Below are positions 1-57,429 of a stretch of 57,429 bases of DNA, in pieces. The notes below the pieces were generated by a model. That model was not told the DNA's origin. It did not search any database and worked only from the letters and a program-made list of their open reading frames with translations. The stretch is from assembly GCA_026417175.1 (NCBI GenBank), contig JAOADT010000015.1, positions 1 to 57,429 on the forward strand, given 5' to 3'. This DNA comes from Deltaproteobacteria bacterium. Lineage in GTDB: Bacteria > Desulfobacterota > Syntrophorhabdia > Syntrophorhabdales > JANXAF01. Within the stretch, counting starts at the first letter, position 1; each line of letters begins with the position of its first letter. The position numbers were made by a program, and so were the translations under genes.

Positions 1-1
1 C

Positions 2-265
2 GTTTACGCAGGTATGAGGCCAGGTGAAAGGATAAACGAGCTAATTATTGGGTCAAAAGAGAAAGCCGAGATGACCGAACATAAAAAAATCATGCTCGTT
101 AAAACTGACCATTATGACTGGGCCGCTCTTAAGTCTTCAATCCAGCATCTTATTGCAAACTTACCACGAATGTCCCAGAAAGAAATAAGGGATAAACTTT
201 TTGAGATATTAAATCACACTCCACTTATCCTTAATCCTTCCACAAAAAGCGAAGGAGATGCATAG
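2..265 (+). CDS. CapD/FlaA1-like nucleotide-sugar dehydratase/epimerase, C-terminal fragment
   Basis: The reading frame is open from the window edge, so this is the 3' end of a longer gene; the ATG at position 14 is internal. The visible residues include YAGMRPGERINELI followed by a T-E-H-K-K-I stretch. This matches the C-terminal signature (RPGEK-L-E-L, then T-H-K-I) of CapD/PseB/FlaA1-type short-chain dehydrogenases, which make UDP-sugars for surface polysaccharide. The last 52 bases overlap the 3' end of the convergent pmbA-like gene. Assignment rests on about 85 residues only; the catalytic part is outside the window. Confidence 0.7.
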   Translation, partial: VYAGMRPGERINELIIGSKEKAEMTEHKKIMLVKTDHYDWAALKSSIQHLIANLPRMSQKEIRDKLFEILNHTPLILNPSTKSEGDA

Positions 266-1518
266 TTTCCGTAAAACCTTAAGTCACGTCCCACTCCTTT
301 AACTTTTTCAAAAATTTCAAAAACATTACCCGATATCATAACCCCATGAAAAGGAATAAGCTGCCCTTTTTTCTTTATGAACCCTGAAGTGCCTAATGAA
401 AACTCTCCGGTTACAGAATTAGCTGTATGGGTACCAATTAGATCCTCTAAAACGATCTCACCTTCTTCCAGCTCTGGAAGAGGTTCTTCTCCTTCCTCTA
501 TATAGATACCCCTTACACCACATTTTGGCATATCCATAATGCCAGATCTTACACAGTTTCCAGTCGATGAAGTACCAAACTTTCTTGCGTAGTAATAGTC
601 ATATAGAAAAGTTTTAAAATATCCGCTTTTTACCACATCATTTTCTCGTGAGGGGAAACCTTCTCCATCGAAGGGAAATGCCAAAGGCCCTAAATTCCCC
701 GAGTGTTTTATATTAATACATTCTGAGAAACACCGTGTGTTGATTTTCCCTTTGAGTTTTGTCTTCTCTTTGTAAAGATTTTCTGCAAGAAAAGAGGCAG
801 AAAGAACATTAAGAAGGTCGCATACTACCCTGTTGGAAAGTATCCCATTGTAAATACCTGTTTCTATCTTTTTTGCCGAAAGAAAAGAAATAGCCTTTTC
901 TCTGACTTTCTCGGCAAATTCCAAAAACCTTATATCTTTAAATCTATGGGACCAGATATAGTCATACCACGAAACCTCCTCTATATCTTTTGCAACAGCT
1001 AAGCCTGATAAAGTATAGAGGGTCTTTTTTCCAGAGAGAGAAAGGCCATTTGAGTTTATAATTTGTACAGAAAATACCGCCTCATTAAGTTCGCAATGTC
1101 TTGTAGCTACTATTCTTCCATCCTTCCTCAAGGTCCTTTCCATTTCAATAAGCATAGAAACCTTTTCACCCATACTCACTTCTTGTCCTTCTCCGTCGTA
1201 AACGTTAAGATCTGGATATTCCTCATCCCCTCTTTTATCAGGGAAACCGTATGAATCATCCTCATCTTTATATGGAAGGATCTCCTTTATATCCTTTATT
1301 AGCTGTTCTATACCAGATTTATCGAGACTAAATGTGTAGGAGAAGGCCATTTTATTTCCTTTTATCGCTCGAAGTGCGATCCCTTCTTCCTCTTTTATCT
1401 CAAATCCTGAGATCTCACATTCCCTACTTTCTATCTTTTTTGTAGTTTCCTTAATGTAAAATATCTCGTAGGCGTCAAACTCTTTTTCTACGAGCTTTTT
1501 TATCCCTTCTAAGTCCAT
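214..1518 (-). CDS. pmbA: PmbA/TldE-family protein (TldD/PmbA peptidase partner)
   Basis: A 434-aa soluble protein, close to the ~450-aa size of PmbA/TldE. In the family, PmbA (TldE) pairs with TldD to form a cytoplasmic metalloprotease that degrades or matures small peptides. The N-terminus resembles family members (EIFYIKETTKKIES, then EGIALRAI) and the C-terminal part has the conserved T-HTANSVTGEFSLG and SGNVFEIF segments. The metal-binding HExxxH of TldD is absent, as expected for the PmbA half. No tldD is in the window. The start follows AGGAGG with good spacing. It is the last gene of the nadK-recN-argA-pmbA run. Confidence 0.88.
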   Translation of the reverse strand: MDLEGIKKLVEKEFDAYEIFYIKETTKKIESRECEISGFEIKEEEGIALRAIKGNKMAFSYTFSLDKSGIEQLIKDIKEILPYKDEDDSYGFPDKRGDEEYPDLNVYDGEGQEVSMGEKVSMLIEMERTLRKDGRIVATRHCELNEAVFSVQIINSNGLSLSGKKTLYTLSGLAVAKDIEEVSWYDYIWSHRFKDIRFLEFAEKVREKAISFLSAKKIETGIYNGILSNRVVCDLLNVLSASFLAENLYKEKTKLKGKINTRCFSECINIKHSGNLGPLAFPFDGEGFPSRENDVVKSGYFKTFLYDYYYARKFGTSSTGNCVRSGIMDMPKCGVRGIYIEEGEEPLPELEEGEIVLEDLIGTHTANSVTGEFSLGTSGFIKKKGQLIPFHGVMISGNVFEIFEKVKGVGRDLRFYGNYASPSLFVEGLRISGV

Positions 1519-1528
1519 TTTTTTCCTC

Positions 1529-1978
1529 CTAGAGTTCCATTACCATTGCTTTTTCGTCACAGTTTGGAAATTTAGGACATCTAACACATTCTGTCCATAT
1601 CTTTTGTGGCAGTTCCTTTTTATCTGCAATTTCAAAACCCAGACTCTTAAAGAACTCTTCCTGATAGGTGAGGAGAAAAATCCTTTTTATCCTGAGATTG
1701 CGGGCCTCATCTATGAGGTACCTTACGATTTCTGAACCTACACCCGTACCTCTCCATCTTTTCACAACGCAGACCGATCTTATTTCGGCTAAGTCCTCCC
1801 AACATATGTGGAGAGCACCCGTACCTATTATCTTACCGTTTTTCTCGTATACTACATAATCCCTCAAATTTTCATAAAGCTCCGCCAGAGATCTGGGTAA
1901 CATCTCTCCTTTTGAGGCAGCGGCATTTACGATTTTATGGATGTATCGAATGTCCTCTGGATAGGCTTTTCTAAGCAT
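1529..1978 (-). CDS. argA: short-form N-acetylglutamate synthase (GNAT acetyltransferase)
   Basis: A single GNAT domain of 149 aa. The acetyl-CoA loop reads RWRGTGVGSEIV (about residues 74-85). The C-terminus, FFKSLGFEIADKKELPQKIW followed by CVRCPKFPNCDEKAM, matches the short stand-alone ArgA family that makes N-acetylglutamate in the first step of arginine synthesis. Unlike E. coli ArgA there is no amino-acid kinase domain. The start overlaps the recN stop by 8 bases, so it is probably translated from the same mRNA. A general GNAT assignment is certain; the ArgA assignment rests on the C-terminal Cys-containing motif. Confidence 0.8.
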   Translation of the reverse strand: MLRKAYPEDIRYIHKIVNAAASKGEMLPRSLAELYENLRDYVVYEKNGKIIGTGALHICWEDLAEIRSVCVVKRWRGTGVGSEIVRYLIDEARNLRIKRIFLLTYQEEFFKSLGFEIADKKELPQKIWTECVRCPKFPNCDEKAMVMEL

Positions 1979-3575
1979 TTCTTAACATTTCCTCCGCTTT
2001 ATTTATTGACTTTTCCGTTATGTGCTCCCCACTTATCATCCTTGCAATTTCCATGATTCTCTCTTCTTTTCCAAGCTTTCTTATTATCACTTTTGTCTTT
2101 CCCTCAGAGAAGGTTTTTTCCACGAGAAAATGATGGTCACCTTGTGCAGCAATTTGTGGCAAGTGTGTGATACATATCACTTGATGGGATCGGGAAATCT
2201 CTTTTAACCTTTTCCCTACAAGTTCAGCCACTCTACCTCCTATTCCCGCGTCTATTTCATCGAATATGAGAGTCTTGGGCTCTCCTTTACCCATAACCTT
2301 CTTTATGGCAAGCATTATCCTTGATAACTCACCTCCTGATGCGATCTTTCTTAATGGTTTTAAAGGTTCTCCAGGGTTAGTGGAGATAAGAAAATCAACA
2401 TCATCTATTCCTTTGTCATCGACTTTTTCTTTTGGCGTAATACTTACTTTAAATTGAACGTCCTTCATCGAGAGATAATCAAACTCCTCCATAACTAGCA
2501 TCTCAATTTCTCGAGCTCCCACATTCCTCCTCTCAGATAACCTCTGGGCTAAATCTTTTACCCGCTCTTCCAAGTCATTCTTTTCTTTACTCAGTCTTTC
2601 TATTTCCTCCCCTATTTTTAGAAGGTGAGAAAGTCTCTCTTTTGCCTTTTCTTTGTAGTTGTTTATCTCCTCTAATGTTTTTCCGTACTTTTCCTTAAGT
2701 AGGTAAATTTTAGAAAGTCTCTCCTCTGTCCTTTTTACCTCATCCTCTTCTAGCTCTATTTTTCTCATTATGCTCCTTGCATCCGTATGTATTTCCTCAA
2801 CTGTAAGCAGCACGGATTCGAGCTTGCCAATTAGCGCCCGTATATCCTGTACTTTTGATAAACCTTTCAACTGTAATACAAGTTTCTTTATGATCGCATT
2901 CACAGAACCGTCACCCAAATAGAGACCATCCACAACTTCGTTCAAGACTGCTCGCATCCTCTCAGATTCCCTCATCATTTTAAGTCTTTCTTTTAACTCT
3001 TCTTCCTCGTTCTCCGAAAGTTTTGCAGACTCTATTTCCTCTATCTGATATTGGAGAAAGGGTATCTCTTTGTCTTTTTCTTTCGCATCTTTTGAAAGTC
3101 TTTCAAACTCCTCCTCTCGATTTTTTAGTCTAAAAAAGAGTTCCCCCAAGATTTTTCTCTCTTCCAATAGCCCGAGCATCTCATCGAGTAAATCGATGTA
3201 TTTTTCCTTGTTTAAGAGATTCTGATATTCATTTTGACTGTAAATATTCACTAAGGAGTCACTTAATTTTTCTAGTTTCGAATAAGGCACCACTTCTCCG
3301 TCTATTGATATCCTTGTCCTTCCAGAAGGAAAGAGAACCCTTTTTATGGTTATTTCGTTGTCATCTTTGAAAAACTGGGCCAATATCTCTCCGGATTTCG
3401 CATCGTGTCTTATGACATCTTGAGGGATTTTTGAAGAAACAAGTATCCCAATGGAGTTTATTATTATTGACTTTCCAGCGCCCGTCTCACCAGTAATCAC
3501 GTTGAAACCCTCTTCGAATTCAACCTCAAGTTCATCTATTATGGCAAGATCCTTAATCTTCAGGTACGAAAGCAT
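1971..3575 (-). CDS. recN: DNA repair protein RecN
   Basis: A 534-aa SMC-like ATPase. The N-terminus LKIKDLAIIDELEVEF and Walker A GETGAGKS (about residues 30-37) are diagnostic. Long charged coiled coil fills about residues 150-370. The C-terminus carries the ABC signature ASGGELSR and Walker B TLIFDEIDAGIGG. RecN acts in recombinational repair of double-strand breaks. It is slightly shorter than the usual ~550 aa, mainly in the coiled coil. It starts 3 bases after the nadK stop, a common nadK-recN pairing. Confidence 0.96.
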   Translation of the reverse strand: MLSYLKIKDLAIIDELEVEFEEGFNVITGETGAGKSIIINSIGILVSSKIPQDVIRHDAKSGEILAQFFKDDNEITIKRVLFPSGRTRISIDGEVVPYSKLEKLSDSLVNIYSQNEYQNLLNKEKYIDLLDEMLGLLEERKILGELFFRLKNREEEFERLSKDAKEKDKEIPFLQYQIEEIESAKLSENEEEELKERLKMMRESERMRAVLNEVVDGLYLGDGSVNAIIKKLVLQLKGLSKVQDIRALIGKLESVLLTVEEIHTDARSIMRKIELEEDEVKRTEERLSKIYLLKEKYGKTLEEINNYKEKAKERLSHLLKIGEEIERLSKEKNDLEERVKDLAQRLSERRNVGAREIEMLVMEEFDYLSMKDVQFKVSITPKEKVDDKGIDDVDFLISTNPGEPLKPLRKIASGGELSRIMLAIKKVMGKGEPKTLIFDEIDAGIGGRVAELVGKRLKEISRSHQVICITHLPQIAAQGDHHFLVEKTFSEGKTKVIIRKLGKEERIMEIARMISGEHITEKSINKAEEMLRNA

Positions 3576-3578
3576 CCC

Positions 3579-4499
3579 TTATCTTTCGCCCCATTTGAGC
3601 TTCGTCCTTAAGATTTCAAAATACCCTTTAGTTGGAGATTTTACCAGTTTTGTGATGATAGGCGATTTCTTCAACACCACCTCGTCACCGTATTCTAGCG
3701 GAAATCCTACCTGTCCATCGAGTGTGAGGATTACCTTTTCATCTTTGGATTTGAGTATCGCCTTTATAATTACGTCATCAGGAAGGATAAGAGGTCTCAT
3801 TGTGAGGGTATGGGGACAAATGGGTGCTATTACTATGTTCTTCATGGATGGATAGAGGATCGGACCTCCGGCAGAAAGGCAGTATCCGGTTGATCCAGTG
3901 GGTGTCGAAAATATCACCCCATCTGCCCTGTAGGTAGTGAGATACTCGTCGTCAACGTAGGTCTCTATATCTATGATTCTCGCAAGGGCGTCCTTAGTTA
4001 TCACCGCATCGTTTAACACATGAAATTTCAGTATGTTTTCGCCCCCCCTTTTTACTTCGACACCCAGCATCATTCTTGTGGAGATACTCATCTTTCCTTG
4101 GATCAAATCGTTGAACATGAGATGTAATTCTTCAACGCTCACCTCTGTGAGGAAACCCAACCCACCTAGATTTACGCCCAAAATAGGAACTTCTCTTCCC
4201 ACGGAGTTACGGGACACACTGAGAAGTGTCCCATCTCCACCAAGTACTATAATGAGATCAGCTTTCTCCCCTATTTGTTCCAGTTCGACTTTTTTTTCGT
4301 AGTTTAGGAAGTCAGCTGATACTTCATCAAGCTCAATATCGCAAATTTGTCCAAATTTCTGAATGAGCTCCTTTGCGATCCGTAAAGATTCTTCCTTACC
4401 TTTTTTACACACAATGTGGATCTTTTTGACTGACATAATGAGATATTTACCACCTATTCCCTTATTTAGCAACAATTCTGTTTGCTCATTTCTTGACAT
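3579..4499 (-). CDS. nadK: NAD kinase
   Basis: ATP/polyphosphate NAD kinase, which phosphorylates NAD to NADP. The conserved LGGDGTLL motif, the NLGGLGFLTEV segment and the later TPTGSTGYCLSAGGP motif are all present. The start at 4499 has GGGAAGG about 9 bases upstream. It leaves a 21-residue extension compared with usual family starts, so an internal ATG at 4436 (MSVKKIHIVCKKG), with a weaker GGTGG upstream, is the alternative. The start codon sits inside the -35 box of the divergent helicase promoter. First gene of the minus-strand nadK-recN-argA-pmbA unit. Confidence 0.94.
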   Translation of the reverse strand: MSRNEQTELLLNKGIGGKYLIMSVKKIHIVCKKGKEESLRIAKELIQKFGQICDIELDEVSADFLNYEKKVELEQIGEKADLIIVLGGDGTLLSVSRNSVGREVPILGVNLGGLGFLTEVSVEELHLMFNDLIQGKMSISTRMMLGVEVKRGGENILKFHVLNDAVITKDALARIIDIETYVDDEYLTTYRADGVIFSTPTGSTGYCLSAGGPILYPSMKNIVIAPICPHTLTMRPLILPDDVIIKAILKSKDEKVILTLDGQVGFPLEYGDEVVLKKSPIITKLVKSPTKGYFEILRTKLKWGER

Positions 4500-4522
4500 G
4501 CATCTTTACCTTCCCGCATAAT
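4493..4522 (+). promoter_or_regulatory. sigma-70 type promoter for the UvrD-like helicase
   Basis: TTGACA at 4493-4498, an 18-base spacer and CATAAT at 4517-4522. The -10 box ends 7 bases before the helicase ATG, so the predicted transcript starts at or next to the start codon. The -35 box overlaps the divergent nadK start codon. Confidence 0.6.
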
Positions 4523-4529
4523 TAAGCAA

Positions 4530-6515
4530 ATGAAAAGGTACGTTTTATATCGGGATACATCCGTAAAAAAGGTCACAATAGATTATGAGAAAGAACTAAA
4601 CCATGAGCAGTTAAAAGTTGTGACCCACAGGGAAGGTCCTGTTCTTGTTATTGCCGGGGCAGGAAGCGGAAAAACCAGAGTTGTGACATACAGGGTAGCG
4701 TACCTTCTAGAAAATGGGATCCCTGCTCAGAATATCCTTCTTCTAACTTTCACAAACAAAGCAGCCCGAGAGATGCTTCACAGAGTGGAGCATCTTTTAA
4801 AGATGGACACGAGGTACATATGGGGAGGCACCTTCCATCACATAGGGAATATGATCTTAAGATCTCATGCAGATCTGGTTGGTCTCAATAAAGCATTTAC
4901 AATTCTTGACAACGAGGACGCAAAGGATCTTATCGAGATAGTTCTCAAAGACATGGGGCTTTCTGGAAAGGAGATGAGGTTTCCAAAGGGTACAGTCCTT
5001 AAAGAAATTTTCAGTTACGCAGTCAACACAATGAGTAGCATAGAGGAAGCAATAATTGAAAGATATCCATACTTTATTCATCTAAAGGACGAGATTGAGG
5101 CCGTGCATGAAAACTATGCAAAGAAGAAAAGACAGACAAATGCTGTAGATTTCGATGACCTCCTTTACTTCTGGCATGAGATATTAAGGAAACATGAGGA
5201 TTTAAGGAAGTTCTACGCAAAAAAGTTCACTTATATTCTGGTTGACGAATATCAAGACACTAACAAGATCCAGGCAGAGATAATTGACTTCATGGGCATG
5301 TTAAACAGGAATGTGATGGTTGTCGGAGATGATGCTCAAAGCATCTATTCCTTCAGAGGTGCTAACTTCCAAAATATCTTCGATTTTCCGAAAAGATATA
5401 CAGACTGCACAATCTACAAGCTCGAGACAAATTATAGAAGTACACCTGAAATACTTACCTTTGCCAACGAATCTATATCTCATAACAAGAAACAGTTTAG
5501 AAAGAACCTAAGAAGTGTAAAACCTTCTGGAATAAGCCCTGTTGTCACATCATTAAGAGATGTGATCCAGCAGGCAGAATTTGTCGCGCAAAGAATACTT
5601 GAGTTACGAGACGAAGGAGTTCCGTTAAATCAAATCGCGGTGCTCTATAGGGCCCATTACCATTCAATGGAGATTCAAATGGAGCTAACCCGAAGGGATA
5701 TTCCTTTTGAAATAAGAAGTGGGCTAAAATTCTTCGAACAGGCTCATATCAAAGATGTGGTCTCTTTTTTAAGGGTCATGGTTAACGAGAAAGATGAGAT
5801 TTCCTGGAAAAGATTATTAAAGCTATTTCCTAAAATAGGTAAAAAGACGGCTGAACACATATTCGACCACATTGTGTCGGCTGAAAAGCCTATAGATCTT
5901 TTCATCGATGGGAGGATAGGATCCAGTTTTAAAAAAATAGGTAGGGATACTATAGAAATTTGGGCCAATCTTTTCTCCCGATTAAAGGAACTAAAGGAAA
6001 AGGAAGCTCCTGCCGAGATGATAACCACTGTAATAATGACTGTTTACAACGACTATTTGAAATACAATTACCCAGATTACGAATCGAGACTTGAGGATCT
6101 CAGTCAACTTACAAGTTTCGCAAGCAAGTACCACTCACTGGAAAATTTCCTATCCGAACTCTCCCTTATGAGTGGTATAAGCGGAGAGGAAATAATCTAT
6201 CCTGGAGTCCATGACGAACGGGTAATATTAAGCACCATTCATCAGGCAAAAGGTCTAGAATGGAAAGTTGTCTTTATCGTGTGGTGCGCAGAAGGGAGAT
6301 TTCCAAATTCAAAGTCGCTAGATGAGGACGGCGTAGAAGAAGAAAGGAGGCTTTTTTACGTTGCGGCAACAAGAGCCATGGATGAGCTTTACATATGCTA
6401 CCCCATGCTTTACTATGAAAAACAAGTAGGACACATCATTCTTAGACCTTCAAGATTTATAACTGAACTTGACCCCACAGTGTATGAAGAGTGGGACGTT
6501 TCAGAAAGTCTCTAG
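4530..6515 (+). CDS. UvrD/Rep/PcrA-family superfamily 1 DNA helicase
   Basis: A 661-aa SF1A 3'-5' helicase with motifs in order: Q-motif LNHEQ (24-28), Walker A AGAGSGKTR (42-50), motif Ia TFTNKAA, motif II VDEYQDTN, motif III VVGDDAQSIYSFRGA, motif V/VI STIHQAKGLEWKVV and RRLFYVAATRA. The family unwinds DNA in repair and replication restart. It is shorter than UvrD/PcrA (~720 aa), and the long C-terminal extension is missing. No Shine-Dalgarno precedes the ATG; a promoter lies directly upstream. Its stop codon interlocks with that of convergent polA in the palindrome CTAG. Confidence 0.93.
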   Translation: MKRYVLYRDTSVKKVTIDYEKELNHEQLKVVTHREGPVLVIAGAGSGKTRVVTYRVAYLLENGIPAQNILLLTFTNKAAREMLHRVEHLLKMDTRYIWGGTFHHIGNMILRSHADLVGLNKAFTILDNEDAKDLIEIVLKDMGLSGKEMRFPKGTVLKEIFSYAVNTMSSIEEAIIERYPYFIHLKDEIEAVHENYAKKKRQTNAVDFDDLLYFWHEILRKHEDLRKFYAKKFTYILVDEYQDTNKIQAEIIDFMGMLNRNVMVVGDDAQSIYSFRGANFQNIFDFPKRYTDCTIYKLETNYRSTPEILTFANESISHNKKQFRKNLRSVKPSGISPVVTSLRDVIQQAEFVAQRILELRDEGVPLNQIAVLYRAHYHSMEIQMELTRRDIPFEIRSGLKFFEQAHIKDVVSFLRVMVNEKDEISWKRLLKLFPKIGKKTAEHIFDHIVSAEKPIDLFIDGRIGSSFKKIGRDTIEIWANLFSRLKELKEKEAPAEMITTVIMTVYNDYLKYNYPDYESRLEDLSQLTSFASKYHSLENFLSELSLMSGISGEEIIYPGVHDERVILSTIHQAKGLEWKVVFIVWCAEGRFPNSKSLDEDGVEEERRLFYVAATRAMDELYICYPMLYYEKQVGHIILRPSRFITELDPTVYEEWDVSESL

Positions 6516-9040
6516 TCCTTTGCTTCTGCCCAATTTTTGCCGAATCCAATTGAAACCTTAAGTGGAACATCAAGTTTCACAACATTTTCCATTTCTTCCT
6601 TTACAAGGTGCTCCATCAAATCCTTTTCCTCCCCTTTGACTTCAAAAAGAAGTTCATCATGTATCTGGAGAATAAGCTTCGATGATAAATTAAGATCTTT
6701 CTTCTTCCTAAAGATGTTCACCATAGCCATTTTAATTATGTCTGCCGCAGTTCCCTGAATTGGTGTATTCATTGCCGTTCTTATGCCCAATTGTTTTATT
6801 TTCTGATCCGGATTATAAAGTTCAGGAATGTATCTTATCCTTCCGTAGTATGTCCTTACGAACCCTCTTTCTTCTGCCTCTTTAACAATCCGGTCCATAT
6901 AGTCCTTTACCCCTTTGTGGAGAGAGAAATAATCGTCAATGTATTTCTGGGCTTCTTTTTGAGATATACGAAGCTCCTTTGACAATCCATAGGCGCTTAT
7001 TCCGTAAATAACACCAAAATTTACCACCTTTGCAACCCTTCTCATTTCCGGGGTGATCTTATCTTTGTCCACTTTGAAAAATTCCATAGCCACATTGTTG
7101 TGGATATCCTCTCCTCTTCGGAAAGCTTCAATAAGTGCCTCATCTTTCGACAAATGAGCAAGAATCCGAAGTTCAATTTGCGAATAATCGGAAGACATGA
7201 GTAAATAGCCATCTTCAGCAATAAAAGCCTCCCTTATCCTCTTTCCTTCTTCTCCCCTAACCGGTATATTCTGCAAATTAGGATCACTAGTGCTTAAACG
7301 GCCTGTAGCGACATTCATCTGATTGAAGGAAGTGTGGATCCTCCCAGTCAATGGGTTTATCCATTGGGGAAGGGTATCTATATACGTGTTTTTGAGTTTT
7401 GTTAAAGTTCTATACTCAAGAATAAGAGGGACAATAGGATGTTCGTTTGCAAGTTCCTCAAGCACTTCGGTATCGGTAGAAAAACCTGTTTTAGTTTTTT
7501 TTACTGGTCGTAGTTTCAGCTTATTGAAAAGGATATTCGACAACTGCTGCGACGAGTTTATATTGAACTCTTGTCCAGAGATTTCGTATATACGTCTGGA
7601 TATATCTTTAAGCCGGATCCCCAGCTCTTGGGAAAATTGGAGAAGTTTCTTTTTGTCAACTTTTACCCCTGTCTTTTCCATCTCAGATAGAACTTCAGTG
7701 AGGGGCATTTCCACATTGTAAAATAGCCATTTTAAATTCATCTCTTCCATCTTTCGGAAGAGTACGTTTTTCACTTCATATAACCATTTTGATCGCTCAA
7801 AGAGTCCTCTTTTTTCAGAAGTGGCTTCTACCTCAGTGGATAGGTATTCTTCTACTATGGCGTCTAGGGTAAGATCTTTCCTTAAAGGATTTAAAAGATA
7901 AGCACAAAGCATCACATCGAAGGCTCTGTCCAAATTGATGTTTAAGCCGGAAAGAAAAAATTCTTTAATATTATGAAAGGTAACATCCCTAGCCTCACTT
8001 AGTAGTCGTGAGAGATCATCTTTTTTTTCAGAATAGGCTACGCTTCTCCCATCGAACACGGCAAAATTGATAAAAACAGGAAATGGATGCTGTTTTCTGT
8101 CGAAGCTGGCTACAATTGAAATATTCCTCGGATCTATGTTTTCAATTTTCACTTCATTCCAGGTAACTTTCTCTTGATTATCTATGCGAATCTCTCGGTA
8201 AAGAGACGTAAACTCTAATTCCCTGAATATGTTTTTTAGTTTTCTCAGGTCCGGCTTTAATTCCCATTTTAGTTTTATATCGCCTATGGGCACGTCGCTT
8301 TTCACTTTTGCGAGTGTTTTACTGAGTAAAGCAAGCTCCATACCTTTTTTTAGCTTTTCCTTCAGTGACTCTTTCTTAATCTCATTTATTCTGGCGTAGA
8401 TGTTATCGATGTTACCGAATTCCCTAATTAGCATCTGCGCAGTTTTTTCTCCTATCCCTGGTATGCCAGGGATATTATCTGAGGTATCTCCAGATAGGGC
8501 GAGAAAATCGCAGATCATGGATGGACTTATTCCGAATTTTTCCTCAACCTCCTTTTCACCGTACAACACATCCCTCATAGTGTCATACACGTAAACGTTT
8601 TTCGTTATAAACTGCATCAAGTCCTTATCGCCGGTAACTATGTATATTTCAATATCCTCACCCCTTAATTTTTCCACAATGGTACCTATAACATCGTCTG
8701 CCTCATAGCCCTCAACCTCTATAATAGGGATGCCTAAGGCGTCGATTACAGACTTTACATATGGAATCTGCACAGAGAGATTGTCAGGCATGGGCTTTCT
8801 CTGGGCCTTGTACTCTTTTGATATCTCATGTCTGAAGGAAGGAATTTTTGAATCGAAGATGACGAAAAGGGAATCCGGCTTTTTTTCCTTAATAAGCTTG
8901 AGAATCATGTTGGTCATTGCGTATGTGGCGTTTGTGGGTAGTCCCTTCGATGTAGCCAAATAGGGAGTAGCATAGTAAGCCCTGTAAAGAAAAGAGTTTC
9001 CGTCTACGAGAAAAACTCTCCGTCTTTTTTCTTGGCTCAT
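6512..9040 (-). CDS. polA: DNA polymerase I
   Basis: An 842-aa family A polymerase. The N-terminal 5'-3' nuclease (about 1-290) keeps its acidic residues (VDGNSFLYRA, EADD, TGDKD, SGDTSDNIPG). The polymerase has motif A SDYSQIELRILAHL, motif B RRVAKVVNFGVIYG and motif C QIHDELLFE. The middle domain (about 300-480) has lost the metal-binding residues of proofreading 3'-5' exonuclease: the first motif reads SIVASFDRK with no D-x-E, and the second reads HNIKEFF without the Asp. It should therefore lack proofreading, as in Taq-type enzymes. The start overlaps the ahbA-like stop by 4 bases (ATGA). Confidence 0.96.
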   Translation of the reverse strand: MSQEKRRRVFLVDGNSFLYRAYYATPYLATSKGLPTNATYAMTNMILKLIKEKKPDSLFVIFDSKIPSFRHEISKEYKAQRKPMPDNLSVQIPYVKSVIDALGIPIIEVEGYEADDVIGTIVEKLRGEDIEIYIVTGDKDLMQFITKNVYVYDTMRDVLYGEKEVEEKFGISPSMICDFLALSGDTSDNIPGIPGIGEKTAQMLIREFGNIDNIYARINEIKKESLKEKLKKGMELALLSKTLAKVKSDVPIGDIKLKWELKPDLRKLKNIFRELEFTSLYREIRIDNQEKVTWNEVKIENIDPRNISIVASFDRKQHPFPVFINFAVFDGRSVAYSEKKDDLSRLLSEARDVTFHNIKEFFLSGLNINLDRAFDVMLCAYLLNPLRKDLTLDAIVEEYLSTEVEATSEKRGLFERSKWLYEVKNVLFRKMEEMNLKWLFYNVEMPLTEVLSEMEKTGVKVDKKKLLQFSQELGIRLKDISRRIYEISGQEFNINSSQQLSNILFNKLKLRPVKKTKTGFSTDTEVLEELANEHPIVPLILEYRTLTKLKNTYIDTLPQWINPLTGRIHTSFNQMNVATGRLSTSDPNLQNIPVRGEEGKRIREAFIAEDGYLLMSSDYSQIELRILAHLSKDEALIEAFRRGEDIHNNVAMEFFKVDKDKITPEMRRVAKVVNFGVIYGISAYGLSKELRISQKEAQKYIDDYFSLHKGVKDYMDRIVKEAEERGFVRTYYGRIRYIPELYNPDQKIKQLGIRTAMNTPIQGTAADIIKMAMVNIFRKKKDLNLSSKLILQIHDELLFEVKGEEKDLMEHLVKEEMENVVKLDVPLKVSIGFGKNWAEAKD

Positions 9041-9495
9041 ACGGAGAATATAGTTTTGATCTTAAAAACCCTTCTCTCTGGAAAACGATGAATCTTGATT
9101 CCGAATCTTTTTTCGATTTGGTTTAAAAAACTCTCTATCTCCTCTTTATTTTCGCCGGTTATCGTAAACCATAGATTGGGATCACCCTCTCTTTCGTAGT
9201 TGTGAGTGACCCCTCTGTGCTTATTTATTTCATTTGCCACCTCTTCTAATGATGACTCTTCTACAGAAACCCCGCAAAGAAAGCTTATAAGCTTCAAATT
9301 TTTTCTTTCAAGTACAGGTCCTATTCTTCTTATATAACCTCTCTTTTTAAGACTGTTTATTCTTGTTAGTGCTTCTTCCTCAGTTATTCCCAATATCCTT
9401 CCTATTTCCATAAAAGGTCTTTCTGTTAATGGAAACTCTTCCTGGATAAGGTTTAAAATCTTTCTGTCTAACATATCCAGGTCTTCTTTTTTCAC
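9037..9495 (-). CDS. ahbA: Lrp/AsnC-like siroheme decarboxylase subunit (AhbA-type)
   Basis: A 152-aa protein with an N-terminal AsnC-type helix-turn-helix (LDRKILNLIQEEFPL, then IRRIGPV) and a C-terminal Lrp/AsnC ligand domain with VTHNYEREGDPNLWFT. This combination is typical of AhbA/NirD-type proteins, which decarboxylate siroheme to 12,18-didecarboxysiroheme in the alternative haem pathway of sulfate reducers and archaea. The THNY...LWFT form is closer to AhbA than AhbB. Neither ahbB nor other haem genes are in the window, so a regulator remains possible. Start is GTG with GAGGT 5 bases upstream. Confidence 0.72.
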   Translation of the reverse strand: MKKEDLDMLDRKILNLIQEEFPLTERPFMEIGRILGITEEEALTRINSLKKRGYIRRIGPVLERKNLKLISFLCGVSVEESSLEEVANEINKHRGVTHNYEREGDPNLWFTITGENKEEIESFLNQIEKRFGIKIHRFPERRVFKIKTIFSV

Positions 9496-9503
9496 AAGCT
9501 ACC

Positions 9504-9680
9504 TCATTTGAAACAGCCAAGTTGACAGCTCACTATTTTTACCTTCAGTTCGTTTAAGAGTTCTCCCACCTTTATAGGTGGAACATTCTCTTCCTTTGCA
9601 ATCTCTAGCGCTTCTTGACATTTAATCTTTCCGTCTTCTTGAGTTTCCATGATTCTCTTTTTTAGCTTTTCCATGTCCAT
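9504..9680 (-). CDS. 58-aa conserved-looking protein ending CQLGCFK
   Basis: A short ORF with an excellent ribosome-binding site (GGAGG, 5 bases before ATG) and normal codon use. It begins MDMEKLKKRIMETQEDGKI, continues with a helical AKEENVPPIKVGELLNEL segment and ends IVSCQLGCFK. The first part reads like a small helix-turn-helix or helical bundle; the three cysteines (residues about 24, 51 and 55) could bind metal or form a disulfide. I recognise the ending as a pattern seen in small anaerobe proteins but cannot name a function. It is first in the unit with ahbA-like and polA (8-base gap). Confidence 0.75.
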   Translation of the reverse strand: MDMEKLKKRIMETQEDGKIKCQEALEIAKEENVPPIKVGELLNELKVKIVSCQLGCFK

Positions 9681-9713
9681 ACTAGCCTCCCAGATTTAAC
9701 GTCTTTTTTATAG

Positions 9714-9743
9714 ATTCTACATTAAAGCGGAAACAGTCATCAA
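9714..9743 (-). promoter_or_regulatory. sigma-70 type promoter for the small ORF-ahbA-polA unit
   Basis: On the minus strand TTGATG (9743-9738), an 18-base spacer and TAGAAT (9719-9714), about 34 bases upstream of the 58-aa gene. Good match but unverified. Confidence 0.45.
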
Positions 9744-9752
9744 GCCTATATC

Positions 9753-9781
9753 TTAAAATTCTTGGGCTCAAAAGCTATACT
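9753..9781 (+). promoter_or_regulatory. sigma-70 type promoter for the AmmeMemoRadiSam operon
   Basis: TTAAAA (9753-9758), 17-base spacer, TATACT (9776-9781), ending 7 bases before the ATG at 9789. No Shine-Dalgarno is present, so a leaderless transcript is predicted. Confidence 0.45.
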
Positions 9782-9788
9782 ATTATGC

Positions 9789-12011
9789 ATGCCCCTCTTC
9801 TTCGTACCAATCTTTGTACTTGGCTTTTCCGGGATCGCGGCCCATGTTGTGCTTCTTAGAGAATTGATTGTTCTTTTCTCAGGAAATGAACTCTCCATAG
9901 GTTTAATAATAGGTGTATGGATTCTGGGAGAGGCTTTAGGAGCCTTCTCTTTATCTTCTGTAAAGTCGACTTCGGTGAATTTTAACCTTTTTTCTACATC
10001 TACCATCCTTTTTTCCTTTCTCTTCCCATTTGGTCTATATACTCTAAGTGAAGGAAGAAACCTATTCTCCCTTCCGCAGGGAGTTCAAATGAACATAATT
10101 CAGATGGGAACTATTACCGTGATTTCCACATTTCCTTCCTCTTTTTTGCATGGGTTCCTTTTTAATTTAGCCTTTTCTTTAGCTCGGCTATCACAGGACG
10201 AAGAAAGAAATACAGTTGGCCAAGTGTACTTTTATGAGATGCTAGGAACAGCGGTAGGAGGCGCTTCCTTAACATACTTTTTTATCCCAAATTTTGATGT
10301 GTATTGGATCGCAAATTTGGTGGGATTTGTCTCGAACACATCTATTCTTTTGACTTACGCATCACGAAAAAAAAGTTCTTTATTATTATGTGCTTTTTTT
10401 TCAGGTCTTTTTCTTTTCCTTTTAGTATCGGGAGCTAATAAAAAGCTTGTTCAGTTCTCATTAAAGAGAATTTGGGGTGAAAAGGAAATAATTTTTTCCG
10501 AAAACTCTATGTATCAGAATTTAACAGTTATAAAAAATGACTCAGAGTATACTGTTTACACCGATGGTCTTCCGTATACAACAGTGCCTAATCCTGACAC
10601 ATTTTACATTGAAGAGGTTGCACATCTTCCACTCCTTTTTCATCCCATGCCAAAACAAGTCCTCCTTTTGAGTGTACCACCGGAGGTGGCCAAGGAAGTG
10701 ATAAAGTATCCTTCTATTGAGAGGATCGATTATGTTGAGATGGATCCAAGACTTCTTCAAATCGTTGAAGCTGTCAGCAAAAAAGGGGAAGAAGAAAGAA
10801 AAGTGAAAATCTATTTTGAAGACGGAAGGCATTTTGTTAAGAAGGCAAAACATAAATACGATGTAATAATCTTAGGCATCAAGTCTCCTAATACCTTACA
10901 GACTAACAGGTTCTTCACTTTCGAATTCTTTGAAGACGTAAAAAACATCCTGAATGAGGGTGGTTTATACTTTTTTTCCCTTCCAGGGTCTAATTATTAC
11001 ACTCAAGAGCTAAGGATGTTAAATACGTCCGTTTTTATTGCGGCAAAAGAAACTTTCAACTTCGTTTATGTCCTCCCAGGAAGTCCAAATTTTTTTATTC
11101 TAACAGATTCCAGAGTCGATATGTCAGCGGATATCCTCTATGAAAAGCTCTCAAACCATGGGGTTAGTGCGAATCTAATAAGTAAGGCACATCTTGACTA
11201 TAAGCTGGATAATAGAAAAAGAGAATGGTTTTTAATGCAATTGGAAGAAAAAACGGAGAGAAAAAACACGGATTTTACCCCTTTCGCCTTTTTTTTCAGT
11301 ATTGCTTACGAGAATCTTAAAATCTCGCCAGTTACTCTTTCGTTTTTTAGGAACATTTACAACCTTAAGATAGAACATCTGTTTTTGCTTGTCCTTTTTA
11401 CCCTTCTCCTCTTAGTTCTAGTGGGAGCAAAAAAAGGTAGATCTGTAACTCTAACATTTTCTGTATTTACTACAGGATTAACCATGACGATGACGGAGGT
11501 TATATTCCTTTTTGCGTATCAGACAATTTATGGATATGTTCTTTACGCGCTTGGCATTTTACTTTCAGCTTTTATGACCGGATGTGCTGGAGGTAGCATA
11601 GCCGGGGCAAGAATAGAAAAAAGATTCAGATCTTTTGAGGGTCTAGTAGTCTTTGAAATAGCAGCCACTATTTTTCTTCTAGTGATTCTTTTTAATGCTA
11701 CCATCTTTAAAGAAATGGACCCGCAATCCATAAAACTACACACCCTTTTTTTGGCACTCCTTTTTATTTCCGGTTTCTTTATAGGGGCAGAATTCACCTT
11801 AGGTGTCTCTTCCTACTTAGATGTGAATCGTGTTGATCAAAGAAAAGGCATAGGTGTAATCTTTGCTTCTGATCTAATAGGTGGCTTTTTTGGCGCCCTT
11901 GCTGGAAGTTTTATTATCTTTCCCATTCTTGGTCTTAAGGAAACTCTTGTAATTATTTTTGTGCTTAAGCTTTCTTCTTTATCTCTTTTCCTTTTAATTC
12001 CAAAAAAGTGA
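9789..12011 (+). CDS. polytopic membrane protein with spermidine-synthase-like domain
   Basis: A 740-aa protein with three parts: N-terminal membrane helices (about 1-220), a soluble spermidine-synthase/methyltransferase-like domain (about 225-480) and a C-terminal set of membrane helices (from about 525). The middle part has the family features IDYVEMDPRLLQIV and EDGRHFV...YDVIIL. However, the glycine-rich nucleotide loop is replaced by LLLSVPPEVAKEV, so binding of decarboxylated SAM or SAM is doubtful. ATG at 9789 is chosen; a TTG at 9762 in the same frame is the alternative. It heads the operon and is 29 bases from the radical SAM gene, so a shared role is likely. Substrate unknown. Confidence 0.8.
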   Translation: MPLFFVPIFVLGFSGIAAHVVLLRELIVLFSGNELSIGLIIGVWILGEALGAFSLSSVKSTSVNFNLFSTSTILFSFLFPFGLYTLSEGRNLFSLPQGVQMNIIQMGTITVISTFPSSFLHGFLFNLAFSLARLSQDEERNTVGQVYFYEMLGTAVGGASLTYFFIPNFDVYWIANLVGFVSNTSILLTYASRKKSSLLLCAFFSGLFLFLLVSGANKKLVQFSLKRIWGEKEIIFSENSMYQNLTVIKNDSEYTVYTDGLPYTTVPNPDTFYIEEVAHLPLLFHPMPKQVLLLSVPPEVAKEVIKYPSIERIDYVEMDPRLLQIVEAVSKKGEEERKVKIYFEDGRHFVKKAKHKYDVIILGIKSPNTLQTNRFFTFEFFEDVKNILNEGGLYFFSLPGSNYYTQELRMLNTSVFIAAKETFNFVYVLPGSPNFFILTDSRVDMSADILYEKLSNHGVSANLISKAHLDYKLDNRKREWFLMQLEEKTERKNTDFTPFAFFFSIAYENLKISPVTLSFFRNIYNLKIEHLFLLVLFTLLLLVLVGAKKGRSVTLTFSVFTTGLTMTMTEVIFLFAYQTIYGYVLYALGILLSAFMTGCAGGSIAGARIEKRFRSFEGLVVFEIAATIFLLVILFNATIFKEMDPQSIKLHTLFLALLFISGFFIGAEFTLGVSSYLDVNRVDQRKGIGVIFASDLIGGFFGALAGSFIIFPILGLKETLVIIFVLKLSSLSLFLLIPKK

Positions 12012-12040
12012 TATATTAATTAAAAGGGGGTTATTCCTTC

Positions 12041-13141
12041 ATGCTTTCTCGAAGGAACTTTTTAAAGCTCGCACTGTTTACACCTTTTCTTCTTGCCAAG
12101 ACAAGAGACACTGAAAAATCACTCTATAAAGAAGCTTTGTACTACTTTAGAATCCAGAATAAGAAAAACCAGGTAGAATGTCAACTTTGCCCGAGGGGCT
12201 GTCTTTTAGGGGATGGAGATCTCGGCTTCTGCCGGGCCCGAAAAAATATAAATGGTAGACTTTATGCTTTAGGCTACGGAGCACCCTGTGCCGTCCATGT
12301 GGATCCCATTGAAAAAAAACCTTTTTTTCATGTGATTCCCCAAAGTGCGTCCCTTTCAATAGCTTCTGCTGGTTGCAACTTAAGGTGCAAGTTCTGTCAA
12401 AACTGGCAAATCTCACAGGTTTCACCGATGGAGACGGTAAATTATGAGTTGCCTCCGCGTAAAGTTGTGGATATGGCAAAAAAAATGAAATGCAAAAGCA
12501 TAGCGTATACTTACACAGAGCCTACTAATTTTTACGAATACATGCTGGATACCGCAAGAATCGCAAAAAAAGAAGGGATTCTTAATGTTTCTCACACAAA
12601 CGGATACATAAATAGAAAACCTCTTGAAGAGCTCTCAAGTTTAATTGATGCGGTAAACGTGGATCTCAAAGGCTTTGACGACGCGTTTTATGCCAAACTG
12701 TGCGAGGCGAATTTAAAACCCGTATTAGATACGTTAAAAATACTAAAAACCAAAGGAGTATGGATTGAGATTACGAATCTAGTAATACCTGGATACAACG
12801 ATCGGGAAGAGACTATTCGCGAGATGTGCATATGGATTAAAGAGAATCTCGGAGAGGATGTTCCTTTGCATTTCACAAGATTCTTTCCCATGTATCTTAT
12901 GAACTCTCTGTCTCCCACACCTGTTTCGACCCTGGAAAAAGCAAGAGAAATAGCAATTTCGGTGGGTCTTTCTTATGTCTATTTAGGCAACGTGCCAGGG
13001 CATTTAGGTGAAAATACGTACTGTAAGAGATGCAAAAGAGCCGTTCTGAAAAGATCAGGATTTAACCTTCTTGAGAACAACCTAAAGGATGGTAGATGCA
13101 AGTTTTGTGGGCAAGAAATAAAGGGTATATGGAAGGCTTAA
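12041..13141 (+). CDS. AmmeMemoRadiSam system radical SAM protein with Tat signal
   Basis: A 366-aa radical SAM enzyme whose 4Fe-4S motif is C112-x3-C116-x2-C119 (CNLRCKFCQNW). Extra cysteine clusters lie before it (CQLCPRGC...C) and at the C-terminus (CKRC...CKFC, zinc-ribbon-like). It resembles PflA-like activases of the AmmeMemoRadiSam group, found with MEMO and AMMECR1 proteins. The N-terminus SRRNFLKLALFTPFLL is a textbook twin-arginine signal, implying a folded, cluster-loaded enzyme outside the cytoplasm or anchored in the membrane. The next gene starts 4 bases after its stop. The reaction and target are not known. Confidence 0.9.
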   Translation: MLSRRNFLKLALFTPFLLAKTRDTEKSLYKEALYYFRIQNKKNQVECQLCPRGCLLGDGDLGFCRARKNINGRLYALGYGAPCAVHVDPIEKKPFFHVIPQSASLSIASAGCNLRCKFCQNWQISQVSPMETVNYELPPRKVVDMAKKMKCKSIAYTYTEPTNFYEYMLDTARIAKKEGILNVSHTNGYINRKPLEELSSLIDAVNVDLKGFDDAFYAKLCEANLKPVLDTLKILKTKGVWIEITNLVIPGYNDREETIREMCIWIKENLGEDVPLHFTRFFPMYLMNSLSPTPVSTLEKAREIAISVGLSYVYLGNVPGHLGENTYCKRCKRAVLKRSGFNLLENNLKDGRCKFCGQEIKGIWKA

Positions 13142-13145
13142 AAAA

Positions 13146-14585
13146 GTGATTTTTGTATTTCTTCTATTCTTTTTCCTTTCAAACCCAAACGCCCTGGGTC
13201 AAGATGTAAAAAGGCCAAATGTGGCCGGTCTTTTTTATCCCAAAGAAAGAAAAGCTCTGGAAGAAATGATTGAAAATCTTCTGATGCAGGCGGGTAACAA
13301 AAAGACCAAAGGAAAAATAATCGGACTTATATCACCTCATGCGGGATATGAATACTCCGGAAATGTGGCTGCTTACGGATTTACCGAAATACGGGGGCTA
13401 CCATACAAAACGGTTTTCATATTCGGACCGAGCCATCACTTTCCTCTAAAAGGTGCATCCATTATTCCATCAGGTTTTTTTGAGACCCCGCTTGGGAGAG
13501 TAGAAATAGACGTCCAGTTTGCAAAAAGAATCATGGAGCGTTGCAAATTTGTAAAACATATACCCCTCGCTTTTGAAAAAGAACATTCTTTAGAAGTCCA
13601 GATCCCATTTTTGCAGAGGACACTTAAAGATTTCAGAATCGTTCCCATTGTCATGGGTGATATGACCTTAGAAGAACATATGCTTATCGCGAGTGTCTTA
13701 GACGACATTTATGAAAAAAACGAAGGTCAGGTCCTTTCCATTTTTTCTACTGATCTCTCACATTTTCACTCGTGTGAAACAGCAAGAAGGATAGATACCG
13801 AAACCGTAAATTTAATAGAGAAATCTGACATTAGAGCTCTTATCGAGGGTTTAAGATCCGGAAAAGTGGAGATGTGTGGGTTTCATCCCGTAATACTTTC
13901 TCTTATCCTTTCCGATATGAGAATTTGTGAAATAGTACCTTTAAAATATGGCACTTCGGCAGATTCAGGGGGGCCTAAAGACCGTGTTGTGGGGTATCTT
14001 TCCGCATCTATCACCGAACCAGCAGAAAAACCAGAACTCACATGGAGTGAGAAAAAACTCCTCCTCAAGATAGCCAGAACTACACTTACCGAGTATGTGA
14101 AAAAGAGAAATAGACCCAAATTTAACGTAAAGGAGGCGAGGCTAAACGAGAAAGAGCCTGTTTTCGTCACGCTAACAAAAAAGGGGGAGCTAAGAGGATG
14201 TATGGGTCACACAAAGCCCTTATTTCCCCTTTTTCAAGCGGTATGCGAGATGACCATAAATGCCTCCTGCTACGACCCCAGATTCAATCCTGTCTTGGAG
14301 GAAGAGCTGAAAGATATAGAAATAGAAATATCTGTCCTCGGTCCGTTTAAAAGACTTAGAAATCCTGAGGAAATAGAAATAGGTAAGCACGGATTGTGTA
14401 CAGTTATTGGAAATCATAGGGGACTTTTACTTCCGCAGGTTGCACAAAAATTCAAGTGGGAAAAAACGGAGTTTCTGAGACAAACGTGTTTAAAAGCAGG
14501 CTTAGAGCCTAATGCATACCTTCACAAGGAAGCTAAAGTGTATTTTTTTAAAGCCTATTCCTTCTCTGAGGGTAACTTAAGATGA
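13146..14585 (+). CDS. MEMO-AMMECR1 fusion protein, exported
   Basis: A 479-aa protein with two known domains in one chain. Residues about 20-275 are a MEMO1-like domain (RPNVAGLFYPKE, SPHAGYEYSG, FGPSHHFPLKG, STDLSHFHS). Its His/Asp set resembles extradiol dioxygenases and LigB-type enzymes. Residues about 300-479 are AMMECR1 (FVTLTKKGELRGCMGH, then YDPRFNPV). The first ~19 residues are hydrophobic and end in NALGQ, a likely signal peptide. The start is GTG, 4 bases after the radical SAM gene. With its neighbours it forms an AmmeMemoRadiSam module, probably in the periplasm. Biochemical role unknown. Confidence 0.9.
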   Translation: MIFVFLLFFFLSNPNALGQDVKRPNVAGLFYPKERKALEEMIENLLMQAGNKKTKGKIIGLISPHAGYEYSGNVAAYGFTEIRGLPYKTVFIFGPSHHFPLKGASIIPSGFFETPLGRVEIDVQFAKRIMERCKFVKHIPLAFEKEHSLEVQIPFLQRTLKDFRIVPIVMGDMTLEEHMLIASVLDDIYEKNEGQVLSIFSTDLSHFHSCETARRIDTETVNLIEKSDIRALIEGLRSGKVEMCGFHPVILSLILSDMRICEIVPLKYGTSADSGGPKDRVVGYLSASITEPAEKPELTWSEKKLLLKIARTTLTEYVKKRNRPKFNVKEARLNEKEPVFVTLTKKGELRGCMGHTKPLFPLFQAVCEMTINASCYDPRFNPVLEEELKDIEIEISVLGPFKRLRNPEEIEIGKHGLCTVIGNHRGLLLPQVAQKFKWEKTEFLRQTCLKAGLEPNAYLHKEAKVYFFKAYSFSEGNLR

Positions 14586-16093
14586 ATTTAAAGGAAATTT
14601 TGGAAAAATACAGAGATTCCGTGATTGACAAATGGATCGCGAAACTGAAAAGTGAAGTAAGTGAAAGGTATAGTAAAAGACCTATAGAGGAGCTCTTCAT
14701 AACTGTAAGTGCGGCCTACGATGCCAGTACGTATGTGCTTCTATTTGATGATTATTCAAAGATAGATTGCCACATAGAGTGGATCACAAGAGCGAGGCTT
14801 CATGGTGGTTTCACTCTCTCTGAAGTTCAGCACGCATACGAGTTTGTGAGAGAGCTTCTTGTACCAGTATTTCTTAAAAATTTGAAAGGTCCAGAGCTTG
14901 AAGATGCCCTCATTAAACTAAACAAATGCACCTTTTACACCATAACCCAGTTTAGTAAGAACTTTCAATCCTTACATGAAAGTAAAATAAAGGAACATGC
15001 TCAGAATTTGGAAAGGATTGTTGAGGAAAGAACAAGGGAATTAGTAGAATCCGAATCAAAATATAGAACACTTGTTGAAGACATAAACGACGGATACTTT
15101 GTAAATCAAGACGGTTTAATAGTCTTTGCAAATAAGGCTTATTGTGAGATGCACGGTTATCACCCTTCAGAGGTCATAGGAAGACCTTACCACGATTTTA
15201 TAGCTTCCGAACATCTGGATTTTGTGAAGAGCTTATACGAAGAGAGAATAAACAAAGGAGAGGCGCCCGAGCTATACGTTTATTTAAGAAAGCATAAAAA
15301 CGGTAAATGTTTTCCAACAGAAAATAAGGTCAAAATCATAGAATACAACGGACGCAGGGCAGTGGCAGGTATATGTAGAGATATCACTGAAAGGGTTGAG
15401 ATGGAAAGAAAGATAAGGGAGACAGAAAATCTAGCTCATATTGGAAGACTTACGACCTCTTTAGCACACGAAATAAGAAACCCTTTGTCGTCAGTAAAAC
15501 TAAACGTACAAATTCTTAAAAAGAATCCCAAAATAGATGGAAACGATAGAAGACGAATCGAAATAGTGGCTAATGAGATTACTAGACTAGAACGCATTCT
15601 TACAGAAATGCTAGACTTCGCTAGACCCATAAGACTGAAACTTGAAGAGGCGGACCTGAACCAGATAGTTGAGTCTAGCATAGATGTAGTGGAAGTGAAG
15701 GTAAAAGAAAAAGGGCTAATCATAAAGAAAAAATACTCAAAAAACCTCCCTATCCTTTATCTTGATAAGGACATGATTGAACAGGCAGTGATAAACATAC
15801 TATTGAATTCGATAGACGTACTTGACAGGGGAGGCAAAATAACAGTCCAAACCAGGATGGCAGATGAGAATGGTTCGGTAGCCCTCGACATCTACGATAA
15901 TGGCCCGGGTATAGAAAAAGATGTTCTTCCTTTTATATTCGACCCTTTTTTCAGTAACAAAAAGAAAGGAACTGGGCTTGGCCTTTTTAACGTCAAAAGG
16001 ATTATAGACGCACACGGTGGAAAAGTGGAAGCTCACCCTGGGAAAAAAAATGGGGTACACTTCTCCATATTACTTCCACGTGAGGGATTGTGA
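14582..16093 (+). CDS. PAS-domain sensor histidine kinase
   Basis: A 503-aa soluble kinase with no membrane segments. Order: RsbRD-like N-terminal helical domain (about 1-135, VIDKWIAKL and HGGFTLSEVQHAYEFVREL), a coiled linker, one PAS domain (about 155-270), a HisKA domain with phospho-acceptor His296 (SLAHEIRNP), and an ATPase domain with NILLNSIDVLD, DNGPGI and GTGLGLFNVKRI. It is therefore likely to sense a cytoplasmic signal. It overlaps the preceding gene by 4 bases (ATGA) and the next regulator gene by one base, so kinase and regulator form a co-translated pair. Confidence 0.93.
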   Translation: MNLKEILEKYRDSVIDKWIAKLKSEVSERYSKRPIEELFITVSAAYDASTYVLLFDDYSKIDCHIEWITRARLHGGFTLSEVQHAYEFVRELLVPVFLKNLKGPELEDALIKLNKCTFYTITQFSKNFQSLHESKIKEHAQNLERIVEERTRELVESESKYRTLVEDINDGYFVNQDGLIVFANKAYCEMHGYHPSEVIGRPYHDFIASEHLDFVKSLYEERINKGEAPELYVYLRKHKNGKCFPTENKVKIIEYNGRRAVAGICRDITERVEMERKIRETENLAHIGRLTTSLAHEIRNPLSSVKLNVQILKKNPKIDGNDRRRIEIVANEITRLERILTEMLDFARPIRLKLEEADLNQIVESSIDVVEVKVKEKGLIIKKKYSKNLPILYLDKDMIEQAVINILLNSIDVLDRGGKITVQTRMADENGSVALDIYDNGPGIEKDVLPFIFDPFFSNKKKGTGLGLFNVKRIIDAHGGKVEAHPGKKNGVHFSILLPREGL

Positions 16094-17469
16094 TGAAAAA
16101 TACGATACTCATAATAGACGACGAAGAACCTATACTAGAATCTCTCGAGATGTATTTCAGTGAGAAAGGATTTAACGTTATATGTGCCAAAACCGCAGAA
16201 GAAGGTATGCATAAAACTCTATTATTCGATCCGGATCTTATCATTCTCGATGTAAGACTACCCGATCAGGATGGGCTGGAATTGATAAAAAGACTAAAAG
16301 AAAAAAAGAAGGATACTCAAGTCATAATAATAACCGCTTTTCATGACATGGAGACGACCATTAAAGCGGTCAAAAGAGGCGCCTACGAATACATTCCAAA
16401 ACCTCTAGATATAGAAGAACTTGACTCTGCTGTATGTAAGGCCCTAAAGGCAGAAGAAAAAGTCAAAGAAAAAAATGGCCTAATCATTGAGAATCCCTCA
16501 ACTCATGAGCGAGGTAAACTCATAGGTAAAAGCAAAGCTATGAAGGAGATATTTAAAGCTATAGGTATCCTCTCAGAAAACAGAGTTACGGTACTTATAG
16601 AAGGTGAGACGGGTACAGGGAAAGAACTCATAGCGCAGGCTATCCATTACAACAGTCCATTTAGAGATCATCCATTCATTCCTATTAACTGTTCTGCAAT
16701 AGTGGGAACGCTTCTTGAAAGTGAACTTTTCGGTCATGAGAAAGGGTCGTTCACAGGTGCCCATTCCACAAAAAGGGGAAAGTTTGAGCTCGCCGGAGAC
16801 GGCACAATATTTCTGGATGAGGTAAGCGAGATACCTTACGAATTACAGGCAAAGCTTTTAAGATTCTTACAAGAAAAGGAATTCGAAAGAGTTGGAGGAG
16901 AAAAAACTTTAAAGTCCAACGCCAGAGTAATAGCTGCAACTAATAAAAGTCTCTCCCAACTTGTAAGGGAAGGAAAATTTAGAGAGGATCTCTATTATCG
17001 GCTATCTGTAGCGAAGATTGAAGTGCCCCCTCTAAGAAAAAGAAAATCAGATATACCTTTGCTTGTTGAATATCTCATAGGCAGAATAAACTGCGAATTG
17101 AAGAGGAATATAAGAAAGGTAGAGGAGCGGGCAATTCAAAGAATGATGGAGTATGATTGGCCCGGAAATGTCAGAGAATTGGAGAATGTTTTAACGAGAA
17201 TAGCAATTGAGCTGAGAGAAGAAATAATAACAGAAGAGCATATTATTCCCCTGCTTGAGGGTAAAGGAACGGATCAAAAAGGCAGTGTCGTGGGACATCT
17301 TCTGAGTCTATCCGCCGTTGAAAAAGAACATATAAGAAGGGTCTTAGAATATACCGGATGGCATTTCGGCAAAGCATGCCAGATTCTTGGGATATCCAGA
17401 CCCTCCCTTAGAAAAAAAATAAGGGAATATAATCTACAGAAGGAAAAAAATAATCTGTTGGCATTCTGA
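16093..17469 (+). CDS. NtrC-family sigma-54-dependent response regulator
   Basis: A 458-aa protein with a receiver domain (Asp53 in ILDVRLPD), an AAA+ sigma-54 activation domain (Walker A GETGTGKE; GSFTGA loop at about 218-223, an accepted variant of GAFTGA; Walker B GTIFLDE) and a C-terminal Fis-type helix-turn-helix (VEKEHIRRVLEYTGWHFGKA). ATG at 16093 overlaps the kinase stop by one base; a GTG one codon earlier is also possible. It is expected to remodel sigma-54 RNA polymerase at -24/-12 promoters. The strongest such promoter visible is 240 bases downstream, before the Liv-type operon. Confidence 0.94.
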   Translation: MKNTILIIDDEEPILESLEMYFSEKGFNVICAKTAEEGMHKTLLFDPDLIILDVRLPDQDGLELIKRLKEKKKDTQVIIITAFHDMETTIKAVKRGAYEYIPKPLDIEELDSAVCKALKAEEKVKEKNGLIIENPSTHERGKLIGKSKAMKEIFKAIGILSENRVTVLIEGETGTGKELIAQAIHYNSPFRDHPFIPINCSAIVGTLLESELFGHEKGSFTGAHSTKRGKFELAGDGTIFLDEVSEIPYELQAKLLRFLQEKEFERVGGEKTLKSNARVIAATNKSLSQLVREGKFREDLYYRLSVAKIEVPPLRKRKSDIPLLVEYLIGRINCELKRNIRKVEERAIQRMMEYDWPGNVRELENVLTRIAIELREEIITEEHIIPLLEGKGTDQKGSVVGHLLSLSAVEKEHIRRVLEYTGWHFGKACQILGISRPSLRKKIREYNLQKEKNNLLAF

Positions 17470-17483
17470 TTGCAAGTCGCAAT
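17458..17483 (+). promoter_or_regulatory. sigma-54-like -24/-12 element overlapping a palindrome
   Basis: TTGGCAT followed by TTGCA gives GG (17460-17461), 10 bases, GC (17472-17473), the spacing required by sigma-54. The same bases contain the inverted repeat ATTGC-N5-GCAAT (17469-17483). It may be a second sigma-54 promoter, an activator-binding site about 230 bases upstream of the transporter promoter, or both. It spans the regulator stop codon. Confidence 0.45.
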
Positions 17484-17487
17484 TGGT

Positions 17488-17652
17488 ATGAAAACGCTAA
17501 AAGAGATAAAAAGAGAGCACATTATGACCGTTTTGAAGAGTACAGGATGGGATATAAAAGAAGCCAGTAAGATACTCAAGGTGAAAGAGACCTATCTAAA
17601 GAGAGAGATAGAAAAGATGAAAAAAGAGATGAAAGTATCTTTCAAAGATTGA
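17488..17652 (+). CDS. 54-aa Fis-type helix-turn-helix protein
   Basis: The product is almost only a Fis/NtrC-type DNA-binding domain: LKEIKREHIMTVLKSTGW, then EASKILKV and LKREIEKMKKE. It aligns with the C-terminal domain of the adjacent response regulator (KEHIRRVLEYTGWHFGKACQIL), sharing EHI, VL, TGW, A and IL at matching positions. ATG at 17488 is chosen because a later ATG would cut the domain; TTG at 17470 is possible. No clear Shine-Dalgarno. I infer it binds the same sites as the regulator, competing or co-binding without a receiver or AAA+ domain. Confidence 0.7.
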   Translation: MKTLKEIKREHIMTVLKSTGWDIKEASKILKVKETYLKREIEKMKKEMKVSFKD

Positions 17653-17707
17653 AAGATTCTTTTAATCAGCACAAACTGTCACTTAAGACTGACCATTGAT
17701 ATCTATC

Positions 17708-17723
17708 TGGCACATAACTTGCT
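17708..17723 (+). promoter_or_regulatory. sigma-54 promoter of the Liv-type transporter operon
   Basis: TGGCAC, 5 bases, TTGCT: a full match to the conserved core of the -24/-12 consensus, with GG (17709-17710) and GC (17721-17722) 10 bases apart. Predicted start is about 17733, giving a ~20-base leader with a GGGGGG ribosome-binding site before the ATG at 17755. Confidence 0.85.
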
Positions 17724-17754
17724 TTTGGTTAGATTAAAAAATTGGGGGGTTATC

Positions 17755-19014
17755 ATGAGAAGGCTTATCGGATCGTTACTTATAATCTCTTTTCTCTTTT
17801 TTACGGGAAGTTACTCTTATTCAGCTGAGAAACCAATAACTATTGGTGCCCCACTTGCTACTGCTTTTCTCTATGGATGGGTAGCTGAAAGAGGAATAAA
17901 GCTCGCAGTTGAAGAGATCAACGCAAAGGGTGGTGTAAACGTCGCTGGAAAGAAAAGATCTTTCAAGGTAGAGGTGATTGATACAAGGGATCTGGAACCA
18001 GGGGTACCAGTGAGCGAAGCACTTCTTGCAGTTGAAAAACTTATTCTTGAAAAAAAAGCTGACTTTCTTATTGGTGGACCTGTTAGGTCAGAAGCAGCAC
18101 TTGCGGCAATGGATATTGTAAGTAAGTATAAAAAGATAAGCATTATCACTACAGGCGTTCTCACACCGCTTCTTACCCAAAAAGTAGTCGAGAACTATGA
18201 CAAGTATAAATACACCTTCAGAAACACAAATCACGTGGGAAATATGATGAAGGAATTCATAACCTTTTTGGACGAGATCCAAAAACCATTCGGTTTTAAA
18301 AGTGCATACATAATGGTTCAGGATGTTGAACACGCACGAAGAGGTGGGGAAGTCATGAAAAAAGCTCTCTCTGAGAAAGGTTGGGAAGTAATTGATATGA
18401 AAATATATCCCACAGGGACAACTGATTACTCTGTGGGACTCGCCGATGCTAAAAACAAAGGCGCAGACATACTCTTCCTATGGATGGATATGCCTGAAAG
18501 TGCCATTCTACTTAAACAGTGGTCCGATTTAAAAATGAAAGCTTTACCGATAGGCTTCGTTTGCGCTGCAGAACAACCGGGATTTTGGAAAGCCACAGGT
18601 GGTAAAGGTGAATATCTTATAGTAAACGTCGTAAATGGAGGAAATGCTCCTGGTAATATAACTCCGTGGACTATAAAGTTTGTAGACGCATACAAAAAAC
18701 GTTGGGGACTCGAACCTGAGGGCTATGGAACATCCTCTAGTTATATGGCCGTCTATCAGCTAAAAGAAGCTATCGAAAAAGCAGGCTCTATAGATTCTGA
18801 AAAAGTGGTTACTGCCCTTGAGGATCTGGACATGGTGGGTGTTTATGGTAGGATGAAATTTGATAACAAATCACATCAGATAATACCTTCATTTAATCCT
18901 AAAGAAGGCGCGGTTACATGCATATTCCAATGGCAGGCCGGAAACAGAGTCCAGGTTTTTCCTTCGACAGTGGCACAAGGAAAAGTGATGCTTCCCCCGT
19001 GGGTAAAAAGGTAA
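17755..19014 (+). CDS. ABC transporter substrate-binding protein, LivJ/LivK type
   Basis: A 419-aa periplasmic binding protein. The N-terminal signal peptide has two Arg, a hydrophobic core and a YSAE cleavage region, followed by ITIGAPLATAF...GIKLAVEEINAKGGV, the typical start of the type I periplasmic fold. ATG at 17755 follows GGGGGG; an upstream in-frame start at 17719 lies inside the sigma-54 promoter and is rejected. Members of this family carry branched-chain amino acids but also aromatic acids, amides and urea. The linked CoA ligase favours a carboxylic acid substrate, as inference. Confidence 0.9.
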   Translation: MRRLIGSLLIISFLFFTGSYSYSAEKPITIGAPLATAFLYGWVAERGIKLAVEEINAKGGVNVAGKKRSFKVEVIDTRDLEPGVPVSEALLAVEKLILEKKADFLIGGPVRSEAALAAMDIVSKYKKISIITTGVLTPLLTQKVVENYDKYKYTFRNTNHVGNMMKEFITFLDEIQKPFGFKSAYIMVQDVEHARRGGEVMKKALSEKGWEVIDMKIYPTGTTDYSVGLADAKNKGADILFLWMDMPESAILLKQWSDLKMKALPIGFVCAAEQPGFWKATGGKGEYLIVNVVNGGNAPGNITPWTIKFVDAYKKRWGLEPEGYGTSSSYMAVYQLKEAIEKAGSIDSEKVVTALEDLDMVGVYGRMKFDNKSHQIIPSFNPKEGAVTCIFQWQAGNRVQVFPSTVAQGKVMLPPWVKR

Positions 19015-19023
19015 GGAATTAAA

Positions 19024-19893
19024 ATGCACATACTAGTGTACGGTGTTATAAACAGTATCACTCTTTCACTTATATCCCTTGGGTTTGCACTTGTTTACAG
19101 TATAAGTAGGGTCCCAAACTTCGCTCATGGGGCCTTATACATTACGACGGGATACATAGTCTGGCTGTTCATAAATAAAATCACAGGGTTCCCTTATCTT
19201 TTGGCAATAATTCTGGGAATTTCCATAAGCGGAATAATAGGTGCGCTCATTTACAGACTCATTCTTATTAGGATAAGAGGTATGGAAATATCAGAGATCA
19301 TAGCTACATACGCCATTGGTGTAGCTATACTAGAAGGCCTAAGATGGGGAGGACTAAGAGGAATGACATTCACTCTCCCTGTTTTCATTTCTGGATCAAC
19401 AGAGATCCTAGGTGTTACTGTTGACTTCCAAAGAATAGTTGTTGTCGTGTGTGGTGCTCTTACTTTTCTATTCTTATATTTTTTTACCCACCACACCAGG
19501 GTAGGCCTAGCTCTAAGAGGTATCGCTCAGGACGAAAGAGCGGCCATGATGTTAGGAATAGATTCGGATTTAACCGCTATACTTTCTCTTGCCATAGGCT
19601 CTGCTTTAGCTGGGTTTGCAGCTCTACTTCTCTTGCCCCTAGGAAACATAATTGTTGAGGCTGGATATAGCGTTCTTATTTTTGCGGTTGCCGTATGTGT
19701 TATTGGGGGACTGGGAAGTCTTTTGGGAACCGTTATAGCTTCATTCATAATAGGCTTCGCACAGATACTTACTGATAAGTACCTCTCAACTCATTATCAG
19801 ATGGTTGTAGCCCTTTTAGCAATTATAATCACCCTTATAGTTAAACCGTCAGGACTATTTGGTAAGCAAAAGGAACTAGAGGAGCGGGTTTAA
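19024..19893 (+). CDS. livH: Liv-type ABC transporter permease, LivH family
   Basis: A 289-aa inner-membrane protein with about eight hydrophobic segments and the LivH start (GVINSITLSLISLGFALVYS, RVPNFAHGALY). The loop GLALRGIAQDERAAMMLGI contacts the ATPase and is conserved in the family. It lies 9 bases after the binding protein and 1 base before livM; AAGGA precedes the ATG. It should form the channel with LivM. Confidence 0.93.
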   Translation: MHILVYGVINSITLSLISLGFALVYSISRVPNFAHGALYITTGYIVWLFINKITGFPYLLAIILGISISGIIGALIYRLILIRIRGMEISEIIATYAIGVAILEGLRWGGLRGMTFTLPVFISGSTEILGVTVDFQRIVVVVCGALTFLFLYFFTHHTRVGLALRGIAQDERAAMMLGIDSDLTAILSLAIGSALAGFAALLLLPLGNIIVEAGYSVLIFAVAVCVIGGLGSLLGTVIASFIIGFAQILTDKYLSTHYQMVVALLAIIITLIVKPSGLFGKQKELEERV

Positions 19894-19894
19894 A

Positions 19895-20905
19895 ATGGAA
19901 CAGTTAAGAAGGGAAAGGCTTGACAGAAGTTTAAAGGTGAGAACAGAAGGTATTTACGCCATTTCGGCTTTTGAGGAAATACTCTATCTTTTGGGTCCAA
20001 GGCTCCTATTTATCGTCGGAATTTTAATTCTTCCTTTCATCCTTGAGGCTGCACCTTACTGGAAGCGCGTAATAAACATCATGTGTGCATATGCCATAAT
20101 CGCTATAAGCTTTGATTTTCTCTCGAATTTTGTTGGACTTGTCTGTTTGGGAGGCGCGCTTTTCACCGGAATTGGAGGTTACTTCACAGCCATATATAAC
20201 CACTATTTCTCTTTTCCGATGTATCTCTCTATTCCTTTGGCTGCAGTAAGCGGGGCTCTTTTCTGCACAGTTGTGCTTTTGCCTGCCCTTCCACTACGGG
20301 GTGTTTACTTTGCGATTGTTACCCTCATGTATCCTCTCCTATTCTCTAGGATTATTGAAGCGCTTAACATACTGGGCGGAACGAATGGGATTTCAGGAAT
20401 CCAGAGTTTTCCCAATCCTTACATTGAACATTATACGGTTATTCTAATATTACTTTTCTTTCTCTTTGGCCTTCGAAGATTTGTCAATGAAGATATTGGG
20501 CTCGTTTTCAGGGGGGTAAAGGATAACGATCAAGCGGTGAAGGCCTCAGGCATAAATGTAACTACAATAAAAATTTACGCTGTTTTTATAGCTTCCCTCA
20601 TGGGATGCTTCTCTGGTGCCTACATTGCTCACCTTTACATGTGGGCTGGTCTTTCCCTTTTTGCTCTAGATTTTTCAATAATACCGATCGCTTCAACTGT
20701 TATAGGCGGTGGTGGAACTTTAATCGGAGCAGTAATAGGAAGTTTTATCCTAGTTCCACTTTCTGAGATTTTGAGAGAAGCAGGTACCCTGAGAATAGTG
20801 ATTTATTGCGTAGTCCTCACCCTATTTATCGTGTTCAAGAGTGAAGGTCTTATGATCTACTTACAGCGGAAATACCATCAGTTTGAAAGGTGGGTAAAGG
20901 TATGA
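19895..20905 (+). CDS. livM: Liv-type ABC transporter permease, LivM family
   Basis: A 336-aa inner-membrane permease. After a ~35-residue charged N-terminus it has about eight to ten hydrophobic segments, with LPLRGVYFAIVTL, GGTNGI and the coupling-loop RGVKDNDQAVKASGIN typical of LivM. The stop overlaps the livG ATG (ATGA). Partner of LivH. Confidence 0.93.
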   Translation: MEQLRRERLDRSLKVRTEGIYAISAFEEILYLLGPRLLFIVGILILPFILEAAPYWKRVINIMCAYAIIAISFDFLSNFVGLVCLGGALFTGIGGYFTAIYNHYFSFPMYLSIPLAAVSGALFCTVVLLPALPLRGVYFAIVTLMYPLLFSRIIEALNILGGTNGISGIQSFPNPYIEHYTVILILLFFLFGLRRFVNEDIGLVFRGVKDNDQAVKASGINVTTIKIYAVFIASLMGCFSGAYIAHLYMWAGLSLFALDFSIIPIASTVIGGGGTLIGAVIGSFILVPLSEILREAGTLRIVIYCVVLTLFIVFKSEGLMIYLQRKYHQFERWVKV

Positions 20906-21669
20906 AGGAAGAGATAATTCTTTCTGTAAGTAATCTCTCCAAATCGTTTGGAGGTTTAAAGGCCCTAATCGATGTGAGCTTTCAAGTGAAAAGGGGGGAG
21001 ATATTTGGGATAATAGGTCCCAATGGATCGGGAAAAACAACACTCATCAACTGTATCACAGGTTTCATAAAACCAGATTCAGGAAAAGTACATTTCAAGG
21101 ACAGGGATATAACTGGTTTTAAGCCCCATAAAATAGCTCATATGGGTATAGCTAGGACATTTCAGATAATGAGACCTTATTACTCACTTCCTGCATACAA
21201 GAATCTAATTGTTCCCCTCTGGTCTCCCAGAGCCAAGAAACTAGGAGGATGGAGAGGGGGAGGAAAACACGGAGATAGAGATACCGTAGCTGTTGACATC
21301 CTTGAAGAAATCGGCTTTGAAAGGGACTCAAGGGTTCCTTACAAACTTGCCTCTACCCTCCCCACAGGTTATCAAAAGAGGTTAGAACTTGCCAGATGCA
21401 TAGCCCTGAGACCGGAAGTGATATTTTGTGATGAGGTGTTTTCAGGTCTAAGCATGAGTGAGATAGCAGGAATGATACCTCTAATAGAAAAGATGAAGAT
21501 GGAGGGCATAACTCTTATAATGGTTGAACACAGACTCAGAGAGTTATTCCGAGTCGCTGATCGAGTCATGGCATTGAATTTTGGAGAAAAGATCGCAGAA
21601 GGAGATCCGCATGAGGTAATCGAGGATAAAAGGGTCAAGGAGGCATACCTTGGAAGTGAAGGAATCTAA
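20902..21669 (+). CDS. livG: Liv-type ABC transporter ATPase, LivG family
   Basis: A 255-aa ABC ATPase with Walker A GPNGSGKTT and Walker B VIFCDEVFSGL, then the LivG-type end VMALNFGEKIAEGDPHEV. The ABC signature is unusual: LPTGYQKRLELA rather than the common LSYGQQRRLEIA. The ATG at 20902 overlaps the livM stop; a GTG at 20890 would give four more residues. It energises LivHM together with LivF. Confidence 0.92.
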   Translation: MKEEIILSVSNLSKSFGGLKALIDVSFQVKRGEIFGIIGPNGSGKTTLINCITGFIKPDSGKVHFKDRDITGFKPHKIAHMGIARTFQIMRPYYSLPAYKNLIVPLWSPRAKKLGGWRGGGKHGDRDTVAVDILEEIGFERDSRVPYKLASTLPTGYQKRLELARCIALRPEVIFCDEVFSGLSMSEIAGMIPLIEKMKMEGITLIMVEHRLRELFRVADRVMALNFGEKIAEGDPHEVIEDKRVKEAYLGSEGI

Positions 21670-22420
21670 TAGGAGAGTCTTAGAAGCGAAGGAACTTATG
21701 GTTTTTTATGAAAATATGCTTGCACTAAACAACGTTACTCTTCACTGTGAAGAAGAAAGTATTCTGGGAGTTTTCGGATCGAACAGCGCAGGAAAAAGTA
21801 CTCTCATGTATACACTATCTGGCATAATTCTTGATATCAAATACAAAGAGGAGATGAAAGGTGGGGAAAGGATATCGGTTTTTGGCAAAATAACCTTTGA
21901 GGGGAAAGATATTACCTCCTTAAAACCCCATGAAAGAGCGAGACTTGGCATCATTTTGTGTCCAGAAAGAAGAAGAATCTTTCCAGAAAGTTCTGTTCTC
22001 GAAAATCTGTTCATAGGGTCGTATCTCGCAAGAAAGGAAAGAGAAGAAAACCTTGAATACGTACTTAATCTCTTTCCCAGACTCAAAGATCATTTAAAAA
22101 GACAAGGGGGTTTCTTAAGTGGCGGCGAGCAGCAGATGCTGGCAATAGGAAGAGCGCTTATGGCAAATCCCAAAATGCTTCTTCTTGATGAGCCACTACT
22201 GGGCTTGAGTCCAGCGTACCAAGAAATTGTGATAACAGGTATTAAGCAGATTAGAGACACGAGAAAGATAACTATAATAGTGACAGAACAGTACGCAAGG
22301 CCCGTATTACCGATTATCGATTATGGATATATTTTAGAAAACGGTTCTAGTGTTCTCTCGGGGACAAAAGAAGAACTATTAGACAATCCGGATGTAAAGT
22401 CGGCGTATTTCGGTGTTTAG
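21650..22420 (+). CDS. livF: Liv-type ABC transporter ATPase, LivF family
   Basis: A 256-aa ABC ATPase with Walker A GSNSAGKST, signature LSGGEQQMLAIGRALM, and Walker B LLLDEPLLGLSP. A TTG start at 21650 is chosen because AAGGAGG sits 6 bases upstream; the gene then overlaps livG by 20 bases. A short insertion (MKGGERISVFGK) follows the Walker A region. Second ATPase subunit of the transporter. Confidence 0.92.
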   Translation: MEVKESNRRVLEAKELMVFYENMLALNNVTLHCEEESILGVFGSNSAGKSTLMYTLSGIILDIKYKEEMKGGERISVFGKITFEGKDITSLKPHERARLGIILCPERRRIFPESSVLENLFIGSYLARKEREENLEYVLNLFPRLKDHLKRQGGFLSGGEQQMLAIGRALMANPKMLLLDEPLLGLSPAYQEIVITGIKQIRDTRKITIIVTEQYARPVLPIIDYGYILENGSSVLSGTKEELLDNPDVKSAYFGV

Positions 22421-22430
22421 GGGGCAAAAA

Positions 22431-24080
22431 ATGAGGGAATATACTTTCACCGGATTCGAAGATTCAGCAAAAAAATACCCGTCTAATGTGGCGCTTATTT
22501 ACCTGGGCGAGAAGTTCACATATTATCAGCTTAAAAAGCTCATCGATAAATGCGCCTCGGGACTATTTAAGTTAGGGGTGAAACCCGATGATAGGGTTAT
22601 GCTTTACATCCCTAACACCCCTCAGTGGATAATAGCGAATTATGCCATAAATAAAATAGGTGCATGTGTAGTTCCTGTTTCTCCCATATATACCGCATAT
22701 GAGATTGAATATATGGTTAGGGATGCAGGGATAGAAACAATAATATGTCTAGATACGAATTTTGTCTATGTAAAGGAAGTGATGGAAAGAACACAAATTA
22801 AGAGGGTTCTTGTAACCACATTTGTGGATTTTCTGCCTAGCTGGAAAAAGATCGTAGGCTATTTATTTAACAAAATCCCGAAAGGCAACGTGGAAAAGAG
22901 TGAAAAAGTATATTCCTTAAAGAGGGTAATAATGGATGGGGAAGATGACCCGCCTAAAGTTGCGATAAATCCAGACAGAGATCTAGCCTATATAATGTAC
23001 ACAGGTGGAACAACCGGTTTTCCTAAGGGTGTGCCAGGCAATCATACAGGTGAAGTCTCATACATCCGGGACATTATGGAAGACGTACTCAAAGGCTATG
23101 TGGATGAAGGGAGAGATGTAGTACTCATGGTAAACCCCCTTTTCCACATAATGGCAAAAGGCTTTTGCATAGCTTTCGGCTTCAATTACGGTAACACTGT
23201 TGTCCTCATGCCCCTTCCCGAGGTTGACCCAATTCTGAAAGCGATTGAAAGATATAGAGTTAAATGGATGTTAGGAGTTCCTGCTTTATACAGGATGATA
23301 CTTGAAAATGACAGATTGGACCAGTATGATTTGAGCTCCCTGAAATTCTGTTATTGTGGTGGAGATGTCTTGCCCGTCGAAGTTTTTAGGAAATGGAAGG
23401 AGAGATACGGGATCCCCATCTATCAAGTCTATGGTTCAACAGAAGCGGGACACGTGGCTTACAGTCTCCTAAATAAGGAACCGAAACCAACAGTGGTTGG
23501 ATCTCCGTTGAAATCGAGAAAATGCATTGTAGTTGATAGTGAAACGCTTGATAAATTAAAACCGGGTGAAGTGGGAGAACTCTTAGTAACGTCCCCATAC
23601 ACCATAAAGGAATACCTTAATAAACCTGTAGAGACGAGAAATTCTTATGTGAGTCTAAACGGTGAGGTTTATTACAGAATGGGAGATTACGTTAAGATGA
23701 ACGATGACGGCGAGCTCGAATTTGTGGAAAGAACTGCAGACATAATAAAGTATAAGGGTTATAGGGTGTCTGCCTCTGAAGTGGAAGCGGTATTGCAAGA
23801 CCACCCAACAGTGATAGGGGCCTGTGTAGTTGGTGTACCTGATCATAAGGTAGGTGAGAGAATAAAGGCAATTGTTGTATTGAAAGAAGATGCCAAAGGC
23901 ATAGGAAGTTCAGAACTTATAAAGTGGTGTAGAGAGAGGCTCGCACCGTATAAGGTACCTCAATACATTGAATTCAGGGATATGCTTCCAAAATCTAAAG
24001 TAGGAAAACTGTTACGCAGAGAAATCAGAGACGAGGAAAAAAGGAAGCTGGAAAAAGAGAAACGAAAAAGAAACGGCTAA
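22431..24080 (+). CDS. AMP-forming acyl- or aryl-CoA ligase
   Basis: A 549-aa ANL-superfamily enzyme with the AMP-binding loop YTGGTTGFPKG, YGSTEAGH (A5), YRMGDYVKMNDDGELEF (A7), and catalytic Lys in SKVGKLLRREI near the C-terminus. It activates a carboxylic acid to an acyl-adenylate and then a CoA thioester. It follows livF by 10 bases with AGGGGG before the ATG at 22431. Its place at the end of a Liv-type operon suggests that the imported compound is its substrate (fatty, aromatic or branched acid), which cannot be fixed from sequence. The stop interlocks with the convergent thioesterase. Confidence 0.88.
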   Translation: MREYTFTGFEDSAKKYPSNVALIYLGEKFTYYQLKKLIDKCASGLFKLGVKPDDRVMLYIPNTPQWIIANYAINKIGACVVPVSPIYTAYEIEYMVRDAGIETIICLDTNFVYVKEVMERTQIKRVLVTTFVDFLPSWKKIVGYLFNKIPKGNVEKSEKVYSLKRVIMDGEDDPPKVAINPDRDLAYIMYTGGTTGFPKGVPGNHTGEVSYIRDIMEDVLKGYVDEGRDVVLMVNPLFHIMAKGFCIAFGFNYGNTVVLMPLPEVDPILKAIERYRVKWMLGVPALYRMILENDRLDQYDLSSLKFCYCGGDVLPVEVFRKWKERYGIPIYQVYGSTEAGHVAYSLLNKEPKPTVVGSPLKSRKCIVVDSETLDKLKPGEVGELLVTSPYTIKEYLNKPVETRNSYVSLNGEVYYRMGDYVKMNDDGELEFVERTADIIKYKGYRVSASEVEAVLQDHPTVIGACVVGVPDHKVGERIKAIVVLKEDAKGIGSSELIKWCRERLAPYKVPQYIEFRDMLPKSKVGKLLRREIRDEEKRKLEKEKRKRNG

Positions 24081-24478
24081 GATTTATCCTCATTATAAAC
24101 TATAAATTTCGCATCTCCTTCCGCAACAACATTACCTTCTTTATCCTTGATAGAAGCCTTAGCTTCTACTAATCTTGACTTTACTAAAATCGCTGTCGAA
24201 CTAACAGAGAGTTTTTCTCCTGTTTTTACCGGTCTTCTAAACCGAACGTTCATTTTTGCAGTGTATGCCTTAAGGCCTAAGGATAAGGTAGCATAGGCGC
24301 AAGCTTCGTCTATGATTGCAGATATGATCCCTCCGTGAACTATGCCCCTGTAACCTTGGTACTCCTTCTCTAGTTCAAATTCAGCCTCGGCGTATCCATT
24401 TTCGTATCTAAAACCAATTCTTAAACCCTTGGGGTTTGCCTTTCCACAGATGAAGCAGTAATCATCAAGTATGAGCAT
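24077..24478 (-). CDS. PaaI-type hotdog thioesterase
   Basis: A 133-aa single hotdog domain with the motif RGIVHGGIISAIIDEACAYA (the catalytic Asp/Glu helix of PaaI/YbgC-type acyl-CoA thioesterases) and the strand NVRFRRPVKTGEKL. The N-terminal CFICGKANPKGL segment, with a Cys pair, is common in this subgroup. It should hydrolyse acyl-CoAs. It is last in the long minus-strand operon, 10 bases after the AAA-SH3 gene, and overlaps the CoA ligase stop by 4 bases. A link to that ligase's products is attractive but only positional. Confidence 0.88.
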   Translation of the reverse strand: MLILDDYCFICGKANPKGLRIGFRYENGYAEAEFELEKEYQGYRGIVHGGIISAIIDEACAYATLSLGLKAYTAKMNVRFRRPVKTGEKLSVSSTAILVKSRLVEAKASIKDKEGNVVAEGDAKFIVYNEDKS

Positions 24479-24488
24479 GTTTTAATCC

Positions 24489-25841
24489 TCACTGAATCTT
24501 TACCACTTTTTCTGAAACCCAGCCGTACCTACCACCTAACAACTCTATCATAAACCATTTCTCTCCTTTTTCATCCTTTTCTTCGTCTAGTATTTCAATC
24601 CTTTCGTCTCGCATAAGTACAGCTATCCTCTGTGACCTCAAACTAGGTGAGACTCTTACATTCGCGCCAGTTACCTTTATCACTGCTTCTTTTACTTCTT
24701 TGGTTTCTTTCTCCTCTTTTTGATACCCAGAAAGATCCACTTGGAAAGATGGAGGCTCCTTAACTATAATCACCGGCTCAGGTATTTCATATCTAAACTC
24801 CCTATTCTTCTTGTGAACATAGAGTGTCATTAGAACAAGCGGGATTAGTAAGAAAATCAGAGTCATCACAAATCCTTTGGATAAAAATCGTTTTTCACTT
24901 TTTTTCCCATAAAGTTCTATTTTTTCTTCCGCCTTATTTTCATCCTTTCGAGCTTTTACTCTCTTTACTTTCTCGTTCATATAAGGAAGCGCTTCTCCTT
25001 TTCCTCCTATTATTTCCATCGCCTTAACCACTTCCTTCTCACCTATTTTGTTGGCCAGGTTGCTGTAACCTACAAGGAGAGAAACATCAGAGACTGCTAG
25101 AATGGTTCGAGGACAACCACCTGATACGCGATGAATAAGAGCTATCGCGTCTTTAGTGTAAATGTTGTCACGGCTACAGCCGGCTTTTCTTATCCTAAAA
25201 TTAAGAAAGTTTCTGGTTTCTTCAAGACTCAGTGGCAAAAGATAGTACCTCACTGGCAATCTTTGCCAGAATTCCTTCATCTGAGATAACATACCCCAGA
25301 GAGGTTTTTGCCCAGATATTATGAATGTGTGAAGATAATTTTCCTTGTAGGTCATATTGATCAACATACGGAGTTCCTGAAGAATGGCTGGATATTCCCT
25401 TAACATGTGAGCCTCGTCTACCACTATTATGCATTTTCCACCTCTATCGAAAAGATCTGAGAGTCCTTCCTTTATAGCTACCAGATTCTTAAGCTTATCA
25501 TCGTAAGGCTCGTTACCTATTAACTCTCTTGCTATCTGGGCTATCATCTGTTCAGTTGTAAGTAGAGGATACTCAATTAGTGCAAATTTAAATGTTTCTC
25601 CGTACGTATCCTTCATCTCCTGAATCAATTTTAAAAGGATGGTTGTTTTACCAAGCCCCGCCTCATCTGAGACAAGAATTACCCCTCCTTTCTGGGTTTT
25701 AACTGCGTATCTTAGCATTTGCAGACATTCGAAGTACTGACCACCTTCATAGAACATAGAAGGCTGTGGCGAAAGCATGAAAGGATGGGTCTCAAAACCC
25801 CAATATTTTAAGTACTCTTCTAAGGCTTGCATTGTCTGCAT
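24489..25841 (-). CDS. ExeA-like AAA ATPase with membrane anchor and SH3 domain
   Basis: A 450-aa protein. Residues about 1-280 are an ExeA/GspA-like AAA domain (start YWGFETHPFMLSPQPSMFYEGG; Walker A DEAGLGKTT; Walker B CIIVVDEAHML). One membrane helix lies at about 325-345 (GFVMTLIFLLIPLVLMTLYV). The C-terminal 65 residues are a bacterial SH3 domain (VTGANVRVSPSLRSQRIAVL...GWVSEKVVKI), placed in the periplasm and probably peptidoglycan-binding. This layout matches assembly ATPases that help secretins or pili pass the wall. It is one of three such ATPases in the window. It overlaps the nuclease gene by 22 bases. Confidence 0.87.
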   Translation of the reverse strand: MQTMQALEEYLKYWGFETHPFMLSPQPSMFYEGGQYFECLQMLRYAVKTQKGGVILVSDEAGLGKTTILLKLIQEMKDTYGETFKFALIEYPLLTTEQMIAQIARELIGNEPYDDKLKNLVAIKEGLSDLFDRGGKCIIVVDEAHMLREYPAILQELRMLINMTYKENYLHTFIISGQKPLWGMLSQMKEFWQRLPVRYYLLPLSLEETRNFLNFRIRKAGCSRDNIYTKDAIALIHRVSGGCPRTILAVSDVSLLVGYSNLANKIGEKEVVKAMEIIGGKGEALPYMNEKVKRVKARKDENKAEEKIELYGKKSEKRFLSKGFVMTLIFLLIPLVLMTLYVHKKNREFRYEIPEPVIIVKEPPSFQVDLSGYQKEEKETKEVKEAVIKVTGANVRVSPSLRSQRIAVLMRDERIEILDEEKDEKGEKWFMIELLGGRYGWVSEKVVKIQ

Positions 25842-26431
25842 GGTGAATACCCCACCTTTATTGCATCAAATCTACTTCTGAAAACAATTCTGTTATTTTC
25901 GCTAACTTTTTCGCCGTACTTGCAGCTTGGCCTATGAAATACGTACGTCCTCTTGTTACCTATATAGTAACTTTCAGTGTCCGGCTTTTTTTCCTGCCAA
26001 AGTCCCTTTTCTTCCTTCATTGCCTTCTCTTGAAGTGAAAGAAAAAGGTCTTTATACCGAACGTTTGGAGGCTTGACAATCGCCCTGGCATATCCCTGTC
26101 TTATAAGCTCAGCGTTAACAAAAAGATTTTTTACATACACATATGCAAGGGTTCTACCATTAGGGTCTATCCTTTCAATATCGTATTCGAGCCTTACCTT
26201 TTTGAGAAATACAAGCTTCTTGTTATATTGAGCAGCCTGTCTTGCATAAAATTCACTAACACCTTCTTTCGTTCTTAGTTCAGGTGCATCCACTCCTATG
26301 TACCGCACTATTTCGCCATTATCCAGTTGAATTGTGTCACCGTCTATTATTTTTGTCACGATAAACTCTTTTGCCTGTGCGGGGTATAAAAAAACAGAAA
26401 AAATGATTAGGGCACAGATGATCGCTTTCAT
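25820..26431 (-). CDS. secreted staphylococcal-nuclease-like protein with Cys-rich C-terminus
   Basis: A 203-aa protein with an N-terminal signal peptide (ending YPAQAK). The thermonuclease fold keeps KIIDGDTIQL, RYIGVDAPEL and RIDPNGRTLAYVYV, which include the calcium-binding Asp and catalytic Arg/Glu equivalents. The C-terminal 50 residues (YYIGNKRTYVFHRPSCKY...YSPCRQCKP) are an Ada-like metal-binding module often found after SNase domains. It probably cuts DNA or RNA outside the cytoplasm. No clear Shine-Dalgarno; the gene follows the lipoprotein gene by 7 bases. Confidence 0.88.
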   Translation of the reverse strand: MKAIICALIIFSVFLYPAQAKEFIVTKIIDGDTIQLDNGEIVRYIGVDAPELRTKEGVSEFYARQAAQYNKKLVFLKKVRLEYDIERIDPNGRTLAYVYVKNLFVNAELIRQGYARAIVKPPNVRYKDLFLSLQEKAMKEEKGLWQEKKPDTESYYIGNKRTYVFHRPSCKYGEKVSENNRIVFRSRFDAIKVGYSPCRQCKP

Positions 26432-26438
26432 TATACTT

Positions 26439-27050
26439 TTAAAACTCGATCCTTACGCTTTTTGGGGGCTCCAGATTTAAACTGACTATAATCTCTGAAA
26501 CTTTTAGTACTTCCCTTGTCTCCTTTTTACCATCCAGTAATGAGTATAGCTCGTCTTTGGGTATGTTAAAATGTGCGTACTCGATAAAACCACCGTATTC
26601 TTTGCATTGGCTAAAGTCTCTCACTGGCCAGTATAAACCAAAGGATAATCCGTCTAAGTCTTTTACATCACTTCTTTTTATATGACTTAGGTATTTTCGA
26701 AGATGAATGTAAACTATTTCTGAAAGCCTTTTTTCCGGGTCCGTAGTATTCACATCAAATCTGATTTCTTTAGGTCTTATAAACACCATAAGGTAATATA
26801 GAGTCTTATCGTGTTCGTCCTTTATGGGCATTATTCCTAATCCATCCTTTACAAAGTTTATACCTAATTGGCTGAATCGGGAATAAATCTCCTTGATAAC
26901 CTTCTCATTCGAGATGTGTATGTGAACTGCCTCGCGACTAGCATATTGGGTTTTTATAGCCTCACTTTCAACGGTTGCCATATAAACTGGTCCGGAAGCG
27001 CATGAATAAACCAACAAAATAAGCACAAAAAGAAACGAAATATTTTTCAT
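26439..27050 (-). CDS. putative lipoprotein of unknown function
   Basis: A 203-aa product with a lipoprotein signal: hydrophobic core then LLVYSC, making Cys17 the lipidated residue, followed by ASGP. No known domain is recognised. The mature part is mixed alpha/beta in appearance with a YIHLRKYLSHI helix and a KEYGGFIEYAHFNI segment. Ser follows the Cys closely, so outer-membrane sorting is likely under E. coli rules. The ATG overlaps the merR stop by 4 bases. Confidence 0.7.
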   Translation of the reverse strand: MKNISFLFVLILLVYSCASGPVYMATVESEAIKTQYASREAVHIHISNEKVIKEIYSRFSQLGINFVKDGLGIMPIKDEHDKTLYYLMVFIRPKEIRFDVNTTDPEKRLSEIVYIHLRKYLSHIKRSDVKDLDGLSFGLYWPVRDFSQCKEYGGFIEYAHFNIPKDELYSLLDGKKETREVLKVSEIIVSLNLEPPKSVRIEF

Positions 27051-27361
27051 CCTTCCCCTTTCTTTAAAATATTGAGAATCTCTTCAAGATCCGTCTTTAT
27101 ATCTTCCAAAATGTCTTTTCTTGAAGCAAGGTATTTTTTTGCCCCATCTATGGTGAATCTGTCTTCATAAAGAAGTTTTTTTATCTTTAGGATTGTCTCG
27201 AGATCGCTCTTTCTATAGAGTCTGTGACCTTTGGGACTTTTTTTTGGCCTTATGTTTTTAAACTCTTGTTCCCAGTATCTTAGTACGTGAGGCTTTAATC
27301 CTGTTATGTCACATACTTCTTTAATTCTGTAAAAGAGTCTCTCAGACTTCTTTTCTATCAT
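27047..27361 (-). CDS. MerR-family transcriptional regulator
   Basis: A 104-aa protein starting with a winged helix-turn-helix of MerR type (YRIKEVCDITGLKPHVLRYWEQEF, then SPKGHRLYRKSDLETILKIKKLL) and a short C-terminal coiled coil. There is no effector domain or Cys set, so no ligand is predicted. The start immediately follows the ihfA stop. The pheT-ihfA-merR order is a common arrangement in Desulfobacterota. Confidence 0.9.
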   Translation of the reverse strand: MIEKKSERLFYRIKEVCDITGLKPHVLRYWEQEFKNIRPKKSPKGHRLYRKSDLETILKIKKLLYEDRFTIDGAKKYLASRKDILEDIKTDLEEILNILKKGEG

Positions 27362-27640
27362 TTATTTCTGATTCATGGCTTCCTTCAACACCTGGCTCAG
27401 TTTGAAATTGAGGACTCTTCTTTTGGAGATGATCATCTCTTCCCCTGTTTTGGGATTCCTTCCTTTTCTCTCCTTCTTATCCCTTAAAACGAAGTTCCCA
27501 AAACCTGAAATTTTCACATTTTCCCCCCTTGATAGGGCCTCTTTAATTATGTCAAAAAGAGACTCAACGATGTTTGCACATTCCCTTTTTGAGTATCCAA
27601 GTCTTTCGTAAAGATCATTTATTATGTCTGCCTTTGTCAT
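27362..27640 (-). CDS. ihfA: integration host factor subunit alpha
   Basis: A 92-aa HU/IHF-family DNA-bending protein with MTKADIINDLYERLGYSKRE, the GFGNFVLRDK turn and the arm GRNPKTGEEMIISKRRVLNFKLS. Placement just downstream of pheT supports the alpha subunit. IHF commonly bends DNA between activator sites and sigma-54 promoters, which may matter for the transporter operon of this window. It starts 14 bases after pheT. Confidence 0.92.
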   Translation of the reverse strand: MTKADIINDLYERLGYSKRECANIVESLFDIIKEALSRGENVKISGFGNFVLRDKKERKGRNPKTGEEMIISKRRVLNFKLSQVLKEAMNQK

Positions 27641-27654
27641 CCTATGCCTCCTTT

Positions 27655-30033
27655 TTAGGTCCTCAAGTCCACTCCCTTTATTTGGGTTAATTCCCTTATT
27701 ATTATTTCCTGGAGGAGATCTATCTCTTCATCTCTAAGTGTTCCTTCGTAAGATTGGAAGAATACTCTAAAAGTCACGCTCCTTCTTTCCTTTCTAAACA
27801 CATCAAAAACAACTACAGACGTTATAAGGTCCGAAATAGCCTTTATTTTGTCTGTTAAGTGTCCCACGGCAATTTCTTCCGAAACGTAGAAGGAAAAATC
27901 TCTAAATGCATAAGGATACTTTGAAATTGGTCTGACCTTTCGGTCTACATCGGCTAGATCCACTATCGCATCGAAGTCTAATTCGGCTATGAAAAGCCTT
28001 TGCTCTATTTCGTAAGCTTTTAGGACCTCTTCTCGCAATTCTCCAATCCAGCCTATCCTTGTCCCGCCGACTGAGATGTCCGCAGAATCTGTGTTCACCA
28101 GAAATGTTTCTTTTGTCTCTGTTAGGGAGAACTTAAGGCCCAGTGTTTGCATTAGACCTTCTAGTACACCTTTTATATCAAAAAAATCGTACTCCGTAAA
28201 CCTTTCTCTCCAGAATAAGTCTCTTTCTTTTCCTGTCATAGCAAAGGCAAGTGACTTTTTTTGCAAAGGAAGAGTATTCTCCTCATCGAAGAAAATGTGG
28301 CCAAATTCAAAAACCCTCAGATTTTTCTCTCCTCTTTTGGTATTGTAACCTACAGTCCTTAAGATACCCGGAGAAAGAAAAGTCCTCATGAAAGAAAACT
28401 CTTTAGAGATTGGATTCATTATTCGGATAGGCTTCCCTCTTTTATCTGATCTTCCGATTAAAAACGCGGATATATCTTTTTCCCCAAAAAAGGAAAAGTT
28501 TATTATTTCGTAAAATCCCGCCCCAAAAAGATATTCTCTAGTTATTTTTTCTATAACTTCCCTCTTTGTGCTTTTTAATCTTTTTAGCTCTATTACTGGA
28601 AGTGTCTCGGGAATCGTCTCATACCCTTTTATGCGTGCAACCTCTTCCACAATGTCCATATACTCATTCAGGTCGTGTCTAAATGAAGGTATCTCAAAAA
28701 GAAATCCCGCCTCATCTTCTTTTTTCGCATTTATATAAATCGACTCAAGTGTATCTTTTATCACTTTTTTTTCAAAGTTGGTTCCGAGAACTTCATTAAG
28801 CCTTCCAATGTTCACATAAATTGTTTTTTTATCTCTTTCTTTTTTTGTTTCCAGCTTGCCCCCAATTACTCTTCCTCCTGACAGTTTTTCCATAAGATAA
28901 ATTGCCCTTTTTGACGCATAGTCCACCCCATCCATGTCTATCCCTTTTTCAAACCTCAATGATGCTTCAGACCTTATACCCATCCTTCTGGCCGTCCTTC
29001 TAATGAAAAAGGGATTAAAAAACGCACTTTCGAGAGCCACAATCTTAGTCGTATCCCTTATTTCCGAGTTTTCGCCACCCATTATCCCTGCTATAGCTAC
29101 AGGTCCCAACCCATCGCATATGAGTAAATCACCTGGATGTATCGCCCTTTCTTGACCATCTAAGGTTCTAAAAGTAAAGTTGTCAGTCGAGACTCGCACC
29201 TCTATCTTTCTTTCACGTAAAAGCTCATAATCGAAAGCATGAAGAGGCTGCCCTAGCTCAAGCATCACATAGTTTGTAATATCCACAACAGAATTTATAG
29301 GTCTCATTCCGCACTTTGAAATCCTCCATCTCATCCAATATGGAGCCTGGGTGATTTTCACATCTTCTATCATTCTCAGGACGTATCTAGGACACGCATC
29401 TAGGTCCAACACATTAAGACTTATGTAATCCTTAATATCTTCGCCTTTATCTTCCATCTTAAAGTCCGGTAATCTAATTTTACTCTTTGTTATGGATGCT
29501 ACCTCTCTTGCTATTCCCAGAATCGAAAGAAGATCTCCTCTGTTTGGCGCACAATTTACATCAAGAATAAAATCTTTCGTCCAAGAGAGATTTTCGAGCA
29601 AAAATCCAACCTCGACTTCATCTGGAAGAATAAATATGCCACTTTCGTCTTCTGATAAACCGAGCTCTTTTTCTGAACAGAGCATACCTTCAGAGAAAAC
29701 CCCTAGAATTTCTCTTTTCTCTATAATGATATTTCCCGGAAGACGTGCACCTAATCCTGCAAATGCCACTTTCGAATTAAGAAAAACGTTCTTTGCACCA
29801 CAGACTACTTGAACCAACTTTTCTCCAGTATCTACTTTTACAATTTTTAGATCAGGCCTTTTTGGATGTTCTGAAACCTGGGCAATCCTTCCAACTGTTA
29901 CTCCCCTGAACTCTGGGCTTATTTTCTCTATAGATTCGACTTCCAAACCTACAAGGGTAAGTTTTTCCGCTAGAATCTCTGGTTCTGGAAGATTGTCAAC
30001 AAATTCTCCCAGCCACTCGTAAGGAACTCGCAT
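27655..30033 (-). CDS. pheT: phenylalanyl-tRNA synthetase beta subunit
   Basis: A 792-aa protein with an N-terminal tRNA-binding EMAP-like domain (about 40-150), B3/B4 and B5 domains (MEKLSGGRVIGG region), a catalytic-like core and a C-terminal anticodon-binding domain (SKYPYAFRDFSFYVSEE). Full length for bacterial PheT. Pairs with PheS as an alpha2-beta2 enzyme. Confidence 0.97.
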   Translation of the reverse strand: MRVPYEWLGEFVDNLPEPEILAEKLTLVGLEVESIEKISPEFRGVTVGRIAQVSEHPKRPDLKIVKVDTGEKLVQVVCGAKNVFLNSKVAFAGLGARLPGNIIIEKREILGVFSEGMLCSEKELGLSEDESGIFILPDEVEVGFLLENLSWTKDFILDVNCAPNRGDLLSILGIAREVASITKSKIRLPDFKMEDKGEDIKDYISLNVLDLDACPRYVLRMIEDVKITQAPYWMRWRISKCGMRPINSVVDITNYVMLELGQPLHAFDYELLRERKIEVRVSTDNFTFRTLDGQERAIHPGDLLICDGLGPVAIAGIMGGENSEIRDTTKIVALESAFFNPFFIRRTARRMGIRSEASLRFEKGIDMDGVDYASKRAIYLMEKLSGGRVIGGKLETKKERDKKTIYVNIGRLNEVLGTNFEKKVIKDTLESIYINAKKEDEAGFLFEIPSFRHDLNEYMDIVEEVARIKGYETIPETLPVIELKRLKSTKREVIEKITREYLFGAGFYEIINFSFFGEKDISAFLIGRSDKRGKPIRIMNPISKEFSFMRTFLSPGILRTVGYNTKRGEKNLRVFEFGHIFFDEENTLPLQKKSLAFAMTGKERDLFWRERFTEYDFFDIKGVLEGLMQTLGLKFSLTETKETFLVNTDSADISVGGTRIGWIGELREEVLKAYEIEQRLFIAELDFDAIVDLADVDRKVRPISKYPYAFRDFSFYVSEEIAVGHLTDKIKAISDLITSVVVFDVFRKERRSVTFRVFFQSYEGTLRDEEIDLLQEIIIRELTQIKGVDLRT

Positions 30034-30048
30034 GTCTCCACCTTTTAA

Positions 30049-31059
30049 CTAAAATTGTGAAAGAAATCTGAGATCGTTGTAATAAAACTGCCTTATGTCG
30101 TCAATACCGAACTTTATCATTGCTATTCTTTCTACACCCATGCCAAAAGCAAACCCGGTAACCTCTTCGGGATCGTAGCCAACATTTCTTAGAACTTGGG
30201 GATGAACCATTCCCGAGCCTAATATTTCAAGCCATCCCGTGTCTTTACAAACTCTACAACCTTTTCCCTCACATATAACACAACCTATATCAACCTCAGC
30301 GGATGGTTCTGTAAACGGAAAATAACTTGGCCTAAATCTAACAGCCACGTCTTCCCCAAACATCTCTCTTGCAAAAACTGTCAAAATGCCTTTAAGATCA
30401 GAAAACCTCACATTTTTATCAACCATCAGTCCCTCTACTTGATGGAACATAGGAGTGTGCGAGATATCCTGATCACACCTGTAAACCGCTCCAGGAGCTA
30501 TTACCCTTATAGGAGGTTTTTTTGCTTCCATAGTTCTTATCTGGACCGGAGACGTATGAGTCCTCAAAACTACATCTTCCTTTATGTAAAATGTATCTTG
30601 CATATCCCGTGCCGGGTGATCCTTAGGAATGTTTAGAGCTTCAAAGTTATAATAATCCAACTCAACCTCCGGGCCCTCTGTTACTTCGAACCCCAAAGAG
30701 GTAAATATGCGAATTATCTCTTCAAACGTAATAGTGATAGGGTGTTTTTTTCCAACGAGAGGAATTTTACCTGGAAGGGTTATATCTATCTTTGAAGCAC
30801 CTTCTTTTTTTCTTTTTCTTTTTTCTTCAAAGTCTATTTCTAGCTTTTTTATCCTTTCTTCGGTTTCTACTTTTAAGAGATTAAGTCTCTTTCCAAACTC
30901 TTTCCGAGACTCCTGCGGAATGTTCTTCATGTTCTCAAAAAGACTGGAAAAGAGCCCCTTTCTTCCCAGGAGTCTTATTTTTACATTGGCAAGATCATTC
31001 TCATCTTTGATAGCTTCTAGTTCTCTTTCGATCTGGCCTAATATCTCATCTAACTCCAT
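30049..31059 (-). CDS. pheS: phenylalanyl-tRNA synthetase alpha subunit
   Basis: A 336-aa class II aminoacyl-tRNA synthetase subunit with an N-terminal coiled coil and the catalytic motifs [42 protein letters not shown] and [17 protein letters not shown]. Full length. The ATG overlaps the rplT stop by one base (TGATG). Confidence 0.97.
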
Positions 31060-31418
31060 CAGACACTCTCGATAGCCTTTACCTTTTGAACAAGGTTCTC
31101 AAACGCTTTAGGATCACTTACAGCCATATCCGATAATACTTTTCTGTTAAGATCGATATTCGCCAGTTTTAATCCGTGAATGAAGCGGCTGTAAGAGATA
31201 CCGTGTGCACGACAAGCCGCATTGATCCTTAAAATCCAGAGAGATCTGAAGTCCCTCTTCTTTTGCCTTCTATGTCTGTAGGCGTAAAAGAGGGATTTAA
31301 AAACCGCCCGCTTAGCGACACTGTAAAGGTTCTTTCTTCTTCCGTAATAACCTTTCGCAAGCTTTAATAGTTTTTTTCTTCTTCTTCTTGCCTTGAATCC
31401 TCTCTTTGCCCTTGGCAT
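31059..31418 (-). CDS. rplT: 50S ribosomal protein L20
   Basis: A 119-aa, very basic protein with the standard L20 start ([30 protein letters not shown]-like order) and the [23 protein letters not shown] segment. L20 is an early 23S-binding assembly protein and often represses the infC-rpmI-rplT operon. Confidence 0.98.
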
Positions 31419-31449
31419 CTTAACTCACTCCTTTTTGTTTGAATTTATT

Positions 31450-31647
31450 CTATGAATAGGGAAGAAGTCTCTTTACTCTTTTTACATCACTCGGGTGAAC
31501 AGAATCAGGTTTTTTCAACCTCCTTTTACGAGTAGATGACTTTCCCGATAGAAGGTGGCTGTGAAATGCCTTCCTTCTAATTATTTTACCTGTTCCTGAT
31601 ATCTTTACTCTTTTTGCAATTCCTCTGTGAGTCTTTAATTTCGGCAT
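31450..31647 (-). CDS. rpmI: 50S ribosomal protein L35
   Basis: A 65-aa basic protein beginning MPKLKTHRGIAKRVK. The ATG at 31647 is chosen because AAAGGAGGT lies 4 bases upstream and the protein then has the normal L35 length; a start six codons earlier is unlikely. Confidence 0.97.
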   Translation of the reverse strand: MPKLKTHRGIAKRVKISGTGKIIRRKAFHSHLLSGKSSTRKRRLKKPDSVHPSDVKRVKRLLPYS

Positions 31648-31661
31648 CTTTACCTCCTTTC

Positions 31662-32177
31662 TCAAACCGGGGCAAAAACCATCACCATGTTTTTACCTTC
31701 AAGCTTAGGTTTTACTTCAAGATGGCCAACACCCTCAAGCATACTTGCTATCTTATTGGCAAGTTCCTCACCCATGTCAACCCTTAATATCTCCCTTCCT
31801 TTGAACATTATGACGACCTTTACCTTGTGTCCATCTTTTAAAAATTCTTTCATGTGTTTAACTTTGAAGTTCAGATCATGGTCCTCTATTTTCAATCCGA
31901 CTTTTATCTCCTTTACATGAATTATAGTCTGCTTCTTTTTTGCCTCATGTGCCTTCTTAGCAAGCTGGTACTTGTACTTGCCAAAGTCCATTATTTTACA
32001 CACAGGAGGTTGAGACTTAGGCGCAACTTCTACGAGGTCTAGATCCTTTTCCCTTGCTAATCTTAATGCATCGCCTATTGGCATAATTCCCAGCTGCTTT
32101 CCTGTCTCGTCAACAACTCTAACTTCTTTTGCCTTTATCTTTTCGTTTACATTTATCTCCCTTATATCTTTTACTAT
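31662..32177 (-). CDS. infC: translation initiation factor IF-3, AUA start predicted
   Basis: The first in-frame ATG (32084) would remove about 31 residues of the N-terminal domain. Reading upstream in frame gives a normal IF-3 beginning (VKDIREINVNEKIKA, then VRVVDETGKQLGIMPIGDAL) back to an ATA codon at 32177-32175, placed 6 bases after AGGAGGT. No ATG, GTG or TTG is available in that stretch. The resulting 171 aa is the usual IF-3 length. Rare AUU/AUA-type starts on infC are known to let IF-3 repress its own translation. The ribosome-binding site overlaps the thrS stop. Confidence 0.92.
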   Translation of the reverse strand: MVKDIREINVNEKIKAKEVRVVDETGKQLGIMPIGDALRLAREKDLDLVEVAPKSQPPVCKIMDFGKYKYQLAKKAHEAKKKQTIIHVKEIKVGLKIEDHDLNFKVKHMKEFLKDGHKVKVVIMFKGREILRVDMGEELANKIASMLEGVGHLEVKPKLEGKNMVMVFAPV

Positions 32178-32181
32178 AACT

Positions 32182-33897
32182 TCACCTCCTGTTTTTTATG
32201 TCGTCCTTCAAAATTTCTATAAACTCGCTTACACTTACCCCTTTTATCTCTTTTTTACCTCTTGCCCTCACTGTTAATTTTTCCTCCTCGACTTCCTTTT
32301 TACCAATGATAAGCATGTATGGGATTTTCCTAAGAGTTGCCTCTCTAACCTTAAAACCAAGTTTTTCGTTCCTCAAATCAAGTTCTACCCTTATATCCTC
32401 CTCTAAAAGCTTCTCATAAACACGTTTTGCATAATCTTCCTGTTCTTCCGTTATGTTCAAAATTATGACCTGAACCGGAGAAAGCCACACGGGAAAGTTC
32501 CCTGCGTAATGCTCTATGAGTATACCTATAAATCTTTCAATAGCCCCCAGGATGACCCTGTGAAGCATAACAGGTCTTTTTCTTTTTCCGTCCTTATCTA
32601 CGTAATAAAGATCAAACCTTTCCGGAAGTGCAAAATCGCATTGGATAGTAGCACACTGCCACTTTCTTCCCAAGGCATCCTTCAATTTAACGTCGATTTT
32701 CGGGCCATAAAAAGCTCCTTCTCCTTCGTTTACCTCGTATAATATTTCCATTTCTTTTAGAACTTCCCTTAAGATATTTTCTGCTTTCTCCCAGTCATCC
32801 AAAGATCCTATATATTTTTCCGGCCTTGTGCTTATCTCCAGCTCGTATTCAAACCCAAATATGGACATCACGTCTTTAACGAAATGTAAAATGTTCTTTA
32901 TCTCGTCTTTCAATTGATCCTGTCTTAAGAAGATGTGGGCGTCGTCTTGAGTAAATTCTCTAACTCTCAAAAGGCCATGAAGAACACCTGACTTTTCAAA
33001 CCTGTTGACGGTTCCAAGTTCAAAATATCGAAGAGGTAAATCCCTGTAACTCCTTATTGCAGATTTGTAAACCATTATGTGGGAAAGACAATTCATCGGT
33101 TTAATTCCGTACTCAACTTCATCTACTTTTGTAAAAAACATGTTTTCTCTGTAGTTTTCGTAATGGCCCGATCTTTTCCACATATCGAGTTTTAATATGT
33201 GCGGACCGTACACAAATTTGTAGCCTCTCTTTAGGTGTTCTTTTCTCTCAAAATCTTCAAGTATATACCTGATTATCGCTCCATTAGGATGGTAAATAAC
33301 AAGGCCGGGGCCAACCTCGTCAGAAATGCTAAAAAGATCAAGCTCTTTTCCCAATCTCCTGTGATCTCTCTTCTTTACTTCTTCTAGGAAATTGAGATAT
33401 TTTTTAAGGGATTCTTCATCAAAAAATGCTGTCCCGTATATCCTCGAAAGCATCTTATTTTTTTCGTCACCTCTCCAATATGCACCTGCTATGCTAAGAA
33501 GCTTAAATGCTTTGATCTTTCCCGTTGAAGAGACATGGGGACCTCTACAAAGATCTGTAAAATTCCCCTGAGAATACAAGGATACTTCTTCTTCTTCAAT
33601 CTCATTCAATATCTCTACCTTGTAAGGCTCTTTTAGCTCTTCAAAAAGTTTTATTGCGTCGTTCTTTTTCATTACAGTTCGCACAATAGGCAAATCGCTG
33701 TTAACTATCTCCCTCATTTTCTCTTCAATTTTCGGAAGATCTTCCTCCGTAAACCCTGGCTCGTAATCAAAATCGTAATAAAACCCGTTTTCTATAGCAG
33801 GACCGATCGCTATCTTTGCCTCGGGATAAAGTTCTTTTACGGCCTGAGCCATCACGTGGGCTGTACTATGTCTTAAAACTTCGAGATTTTCCTGCAA
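32182..33897 (-). CDS. thrS: threonyl-tRNA synthetase lacking the TGS domain
   Basis: A 571-aa enzyme beginning directly with the editing domain ([22 protein letters not shown]) and carrying [10 protein letters not shown], the class II core ([36 protein letters not shown]) and a C-terminal anticodon domain. The ~60-residue N-terminal TGS domain found in E. coli ThrRS is absent. A TAG stop lies six codons upstream of the TTG start, so it is not a missed start. GGGGAG precedes the TTG. First gene of the long translation operon. Confidence 0.95.
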
Positions 33898-33947
33898 TTC
33901 TCTCCCCGATTTCTACAAACCTCCACAGTGATCCATAATTGACTGTT

Positions 33948-33977
33948 ATTCTTACCATTTTGGCTCTTTGTTGTCAA
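33948..33977 (-). promoter_or_regulatory. sigma-70 type promoter for the thrS operon
   Basis: Minus strand TTGACA (33977-33972), 18 bases, AAGAAT (33953-33948). It lies about 50 bases upstream of the thrS TTG in the only sizeable gap before the operon. Confidence 0.55.
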
Positions 33978-34097
33978 TCAAAGATTAAGAAATTAAGAGT
34001 CTACAGAACGTTTTGATCTTACAAAAAGGATGGTGTAACTGTTACATCAATCATAAGTTTTAATACTAAAGTTTTGATGAGTCAACCTTTTTTCCTA

Positions 34098-34127
34098 TTG
34101 ATTGCATCTATCTAGAAGAACTAAAAT
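34098..34127 (+). promoter_or_regulatory. possible sigma-70 type promoter for the PEP-CTERM gene at 34153
   Basis: TTGATT (34098-34103), 18 bases, TAAAAT (34122-34127), followed by a strong ribosome-binding site and ATG. No -24/-12 element is visible in this gap. Confidence 0.4.
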
Positions 34128-34152
34128 AATGTCCGAACTTGTGGGAGGAGTT

Positions 34153-34953
34153 ATGGGTAAAAGAAATATTACCACAAAGATCCTTTTGGTATCAGTTTTT
34201 TTTGGTCTTCTATTTCTCCATAAACCAGCTTATGCTTCTTACGCATATGTTTCAGCACTATTCAAATGGGAAAACTTGAATATTTCAGGCAATATCCAAT
34301 GGATAGAAAATGACAATTCCTACCCAAAGCACTCTTATGTCTACGGATATGCAAAAAACGATTCCGGGGAGAGTTGGGATGAAACTCAAAACTATGATTG
34401 GAACCAATTACAGTTAGCAATTTCTATCCCGCAGGCTCGAGCAAAAGCAGAGACAGGTTCCTATATTTCTTCCGAATCAATTGCGGGTCCCCATGGACAG
34501 ATAAGACCATATTCTGAAAGTGTGGTTAGAAAGGAAGGTTATTTTACCTATCTTGAAAGTTCATTAGGAAATCTCACCGTAAGTATTCCTTATAAAGTGC
34601 GGGTCACTCTCTTTGCTTCTTCTGACCCAGGTTCGTATGCACGAGGTGATCTTAAAATGTCTTTTTATCTTAAAAACATAAACACGAGTTATGACACTCA
34701 ATGGTCTTACAATCTCAGTAAGTATGTCAATTCAGGAGGTAGTTTTTCAAAAAACATAGACGACCTCATCACCATGGGCCTTAGATTTGAACCCGGGAAC
34801 ATAGGATCCATATCATTTGAAATTCACACTCAGGCATATGCGGAATCCGTAGTTCCGCTACCTGCGACTTTAACTCTTGTCGCAACGGGTTTGACCGGCA
34901 TCTTTATGTTTGGCAGACGCAGGCTACTTTGGAGTCGTACTTTAGATCACTGA
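34153..34953 (+). CDS. PEP-CTERM-type sorted exported protein
   Basis: A 266-aa protein with an N-terminal signal peptide (KILLVSVFFGLLFL...AYA) and a C-terminal sorting tail: VVPLPATLTLVATGLTGIF followed by GRRR. This is the tripartite PEP-CTERM layout (motif, membrane helix, basic end) in the V-P-L-P form. The mature part is rich in Ser, Tyr and Asn and predicted mostly beta; no known domain is recognised. ATG at 34153 has GGGAGGAG just upstream; an earlier in-frame TTG at 34102 would spoil the signal peptide. It stands apart from the four PEP-CTERM genes at the right end and is not a close paralogue of them. Confidence 0.82.
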   Translation: MGKRNITTKILLVSVFFGLLFLHKPAYASYAYVSALFKWENLNISGNIQWIENDNSYPKHSYVYGYAKNDSGESWDETQNYDWNQLQLAISIPQARAKAETGSYISSESIAGPHGQIRPYSESVVRKEGYFTYLESSLGNLTVSIPYKVRVTLFASSDPGSYARGDLKMSFYLKNINTSYDTQWSYNLSKYVNSGGSFSKNIDDLITMGLRFEPGNIGSISFEIHTQAYAESVVPLPATLTLVATGLTGIFMFGRRRLLWSRTLDH

Positions 34954-34961
34954 AAAAGGTC

Positions 34962-34989
34962 TTGACATAACTTTTAAAATCCTGATAAT
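34962..34989 (+). promoter_or_regulatory. strong sigma-70 type promoter of the pilin gene
   Basis: TTGACA (34962-34967), 16 bases, GATAAT (34984-34989). It lies about 60 bases upstream of the pilin ATG, which has its own GGGAGG site. Together with the terminator at 35714 this makes the pilin a separately transcribed gene. Confidence 0.65.
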
Positions 34990-35052
34990 AGAGCTTGTAT
35001 AAACAAAGGCTTATGGTCCCGTTTTAAAGTACTTAAAGAAGGGAGGATAAGT

Positions 35053-35706
35053 ATGAACCATAAAAGGAAAGAGAAAGGCTTTACTTTGGTGGAACTTGCG
35101 ATTGTCTTAGTCATAATAGGTATAATTCTTGGGGCAATCCTAAAAGGAACGGAGCTTATAAACAATGCCAAGGTAAAAAGACTCCAGAATGATTTAAAAG
35201 GCATTGAGGCAGCTATGTGGACTTATTACGACAGACAGGGGAGGATGCCTGGAGATTGTGATAGAAATGGAATAATTGGGTTCGGATTGACAGTTGGTAC
35301 ATCCGGATCCGGTCTAGGATACACAACCACAGCGACTCCTACAGCAGACTACTGTGCAACCCCGGCGACGGCCGAAACTAATGCCAATAGAGCATGGTCA
35401 GACATGCGCGTACAGAGGGTTCTCTCCTACGCAACGCCGAATACGGATCTAGCGAGACATAACTTTAATGACTTTTTTGCTATAGGCTCCATAATAAGCG
35501 GAGCAAATAGCTATAATGCCATTGTCGTATATGGAATCCCGGCTTGGGCAGCAAAGATGATCGATACAGCAATAGACGGATCAGCTGACGGAACGGCAGG
35601 AAGAGTAAGAAACTTTTCGACTAGCGCAACAGGAACGACCTGGCCTGCCGATACTTTGAATGACCAGATAGTTTCTCTCATATACTATTTTGACAGGGCA
35701 CCATAA
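35053..35706 (+). CDS. type IV pilin-like protein (MSHA-type major pilin candidate)
   Basis: A 217-aa prepilin with a short basic leader cut after Gly (KEKG/FTLVELAIVLVIIG), Glu at position +5 of the mature chain and one hydrophobic helix. The globular part has two Cys-containing stretches (GDCDRNG, DYCAT) and many Thr/Ala/Gly. Its own promoter and terminator and a strong ribosome-binding site suggest high expression, as for a major pilin. It stands immediately before the pilus assembly genes. Confidence 0.88.
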   Translation: MNHKRKEKGFTLVELAIVLVIIGIILGAILKGTELINNAKVKRLQNDLKGIEAAMWTYYDRQGRMPGDCDRNGIIGFGLTVGTSGSGLGYTTTATPTADYCATPATAETNANRAWSDMRVQRVLSYATPNTDLARHNFNDFFAIGSIISGANSYNAIVVYGIPAWAAKMIDTAIDGSADGTAGRVRNFSTSATGTTWPADTLNDQIVSLIYYFDRAP

Positions 35707-35713
35707 AATGAAA

Positions 35714-35740
35714 GGGGGGCAGGGGCCTCCCTTAGTTTTA
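35714..35740 (+). terminator. candidate rho-independent terminator after the pilin
   Basis: GGGGGGC (35714-35720) and GCCTCCC (35725-35731) form a 7-bp stem with one G-T pair and a 4-base loop, followed by TTAGTTTTA. Confidence 0.55.
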
Positions 35741-35793
35741 CGTTCCGGCAAAAAAATACTTTCTCTCCCAAGATTTATTTTCCTTTTTTCTTT

Positions 35794-35802
35794 TGCTATA
35801 AT
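35794..35802 (+). promoter_or_regulatory. extended -10 promoter for the pilus assembly operon
   Basis: TGCTATAAT is a perfect extended -10. It ends 8 bases before the ATG at 35811; no good -35 is visible and there is no Shine-Dalgarno. Confidence 0.5.
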
Positions 35803-35810
35803 TACGCAAA

Positions 35811-37130
35811 ATGAAAAAGAAGGCCTATGTGAGCTTAGAAGGCAAACGGGCTTTTGTGTACATTCCTGAGTACAGACACCAAAAGACAGGGAAACATTTT
35901 AAAGTCCAAACAGAAGAGTTACAACTCTTGCTCGAGCAAGAAAATGTAGAAGATGTAGCGATCTCTTTATTTATGGAAGGACTCCAAGTGTTGAGACTTC
36001 CAATCCAGATCGGTATATCAGCTATAAGAAAAAATGAAAGCTTGATAAAGAGCATAGTCAGAACAGAGATACAGAAACGTTATCCATCTGCTAAAGATAT
36101 CTCTTACAGTTACCGTTTTACAGAAAGCCAAGGGAGGGCTTGGATAACAGTATACGTTGTGGAAAAAGAAAATCTTAAGGTGACAGAAGAACTCCTTGCG
36201 AAGGGTTTCGAGCTAATTGGGTCTTATCCTATCTTTCTTCCCATAGTTGAATATGTAACATCAGAAGATAAAGAACTTACCTCTCGGATCATTCTTCTTG
36301 TCTCTGACAATACCCGTTTTCTTTTTGTAACTGAAGGCAGGGATGTAATTTTACAAAGAAAATTTGAAGGCACAAGTCATGTTCTTACATTCGATGATGT
36401 TATTAATATTAATATGACTGTCAACTATGCCATACAAAACTTGCGCATTCGCATAAGTGAGATATTGATAGTTAAGAAGGAAAAACAGGAGTTAGAAGGT
36501 TTAAGTCTTCCTTACAGATTCGTCCATTTACCTCAAGAAAGCGATTTGTCCATTGTTCCTTTACTTTTAGCATTGTACGAAAAACAACTGAGAAACATGG
36601 AACTTCTTCCCCAAGAGTATAAGCACTATGTCAAAATCAAGAAATACGTCTCTCGGGGAAAAAAAGCAATTCTTATGTCTTTGATTTTATTTTTTGCTCT
36701 TCTTGTTACGCTTCTTGCCCAGTATATTGAAATCAGTAAGAAACTAAACCAGAAAAAGAATGCCATCTTGGCATCACGAGAAGAAATCTCTCGCCTTAAG
36801 CAGCAAGTATCAGAGGTAGAAAAAAAAGTAAGACCTATAATCGAACTTACCAAAAAGAAAAATTCGGTTCCCGACTCTCGGGAGATACTTTTTTTGATCT
36901 CAGATTTGGCAAATATAAAAGAACTGTCCATTGATTCGGTCGAGTCAAATTTTGAAAAAACACCGATGATAAAAATAGAGGGTAAAATAAAAGGTGCTAC
37001 CTTCGAGCAAAGACAAAGAACTTTCAATAATTTGAAGATGGGGTTACTTATGAAGGGACTTAATATTTTTGAGGAGAAATGGGACCTTATAAAGGGGGAT
37101 TTTTCGATCACGCTGGGTTATGGAGCTTAA
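35811..37130 (+). CDS. MshI/PilM-PilN-like (GspL-like) pilus assembly protein
   Basis: A 439-aa bitopic protein. The N-terminal ~270 residues resemble a divergent PilM/GspL actin-like cytoplasmic domain (AYVSLEGKRAFVYIPEY, IVKSEI-like helices). A membrane helix follows (about 284-303, AILMSLILFFALLVTLLAQY), then a coiled coil and a PilN-like periplasmic domain. A PilM-PilN fusion is the design of MshI. First of seven overlapping plus-strand genes (I-J-K-L-E-G-M order). The call rests on architecture and gene order more than on motifs. Confidence 0.72.
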   Translation: MKKKAYVSLEGKRAFVYIPEYRHQKTGKHFKVQTEELQLLLEQENVEDVAISLFMEGLQVLRLPIQIGISAIRKNESLIKSIVRTEIQKRYPSAKDISYSYRFTESQGRAWITVYVVEKENLKVTEELLAKGFELIGSYPIFLPIVEYVTSEDKELTSRIILLVSDNTRFLFVTEGRDVILQRKFEGTSHVLTFDDVININMTVNYAIQNLRIRISEILIVKKEKQELEGLSLPYRFVHLPQESDLSIVPLLLALYEKQLRNMELLPQEYKHYVKIKKYVSRGKKAILMSLILFFALLVTLLAQYIEISKKLNQKKNAILASREEISRLKQQVSEVEKKVRPIIELTKKKNSVPDSREILFLISDLANIKELSIDSVESNFEKTPMIKIEGKIKGATFEQRQRTFNNLKMGLLMKGLNIFEEKWDLIKGDFSITLGYGA

Positions 37131-37638
37131 GGATATATTAGGAAAAAGGATCGAGAGATATATTTTGGAGGTATCCATTCTGCTGTTAATCCTTTCCTTT
37201 GGCCTTTCAGCCTGTATTTACCTTAATGGGTCATTGAAATCATTGAAAAATAATCTTGCGTTCCTTGAAGAAGCTGAAACTAAAATTGAAAGACTTAAAA
37301 GTTTTCTTGCTCATTGCGAAAGGTACAATGTAGGATATGAAAACTCACTGGCCTTTGCGAGATTTCTTGATTCCATTTCAGCAAAAATTAAGGATCCACA
37401 AATGTCCATCTCTGGCCAAAAGATAAGCGAAAAGGAAAAATCTTTTTCCCTTTTAATAAAGGGTGAAGCCAGGTTTTCAGAGATTTTGGATTTACTTAGA
37501 ATAATGGAGGATCAGAAATATCCGGTAGCTTTTGTAAAATCATATGCTATTCGGAAAAGTGACAAACCTTCCCTTCAGTATGAAGTGATGTCCGAAATCA
37601 TCGTTTTAACCGGGGACCAAATTGCTAAAAGTAGGTAA
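37120..37638 (+). CDS. MshJ/PilO-like (GspM-like) pilus assembly protein
   Basis: A 172-aa bitopic protein: short cytoplasmic N-terminus, one membrane helix (about 16-36), a coiled coil, then a small alpha/beta domain with LIKGEARFSEILDLLRIMED typical of PilO/GspM ferredoxin-like folds. It overlaps the previous gene by 11 bases and the next by 17. Confidence 0.68.
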   Translation: MELKDILGKRIERYILEVSILLLILSFGLSACIYLNGSLKSLKNNLAFLEEAETKIERLKSFLAHCERYNVGYENSLAFARFLDSISAKIKDPQMSISGQKISEKEKSFSLLIKGEARFSEILDLLRIMEDQKYPVAFVKSYAIRKSDKPSLQYEVMSEIIVLTGDQIAKSR

Positions 37639-38041
37639 ACTCCCCCTTGTGATGATAATACTCACTTTTCTTCTTCCCTTCGGAGCTCGCTTTTTAAAAC
37701 CCCCAAAAGTTCTAGATGATAGGGATCTTTCGCTTCTCTCGTTTGAAGTACCACAAGAGATTTTAGTTACAGAAAAGAAACATCTCACTCAAACGCAATT
37801 TCCTTCTCCATTCAGAGAAGATAGGGGAGCTTTAATAGGTAAAGGTAAACTTTTTATAGAAACCGTTACCCCAAAGCTTAGCCTCATATATAAAGGCAGG
37901 CAAGAATATGCCTTACTTGAAAATGAAATAAAAAAAGAAGGGGACACATTTAAAGATTTTATGGTCGAAGAGATCATGTACGATAAGATTCTCCTTAAAA
38001 CAAAAAGGGGAGGAAAAAAAATATGGGTAAATCTAGATTAG
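37622..38041 (+). CDS. MshK/PilP-like (GspC-like) pilus assembly protein
   Basis: A 139-aa protein with an N-terminal hydrophobic segment (LPLVMIILTFLLPFG) and a C-terminal small beta domain (LSLIYKGRQEYALLE...YDKILLKTKRGGKKIWVNL) like the HR domain of GspC/PilP, which docks on the secretin. The TTG start at 37622 follows GGGGA; ATG at 37652 is an alternative. It overlaps the secretin gene by 19 bases. Confidence 0.62.
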   Translation: MLKVGKLPLVMIILTFLLPFGARFLKPPKVLDDRDLSLLSFEVPQEILVTEKKHLTQTQFPSPFREDRGALIGKGKLFIETVTPKLSLIYKGRQEYALLENEIKKEGDTFKDFMVEEIMYDKILLKTKRGGKKIWVNLD

Positions 38042-39549
38042 CTTTACTTATTCTCATTTCGCTACTACTCTTTTCTTGCGCAACTAAACCGAAACACGAA
38101 ATTAAGATACCAAAAAAAGAGATAGAAAGAGAAAAAGTTCAAGAAACCGCTAGACCCCAGCTTAAAACTCCCGATTTTAGAATAGAAAATGAACCTTTAG
38201 ATCCCTTATCGCTAAAAAGAGTCTCCGTAAATGTGCGCGCAGCGCCCTTAAGGGACATATTATTTGTTATCTGCAAAGATGCGGGGCTAAATCTGGTTAT
38301 AGAGAAAGATGTGGATCCGAATCTTCCCACAACTGTTATTCTTCAAAATGTTACACTTAAAGATGCACTTGACGGGGTACTTTCCTCCACGGATTACTTT
38401 TACACCATAGAGAGGAACATTTTAACTGTGAAAACTAGAGCTACCAAAATTTTCCATCTGAATGTTACACCAGTTATCCAACAATACGGGGTAGACGTGG
38501 GAGGAGATATATTAGGTGGGGTAACTGGTCAACTCGTAGCAGGGGCTCAGGCTACAGGAACGACCCAGCTTAAAGGTAGCGTTACAAAATCAGAGAAAGG
38601 GGACGACACAGCGTACAAGTTCTGGGATGCTCTTGAGAAGACTATTTCCAATATCATTGGTCAGGATGGCGTTTTTCATGTAAACCGACTTACTGGCACA
38701 ATAATGGTTAGTGCCACAAAACGGGCGTTAAAACTAGTGGAAGATTATATAGAAAGTGTAAAAAAAGTTCTTTCAAGGCAGGTGACCATAGAGGCAAAAG
38801 TAATTGAAGTCGCTTTAACCTCAGGGTTGAAGTACGGGATAGACTGGTCATTTTTGAGAGAATGGACTCATGGATCCCGTCGCTTCACTTTGGGAGGTGG
38901 CACAACAGATTTTACATCTGTGGTTCCTGGGTCTTCACCGTCTTCTGGGATAACCTTCTCATTTACTTCTACCACCATAAGGAACTTTGACCTCATAATA
39001 AAAGCTCTTTCTGAGTTTGGAGACATACGGACACTTTCAAATCCTAGGATAAGTGTAGTAAACGGTCAACCTTCACTTTTGACTGTGGGAAGAAACTTCA
39101 CTTTTATTTCAAAAGCAGAAAGTTCCATTTCAACAGCGGTAGGTGGAACTCCTATAATAACCTACACAGTTGAAACAAGTAACCTCCTTTCTGGTCTTAT
39201 GATCGGTATTGTCCCTTACGTAAACGAAGAGGGTGAAATTACTTTAACCATAACCCCTATAGTCTCCAATCTGCTAGGAATAGAGACCAGAACCTTTGGT
39301 ACAACTGGTTCTCAGACCTTAATTCAACTTCCGACTGTTGATTTAAGAGAGTTAAGCACTATTGTAAGGGTGAAAAATGAAGAAATAGTGGTGATTGGCG
39401 GACTCATTAAAAAAGAGGAAAAATTTGTGGAACATAAGACTCCAGTGATTGGAGATCTTCCACTAATAGGAGGTCTTTTCAAGGGAAAGGATAAAGAGGA
39501 GATAAGTACTGAACTTGTGATACTTCTTCAACCAAGGATAATAAGATGA
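38023..39549 (+). CDS. MshL/PilQ/GspD-family outer-membrane secretin, lipoprotein
   Basis: A 508-aa secretin. The signal ends LLLFSC, so Cys19 is probably lipidated. A short N-terminal linker is followed by an N0/STN-type domain (about 65-125, VNVRAAPLRDILFVICKDAGLNLVIEKDVD), one N1-like region and the secretin core (about 250-505) with VTIEAKVIEVALTSGLKYGIDW and the terminal VVIGGLIKKEE, VPLIGGLFKGKD-like motif. Size and order match MshL. It forms the outer-membrane pore for the pilus. Confidence 0.9.
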   Translation: MGKSRLALLILISLLLFSCATKPKHEIKIPKKEIEREKVQETARPQLKTPDFRIENEPLDPLSLKRVSVNVRAAPLRDILFVICKDAGLNLVIEKDVDPNLPTTVILQNVTLKDALDGVLSSTDYFYTIERNILTVKTRATKIFHLNVTPVIQQYGVDVGGDILGGVTGQLVAGAQATGTTQLKGSVTKSEKGDDTAYKFWDALEKTISNIIGQDGVFHVNRLTGTIMVSATKRALKLVEDYIESVKKVLSRQVTIEAKVIEVALTSGLKYGIDWSFLREWTHGSRRFTLGGGTTDFTSVVPGSSPSSGITFSFTSTTIRNFDLIIKALSEFGDIRTLSNPRISVVNGQPSLLTVGRNFTFISKAESSISTAVGGTPIITYTVETSNLLSGLMIGIVPYVNEEGEITLTITPIVSNLLGIETRTFGTTGSQTLIQLPTVDLRELSTIVRVKNEEIVVIGGLIKKEEKFVEHKTPVIGDLPLIGGLFKGKDKEEISTELVILLQPRIIR

Positions 39550-41186
39550 AGATAGGCGACCTTCTTATAGAAAAGAAGTTGATAACTCCTGAAGAACTTC
39601 AGGTTGCTTTGAACATCCAGAGAATCACAGGGTGGGTTATAGGAAAGTGTTTAACAACTCTCGGATTTGTAACATCTAGCACACTCGCGGAGGTTTTAGC
39701 TTTCCAGCACGGACTTGAATATATTAACCTGAGAAACTATCCCATTCCACTAGAATTACTCAGGAAATTTCCGAAAAATTTAAGTCTTAATGCACGTTTT
39801 CTCCCTCTTAACGAAGACGACTCTAATTTAGATATAGCTGTAATCGATCCAAGTAACGTTGTTGCAATGGATACGGTAAGATCCATAACTAATAAAAGAG
39901 CTAAACCATACCTTACTGATGAGGAAGGATTTTTTGAGGCGCTGGAAAAGGCGTACTATTTTCTCGAAAATCCAACGGAAAAAATAGTCGATGAAATTAT
40001 CTATTCGGCAACAACTATGGGTACGGTAACGCCTGATACCTATCCCCTACTGGTGGACGCCATAATCGCCGAAGGAATAAGAAGAAACGCAACAGACATT
40101 CACATATCCCAAACATCAGGGATAGTGAATATCTTTTACAGAGTCGACGGGATACTCCAGTTTGCCTTTGCCCTTCCCAGAATTGTTCATTCGGGAATAG
40201 TATCTAGAATAAAAGTTTTATCCAAGCTAGATCTCGCCGAACAGAGGCTACCTCAAGATGGAGCATTTTCTTATGATTTTCTTGGAAAGAAATACGAGCT
40301 TAGAGTATCAACTATCCCCACGATAGAAGGTGAAAGTACGGTTCTACGTATACTCCTTGGGGGCTCTCAAGAAATATATGCTCTTTCTGTTCTAGGCTTT
40401 ACTGACGATCTTGTGCAGGAATTAAAAAGACTCATAAGAAAACCTTACGGAATAATCCTTGTAGTTGGACCGACTGGTTCTGGCAAAAGTACGACTCTCT
40501 ATTCTCTTGTCAAAGAAATAAACAGATTAAAAAGAAGCGTTATAACTATTGAAGACCCAGTGGAGTACAAAATCACGTTCGCAAAACAAAGTGAGGTAAA
40601 CGAAAAGATCGGTTACGATTTTCCTATAGCTGGAAGAAATTTTATGCGCCACGACCCTGATGTCATCTTTCTTGGAGAGATAAGGGACGAAGAAACTGCA
40701 AAAATCGGGATAAGAGCCTCTATTACGGGACACCTTGTGTTAAGTACCCTTCACACCAATGATGCCGTATCATCGATACCAAGATTACTAGATCTAGGCG
40801 TGGATAGATTTCTTCTCAGTTCTTCCCTCCTTGCCGTATTGAGTCAGAGGCTTGTGAGAAAAATATGCCTAAACTGTAAAAAGGAAAAACTACCAACGGA
40901 CGAGGAAAAGAGAATTTTGGAAAAGGCAGGTCTTTCTGTTGAAAAAGTGGCTTACGGAGAAGGTTGCAGGATATGCAGGAATACCGGCTATCTGGGTAGA
41001 ACAGGGATTGGTGAACTAATGGTTGTTACTGAAGAAATAAGGGACATGATATACCAAGGAGCATCATACAATGATCTTGAGAAAGCTGCACAGAGATGGG
41101 GCATGAGACCCGTAAGGTTTGATGGTCTCCGAAAGGTTGCAGCCGGTATAACTACTTTAGAGGAGATAGAAAGGGTCGTTGGATGA
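39546..41186 (+). CDS. MshE/PilB/GspE-family assembly ATPase
   Basis: A 546-aa hexameric secretion ATPase. It has an N-terminal MshEN-type domain (about 1-150), Walker A GPTGSGKST, Asp box TIEDPVEY, Walker B VIFLGEIRDEETA, the His box GHLVLSTLHTND, and a four-Cys zinc site (CLNC, CRIC). The MshEN repeat that binds c-di-GMP is partly kept: KIGDLLIEKKLITPEEL has Lys for Arg, and the second copy has Val for the key Arg. It powers pilin polymerisation. It overlaps its neighbours by 4 bases on each side. Confidence 0.93.
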   Translation: MKIGDLLIEKKLITPEELQVALNIQRITGWVIGKCLTTLGFVTSSTLAEVLAFQHGLEYINLRNYPIPLELLRKFPKNLSLNARFLPLNEDDSNLDIAVIDPSNVVAMDTVRSITNKRAKPYLTDEEGFFEALEKAYYFLENPTEKIVDEIIYSATTMGTVTPDTYPLLVDAIIAEGIRRNATDIHISQTSGIVNIFYRVDGILQFAFALPRIVHSGIVSRIKVLSKLDLAEQRLPQDGAFSYDFLGKKYELRVSTIPTIEGESTVLRILLGGSQEIYALSVLGFTDDLVQELKRLIRKPYGIILVVGPTGSGKSTTLYSLVKEINRLKRSVITIEDPVEYKITFAKQSEVNEKIGYDFPIAGRNFMRHDPDVIFLGEIRDEETAKIGIRASITGHLVLSTLHTNDAVSSIPRLLDLGVDRFLLSSSLLAVLSQRLVRKICLNCKKEKLPTDEEKRILEKAGLSVEKVAYGEGCRICRNTGYLGRTGIGELMVVTEEIRDMIYQGASYNDLEKAAQRWGMRPVRFDGLRKVAAGITTLEEIERVVG

Positions 41187-42397
41187 CCATCTTTTCCTAT
41201 AAAGCCTATGACGAACAGGGAAAGTTAATAAAAGGCTATATAGTGGCCCAATCTGTGGAGGAAGCTTTTAATTTTTTGACGATAAGGAATCTATATGTCC
41301 TATCCCTAAGAGAAATACCCAAGATCCTTGTGCCGTTTTTTGGATTTTTTGTGGGAAAGATCTCGAATGAGGATTTAATCGAATTCTCAAAAAATCTTTC
41401 TTCTTTGCTTAAAGCAGGCATAATTCTCACAACGGCGCTTTCAGATATATCGGAAAATGTTCAAAAAGAGAGATTCAAAAGAGTTATTGAGGACGTGAAG
41501 GACCTCGTAGAGAAAGGAGTATCGTTCAGTGAGGCCCTTGAAAAGAGAAAAGACGTATTTCCGGAGATCTTTATACATCTTATTCGAATAGGAGAACAAA
41601 CGGGAAGACTTGATAAAAGCTTAGAAGACGTGGCAGCTCATTTTCAAAGAATAGAGGATTTGAGAACATCCATCAAGAGATCACTCATGTATCCTGTTTT
41701 TGCTACTGTCAGTACACTAGGAGCAATGCTCTTCTGGATGGTCTACGTGCTACCTAAAATAATTGAAGCCATGAAAGGTATGGGTGTAGAGATCCCTTTG
41801 ATTACAATGATCCTTGTAAAAATGGGTCAGTGGATTAAAGTCTTGATTTACCTTTTACCTTTAGTTGTGTTCCTGATTTTTATTTTCCGTCCAGTTATAA
41901 AGCGTTCAAAAAAATATAAAGAACTTACAAGCTACCTATCTTTTAAGATCCCAATAATAAAAGAGATCTTTTTCAATCGAACTCTTGCCCTTTTCTGCGA
42001 GCAGATGAGAATACTTATAGGGGCGGGAATAACTATAGATACGTCTTTGTCTTTAACGAGGAATGTAATTGAGAACGAACTAGTTAAAACTTCAATAGAG
42101 AATGCAAGAGAAAGGATTATTTCTGGAGAAAGAATCTCTGAGGCGTTAAAAAAAGAAGGGTTTTTCCCATCAATGATTATTAGGCTTGTAGATGTGGGCG
42201 AAGCGTCAGGGACATTGGAAGATCAATTCTCTTATCTAAGTACTGTTTACACAAACAAATTGCTGGAATATTCCAACAGGCTTGGAAAAATTCTTGAACC
42301 AGTAACCATATCTGTGGTTGGCGCGTTTTTTGCCATCGTTCTTTTGAGTCTTTTGAGCCCCGTTTATGACCTTATATCGAAGATCGGAAGGGGATGA
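41183..42397 (+). CDS. MshG/PilC/GspF-family inner-membrane platform protein
   Basis: A 404-aa protein with two T2SSF domains (about 65-190 and 265-390), each followed by membrane helices. Signature stretches are FSKNLSSLLKAGIILTTAL, LIRIGEQTGRLD in the first repeat, and FCEQMRILIGAGITIDTSL, LVDVGEASGTLEDQF in the second. It transmits the motion of the ATPase to the growing pilus. Confidence 0.94.
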   Translation: MTIFSYKAYDEQGKLIKGYIVAQSVEEAFNFLTIRNLYVLSLREIPKILVPFFGFFVGKISNEDLIEFSKNLSSLLKAGIILTTALSDISENVQKERFKRVIEDVKDLVEKGVSFSEALEKRKDVFPEIFIHLIRIGEQTGRLDKSLEDVAAHFQRIEDLRTSIKRSLMYPVFATVSTLGAMLFWMVYVLPKIIEAMKGMGVEIPLITMILVKMGQWIKVLIYLLPLVVFLIFIFRPVIKRSKKYKELTSYLSFKIPIIKEIFFNRTLALFCEQMRILIGAGITIDTSLSLTRNVIENELVKTSIENARERIISGERISEALKKEGFFPSMIIRLVDVGEASGTLEDQFSYLSTVYTNKLLEYSNRLGKILEPVTISVVGAFFAIVLLSLLSPVYDLISKIGRG

Positions 42398-43209
42398 TAG
42401 ACTATCTCTCATTTTATAAATTCAGAGAAGATCCGTTTGGGATTACCCCGGATCCGGAATTCTTTTATCCTTCCAAGTCTCACCTTTTGGCTCTCGAGTC
42501 GATGGATTATTTTTTGAAAAAGGGTGAGGGGTTCATGTTAGTGACAGGCGGCCCAGGTACCGGAAAAACTACCCTAATAAGAACATTTCTTAAAGGTTCA
42601 GTTGATGCTGTTTTTCCCATTGTGATTTACAATCCTGTATTAAAACCAGAGGATCTTCTTACTGGTATCGTCCAGACTCTGTCAGTGAGCAATCCCAAAT
42701 CTTTGTCAAAAAGTAAATTCGACCTTATAAGCACTCTTAAAGACCATCTTTTTGAAAAAAGAAAAATGGGTTATAAGAACGTACTAATATTAGACGAAGC
42801 TCAAGACATACCGAATCAAACTTTGAACGAGATAAAACACCTATCTAATTTAGAAACCGATAAGGAGAAACTTTTGAACATCATCCTTCTCTCACAGCCT
42901 TTTTTTGAAAGAACGCTGTCAGATCCTACTTATGCCCAGATAAACCAGAGAATCACTCTCAGGGTGAAACTCGACTCTCTTGACAAAGATGGTACAGAAG
43001 ACTATATCAGATTCCGCTTACAGAAAGCTGGGGCAGCTCCTATACTTTTCGACAAAGGCGCGATTAAATTGATACATAAGGCATCAAAGGGGATCCCTCG
43101 GCTTATTAACCTCATATGTTCGCGAACACTTATGGTTGGCTACCTAAAGGGTTCCTATAGAATAAATAAATCTTTTGTTAAGTTGGCCTTAAAACACCTT
43201 CATCTTTGA
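42394..43209 (+). CDS. MshM/ExeA-like AAA ATPase
   Basis: A 271-aa AAA protein with the family start FYKFREDPFGITPDPEFFYPS, Walker A GGPGTGKTT and Walker B VLILDEAQDIPNQT. It has no membrane helix or SH3 domain and is only the ATPase core, as in MshM. It probably assists secretin or pilus placement. It overlaps the previous gene by 4 bases and the convergent TPR gene by 10. Confidence 0.87.
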   Translation: MIDYLSFYKFREDPFGITPDPEFFYPSKSHLLALESMDYFLKKGEGFMLVTGGPGTGKTTLIRTFLKGSVDAVFPIVIYNPVLKPEDLLTGIVQTLSVSNPKSLSKSKFDLISTLKDHLFEKRKMGYKNVLILDEAQDIPNQTLNEIKHLSNLETDKEKLLNIILLSQPFFERTLSDPTYAQINQRITLRVKLDSLDKDGTEDYIRFRLQKAGAAPILFDKGAIKLIHKASKGIPRLINLICSRTLMVGYLKGSYRINKSFVKLALKHLHL

Positions 43210-44084
43210 GACTTAATCCGATATAAAGCTTCCTCTGCCGCTTTATCACCTAGGTCTTTAAGAGTAGAGTAAATTTTTTCTGCCTCGGAAATTTCGCCCT
43301 TTTTTTCCTTAATTATCGCAAGGTTATACATGGCGTTAATATTACCGGGATCGATATTTAAGACCTTTTTAAAAATTTCTTCGGCGGTATCATTCTCGCC
43401 TATCCGTGCTTTTAATACCCCATAGTTTAATAGAACGCCCGGGTCACTAGGTGCATTTTTTACGGCAAGCTCGGAAAAGTATGTAGCTCCCTTTAAATCC
43501 TGATCCATAAGACATAATGCGGTAAGCTTGTTTAGGATTTTCGGATCTTCCTTTTTTATATGTTTTAGATACTCCCTATATTCTGCTATCGCTTCCCTTA
43601 TCATACCTTTACTTTCGTAGTAATGAGCCCTGAATAAATAATCAACACCTGTATCTGAAGGTGGAGAATGATGTACATCTTCAGATCTTTTTCCAGTCGG
43701 CGAGATCTGCTCGGACACTTTTTTTTCAGTCTGTAACATCGGCTTGCTAATTTCACGTTTTGCAAGTAGCTTAGTGACTGTCTTTTCTTCAGGTTTTTTT
43801 ATCTGAGGTCCCTCTTTTTTTTCTGCAAGGGGCGGTTTTTCAACTACCCTTACTTCTGGTTCTACCCGTATGACTTTTTCACCTGATATTTCTTCTTTTT
43901 TTTCAGGCACCGAAAAACGGGTTTCACCTATCTCTTTCATATAACGAGTGGCAAATAGGCCTAAAATAACCGAAAATCCGCAAACCACAAAAATAATTAG
44001 TGTCATTTTGGAGCGTCTGTGTCTCTTTACCAAGTCGAAAAGACCTGGTGGGACATCTTTTATTTTTTTGTCCATTAATTGCAT
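43200..44084 (-). CDS. MshN-like membrane-anchored TPR protein
   Basis: A 294-aa protein with a short cytoplasmic N-terminus ending in HRRSK, one membrane helix (about 24-42, TLIIFVVCGFSVILGLFATRY), a long charged Pro/Lys/Glu linker and three or more TPR repeats in the C-terminal half (LFRAHYYESKGMIREAIAEYREYL; VNAPSDPGVLLNYGVLKARIGENDTAEEIF-type). This is the MshN layout. ATG at 44084, with AGGGAG upstream, is chosen over longer in-frame starts that run inside the pilin gene; it overlaps the pilin stop by 10 bases. Confidence 0.75.
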   Translation of the reverse strand: MQLMDKKIKDVPPGLFDLVKRHRRSKMTLIIFVVCGFSVILGLFATRYMKEIGETRFSVPEKKEEISGEKVIRVEPEVRVVEKPPLAEKKEGPQIKKPEEKTVTKLLAKREISKPMLQTEKKVSEQISPTGKRSEDVHHSPPSDTGVDYLFRAHYYESKGMIREAIAEYREYLKHIKKEDPKILNKLTALCLMDQDLKGATYFSELAVKNAPSDPGVLLNYGVLKARIGENDTAEEIFKKVLNIDPGNINAMYNLAIIKEKKGEISEAEKIYSTLKDLGDKAAEEALYRIKSQR

Positions 44085-44947
44085 GTGGCACTCCCTGGAG
44101 ATGTCCAGTATATAATTGATGGACTTTTTATCGAGGTTCCAAGTTTCAAAATACTTACCGGAGTCGCACACTGAGGGTTAGTGTACACGTATATTATCTG
44201 ATCCGCATTCATTGATCCTAGACTAATTTGACCGCCAGAAGGAACGGTTTGGCAAGATATTAACCCACCTTTTATCCAGACAGTTGAAGGTGAATCATTT
44301 CGAAAAGAAATGGAGCAGCCGTTTAAACATGGACCTCCTGAGCAAAGATCTGTCACTGAGGACACTGTGTAAACACATCTTTTTGATATTAACTCATAGA
44401 GGGAAACATATTCAACAATATCGTCATAGTTAAACTGTGGACTCGTTGCATTGTATGTGCATGGCAAAACATAAGGCATTCCCGCTTCCCTCACGTAGTA
44501 TCCAGTGCCAGTATCCGTGCACCCACCATCCGCATCCTCACCCTTGCTATAAACTATAAAAACAATATCCGTCTTCGTGTCAAAAGTCGTACATGCTGTA
44601 TCCCTGCAAATGTGCAGATTTATGAATGGACCATTGTACGAGCATACATCCTGACCACTACTATTGAGACCAGTTGCTGAAATGTATACTAAGTCTCTCA
44701 ACCACGCGTCCTGTGTTCTTACTCCCAATTGACTAAGACTGTTTGGTAAATAGCCATTTTTCATAAGATATCCCACAAGTGCTTCCTTTGCCCCGCGTAC
44801 AACCTCTTTCGAATCCATGTACTTTGCCCTTTTTGTCAAAGGTCCCATAAGGCTCATTCCTACACTAAGTAAGATCCCTACAATGACAAGAACTATTGCC
44901 AGTTCCACAAGAGTAAGACCTTTTTTTGACTTAAAAAAAACTCTCAT
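44075..44947 (-). CDS. large Cys-rich type IV pilin-like protein
   Basis: A 290-aa prepilin with basic leader SKKG/LTLVELAIVLVIVG and Glu at +5. The globular part holds 12 cysteines, an even number suited to disulfides, many in short pairs (CSGGPCLNGC). It is longer than the plus-strand pilin and may be a minor or tip pilin. ATG at 44947 is preceded by AAGGAC and overlaps the stop of the small membrane ORF as ATGA; the longer frame back to 45022 is rejected. Transcribed toward the mshN-like gene. Confidence 0.85.
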   Translation of the reverse strand: MRVFFKSKKGLTLVELAIVLVIVGILLSVGMSLMGPLTKRAKYMDSKEVVRGAKEALVGYLMKNGYLPNSLSQLGVRTQDAWLRDLVYISATGLNSSGQDVCSYNGPFINLHICRDTACTTFDTKTDIVFIVYSKGEDADGGCTDTGTGYYVREAGMPYVLPCTYNATSPQFNYDDIVEYVSLYELISKRCVYTVSSVTDLCSGGPCLNGCSISFRNDSPSTVWIKGGLISCQTVPSGGQISLGSMNADQIIYVYTNPQCATPVSILKLGTSIKSPSIIYWTSPGSATCN

Positions 44948-45114
44948 TTTGTCCTTAAAAACATGTGCACCATTATTAGAATGGCCCCGAAAATACTTAG
45001 CAATTGGCCGGCAATCGCCCATCTTACGATCTCATTTACGGGAATTTCGCTTGGGACAAAAAAAAGAATGTAATAACCCCCTGCTACAAGTGTGATCCCT
45101 AAAACCGTAAGCAC
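44944..45114 (-). CDS. 56-aa membrane protein with two helices, coupled to the pilin gene
   Basis: The ORF reads GTG-LTVLGITLVAGGYYILFFV, a PSEIPVNEIV turn, then AIAGQLLSIFGAILIMVHMF and RTK at the end: two membrane segments joined by a short loop. Its stop forms ATGA with the pilin start, a sign of translational coupling. There is no Shine-Dalgarno, but a -10/-35 pair ends 6 bases before the GTG, so a leaderless start is proposed. An in-frame TAA four codons... upstream rules out a much longer N-terminus. No family recognised. Confidence 0.55.
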   Translation of the reverse strand: MLTVLGITLVAGGYYILFFVPSEIPVNEIVRWAIAGQLLSIFGAILIMVHMFLRTK

Positions 45115-45120
45115 GATGAA

Positions 45121-45149
45121 TTTTTATTTCGGAATGATTTACAAGTCAA
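45121..45149 (-). promoter_or_regulatory. sigma-70 type promoter for the minus-strand pilin unit
   Basis: Minus strand TTGACT (45149-45144), 17 bases, TAAAAA (45126-45121). Predicted start is at or next to the GTG at 45114. Confidence 0.5.
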
Positions 45150-45280
45150 GAAAAAATTCTAGGCACGACCTGATGTCTTGCACCTTCCCAATTCCCTGAA
45201 AAATCTTTCCGACTCTCAGAGAAGAAAGTGTTATATTCTTATTGAGTAGATACTTCTCTCTTTAAGATGTGGTCTTTGAG

Positions 45281-45289
45281 TGCTATAAT
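45281..45289 (+). promoter_or_regulatory. extended -10 promoter for prsT
   Basis: TGCTATAAT, perfect extended -10, with a weak TTTAAG 17 bases upstream. The leader of about 17 bases contains AAAGGAG before the ATG at 45313. Confidence 0.6.
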
Positions 45290-45312
45290 ATACGAAAAAT
45301 AAAGGAGATAAA

Positions 45313-47706
45313 ATGAAAAAAAGTATTTACGTTTATGGAATATGTATATTGTTCATCCTTCTTCTTATTTCAGGCTGTGGGGGACCAGAAAAAAAGAAGA
45401 TGAAGTTTTACTCAAAAGGGAAGGCACTCTATGAGAAGGGGGAGTTAACCAAGGCAAGACTCGAATTAAAAAATGCGATCCAGATAGATCCTAAATTTGC
45501 AGATGCTTATTATCTTCTCGGAATGGTGGAGCTTAAATCGGGAAATCCAAGAGGCGCTTATGGTGCTTTTTATAAGGTTACAGAGCTGAACCCCGATCAC
45601 CTTGACGCTCATATACAGCTTGGAAGAATTTTACTCGCTGCAAAAAAAATAAATGAAGCTCAAGAAAAGGCAGACTTGGTGCTGAAAAAAGACCCAAAAA
45701 ATGAAGAGGCTAGGCTACTCAAAGGTTCAGTGCTTTTAGCAAAAAACGAAGCTGAGAAGGCCATTAACTATTTCGAACAGATGTTAAGAGAAGGGTCCAA
45801 AAGACATGAGATTTATCTTTTTCTCTTTTCTGCCTATCTTCAAAGGAAAGACCAAAAAAGCGCGGAGAATGCACTGAAAAGAGGGCTTGACTTTAATCCT
45901 AATTCTATCCCTCTTAATTTGGCTCTTGCCGAATTCCACATAAGGGAAAAAGATTACAAAAGTGCAATTGATGCGGTAAGAAGACTTACGGAAATCGAGC
46001 CGAAAAATGTCAACCACAGGATAAATCTAGCTGCCCTTTACTGGGAAACAGGAAAAGAAAAGGAATCGAGGGATATACTAAATGAAATACTCAAATCTTA
46101 TCCCGAAAGCGAGGAAGGGTATCTAAAGACTGCTGCATTTTATCTTGCAAAGAAAAAACCTAAAGAAGCTGAAGACACTTTAAATGAGGGACTGAAAAAA
46201 AATCCAAAAAGTTTTAAAATCCGTTACGCTCTTTCTGACATTTACCTCGCGTCTAATTCAGTAGACAAGGCCATAAGTATCTTGGAAGAATGTCTAAAAC
46301 TGGAAAAGGATGAAGCACATCCCGAAATCATAAATACGAAAAACAGACTTGCCCGCATCCATTTTTCGAGAAGGCAATTAGACAAAGCTGAAAAGTACAT
46401 TAATGAAATTTTGAAAAAGACACCAAAAAACATAGATGCGAACTTCCTTGCGGGTAACATATTTCTTGTTAAAGGGGATGCCCCTAAGGCCATCTCTTCG
46501 TTTAGAACGGTGACTGCGGAGAATCCACAGTTTATACCCGCCTACGTTGGTCTTGCAGAAGCCCATCTTATGAACAATGAACCTAAGCTTGCATACGATA
46601 CATTACAGAATGCCCTAAAAATTGATTCTTCATCTCGAGACGCTCTTAGAGCCCTAGCAAGATATTACGTTTACACCAGAGATTTTCAAAAGGCAGAGGA
46701 AAACTTAAGGAAGATACTTTCTGAAAAGCCTGACGATGTAGAGGTAAGGGTCGAATTGGGAAACCTTTACATGGCAAGAAAAGAGTATGCCAAGGCAAAG
46801 TCAACTTTTGACGATTTGAAAAAAAGGTTCCCAAATTCAGCTTTGGGAAATGTAAAGATGGCCGAGCTTTTAGTTGCTCAGAAAGACATAAAGGGTGCCA
46901 TCTCTGAGCTCGAAAAAGCTTACAATATAGAACCAAATAACGCTTTTGTGCTTTCTTCCCTTGTGGAACTTTATATTCGAGACAAAAGACCTGATACAGC
47001 AAAATCTTTGCTAGAATCGCGTCTTAAAAAAAATCCACACGATGCTTTTTCTCTCAATCTCATGGGACAGGTCTACGCCTCGAAAAAGGACTTCCAAAAT
47101 GCGGAGCAAGCCCTCCGCAAAGCTATAGAAGTGGAACCTTTGTGGCCTATCCCGTATAGCAATCTCGCACGAATTTATCTAGCTCAGGGGGAACTTTCAA
47201 AGGCCATCTCTAAGCTGGAGGAAGCCATTCAAAAAAATCCTAAGAATAATAGTGGACTTCTTTTGCTCGCGACACTTTATGAAAAAAATAAAGATTACAA
47301 AAAGGCCATTAGTACCTACGAAAAACTCCTTGAAAATATGCCAGACTTCTGGGTAGGTCTGAATAATCTTGCCTTCATGTTATCGGACCACGGATCTAAG
47401 AAAGATCTAGACAAAGCACTAGATCTGGCGCAGAAAGCTCAAAAGCAGCGTCCCGATGAACCGGCTATTCTTGACACACTAGGATGGATATACTTCAAAA
47501 AAGGTGATTTAGAAAAAGCCCAAATTTACATTGGAAAGGCATTAGAAAAAGCACCTGATTCGGGTGTATTGAATTACCATATGGGCATGGTTCTTTACAA
47601 GCAGGGTAAAACATCTGATGCAAAACAATACCTTCAGAAAGCAGTGGAATCAGATGAAGACTATTTTGGAAAGGAAGAGGCTAAAAACATTTTAGGTAAG
47701 ATATAG
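45313..47706 (+). CDS. prsT: PEP-CTERM system TPR-repeat lipoprotein (PrsT-like)
   Basis: A 797-aa lipoprotein (signal ending LLISGC, Cys about 22) followed by roughly 20 tandem TPR repeats, e.g. ADAYYLLGMVELKSGNPRGA and PILDTLGWIYFKKGDLEKAQ. This matches the large TPR protein that accompanies XrtA/PEP-CTERM exopolysaccharide loci. The role is probably as a scaffold in polymer synthesis or export across the periplasm. It has its own promoter and is 46 bases before the WecA-like gene. Confidence 0.85.
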   Translation: MKKSIYVYGICILFILLLISGCGGPEKKKMKFYSKGKALYEKGELTKARLELKNAIQIDPKFADAYYLLGMVELKSGNPRGAYGAFYKVTELNPDHLDAHIQLGRILLAAKKINEAQEKADLVLKKDPKNEEARLLKGSVLLAKNEAEKAINYFEQMLREGSKRHEIYLFLFSAYLQRKDQKSAENALKRGLDFNPNSIPLNLALAEFHIREKDYKSAIDAVRRLTEIEPKNVNHRINLAALYWETGKEKESRDILNEILKSYPESEEGYLKTAAFYLAKKKPKEAEDTLNEGLKKNPKSFKIRYALSDIYLASNSVDKAISILEECLKLEKDEAHPEIINTKNRLARIHFSRRQLDKAEKYINEILKKTPKNIDANFLAGNIFLVKGDAPKAISSFRTVTAENPQFIPAYVGLAEAHLMNNEPKLAYDTLQNALKIDSSSRDALRALARYYVYTRDFQKAEENLRKILSEKPDDVEVRVELGNLYMARKEYAKAKSTFDDLKKRFPNSALGNVKMAELLVAQKDIKGAISELEKAYNIEPNNAFVLSSLVELYIRDKRPDTAKSLLESRLKKNPHDAFSLNLMGQVYASKKDFQNAEQALRKAIEVEPLWPIPYSNLARIYLAQGELSKAISKLEEAIQKNPKNNSGLLLLATLYEKNKDYKKAISTYEKLLENMPDFWVGLNNLAFMLSDHGSKKDLDKALDLAQKAQKQRPDEPAILDTLGWIYFKKGDLEKAQIYIGKALEKAPDSGVLNYHMGMVLYKQGKTSDAKQYLQKAVESDEDYFGKEEAKNILGKI

Positions 47707-47752
47707 AATCTTAAGGGTGACCTTGATTATCCGATAAAACAGAGGGGGTCCT

Positions 47753-49399
47753 TTGGGTCTTCTGGTGTCATTTTTGCTTTCATTCTTTGTGGCCATATCT
47801 CTTATACCTTTGCTCGGAAGACTCTCATTTCGCTTTGGATTCTTAGATGTGCCTAATGCAAGAAAAGTGCACACCACACCGGTACCCCGTGTAGGTGGGA
47901 TCTGCATGGTTATAGGAACTTTTATATCAAGTTTATTTTTTTTCGAAAAGGATCCCTTTCTAAAATGGTTTTTTTTAGCCACTTCTATAATTTTCATCTC
48001 GGGAATAATAGATGACATTTATGGGCACGGCCCATGGAGTAAATTCTTTGCTCAGGTTCTCGCAGCTTTAGTAATTATAGTCTTTGGCAACGTGAAGATA
48101 ATTAATCTCGGAGCGCTATTACCGGAAGGATGGCTCATTCCTGATTACGTTTCTGTCCCACTTACACTTATTGCAATAGTCGGAGTAACCAATGCCATAA
48201 ACCTCGCCGATGGACTTGATGGGCTAGCGGGCGGTATATGTCTTTTCATATTTGCCTGTCTTACTTTTATAGCTTATCTTCTTGAAAATACACTCATTGC
48301 CTTTCTTTCAATCGCCATCTCAGGTGCCATTTTTGGTTTCCTTCACTTTAATACACATCCTGCAACCATTTTTATGGGTGACACGGGTAGCCAGTTCTTA
48401 GGTTTTTCAGCAATAACAATTGCCATAAAAATCTCACAGGAGGAAGCTACTTTAAGCCCCCTCATCCCAGTTTTATTACTCGGCTTCCCAGTCCTTGATA
48501 CACTTACAGTTATGATTCAAAGATATAAAGAAGGAAGGCCAATCCTCAGGGCAGATAGGAACCACTTTCACCACAAGCTTATGGGACTTGGTTTTTCCCA
48601 TTCAGAAGCGGTGCTTATAATATACATGATACAGGCGGTTTTAACATTTTTTGCATTTAGTTTAAGATTTCACTCCGAATGGCTTATCCTTATAGGGTAT
48701 TTACTTTTTGCTAGTCTTGTCATTTTATCCTTCCATCTTGCAGAAAGAAAAGGCTATTCATTTAAAAAAGGTGGTTTTTTAGACAGAATAAGAGTTATAA
48801 GAGAGTGGAAAAAAACAGGTGCAGTTGTGAAAATCACTTTTCCTGTCCTTCAGATTGGGGTGCCCATACTTTTTATCCTATCCCTTTTTATTCCCAAAGA
48901 TGTTCACAGAGAAGTATCTATTTTTGCCATTGGATCTGCAGTTTTTCTTTTTGTTTCGTTTGTCTACCTTAAGGGTCAAGTTGGTCTTTTTTTACGTATA
49001 GCCTTGTACCTTCTTATTCCGTATGTGATTTACGTGGGTGATACAAATTCACTGGAATGGTTAAAGGTGTTAAACTTAAAATCTATATACGATTTTTCTT
49101 TCTTTGTAGTGGCTATGCTTGCAGCCATTACAGTGAGATTTTCAAGAAGAAGCCAAGGATTCAAGGCAACCCCTATGGATTTCTTAATACTTTTCTTTGT
49201 GATCGTATTCGCTCGGTTCTCTTTCTCAATGACGGAATCCAAGGATATAGGACTTATAGCTATAAAAGTTGTTACATTATTTTATAGTTACGAGGTTTTG
49301 CTTGGAGAACTAAGGGGCGAGTACAATAAATTACTAGTTTTTACCTTCATCGCTCTCTTTATTGTCTCAATCAGGGGACTGATACCCATACCAATTTAA
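47753..49399 (+). CDS. WecA/MraY-family undecaprenyl-phosphate sugar-phosphate transferase
   Basis: A 548-aa polytopic enzyme. The first ~330 residues are the WecA-type catalytic domain: KVHTTPVPRVGGI, GIIDDIYG, NAINLADGLDGLAGG, FMGDTGSQFLG and RNHFHHKLMGLGFSH, including the Asp-rich motif and the HxHH cytosolic loop. It transfers a sugar-1-phosphate to undecaprenyl phosphate, the first step of lipid-linked polysaccharide. An extra C-terminal membrane region of ~200 residues is added. TTG start with GAGGGGG upstream. Overlaps the convergent ATPase gene by 29 bases. Confidence 0.9.
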   Translation: MGLLVSFLLSFFVAISLIPLLGRLSFRFGFLDVPNARKVHTTPVPRVGGICMVIGTFISSLFFFEKDPFLKWFFLATSIIFISGIIDDIYGHGPWSKFFAQVLAALVIIVFGNVKIINLGALLPEGWLIPDYVSVPLTLIAIVGVTNAINLADGLDGLAGGICLFIFACLTFIAYLLENTLIAFLSIAISGAIFGFLHFNTHPATIFMGDTGSQFLGFSAITIAIKISQEEATLSPLIPVLLLGFPVLDTLTVMIQRYKEGRPILRADRNHFHHKLMGLGFSHSEAVLIIYMIQAVLTFFAFSLRFHSEWLILIGYLLFASLVILSFHLAERKGYSFKKGGFLDRIRVIREWKKTGAVVKITFPVLQIGVPILFILSLFIPKDVHREVSIFAIGSAVFLFVSFVYLKGQVGLFLRIALYLLIPYVIYVGDTNSLEWLKVLNLKSIYDFSFFVVAMLAAITVRFSRRSQGFKATPMDFLILFFVIVFARFSFSMTESKDIGLIAIKVVTLFYSYEVLLGELRGEYNKLLVFTFIALFIVSIRGLIPIPI

Positions 49400-50537
49400 G
49401 AGTGTAAATCAAGCCAAAAATAACAACGGCTAAGAAAAATACTATGAGAAGCACTTTAGTAAGACTAAAAGAATCTCTCCTGTTTTCTTTTCTAATAGAC
49501 TCCACGTTTAATTGTTCATTAATGCTAGACGTCACTTTTTCCTGTTTCTCCTCTTCCCTTTTTCCAATCCTCTCAAGCACCTCTTCCATTGCAGATTTAT
49601 AAAACTCTGCAACCCTAACAATAACGTCTAACTTTGAGTCTATGCTAGAGAGTATTCCCGATATGCCGTTTACTCCACTTTGAGCTGGAACGTGTACGTC
49701 TTTGGTCTCTTCTTTCCCTTCGCTTATGCCCCAATCGGTTCTATCTTTAAGCACGCTCATTACCACATCCTTATCAATCTTTTTTATATCATCTGCCATA
49801 CCATAGACCAGACACATATTACAAACACCATTTATAAGACGAGGTATCCCTTTAGAATAATTGTATATTTCCTCTATTGCCTCCTCTGTAAAAATATCTC
49901 TTGGTCCCCCTGCCTTTTCAAGTCTAAATTTTATGTATTCTTTCGTTTCCTCCATATCTAAAGGCTCAAGATGATAACTTACTTCTATTCTCTGAGCCAA
50001 CTGTCTGAGTGTATCTTTTTGTAATTTTTGTCTTAAAGTGGGTTGACCCACAAGTATTATCTGTAAAAGATGCTCTGCACCAGCATTTAGATTGGAAAGC
50101 ATTCTTATCTCTTCAAGAGTTTCAAAGGGTAAATTCTGCGCTTCATCGATTATCAGGATCACATATCTCTTTAGTCGATATTCTCTTATAAGAAAATTAC
50201 CAAAAATCTCAATCAATTCTGGCTTCGTTCTTCCATGGTGCGGGAGAGAAAACTCTTGGCACAGTGTCCTTAAGAATTCTTCCGGAGTTAGGTAGGTCTG
50301 AGAGAGAAAGGCAATTTGTACGTCCTTTCTCTTCCTCAAACTTTCCAATAAATAATTAAGAAGAGTTGTTTTTCCTGTTCCTACCTCACCCGTTATAAGA
50401 ACGAAACCTGTCCTCTCGTATATGCCGTATTCCAGATAGGTAAGGGCTGCCTCATGTTTTTTACTTTTGAAAAAAAGACGAGGGTCTGGAAGAAGCTGAA
50501 ACGGTTTTGTTTTAAATCCGTAAAAATCTTCGTACAT
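49371..50537 (-). CDS. XrtA/PEP-CTERM-associated AAA ATPase
   Basis: A 388-aa ExeA-like ATPase: start DFYGFKTKPFQLLPDPRLFF, Walker A GEVGTGKTT, Walker B VILIIDEAQNLP, sensor-like RQLAQRIEVSYHL, then a low-complexity charged linker and a C-terminal membrane helix (about 365-385). This size and tail fit the ATPase found in exosortase/EPS loci. Last gene of the minus-strand operon. Third member of this ATPase family in the window. Confidence 0.88.
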   Translation of the reverse strand: MYEDFYGFKTKPFQLLPDPRLFFKSKKHEAALTYLEYGIYERTGFVLITGEVGTGKTTLLNYLLESLRKRKDVQIAFLSQTYLTPEEFLRTLCQEFSLPHHGRTKPELIEIFGNFLIREYRLKRYVILIIDEAQNLPFETLEEIRMLSNLNAGAEHLLQIILVGQPTLRQKLQKDTLRQLAQRIEVSYHLEPLDMEETKEYIKFRLEKAGGPRDIFTEEAIEEIYNYSKGIPRLINGVCNMCLVYGMADDIKKIDKDVVMSVLKDRTDWGISEGKEETKDVHVPAQSGVNGISGILSSIDSKLDVIVRVAEFYKSAMEEVLERIGKREEEKQEKVTSSINEQLNVESIRKENRRDSFSLTKVLLIVFFLAVVIFGLIYTLKLVWVSVP

Positions 50538-50548
50538 GAAGCACTAAC

Positions 50549-51391
50549 CTATTCCCGAGCGTAATATCCGTAAGAATAAGAGGTCTCTTCCAGAAACTTG
50601 CTCTTGTTGAAAACAAACCCCAGGAATTTTTCCCTCGGAATGAGTTCCAAAGCTCTTTGAACATCTGGAAGAGGGGTACGACCCGCCATAACCACAAGTA
50701 TTATTGCATCCACAAAAGGCGCAAACGCAATTCCATCGGAGAAATTTAAAAGAGGGGGGAGATCAAAGAACACGTATCTCTCAGGATAACGCGTTTTTAT
50801 TTCAGTGAGAAGCGCTTGCATCTTGACAGAGCCTAAGAGTTCTGATGCATCTTGTGTGGTCCGGCTACCAGAGATAACTGTGAATTTTTCAATGCCTGGC
50901 CAGACTATTATTTCTTGAAGAGGTACATCATCCACTAAAGCATCCACAAGGCTCTTCTCATTAGGGATTCCCATAAGCTTATGGATGCTTTGCTGCCTCA
51001 GATCACAGTCTACAAGCAGTACTGTATGGTTAAACTCCTTTGAGAATGTTATCGCCAGATTAATAGCTGTAAGGGTCTTTCCCTCCTTTGGGAGAGGGCT
51101 GGTTATCATGATTGTGTTCCATCCCTTGTCTTTGGTGTGGTGAAGTATCCTTGTTCTCAAAACTTTGAAGTACTCTATCTCTGGTGAATTGGAATCTATG
51201 GAAACAATCTTATTTTTTATAAGGTGGTAAGGGTCGACGGTAAACTTTCTGGACTGTGTGTAAACAGGCGTAAAAGGGGGGTAGTATTCAACCCTCTTTT
51301 CTGTCAGAGGTTCAATAACTAGCCCTTCCTCTTTTTTCTCCTTTTCCTCTTTATCCTTTATCCTTTCCATGGCTTTTTTTAGCTTTTCCAT
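50549..51391 (-). CDS. XrtA-associated tyrosine autokinase (CpsD/BY-kinase)
   Basis: A 280-aa cytoplasmic BY-kinase with Walker A SPLPKEGKTLTAINLA, Walker A' VLLVDCDLRQQSIHKLMG and Walker B YVFFDLPPLL. The C-terminus is a Tyr cluster (SYSYGYYARE), the site of autophosphorylation in this family. It works with the separate chain-length protein upstream, as in CpsC/CpsD pairs. Starts 15 bases after that gene. Confidence 0.92.
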   Translation of the reverse strand: MEKLKKAMERIKDKEEKEKKEEGLVIEPLTEKRVEYYPPFTPVYTQSRKFTVDPYHLIKNKIVSIDSNSPEIEYFKVLRTRILHHTKDKGWNTIMITSPLPKEGKTLTAINLAITFSKEFNHTVLLVDCDLRQQSIHKLMGIPNEKSLVDALVDDVPLQEIIVWPGIEKFTVISGSRTTQDASELLGSVKMQALLTEIKTRYPERYVFFDLPPLLNFSDGIAFAPFVDAIILVVMAGRTPLPDVQRALELIPREKFLGFVFNKSKFLEETSYSYGYYARE

Positions 51392-51406
51392 GATGTACTC
51401 CTTAAA

Positions 51407-52975
51407 TTATATTCCAAGCCTTCTTGTGAGTCTTGCCCAGAAAACATCTAGATCCATGATAAAGAAATGAAAAATAAGGACCAGAACTACCATACCAATG
51501 GCTATTGAGACTATAAAAATTTTATTTCTTCTTTTCGACCTTAATATTTCATCAAGTGTCACTATCTCTGGTATAGTTGAAAGAACAGAAAACCCCGTAA
51601 GTTTAGAAAGAACATCTGGATTCCTTATAGACTGATCCATGTGCTCCTTTATTGATACTGTGCCCACTCCTGAGCCAATCCCAAGCACAATCCCTATAAG
51701 AATAATTGCAGGAATGTTCGGCTTTACAGGCTCCTCAGGAAGTCTGGGTGGATCAATAAGAGTGAACCTTTCTCCCATCTGCTCCTTTTCAAGACTTAAA
51801 GCAACCTTTGTCTCCAGATATTTTCTCATTAGGTCGTCATACTTCGCCTGCAGATTATTTCTCTCTGCAACTAGGCCCCTATATCCCTCCTCCACCTTTG
51901 GACTCATCTGTATCCGCCTTCTATATTCAGCCATCTTCTGGTAAACCGCTTCTCTCTGTTTTCTTAACTCTTCCATTTCTGACTGGACACTCGATATCTG
52001 TGAGGCTATATTGATGTATGCGGGGTTATCCGGTTTACCTCCTATGGGATCAACTCCCTGAGATTTTAGCTTCTCTTCAAGTTTCTCTATCTGCTCTTTA
52101 GTCTTCTTCACATCCGGGTGTTCGTCTGAGTATCTTGTACTAAGTGAAACGAGTTTTGCCCTCAATTCCTTAAGCATTTGCTTGTCCGGGTCCGCAAGAT
52201 CAGGCGGTATGCTTGAAAGTTGCGTCTGTAAAGCACTTTCCCTTTCTTTGAGATTTCTGAGCTGTATGTCTATCTGCTCCAATGTCCTTTCTGCCCGCTC
52301 TAGTTCTTGCAGGTTTAGCTGCGTCAGTTCGGGTAAAGAGTGTAAATGCTTTTCCTTGTAGGCTGCAATTCTCGAATCTAAAGTCTTAAGTTTCCCTCTC
52401 ACGTCATTCAATTCTTCCTCTATGAACCTGGTTGCACCGACGATTTTTTCCTCCCTGGTCTTTAGGTTCTGTTCAAGGTATAAAGAAACCAGTTCGTTGG
52501 TCACCCTCTGTACAACTTCTGGGTATCTACCCTCGTAGGAAACCCTAAACGCTATGGTTACTGTAGCAGGTCTTCCTGTACGTCTGTCACCAACCTCAGC
52601 ACTCACGGGCTCAACTTTTATGTCTTCTCTCATCTTTGTTATTATTTCTTCAAGCGTGTACCTATCCCTTAGCTCCTGATATAAATTGAATTTTCTTATA
52701 ATCTCCACAAGTTTCACAGAGCTTAATATTTGCTGGGTTATCTGTTGAATTCTCTGTTCCGCATAACCGGTCACAGGAGATAATACATATTCTCTTGGAA
52801 TCTCTTGCTCTTCCACAAGAATCGTAGCAGTTGATCTATAAGTAGGAGGAATAAGAACAGCGGTCACAATAGATGCAACAAAAAACAAAAGGAGTGGAAC
52901 TATAAAGCTCCACTTTCGCATTTTGAGTATCTCGATGAAGTCCTTTATCCCCTTTTGTTGCTCATTTATTTCCAT
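51407..52975 (-). CDS. XrtA-type polysaccharide chain-length determinant (Wzz-like)
   Basis: A 522-aa inner-membrane protein with an N-terminal helix (about 22-40, SFIVPLLLFFVASIVTAVLI), Wzz domain (PPTYRSTATILVEEQEIP), long coiled coil (about 190-400), a Pro-rich PPRLPEEPVKPN and a membrane helix, and a second hydrophobic segment near the C-terminus. It controls polymer length and activates the tyrosine kinase that follows. Confidence 0.92.
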   Translation of the reverse strand: MEINEQQKGIKDFIEILKMRKWSFIVPLLLFFVASIVTAVLIPPTYRSTATILVEEQEIPREYVLSPVTGYAEQRIQQITQQILSSVKLVEIIRKFNLYQELRDRYTLEEIITKMREDIKVEPVSAEVGDRRTGRPATVTIAFRVSYEGRYPEVVQRVTNELVSLYLEQNLKTREEKIVGATRFIEEELNDVRGKLKTLDSRIAAYKEKHLHSLPELTQLNLQELERAERTLEQIDIQLRNLKERESALQTQLSSIPPDLADPDKQMLKELRAKLVSLSTRYSDEHPDVKKTKEQIEKLEEKLKSQGVDPIGGKPDNPAYINIASQISSVQSEMEELRKQREAVYQKMAEYRRRIQMSPKVEEGYRGLVAERNNLQAKYDDLMRKYLETKVALSLEKEQMGERFTLIDPPRLPEEPVKPNIPAIILIGIVLGIGSGVGTVSIKEHMDQSIRNPDVLSKLTGFSVLSTIPEIVTLDEILRSKRRNKIFIVSIAIGMVVLVLIFHFFIMDLDVFWARLTRRLGI

Positions 52976-52978
52976 GGC

Positions 52979-54166
52979 TTAAATACCCCTCTCTATTGGA
53001 TGTTTAATTGTAAAGTTTATCATGAAAAGGTTTCTTTTAGCGGTGGAATGAGCATACCTGTCTCTTAATCTGTTAAACGAATACGAAGCCTCTAAAAACA
53101 TATTCGGACTTAAGTTATATCTTATCCTCGGAGTGAAAAGGAAAGTTCTCTCATCAAGTTCCGAAAGTGCGTATTTTCCTTTTTTCGCCCTGTTAGTTAT
53201 GTAAGAAACCTCAAGGCTCGAAGAAAGCTCATAAGTAAAGCGATAGGAAAGGGTGACAGAAAAAAAGTTCCTCTCGCTTACCCCGTATATTCCCGTGGCG
53301 GGGCTAATCCTTCTGTAAAATGTAAAATCTACTGTCTCTTTTTCTCCTTTGTACGAAAGAACACTACGCCCAACCCAGCCTGTACCCTTTTCTGTCTTTT
53401 TCACAAAAGGCGTTATCTCTAGATCCGTCCTTAAATAACTTAATCCCCCGTCCACATAGAGGTTCCATCTCTCCTCAAGGGAATATCCAAAACCCAACAT
53501 GCCGTAGTAGTAATCGTTTTCAACCCGCCTTTGCTCGTAAAAACTATAACCAAAGCTTAATCTTCCGGATGTTCTTGGGGTCACTATCTGAACCAAATTG
53601 ATGCTTGCTCCATATGAATTCGTGTCAACATACTCAGGGTCGTGTTGGTATTCCACTCTTTCATAGTCGATACTGACCTCACTTTTAGTCTTTTCCCCGA
53701 ATGTTTTCTGAATCCCAAAGGAACCAGTGTATCTACTTCTTTTTATTGCACGGGTAATAAGTCCGGTTTCTGTTACGTCCCTGTCGGGTGAATAATCCTT
53801 CATCATACCCAATGATCCTGAGATACCGACTTCTGGGTCAAATAGATATTTACCACCGATGATGTATCTCTGAGTTAAAAAATCAAGCTCGTCTATTTTC
53901 CCATAGTCTCGCCACTCAAGGGTTCCGGTTGCATCAAAAAAGCTTTTCTCTGTTCTTGAACTTATTCCGAGTTGGGGCGAAAGGATGGTTATATAATCGT
54001 CCTTTTTTTTTCTTTCTGTAAAATACACGTTATCGTTATACTGTTCACGCACACTTATAGAAGGCACTATTTTAAGCTCTGCCGAGAACACAACAAGTGG
54101 ATAAAGGGCGAGAAAAATCGTTATAACAAAAGACGGGCAAAAATTTTTACGGGACAACGACCACAT
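52979..54166 (-). CDS. outer-membrane beta-barrel protein of the exopolysaccharide locus
   Basis: A 395-aa protein with a signal peptide (ending FSAE) and amphipathic strands throughout with aromatic ends (SVREQYNDNVYFTE, LSFGYSFYEQRR, NMFLEASYSFNRL, MINFTIKHP). It fits the beta-barrel family found in XrtA loci, probably a channel for the polymer. ATG at 54166 lies directly after AGAGGGG; a TTG at 54157 has better spacing (9 bases) and gives MSRKNFCPS. Either way it overlaps the export gene. Confidence 0.82.
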   Translation of the reverse strand: MWSLSRKNFCPSFVITIFLALYPLVVFSAELKIVPSISVREQYNDNVYFTERKKKDDYITILSPQLGISSRTEKSFFDATGTLEWRDYGKIDELDFLTQRYIIGGKYLFDPEVGISGSLGMMKDYSPDRDVTETGLITRAIKRSRYTGSFGIQKTFGEKTKSEVSIDYERVEYQHDPEYVDTNSYGASINLVQIVTPRTSGRLSFGYSFYEQRRVENDYYYGMLGFGYSLEERWNLYVDGGLSYLRTDLEITPFVKKTEKGTGWVGRSVLSYKGEKETVDFTFYRRISPATGIYGVSERNFFSVTLSYRFTYELSSSLEVSYITNRAKKGKYALSELDERTFLFTPRIRYNLSPNMFLEASYSFNRLRDRYAHSTAKRNLFMINFTIKHPIERGI

Positions 54167-54722
54167 CCCCTCTTTTGAGCGTTATGTTTTGTTCAATATT
54201 TTTCCCTTCCACAACGTCATCGTAGTTAAACGGGATTATTCTGGTTTTTCCGTTTTCCTGTCTAAAAACCTTAATCCTCTCTTTTTTTGCGAATGGATTT
54301 AAACCTCCGGCCATAGAAAGTGCCTGTAAGACATTCACATTTGTGTTTAGAACAAATCTACCAGGATTGTTTACTCTGCCGATTACATATATTATAAGAC
54401 TATTTACCTGCTTTACCTCCAGATTTAGTACCGGCTCAGACACGTATGCAGAAAGTTTTTGTTTTATCTCCCTTTTTATATCATCGAGAGTTCTTCCAGC
54501 CGCTAATATTTCACCTATTAAGGGAAATGAAATCCTTCCATCTGGAAGCACAACAACAGTCTTGGTCAAGGCGTCATCTCTCCACACAGATATATCGAGT
54601 ACGTCCCCGGGTCCTATAACATAGCTTTTCATTTCCTCCTCAGTTGAAATCTGCGCGAATAAAAAAAAAGGGACAAGAATAACCAGCATTACGGAAAATA
54701 CAACTATTATACCTTTCCCCAT
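54147..54722 (-). CDS. XrtA-type polysaccharide export protein (Wza-like)
   Basis: A 191-aa protein: signal peptide (to FAQIS), Poly_export domain (YVIGPGDVLDISVWRDDALTKTVVVLPDGRISFPLIGEI) and a SLBB domain (VIGRVNNPGRFVLNTNVNVLQALSMAGGL). Shorter than Wza, with no C-terminal membrane helix and no lipobox Cys, as is normal for the exosortase-linked family. First gene of the export-barrel-Wzz-kinase-ATPase run; GGGGG lies 5 bases before the ATG. Confidence 0.92.
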   Translation of the reverse strand: MGKGIIVVFSVMLVILVPFFLFAQISTEEEMKSYVIGPGDVLDISVWRDDALTKTVVVLPDGRISFPLIGEILAAGRTLDDIKREIKQKLSAYVSEPVLNLEVKQVNSLIIYVIGRVNNPGRFVLNTNVNVLQALSMAGGLNPFAKKERIKVFRQENGKTRIIPFNYDDVVEGKNIEQNITLKRGDVVVVP

Positions 54723-54746
54723 GGTTCCCCCTTTTGTTTTTCACCT

Positions 54747-54784
54747 CCCACAATGGCCAGTTCTACCCATGATAACATTGTGGG
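54747..54784. repeat. 9-bp perfect palindrome upstream of the export operon
   Basis: CCCACAATG (54747-54755) and CATTGTGGG (54776-54784) are exact inverted repeats separated by 20 bases, ending 25 bases before the export gene start. It has no T-tract, so a protein-binding operator or a leader hairpin is more likely than a terminator. Confidence 0.6.
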
Positions 54785-54810
54785 TGAAAGAGGTCAATAT
54801 ATTTTCCTTT

Positions 54811-54844
54811 GTAAAGAAAGAAAGGCTACCCCGGAAGAGTAGCC
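54811..54844 (-). terminator. rho-independent terminator of the PEP-CTERM gene run
   Basis: On the minus strand GGCTAC, 9-base loop, GTAGCC (54844-54824), followed by TTTCTTTCTTTAC. It lies 22 bases after the stop of the last PEP-CTERM gene and separates it from the export operon. Confidence 0.7.
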
Positions 54845-54866
54845 CCTCCTTAGAACGACCAAAATT

Positions 54867-55592
54867 TTATTTCTTCCTTCTAAACCTTAAAATTCCTAAC
54901 ATACTCAATCCGGACCCAAGAAGAATCGCCGTGTGTGGTAGGGGTACAGGTGGTGTCCCAATTGGTGCTTTCTGTCCTTTTACTCTGGAGAGTGAAAAGT
55001 CTTTGGTCCATGATCCATTCCATCCGTTGAGCTTTTCCGCGAAAAGAAATATCCCCGTTTCTCTATTATCAATCCCGTAAGGTGGCCAAATACCATCTGT
55101 CACAAGTGCTCCTTTTATATCTTTTATTCTGAAATCAAAACTTCCAAGAGCATCCCCAGATTCTCCCCACCCGAATTGGTAAACGTTTCCGGAAATAAGT
55201 GTTGTGTCCGTGCCGTATGTCTTTCCATTTATTTTCACATTTCCTTTTTCGACGACTTCCTTCATTTCGCCTGAAACTGATGAGGGTTTGTTGTCAGATC
55301 CAAGAGTGATTGTCAATTTCATAAACAGAGTCGTTTCATATCCTGTACCCGAGAGATAAATAGGCTCTGAAGAATCTGTAAGCTTAATCGTGATATCCTT
55401 CGCGACTACTTCGAAAGATTTTGTTTTGTAATCATACTTAATCCCTGCCCCTGAAACTTTTCCAAACAATATAAGAGGATAGTCCAGATCCTCACTGATC
55501 CCCAGGAGAGCAGAATGCCCATGACCAGAATTTAAAACGAAGAAAAAACAACAGCTCAATAGAAGCAACTCAAAAATCTTCTTCCTGAACAT
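54867..55592 (-). CDS. PEP-CTERM-type exported protein (tandem paralogue)
   Basis: A 241-aa protein with a signal peptide and a C-terminal tail PVPLPHTAILLGSGLS...RFRRKK. The body shares with its neighbours LSGTGYETTLFM, GNVKINGKTYGT, TLISGNVYQFGWG, FDFRIKDIKGALV and WNGSWTKDFSL. No enzymatic motif is seen; a secreted beta-rich structural or matrix protein is the simplest guess. It starts inside the previous gene's stop (TAATG) with AAGGAGGT upstream, so it is co-translated. A terminator follows. Confidence 0.85.
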   Translation of the reverse strand: MFRKKIFELLLLSCCFFFVLNSGHGHSALLGISEDLDYPLILFGKVSGAGIKYDYKTKSFEVVAKDITIKLTDSSEPIYLSGTGYETTLFMKLTITLGSDNKPSSVSGEMKEVVEKGNVKINGKTYGTDTTLISGNVYQFGWGESGDALGSFDFRIKDIKGALVTDGIWPPYGIDNRETGIFLFAEKLNGWNGSWTKDFSLSRVKGQKAPIGTPPVPLPHTAILLGSGLSMLGILRFRRKK

Positions 55593-56293
55593 TACGACCT
55601 CCTTCCTGTGAGGTTCACAAGTTTTCTAAAACAGAATAAGCCAAATCCCGATCCAAAAAGAAGAATAGATGGAGGAATAGGTACTGGGGCCTTGTCGCCT
55701 TCTGCCTCATAAAGCTTAAAATCTTTGGTCCACGAGCCATCCCATCCAGAAAGCTTTGTAGCTTTAAAGTACATTCCTGTAAGGACATCATACCTCCATA
55801 TCTGGTCTTTTACAAATAAGCTTTCTTTTGGGTCAAGCTCAATGAGCATATCGAAAGATCCCAAATCCGGCCCTGTACCCCATCCAAATTTCGTTATATA
55901 ACCAAAAAGGAGTAAATCATTAACTTTATACGTATTTTGGCCTACGTTAATACTTCCCTTATCAACCCACTCGCTCATGTATCCTTTCTGAAAGCCAGGC
56001 TCTCCTTGCGGGTCTATCGATAGGTATACTGCCACAAAAAGTTTGGTAGTAAAGTCTTTCCCTGAAAGATAGTACTCATCTCCTGAAGACAACGTCAATA
56101 TGAGGTCAGTTGCCTCTAAGGTAAAATACCCCTCGTTTTTGGAATCGTAGTAACTGTAGGTTACAGTACCGTCACCAAACATTATGTCCGGATATCCAAG
56201 ACTTCCTTTGATTCCTAAAAGTGCCGCGTGTGAAAAGGTAAACCCAAGTAGCATCAAACATAAACTCGTTACAACCACTAGTTTGTGTCTCAT
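55592..56293 (-). CDS. PEP-CTERM-type exported protein (tandem paralogue)
   Basis: A 233-aa protein with signal peptide (MRHKLVVVTSLCLMLLGF...HA) and tail PVPIPPSILLFGSGF...GRRS. It shares the paralogue pattern: YYLSGKDFTTKLFV, GSINVGQNTYKV, DLLLFGYITKFGWG, FDMLIEL and WDGSWTKDFKL. ATG at 56293 follows GGAGGAGG by 5 bases; the TTG one codon earlier is not needed. Confidence 0.85.
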   Translation of the reverse strand: MRHKLVVVTSLCLMLLGFTFSHAALLGIKGSLGYPDIMFGDGTVTYSYYDSKNEGYFTLEATDLILTLSSGDEYYLSGKDFTTKLFVAVYLSIDPQGEPGFQKGYMSEWVDKGSINVGQNTYKVNDLLLFGYITKFGWGTGPDLGSFDMLIELDPKESLFVKDQIWRYDVLTGMYFKATKLSGWDGSWTKDFKLYEAEGDKAPVPIPPSILLFGSGFGLFCFRKLVNLTGRRS

Positions 56294-56296
56294 CAA

Positions 56297-56614
56297 ATCC
56301 TCCTCCTAAATATTAAAAATATTAAATTAACACTGCTCATTTGCCACATATCCTATTATCAGCAAAGCCCAAATAAACTCTCGCAATCCCCGATTATTTT
56401 CCCTTCCCATCATACTCACTCATACCCCTTCCAACTTTTTTCTCTACCGCGCCCTTCAGTAAATACCTTGCAGCAAATATTACTCCCTGTTTTTCGGCAC
56501 ATAAACCCTTTGGTTTCCCAACTTTCGCTTGGCAACGAACTCCTGGTTAACTTACATAAAAAGTTAACCCGCCACCACAAAAGGGGCGGGTTTTTTGTAT
56601 TGCTCTATTTTCTC
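56297..56614. other. 318-base non-coding stretch with tandem hairpins
   Basis: No credible gene lies here; the plus-strand frame across it has no ribosome-binding site, signal or similarity. It holds the leader of the gene at 56293 and, toward the right end, four adjacent inverted repeats: 56503-56516 (AAACC/GGTTT), 56518-56532 (CCAA/TTGG around CTTTCGC), 56545-56569 and 56566-56592. The rest (56297-56500) is AT- and pyrimidine-rich on the plus strand with no clear motif. Confidence 0.6.
56545..56592. terminator. two overlapping hairpins, bidirectional terminator
   Basis: Hairpin A is GGTTAACTT/AAGTTAACC (56545-56553 and 56561-56569, 7-base loop). Hairpin B is AACCCGCC/GGCGGGTT (56566-56573 and 56585-56592, 11-base loop). 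B is followed by TTTTTT on plus and by AACTTTTT on minus, so it can end transcripts in either direction, including the PEP-CTERM gene at 56615. A and B share AACC and cannot form together. Confidence 0.7.
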
Positions 56615-57355
56615 CTACTTTCTCTTTCTTGATTTAACCCTTAAAAGGCCAAAAACGCTTAGTCCGGAGCCCAAAAGTACAACGCTCGTTGGCAGTGGTA
56701 CCGGTGGCGAATCCGTCGGCCCAAGTTTACCCTTAGACTTCTCCACTCTAAAATCATTATTAAAATTTCCAGGCCATGCGTTCTCGCTCCATGCGTAGAG
56801 GTAAGATGTGGTATTTGGGGCACTTGGCCAAAAACCGTCATCAACTAACTTTCCTTTCAAGTCCTTTATTTGAAAGTCGAATATGGCTGTCTTGCCTCCG
56901 TCAGCATCATAAAATCCGAATGCCCAAACAGTCCCCGAAAGAAGCGTGGTTCCCGTGGAATACGTATTGCTACCTACCTTTACGGAGCCTGTCTCGACTT
57001 CTATGGTAAGCGTACCTAAGTTTCCTATGTAAATTCCCCCTTGAAGTGTACCACTGTTAAAATCTATGTTCACAGCTGCTGAAGTACTGTATTTCTGACC
57101 TGTAAGCGTGTAAAAGGGCTTCGGAGATGATAATAAAATGACGATAGCCTGAGAGACCAATTCAAAAGTTTTATCTTGCGCATCATATGCAAAAAAACCA
57201 TCCTTTGTAGTGTCAGTAATCAATATCATAGGTATCCCGGGCTCAAGTGGCGGTGTGAACTTGGAAGAGACAAGCGCACCCATTGAGTCGCTCGTCAACA
57301 AAAACCAAAAAACCAAAAAGCAGACTATTGAAAAGGAAATTTTTCTTTTACTCAT
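56615..57355 (-). CDS. PEP-CTERM-type exported protein (tandem paralogue)
   Basis: A 246-aa protein with a signal peptide (IVCFLVFWFLLTSDSMG) and tail PVPLPTSVVLLGSGLS...KSRKRK. It shares TLTGQKYSTSAAVNI, GSVKVGSNTYSTGTTLLSG, FDFQIKDLKGKLVDDGFWP and WPGNFNNDF with the two downstream genes. Starts 5 bases after the stop of another PEP-CTERM gene with GGGGG upstream. Confidence 0.85.
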   Translation of the reverse strand: MSKRKISFSIVCFLVFWFLLTSDSMGALVSSKFTPPLEPGIPMILITDTTKDGFFAYDAQDKTFELVSQAIVILLSSPKPFYTLTGQKYSTSAAVNIDFNSGTLQGGIYIGNLGTLTIEVETGSVKVGSNTYSTGTTLLSGTVWAFGFYDADGGKTAIFDFQIKDLKGKLVDDGFWPSAPNTTSYLYAWSENAWPGNFNNDFRVEKSKGKLGPTDSPPVPLPTSVVLLGSGLSVFGLLRVKSRKRK

Positions 57356-57360
57356 TGGTA

Positions 57361-57429
57361 TTACCCCCTCTTGTTTTTTCTGAATCTAATTAGACCGATC
57401 GCGCTCAAACCAGATCCAAGAAGGATAAG
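57361..57429 (-). CDS. PEP-CTERM-type protein, C-terminal fragment
   Basis: Reading in from the window edge on the minus strand gives LILLGSGLSAIGLIRFRKNK and a stop at 57361. This is the membrane helix and basic tail of a fourth protein of the same family. The rest of the gene is beyond the window. Confidence 0.75.
   Translation of the reverse strand, partial: LILLGSGLSAIGLIRFRKNKRG

What the first reader, a model, noticed from the sequence alone, without database searches (positions are those of the whole stretch)
17708..17755. Near-perfect sigma-54 promoter driving a Liv-type transporter and CoA ligase
TGGCAC-N5-TTGCT with correct spacing sits about 20 bases upstream of a well-formed leader. 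With the activator next door this predicts regulated, RpoN-dependent uptake. Upstream DNA holds candidate activator sites, and IHF is encoded in the same window.
Basis: partly seen in the sequence, partly recalled or inferred. Interest (0 to 1): 0.62.

Follow-up and report, generated by a model that had tools for sequence, protein, structure and literature searches.

The report
Sigma-54 transporter operon with hidden mini-regulator
The predicted switch in front of a nutrient-uptake operon is real and conserved in related bacteria, and beside it lies a second, matching switch that appears to turn on a previously overlooked 54-residue DNA-binding-like protein, probably a feedback regulator of the same operon.

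Summary
TGGCACATAACTTGCT (17708-17723) is an exact -24/-12 element with a predicted start at about 17734, 21 nt before livK. It is the window's only perfect match, and it is conserved before livK in 28 of 30 orthologous loci of the order Syntrophorhabdales. The genome encodes RpoN. The neighbouring NtrC-type response regulator has a matching enhancer: two TGAAA-N5-TTTCA palindromes 20 bp apart (17630-17644, 17650-17664). This pair is conserved across the phylum and occurs once in this genome.

It lies just before a 54-aa ORF (17488-17652) encoding a free-standing Fis/NtrC-type DNA-binding domain ("mini-Fis"). The ORF is under purifying selection. In Syntrophorhabdales P2 is present exactly where mini-Fis is present. 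The start codon lies 1-16 nt after the predicted start, so the mRNA looks leaderless. Mini-Fis occurs only where the two-component pair adjoins the operon (29 versus 0 loci). Its recognition helix has degenerated while the regulator's is its most conserved part. I propose a locus-specific feedback microprotein; its sign and mechanism are untested. The IHF link is not supported.

The parts
14582..16093 (+). PAS sensor histidine kinase (AtoS/ZraS-like), cytoplasmic in appearance
   Evidence: Pfam HATPase_c, HisKA, PAS; best NCBIfam AtoS/ZraS but below cut-off
16090..17469 (+). NtrC-family response regulator (receiver, sigma-54 AAA+ with GSFTGA, Fis-type HTH), the predicted activator
   Evidence: Pfam Response_reg, Sigma54_activat, HTH_8; sequence
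17459..17474 (+). P2: second sigma-54 -24/-12 site TGGCATTCTGATTGCA overlapping the regulator stop codon; predicted start about 17485
   Evidence: 1 mismatch; conserved as TGGCAY/TGGTAT-N5-TTGCA before every Syntrophorhabdales mini-Fis gene, absent where mini-Fis is absent
17488..17652 (+). mini-Fis: 54-aa free-standing Fis/NtrC-type HTH protein, start codon 3 nt after predicted P2 start, no Shine-Dalgarno
   Evidence: Pfam HTH_8 24.7 bits over cut-off 22; conserved and under purifying selection; model matches NtrC1 DNA-binding domain 4l5e, TM 0.79/0.92, rmsd 0.6
17630..17644 (.). activator site 1, TGAAAGTATCTTTCA, inside the 3' end of mini-Fis
   Evidence: conserved pair 20 bp apart in most loci, none in shuffles; pair unique in genome
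17650..17664 (.). activator site 2, TGAAAGATTCTTTTA, beginning at the mini-Fis stop codon
17708..17723 (+). P1: sigma-54 -24/-12 promoter TGGCACATAACTTGCT of the liv operon; predicted start about 17734
   Evidence: conserved in 28 of 30 order-level loci
17744..17749 (+). Shine-Dalgarno (GGGGGG) of livK
   Evidence: G-rich or GGAGG-type site found before livK in 29 of 29 loci checked
17755..19014 (+). LivK-type substrate-binding protein
   Evidence: Peripla_BP_6
19024..19893 (+). LivH-type permease
   Evidence: BPD_transp_2
19895..20905 (+). LivM-type permease
   Evidence: BPD_transp_2
20890..21669 (+). LivG-type ATPase
   Evidence: ABC_tran, BCA_ABC_TP_C
21650..22420 (+). LivF-type ATPase
   Evidence: ABC_tran; LivF profile
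22413..24080 (+). AMP-forming acyl-CoA ligase
   Evidence: AMP-binding and AMP-binding_C; last gene of the conserved operon in most relatives whose contigs reach it

Best explanation
A two-component, sigma-54-dependent locus with a built-in feedback gene. The histidine kinase senses an unknown signal and phosphorylates the NtrC-type regulator. The regulator binds the paired TGAAA-N5-TTTCA enhancer between mini-Fis and livK. From this single enhancer it activates P1 (downstream), giving livKHMGF plus CoA ligase, and P2 (upstream, with the enhancer about 150-170 bp inside its transcript), giving mini-Fis from a near-leaderless mRNA. Mini-Fis is the isolated B-C-D helix module of an NtrC-type DNA-binding domain. 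It most likely modulates the same regulator at this locus as a feedback microprotein, by competing or forming mixed complexes at the enhancer or on the regulator. Shown by computation: the promoters, the enhancer, the coding status and conservation of mini-Fis, and its exclusive link to the regulator. Inferred: phosphorylation, activation of P2 from downstream, and that mini-Fis damps rather than boosts expression.
For: P1 exact and conserved. P2 present in all 20 Syntrophorhabdales mini-Fis loci and in none of the 9 without mini-Fis that have enough upstream DNA. RpoN present. Enhancer pair with up to 3 mismatches and about 20-bp spacing in 30 of 44 loci, 0 of 440 shuffles; only one good pair in the genome; no enhancer site (up to 1 mismatch) upstream of P2 in the Syntrophorhabdales loci. 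Mini-Fis dN/dS about 0.05-0.2 in most close pairs, and codon-position differences 8108/4795/11450. Mini-Fis present in 29 loci, all with the regulator adjacent, and in 0 of 37 loci without it. In a phylum search not anchored on livK, the two strongest short-ORF hits outside the order (G145, G233) also sit directly before a livK ortholog. Start codon 1-16 nt after predicted start in 22 of 22 Syntrophorhabdales loci. Recognition helix of mini-Fis is its least conserved part (1.38 bits, net charge -2 to +3), while that of the regulator is its most conserved (0.36 bits, +3 to +4).
Against: No transcription, translation or binding data exist here. Isolated sigma-54 activator DNA-binding domains without helix A are monomers in solution (PMC10590331), so an off-DNA heterodimer of mini-Fis with the regulator is not expected from precedent. 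Mini-Fis is absent from 13 loci that keep the regulator, so it is not essential to the circuit. In Desulfobacterales-type loci the mini-Fis recognition helix stays basic, so there it could still bind DNA. In the group L054-L059/L096/L100 the enhancer pair is not recognisable by the motif.
Confidence: 0.55

Rival explanations
1. Mini-Fis is a positive helper: a small Fis-like protein that bends or stabilises the enhancer-promoter loop in place of IHF, raising P1 activity.
For: Fis acts with the sigma-54 activator LuxO at qrr promoters (PMC11407668). No IHF consensus lies between enhancer and promoter. In Desulfobacterales-type loci mini-Fis keeps a basic recognition helix and is the first gene after the promoter.
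Against: The Syntrophorhabdales mini-Fis recognition helix has lost conservation and charge. It lacks the helix-A dimerisation element of Fis. Related loci keep P1 and the enhancer without mini-Fis.
Confidence: 0.2
2. Mini-Fis acts elsewhere: it regulates other genes in trans and merely uses this two-component system for its expression.
For: It has its own promoter in Syntrophorhabdales and its recognition helix differs from the regulator's.
Against: It is never seen without the regulator and liv operon in the loci examined, nor in the two clear extra cases of the phylum-wide search. A trans regulator would be expected to move independently.
Confidence: 0.12
3. The locus is an ordinary single-promoter sigma-54 operon; P2 and mini-Fis are remnants of a duplicated regulator C-terminus with no role.
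For: Mini-Fis resembles NtrC-type C-terminal domains and is lost in some relatives.
Against: dN/dS about 0.05-0.2 and third-position excess over a wide phylogenetic range; P2 is kept almost letter for letter in both conserved blocks. Remnants would decay.
Confidence: 0.08
4. P1 is not RpoN-dependent in life; the -24/-12 match is fortuitous.
For: No 5'-end or rpoN-mutant data.
Against: A -24/-12 match is conserved at shifting distances in 28 of 30 loci, paired with an activator and its enhancer.
Confidence: 0.03

Closest known systems
Sigma-54 regulons of Desulfobacterota with NtrC-type response regulators (Desulfovibrio vulgaris regulome, PMC4641369)
   Same: Local two-component activator, upstream activator sites, -24/-12 promoter, metabolic and transport targets
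   Different: No Liv operon or free-standing Fis-domain gene was found in the passages of that paper that I read; here there are two promoters around one enhancer
Isolated DNA-binding domains of NtrC1/NifA/NtrC4 (PDB 4l5e, 4fth, 3e7l)
   Same: Three-helix Fis-type fold; mini-Fis model fits NtrC1 domain at rmsd 0.6
   Different: Those are parts of full activators; mini-Fis is a gene of its own without receiver or AAA+ domain
Fis (E. coli, Pseudomonas) with LuxO at qrr promoters
   Same: Small Fis-fold protein acting beside a sigma-54 activator (PMC11407668)
   Different: Fis is a global, dimeric nucleoid protein with an extra N-terminal arm (own knowledge); mini-Fis is about half its size and locus-bound
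TrlR, truncated TraR of Agrobacterium (PMC7856919)
   Same: A shortened relative of a regulator, expressed to block that regulator
   Different: TrlR lacks the DNA-binding domain and works by dimerisation; mini-Fis is only the DNA-binding-type domain and its action is untested
LivKHMGF high-affinity branched-chain amino acid transporter
   Same: Gene content and order
   Different: All subunits score far below the equivalog cut-offs and a CoA ligase is in the operon, suggesting an organic acid substrate (inference)

Membership tests
Sigma-54 (RpoN) promoter | GG at -24, GC at -12, 10 bp between, TGGCAY-N5-TTGCW | tested here: met
   P1 exact, P2 one mismatch; both conserved
Sigma-54 (RpoN) promoter | RpoN encoded in the genome | tested here: met
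   PF04552 209.5 bits
Sigma-54 (RpoN) promoter | Enhancer-binding protein with bound upstream sites | tested here: inconclusive
   Adjacent activator and conserved sites found; binding not tested
Sigma-54 (RpoN) promoter | Transcription start lost without RpoN | not testable with these tools
   needs experiment
NtrC-family response regulator | Receiver, AAA+ with GAFTGA loop, C-terminal Fis HTH | tested here: met
   loop reads GSFTGA, a one-residue variant
Fis-type HTH protein (Pfam HTH_8) | Match above the family cut-off | tested here: met
   mini-Fis 24.7 against 22 bits
Fis nucleoid protein | N-terminal arm and helix A, about 98 aa, dimer | tested here: not met
   54 aa, starts at helix B, three helices
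Leaderless mRNA | Start codon at or within a few nt of the transcript 5' end, no Shine-Dalgarno | tested here: inconclusive
   predicted start 1-16 nt before the start codon in 22 of 22 loci; real 5' ends not mapped
High-affinity branched-chain amino acid (Liv) ABC transporter | Equivalog profile cut-offs and amino-acid binding | tested here: not met
   fold family met, equivalog cut-offs not reached; substrate unknown, only weak solved relatives
TrlR-like dominant-negative regulator | Blocks parent regulator | not testable with these tools
   works-like hypothesis only

The most novel reading that the evidence does not exclude
A previously undescribed class of sigma-54-controlled microprotein: a free-standing NtrC-type DNA-binding domain, translated from a near-leaderless mRNA made at its own sigma-54 promoter, that has shed DNA recognition in one order and now feeds back on its neighbouring activator, with one enhancer serving a promoter on each side.
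Probability: 0.3. Interest if true: 0.68.

Novelty: new variant of a known kind. Interest (0 to 1): 0.5.

Why it matters
The promoter itself is ordinary, though now well supported and placed in a dedicated one-locus regulon conserved through Desulfobacterota, including naphthalene-degrading and syntrophic lineages that are hard to study genetically. The small Fis-type protein gives a testable case of a bacterial activator whose type of DNA-binding module exists as a separate gene in its own circuit. The leaderless sigma-54 transcript and the enhancer shared by two promoters would be unusual regulatory arrangements.

Tried and rejected
(1) IHF looping: gene present, no site with up to 1 mismatch between enhancer and P1; dropped. 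(2) Mini-Fis fused to the regulator in G002: the two hits in one frame looked like a fusion, but the sequence shows only the regulator's own HTH, and mini-Fis and P2 are absent. (3) Fuzzy-regex search for the activator site missed most copies; replaced by an explicit mismatch scan. (4) Wider regulon: only one good enhancer pair in the genome, so no regulon beyond this locus. (5) Off-DNA heterodimer of mini-Fis and regulator as the favoured mechanism: lowered because domains without helix A are monomeric in solution. (6) Substrate from solved relatives: only weak matches. (7) RNA structure in the livK leader: no more than chance. (8) Paper searches for free-standing Fis domains with sigma-54 found nothing relevant; the library is limited, so this is not proof of novelty.

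Full report
What was checked. The element TGGCACATAACTTGCT lies at 17708-17723 with the canonical GG/GC spacing. It is the only perfect match in the window. In the genome (2.15 Mb, 97 contigs) there are 4 exact matches and 54 with up to one mismatch, against 16 for the reversed control, and one RpoN with about nine sigma-54 activators. The predicted start is about 17734, with a 21-nt leader and a GGGGGG ribosome site before ATG 17755.

Conservation. The binding-protein gene has relatives in 44 of 60 related genomes, most of them close orthologs. After orienting the loci, a TGGCAY-N5-TTGCW-type site precedes livK in 28 of 30 order-level loci, at distances from about 45 to 170 bp. Shuffled 680-bp upstream regions give a hit in 0.7% of cases. 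Named relatives place the genome in the order Syntrophorhabdales, with more distant orthologs in Syntrophaceae, Desulfobacterales, strain NaphS2 and others. The operon livKHMGF plus CoA ligase is conserved in most of them.

Enhancer. Upstream of P1 sit two palindromes TGAAA-N5-TTTCA exactly 20 bp apart (17630-17644 and 17650-17664). A pair with at most 3 mismatches in 20 positions is found in 30 of 44 loci and in 0 of 440 shuffles, mostly centred about 77-167 bp upstream of the start. The pair occurs once in the genome; the only other match, at 3 mismatches, is at the level of the control. The neighbouring response regulator therefore looks dedicated to this locus.

The second promoter and the hidden gene. 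A second -24/-12 site, P2 (TGGCATTCTGATTGCA, 17459-17474), overlaps the regulator's stop codon. It precedes an ORF of 54 codons (17488-17652) that scores above the Pfam cut-off for the Fis-type HTH domain; it is the only intact free-standing copy in the genome. Iterated profile search found 29 distinct mini-Fis proteins. They are coding: dN/dS is about 0.05-0.2 for most close pairs and changes pile up at third positions (8108/4795/11450). In the 30 order-level loci, P2 is present in all 20 with mini-Fis and in none of the 9 without it for which upstream DNA is held. The window protein models as three helices (mean pLDDT 82.7), closest to the NtrC1 DNA-binding domain.

Leaderless arrangement. 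With the start placed 12 nt after the -12 element, the mini-Fis start codon is 1-16 nt into the transcript in 22 of 22 Syntrophorhabdales loci (3 nt in the window). None has a convincing Shine-Dalgarno, whereas livK has one in all loci checked (most of the 'SD' flags before mini-Fis are the weak word GTGA). In Desulfobacterales-type loci the order is enhancer, one sigma-54 promoter, mini-Fis with a 21-97 nt leader, then livK.

Link to the regulator. Among 79 distinct loci with enough upstream sequence, mini-Fis is present in 29 of 42 with the two-component pair adjacent and in 0 of 37 without it (the p-value of 9e-12 ignores shared ancestry). A phylum search not based on livK found two short-ORF copies in other families (G145, G233), both directly before a livK ortholog.

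What mini-Fis may do. In Syntrophorhabdales the regulator's recognition helix is its most conserved part (0.36 bits, charge +3 to +4), while that of mini-Fis is its least conserved part (1.38 bits, charge mostly -2 to +2). Helices 1 and 2 of the two are equally conserved. Mini-Fis has therefore probably lost or changed DNA recognition there while keeping its core. Because the regulator-bound enhancer lies downstream of P2 and upstream of P1, and no other enhancer site lies upstream of P2, the simplest circuit is one enhancer serving both promoters, with mini-Fis feeding back on the regulator. Loss of mini-Fis in relatives that keep regulator, enhancer and P1 argues for a modulator rather than a required activator. 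Domains of this kind without helix A are monomers off DNA (PMC10590331), so action at the enhancer is more likely than sequestration in solution. The Fis-LuxO precedent (PMC11407668) keeps a helper role open.

Limits. Everything is computed; no transcript, protein or binding data were available. Start sites are predicted from promoter spacing. The transporter substrate is unknown: all subunits fall below the branched-chain amino acid equivalog cut-offs and solved relatives are weak; the CoA ligase suggests an organic acid (inference). Novelty of mini-Fis rests on failed paper searches in a partial library.

Noticed in passing
17650-17664 and equivalent places in L035, L036, L037, L055-L059, L096, L100: An activator-site copy begins exactly at the mini-Fis stop codon (TGA-AAG or TAA-AAG), so gene end and enhancer overlap in many species.
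   Followed up: partly
L004, about 36-210 bases after the match at 1501-1516: An exact sigma-54 site precedes a predicted small membrane protein (about 57 aa, MNHAIIEIATVVTG...) followed by what looks like a LysE-type exporter.
   Followed up: no
L018, match at 1501-1516: A sigma-54-like site 21 nt before a small secreted Spy/ZraP-like protein, about 3 kb from a sigma-54 activator on the same contig (C11): probably a ZraSR-type metal or envelope stress unit.
   Followed up: no
G000:C24:2195-3037 (L070, L164): A sigma-54 activator fragment whose Fis-type HTH is interrupted by an in-frame TAG; possible pseudogene.
   Followed up: no
window 9762-14585: Spermidine-synthase-like membrane protein, AmmeMemoRadiSam-type radical SAM enzyme and a Memo-AMMECR1 fusion just upstream of the two-component pair.
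   Followed up: partly
window 27362-27640 (-): IHF-alpha gene between pheT and a MerR-type regulator; common arrangement, no sign of a special link to the liv promoter.
   Followed up: yes
window 34102-34953 and 54867-57355: Several small secreted proteins ending in PEP-CTERM-like sorting tails near an exopolysaccharide cluster.
   Followed up: no

Follow-up and report, generated by a model that had tools for sequence, protein, structure and literature searches.

Bidirectional intrinsic terminators consist of a GC-rich stem with an A-tract before it and a U-tract after it, located just behind a gene. Attenuators and the expression platforms of riboswitches instead rely on two overlapping hairpins, one of them with a U-tract, whose folds are close in energy, and intergenic small RNA genes of bacteria end in a long gap at an intrinsic terminator that is not preceded by a gene on the same strand. 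The hairpin block described here has features in common with each of these, and differs from each. As compared with bidirectional terminators, it is stronger in the direction pointing away from the gene that it follows, and the U-tract on the minus strand is displaced by AAC. Unlike in attenuators and riboswitch platforms, no gene follows in the window on the strand that carries the U-tract, no aptamer was matched, and the order in which the hairpins would form on minus is unsuited. Unlike small RNA genes, it lacks a convincing promoter, a relative, and a target signal, the last as judged by a blunt test.

The gap and its neighbouring genes

The stretch of DNA analysed (the window, 57,429 nucleotides) is contig C6 of an assembly with 2.15 Mb in 97 contigs. 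The hairpins lie in a gap of 318 nt (56297-56614) flanked by two minus-strand genes, which we consider non-coding on the basis of the ORF list and codon usage. The gene upstream of the gap (56615-57355) encodes a protein with a PEP-CTERM/VPLPA-like tail (TIGR03370, 17.9 bits, under the cut-off of 25.35), and sequence comparison identified the next gene (55592-56293) as a paralogue of both this gene and the one at 54867-55592. The three genes form a tandem with pairwise identities of 27-37%. Likeness to PEP-CTERM/VPLPA sorting tails was observed at the C-termini of two of the three paralogues, under the curated cut-offs, and the profile search of the C-termini gave no such match for the 55592 gene. 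The tandem at 54867-57429 comprises at least three paralogous proteins, which are probably exported, and the residues of segment 57356-57429 suggest the last part of a fourth.

The tandem adjoins an EPS export gene of the PEP-CTERM type and an outer-membrane gene, again with matches under cut-off. No such tandem turned up near nine of the order's EPS export genes, in stretches of at most 20 kb each; L033 and L037, two of these stretches, each gave a lone weak match. In a scan of genome contigs, relatives of the EPS export protein were found in a Syntrophorhabdus sp. MAG (60% identity) and in a Flavobacteriaceae MAG (29% identity). The former match points to kinship with Syntrophorhabdales, which is accordingly the probable name of the order.

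Codon usage in gene segments read in the right frame had a minimum of 0.004 and a mean of 0.146 per codon, compared with -0.07 for wrong frames. The possibility that the gap is a decayed gene was rejected, five of its six frames scoring under every right-frame gene segment. Minus frame 0 was dismissed as well, since its score of 0.004 equals the gene minimum, yet the frame contains 8 stops in 106 codons. A plus-strand ORF of 115 aa spanning the gap was also discarded, and in view of its codon usage (-0.26 per codon) the gap was treated as non-coding. On reading the sequence, a TTG-started frame of 39 codons was seen after AGGAG in the minus leader (56416-56535); this frame scores -0.15 per codon over the gap and is not gene-like. 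The minus leader is rich in purines, and CsrA binding and a leader peptide came into consideration as possible readings of it.

The hairpins and their terminator scores

All four stems proposed in the first-pass annotation are present. Hairpin 1 (56503-56516; 5 bp, loop of 4 nt) and hairpin 2 (56518-56532; 4 bp, loop of 7 nt) have energies of -2.0 and -0.5 kcal/mol on plus, and are weak and of chance grade. Hairpin 3 (56545-56569) is an AU-rich 9-bp palindrome with a loop of 7 nt (-8.3 kcal/mol on plus), and hairpin 4 (56566-56592) is a GC-rich stem of 8 bp plus 2 bp with a bulge (-17.2 kcal/mol on plus, -17.8 kcal/mol on minus). Hairpins 3 and 4 share AACC at 56566-56569. Directly after the CCCGCC/GGCGGG core of hairpin 4 follows a T6 stretch (56591-56596), the U-tract of the plus strand, the first two Ts of which also pair with the AA at 56566-56567 and thereby close the 8-bp stem. 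On the opposite side, an A5 stretch (56558-56562) on plus corresponds to U5 on minus, a displaced U-tract that is separated from the full stem by 3 nt (AAC).

The 97-nt block contains three stems of at least 5 bp (mean 1.8 in shuffles) and nine of at least 4 bp (mean 5.8). A stem of at least 9 bp together with one of at least 8 bp was found in 7 of 5000 dinucleotide shuffles of 97 nt; hairpins 3 and 4 together exceed chance. In the whole window there are 12 perfect stems of at least 8 bp with loops of 3-12 nt, nine of which lie inside genes by reading of the ORF list. Those outside genes are hairpins 3 and 4, and a perfect 9-bp hairpin with a loop of 3 nt at 17637-17657, in the gap before a LivK-type gene.

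The block as a whole folds weakly, with z-scores of -1.33 on plus and -2.02 on minus (5 of 200 shuffles equally good), and the z-score of the whole gap on minus is -0.55. Hairpins 3 and 4 had initially been described as mutually exclusive. Their overlap is real, albeit of 4 nt only, but strict exclusion did not hold, as the pair coexists when folded together with hairpin 3 keeping 6 of its 9 bp. On plus (56490-56597), an arrangement that combines the complete hairpin 3 with a long-range AAACCC/GGGUUU helix is favoured over the full hairpin 4 by 2.1 kcal/mol, and equilibrium probabilities for the five outermost pairs of hairpin 4 are as low as 0.08-0.32. On minus, two alternative arrangements lie within 0.7 kcal/mol of each other and hairpin 4 is favoured, with all pairs but the outermost at 0.72-1.0. 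The calculated energies do not forbid alternative folding of hairpins 3 and 4, and the equilibrium energies of the plus strand would count somewhat against an efficient terminator.

Terminators were evaluated with a score, d, that combines hairpin and U-tract according to a formula which we take to be that of d'Aubenton Carafa, and only sites with a tail score of at least 2.5 were scored. The plus-strand site at 56590 reached d = 32.4, the best of eight sites with d > 0 on both strands of the 57-kb window. Only 2 of 40 block-shuffled windows contained at least one site with d ≥ 32 (mean 0.05 sites). On plus, a stable GC-rich stem is followed by a U-rich tract to an extent beyond chance. In the minus direction, behind the 56615 gene, the tail is interrupted (UUAACUUUUU) and scores 2.44 at best, under the filter; d calculated by hand is about -9, and the best minus form of hairpin 4 occupies rank 30 in a simpler terminator ranking. 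The layout itself is bidirectional, with A5 before and T6 after the same stem; TTTTT is found within 9 nt of a random window position in 2.7% of cases and AAAAA in 2.5%. The suggestions that hairpin 4 is terminator-like, and that plus is the stronger of the two strands, are both in line with these values. On minus, as had also been proposed, hairpin 4 sits where the 56615 gene should end.

A comparison was provided by the sister gene at 54867-55592, behind which a terminator-like hairpin is found in the sense orientation (54824-54844, minus, d = 10.9), 22 nt past the stop of the 54867 gene, with a longer form of the stem starting about 18 nt past it. The 8-bp stem of hairpin 4 begins 22 nt past the stop of the 56615 gene, much like this sense terminator.

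For calibration on the genome, the window and 14 further stretches (315,953 bases, 303 crude genes) were analysed. The sample contained 22 sites with d > 0, of which 14 were labelled as inside crude ORFs. With tails of at least 2.5 only, seven sites had d ≥ 10 and two had d ≥ 30, the stronger at L052:8458 and the second at 56590, which the crude caller had labelled as inside an ORF owing to the 115-aa frame across the gap. Strong intrinsic terminators are few in the 316-kb sample, suggesting that termination is mostly achieved by other means. Another CCCGCC..GGCGGG hairpin of the same genome (C24) lies between two long converging crude ORFs, and is also spanned by a minus frame of 105 codons. 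Two further sites of the genome were recorded separately. A terminator-like site at L053:11201 (minus, C77; d 19.6) is positioned 10 nt before a crude-caller gene and behind a promoter-like TTGACT..TTAAAT; it gave no Rfam match at gathering score and is a possible leader attenuator. At L056:1620-1700 (plus, C4), a tiny lysine-rich ORF, MATKKKATTKKKATGKKK, is followed by a terminator hairpin with d 21.0.

Taken as a whole, we regard the packed hairpins, with some reservation, as an intrinsic (Rho-independent) terminator that would work in both directions and that follows the minus-strand gene 56615-57355, and not as a gene switch. On minus, hairpin 4 would mark, and weakly stop, the end of the 56615 mRNA, so that part of the transcription could continue into the 55592 paralogue. 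Antisense or spurious transcription on plus would meet a strong stop at hairpin 4 before entering the 56615 gene. Hairpin 3 would be an AU-rich neighbour beside the terminator, and hairpins 1 and 2 may be put down to chance. Termination of RNA polymerase at hairpin 4, and the direction in which it is stronger, are what we infer from the sequence. No protein gene precedes hairpin 4 on plus, its better direction, and it would be slightly unusual for one of the rare strong terminators to be used against antisense transcription; the strength on plus could serve either an antisense stop or the end of a small RNA.

Relatives of the block and alternative readings

The block is single-copy, which answers in the negative the question of whether it is repeated in the genome. 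A repeat or mobile element was rejected, with no second genome copy of the block, of the palindrome (at most 2 mismatches) or of the structure model. A DNA search in 60 genomes (the genome itself and 59 relatives, at an E cut-off of 10 that admits mostly chance rows) gave no relative of the hairpin block among the matches listed. Only two of these rows had E < 0.001, one being the window's match to itself and the other a row of 30 nt that lies clear of the hairpins. At E 0.001, the same type of search in 395 genomes of the phylum, which include the genome itself and overlap with the 60, returned the genome itself only. A structure model from the block alone, run on 46 genomes of the order including its own, likewise recovered itself only, with five further rows at E 0.17-0.70. 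The other genomes listed in the 60-genome DNA search and the 46-genome model search include none of the same genus. The search for homologues in which covariation could be assessed thus yielded no homologous sequence in the genomes searched. The 30-nt row, outside the hairpins at 56432-56461, agrees in 28 of 30 nt with G044 (E 1e-5), where it falls at the 3' terminus of an ORF whose residues alone suggest an acyl-CoA ligase; we regard it as a probable chance match, and likewise a 45-nt row in G032 (80%, E 0.002) that covers 56588-56630. As a positive control, the 126-nt region around L052:8458 was used in a DNA search of the same 60 genomes. It matched 43 of the 60; these all belong to the 46 genomes of the order, and the 14 from elsewhere gave no match. 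The DNA search therefore does find a conserved short RNA.

Rfam covariance models gave no matches in the window at gathering score. All seven lax matches take in hairpin 4, with scores far under their cut-offs, and the c-di-GMP-I aptamer is not among these families, in agreement with the earlier impression that it does not fit. The antiterminator/terminator switch of the first-pass annotation could not be upheld, despite the small energy difference between the competing folds, as there is no plus-strand gene downstream in the window and the U-tract on minus is interrupted. Nothing found ties switching between hairpins 3 and 4 to a regulated gene.

A leader on the minus strand (attenuator or riboswitch) could in principle control the 55592 gene, with hairpin 4 as the terminator and hairpin 3 as the alternative fold. 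The block is upstream of 55592 on its strand, the minus-strand fold is matched by few shuffles and its two arrangements are nearly equal in energy. We nevertheless consider such a leader very improbable. Hairpin 4, the more stable of the two, also comes first in minus-strand transcription; the sole minus promoter-like site upstream of it (57114-57086) lies inside the 56615 gene, each of the six highest-scoring minus promoter-like sites in 56240-56640 begins downstream of hairpin 4, about 270 nt separate the hairpin from the 55592 start codon, and neither an Rfam match nor a homologue was found. Even less credence is given to hairpin 3 as a DNA operator for a 55592 promoter, a 25-bp palindrome GGTTAACTT-N7-AAGTTAACC. 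This perfect 9+9 palindrome is located upstream of a weak promoter-like TTTATG-17-TAATAT (56505-56477, minus), but the score of the latter, 4.29, is under the median best per 400 nt (5.77), no second palindrome site exists in the genome at up to 2 mismatches, and at 3 mismatches there are 2 other sites compared with 2 in a reversed-pattern control. No sigma-54 site was present in the gap at up to 2 mismatches, and the bare GG-N10-GC pattern had 8 matches in L044 compared with 10.7 in shuffles.

The strongest terminator of the window, without a protein gene before it on plus, might instead be the end of a small RNA gene on the plus strand, of about 105 to 240 nt, ending at about 56597 and partly antisense to the 55592 leader. 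The sole stronger site in the 316-kb sample, L052:8458, does belong to a conserved RNA, and a promoter-like TTAACA-16-TATCCT (9 of 12) is found at 56327-56354 on plus. We nonetheless judge a small RNA gene unlikely. Five promoter-like sites were found where 3.4 are expected, and this one, with a score of 6.47, is little above background: best scores per 400 nt have a median of 5.77 and reach 7.11 at the 90% mark. A hypothetical transcript of 237 nt folds like its shuffles (z -0.11), and neither DNA nor model search gave a relative, while the like DNA search detected the L052:8458 RNA in 43 of 60 genomes. The longest complement to 771 candidate start regions was 10 nt, which 92 of 100 plain shuffles also reach, in a test that is blunt: with the conserved RNA as query it gave no more than 11 nt and failed to pick up the LivK site. 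Among the genomes listed, which include no other of the same genus, the putative RNA was neither conserved nor structured beyond chance. A plain terminator was ranked first because the small RNA has a poor promoter, a shuffle-like fold, complementarity at chance level by this blunt test, and no relative. A more elaborate version, to which we attach very little weight, has an unannotated, lineage-specific RNA of the plus strand running to about 56597 and overlapping the 55592 leader. Its termination would be set by competition between the full terminator and hairpin 3 with the AAACCC/GGGUUU helix, and as an antisense RNA it would decide which paralogue of the PEP-CTERM-like array is made.

A conserved RNA candidate upstream of a tolQ-like gene

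The RNA of the positive control (L052:8458) is a conserved candidate located at L059:1500-1620 on plus (C66 of the same genome, about 68.35-68.47 kb), upstream of a TolQ-like gene with 204.6 and 205.0 bits at two scanned loci (cut-off 221). It exhibits a promoter-like TTGACA..TATAGT, the motif CACCTCC, an invariant core, CTTCTCATAATAACCCCCCTTCCCCC, and a strong terminator. The 20 best-scoring loci of 46 matches have 29 consecutive invariant bases in common, and the 19-nt core is present without mismatch in 39 of 46 genomes of the order. The RNA gave no Rfam match at gathering score; the lowest E in a lax scan was that of a sub-threshold PsrR1 match (26.7 bits compared with 42, E 0.0027). In 395 genomes, its covariance model found 17 genomes of the order at E < 1e-13, and outside the order 14 genomes weakly, at E 7e-5 to 0.01.

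The core is antisense to the Shine-Dalgarno sequence and ATG of the LivK-type gene at 17755, which was assigned from a profile match below cut-off; the predicted target site in the window is 17744-17767 on plus. With a pattern written after seeing both places, only the RNA locus and 17744-17767 were found in the genome itself (reversed-pattern control 0). The other genomes of the order contained 27 second antisense sites, the reversed-pattern control giving 2 in 46 genomes. At 17 of the 27 an ORF of at least 100 aa starts, and at 11 of the 27 a LivK-type protein; nine of these 11 are from one genus (g14) and the other two from two further genera. In the same part of the window, the sole site without mismatch to what is presumably the sigma-54 promoter consensus, TGGCACATAACTTGCT, was noted at 17708-17723 on plus. 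It precedes the LivK-type gene and follows another gene, at 16090-17469, which by its sequence looks like a sigma-54 activator.

The tolQ-upstream RNA is a candidate for a small RNA controlling uptake genes, presumably GcvB-like in idea, or for a tolQ leader. Against the antisense role, a start region that includes an ATG and a G-rich ribosome-binding site may be conserved in its own right, no covariation is seen in the terminator stem because the stem hardly varies, and the RNA could also be a leader of tolQ. The hairpin block was also considered as kin of this RNA and rejected, the covariance model (R2) aligning at 56568-56596 with 7.1 bits and E 5.5 in the terminator part only. A simple alignment of the two had a score of 3.0, reached by none of 500 plain shuffles. 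The tolQ-upstream RNA is unrelated to the hairpin block.

As a terminator, the block is ordinary; its main value is for annotation, in telling which paralogues of the array share a transcript. The terminator calibration is more useful, in that ranking the rare strong terminators of the scanned stretches led to a conserved RNA without a match in Rfam.
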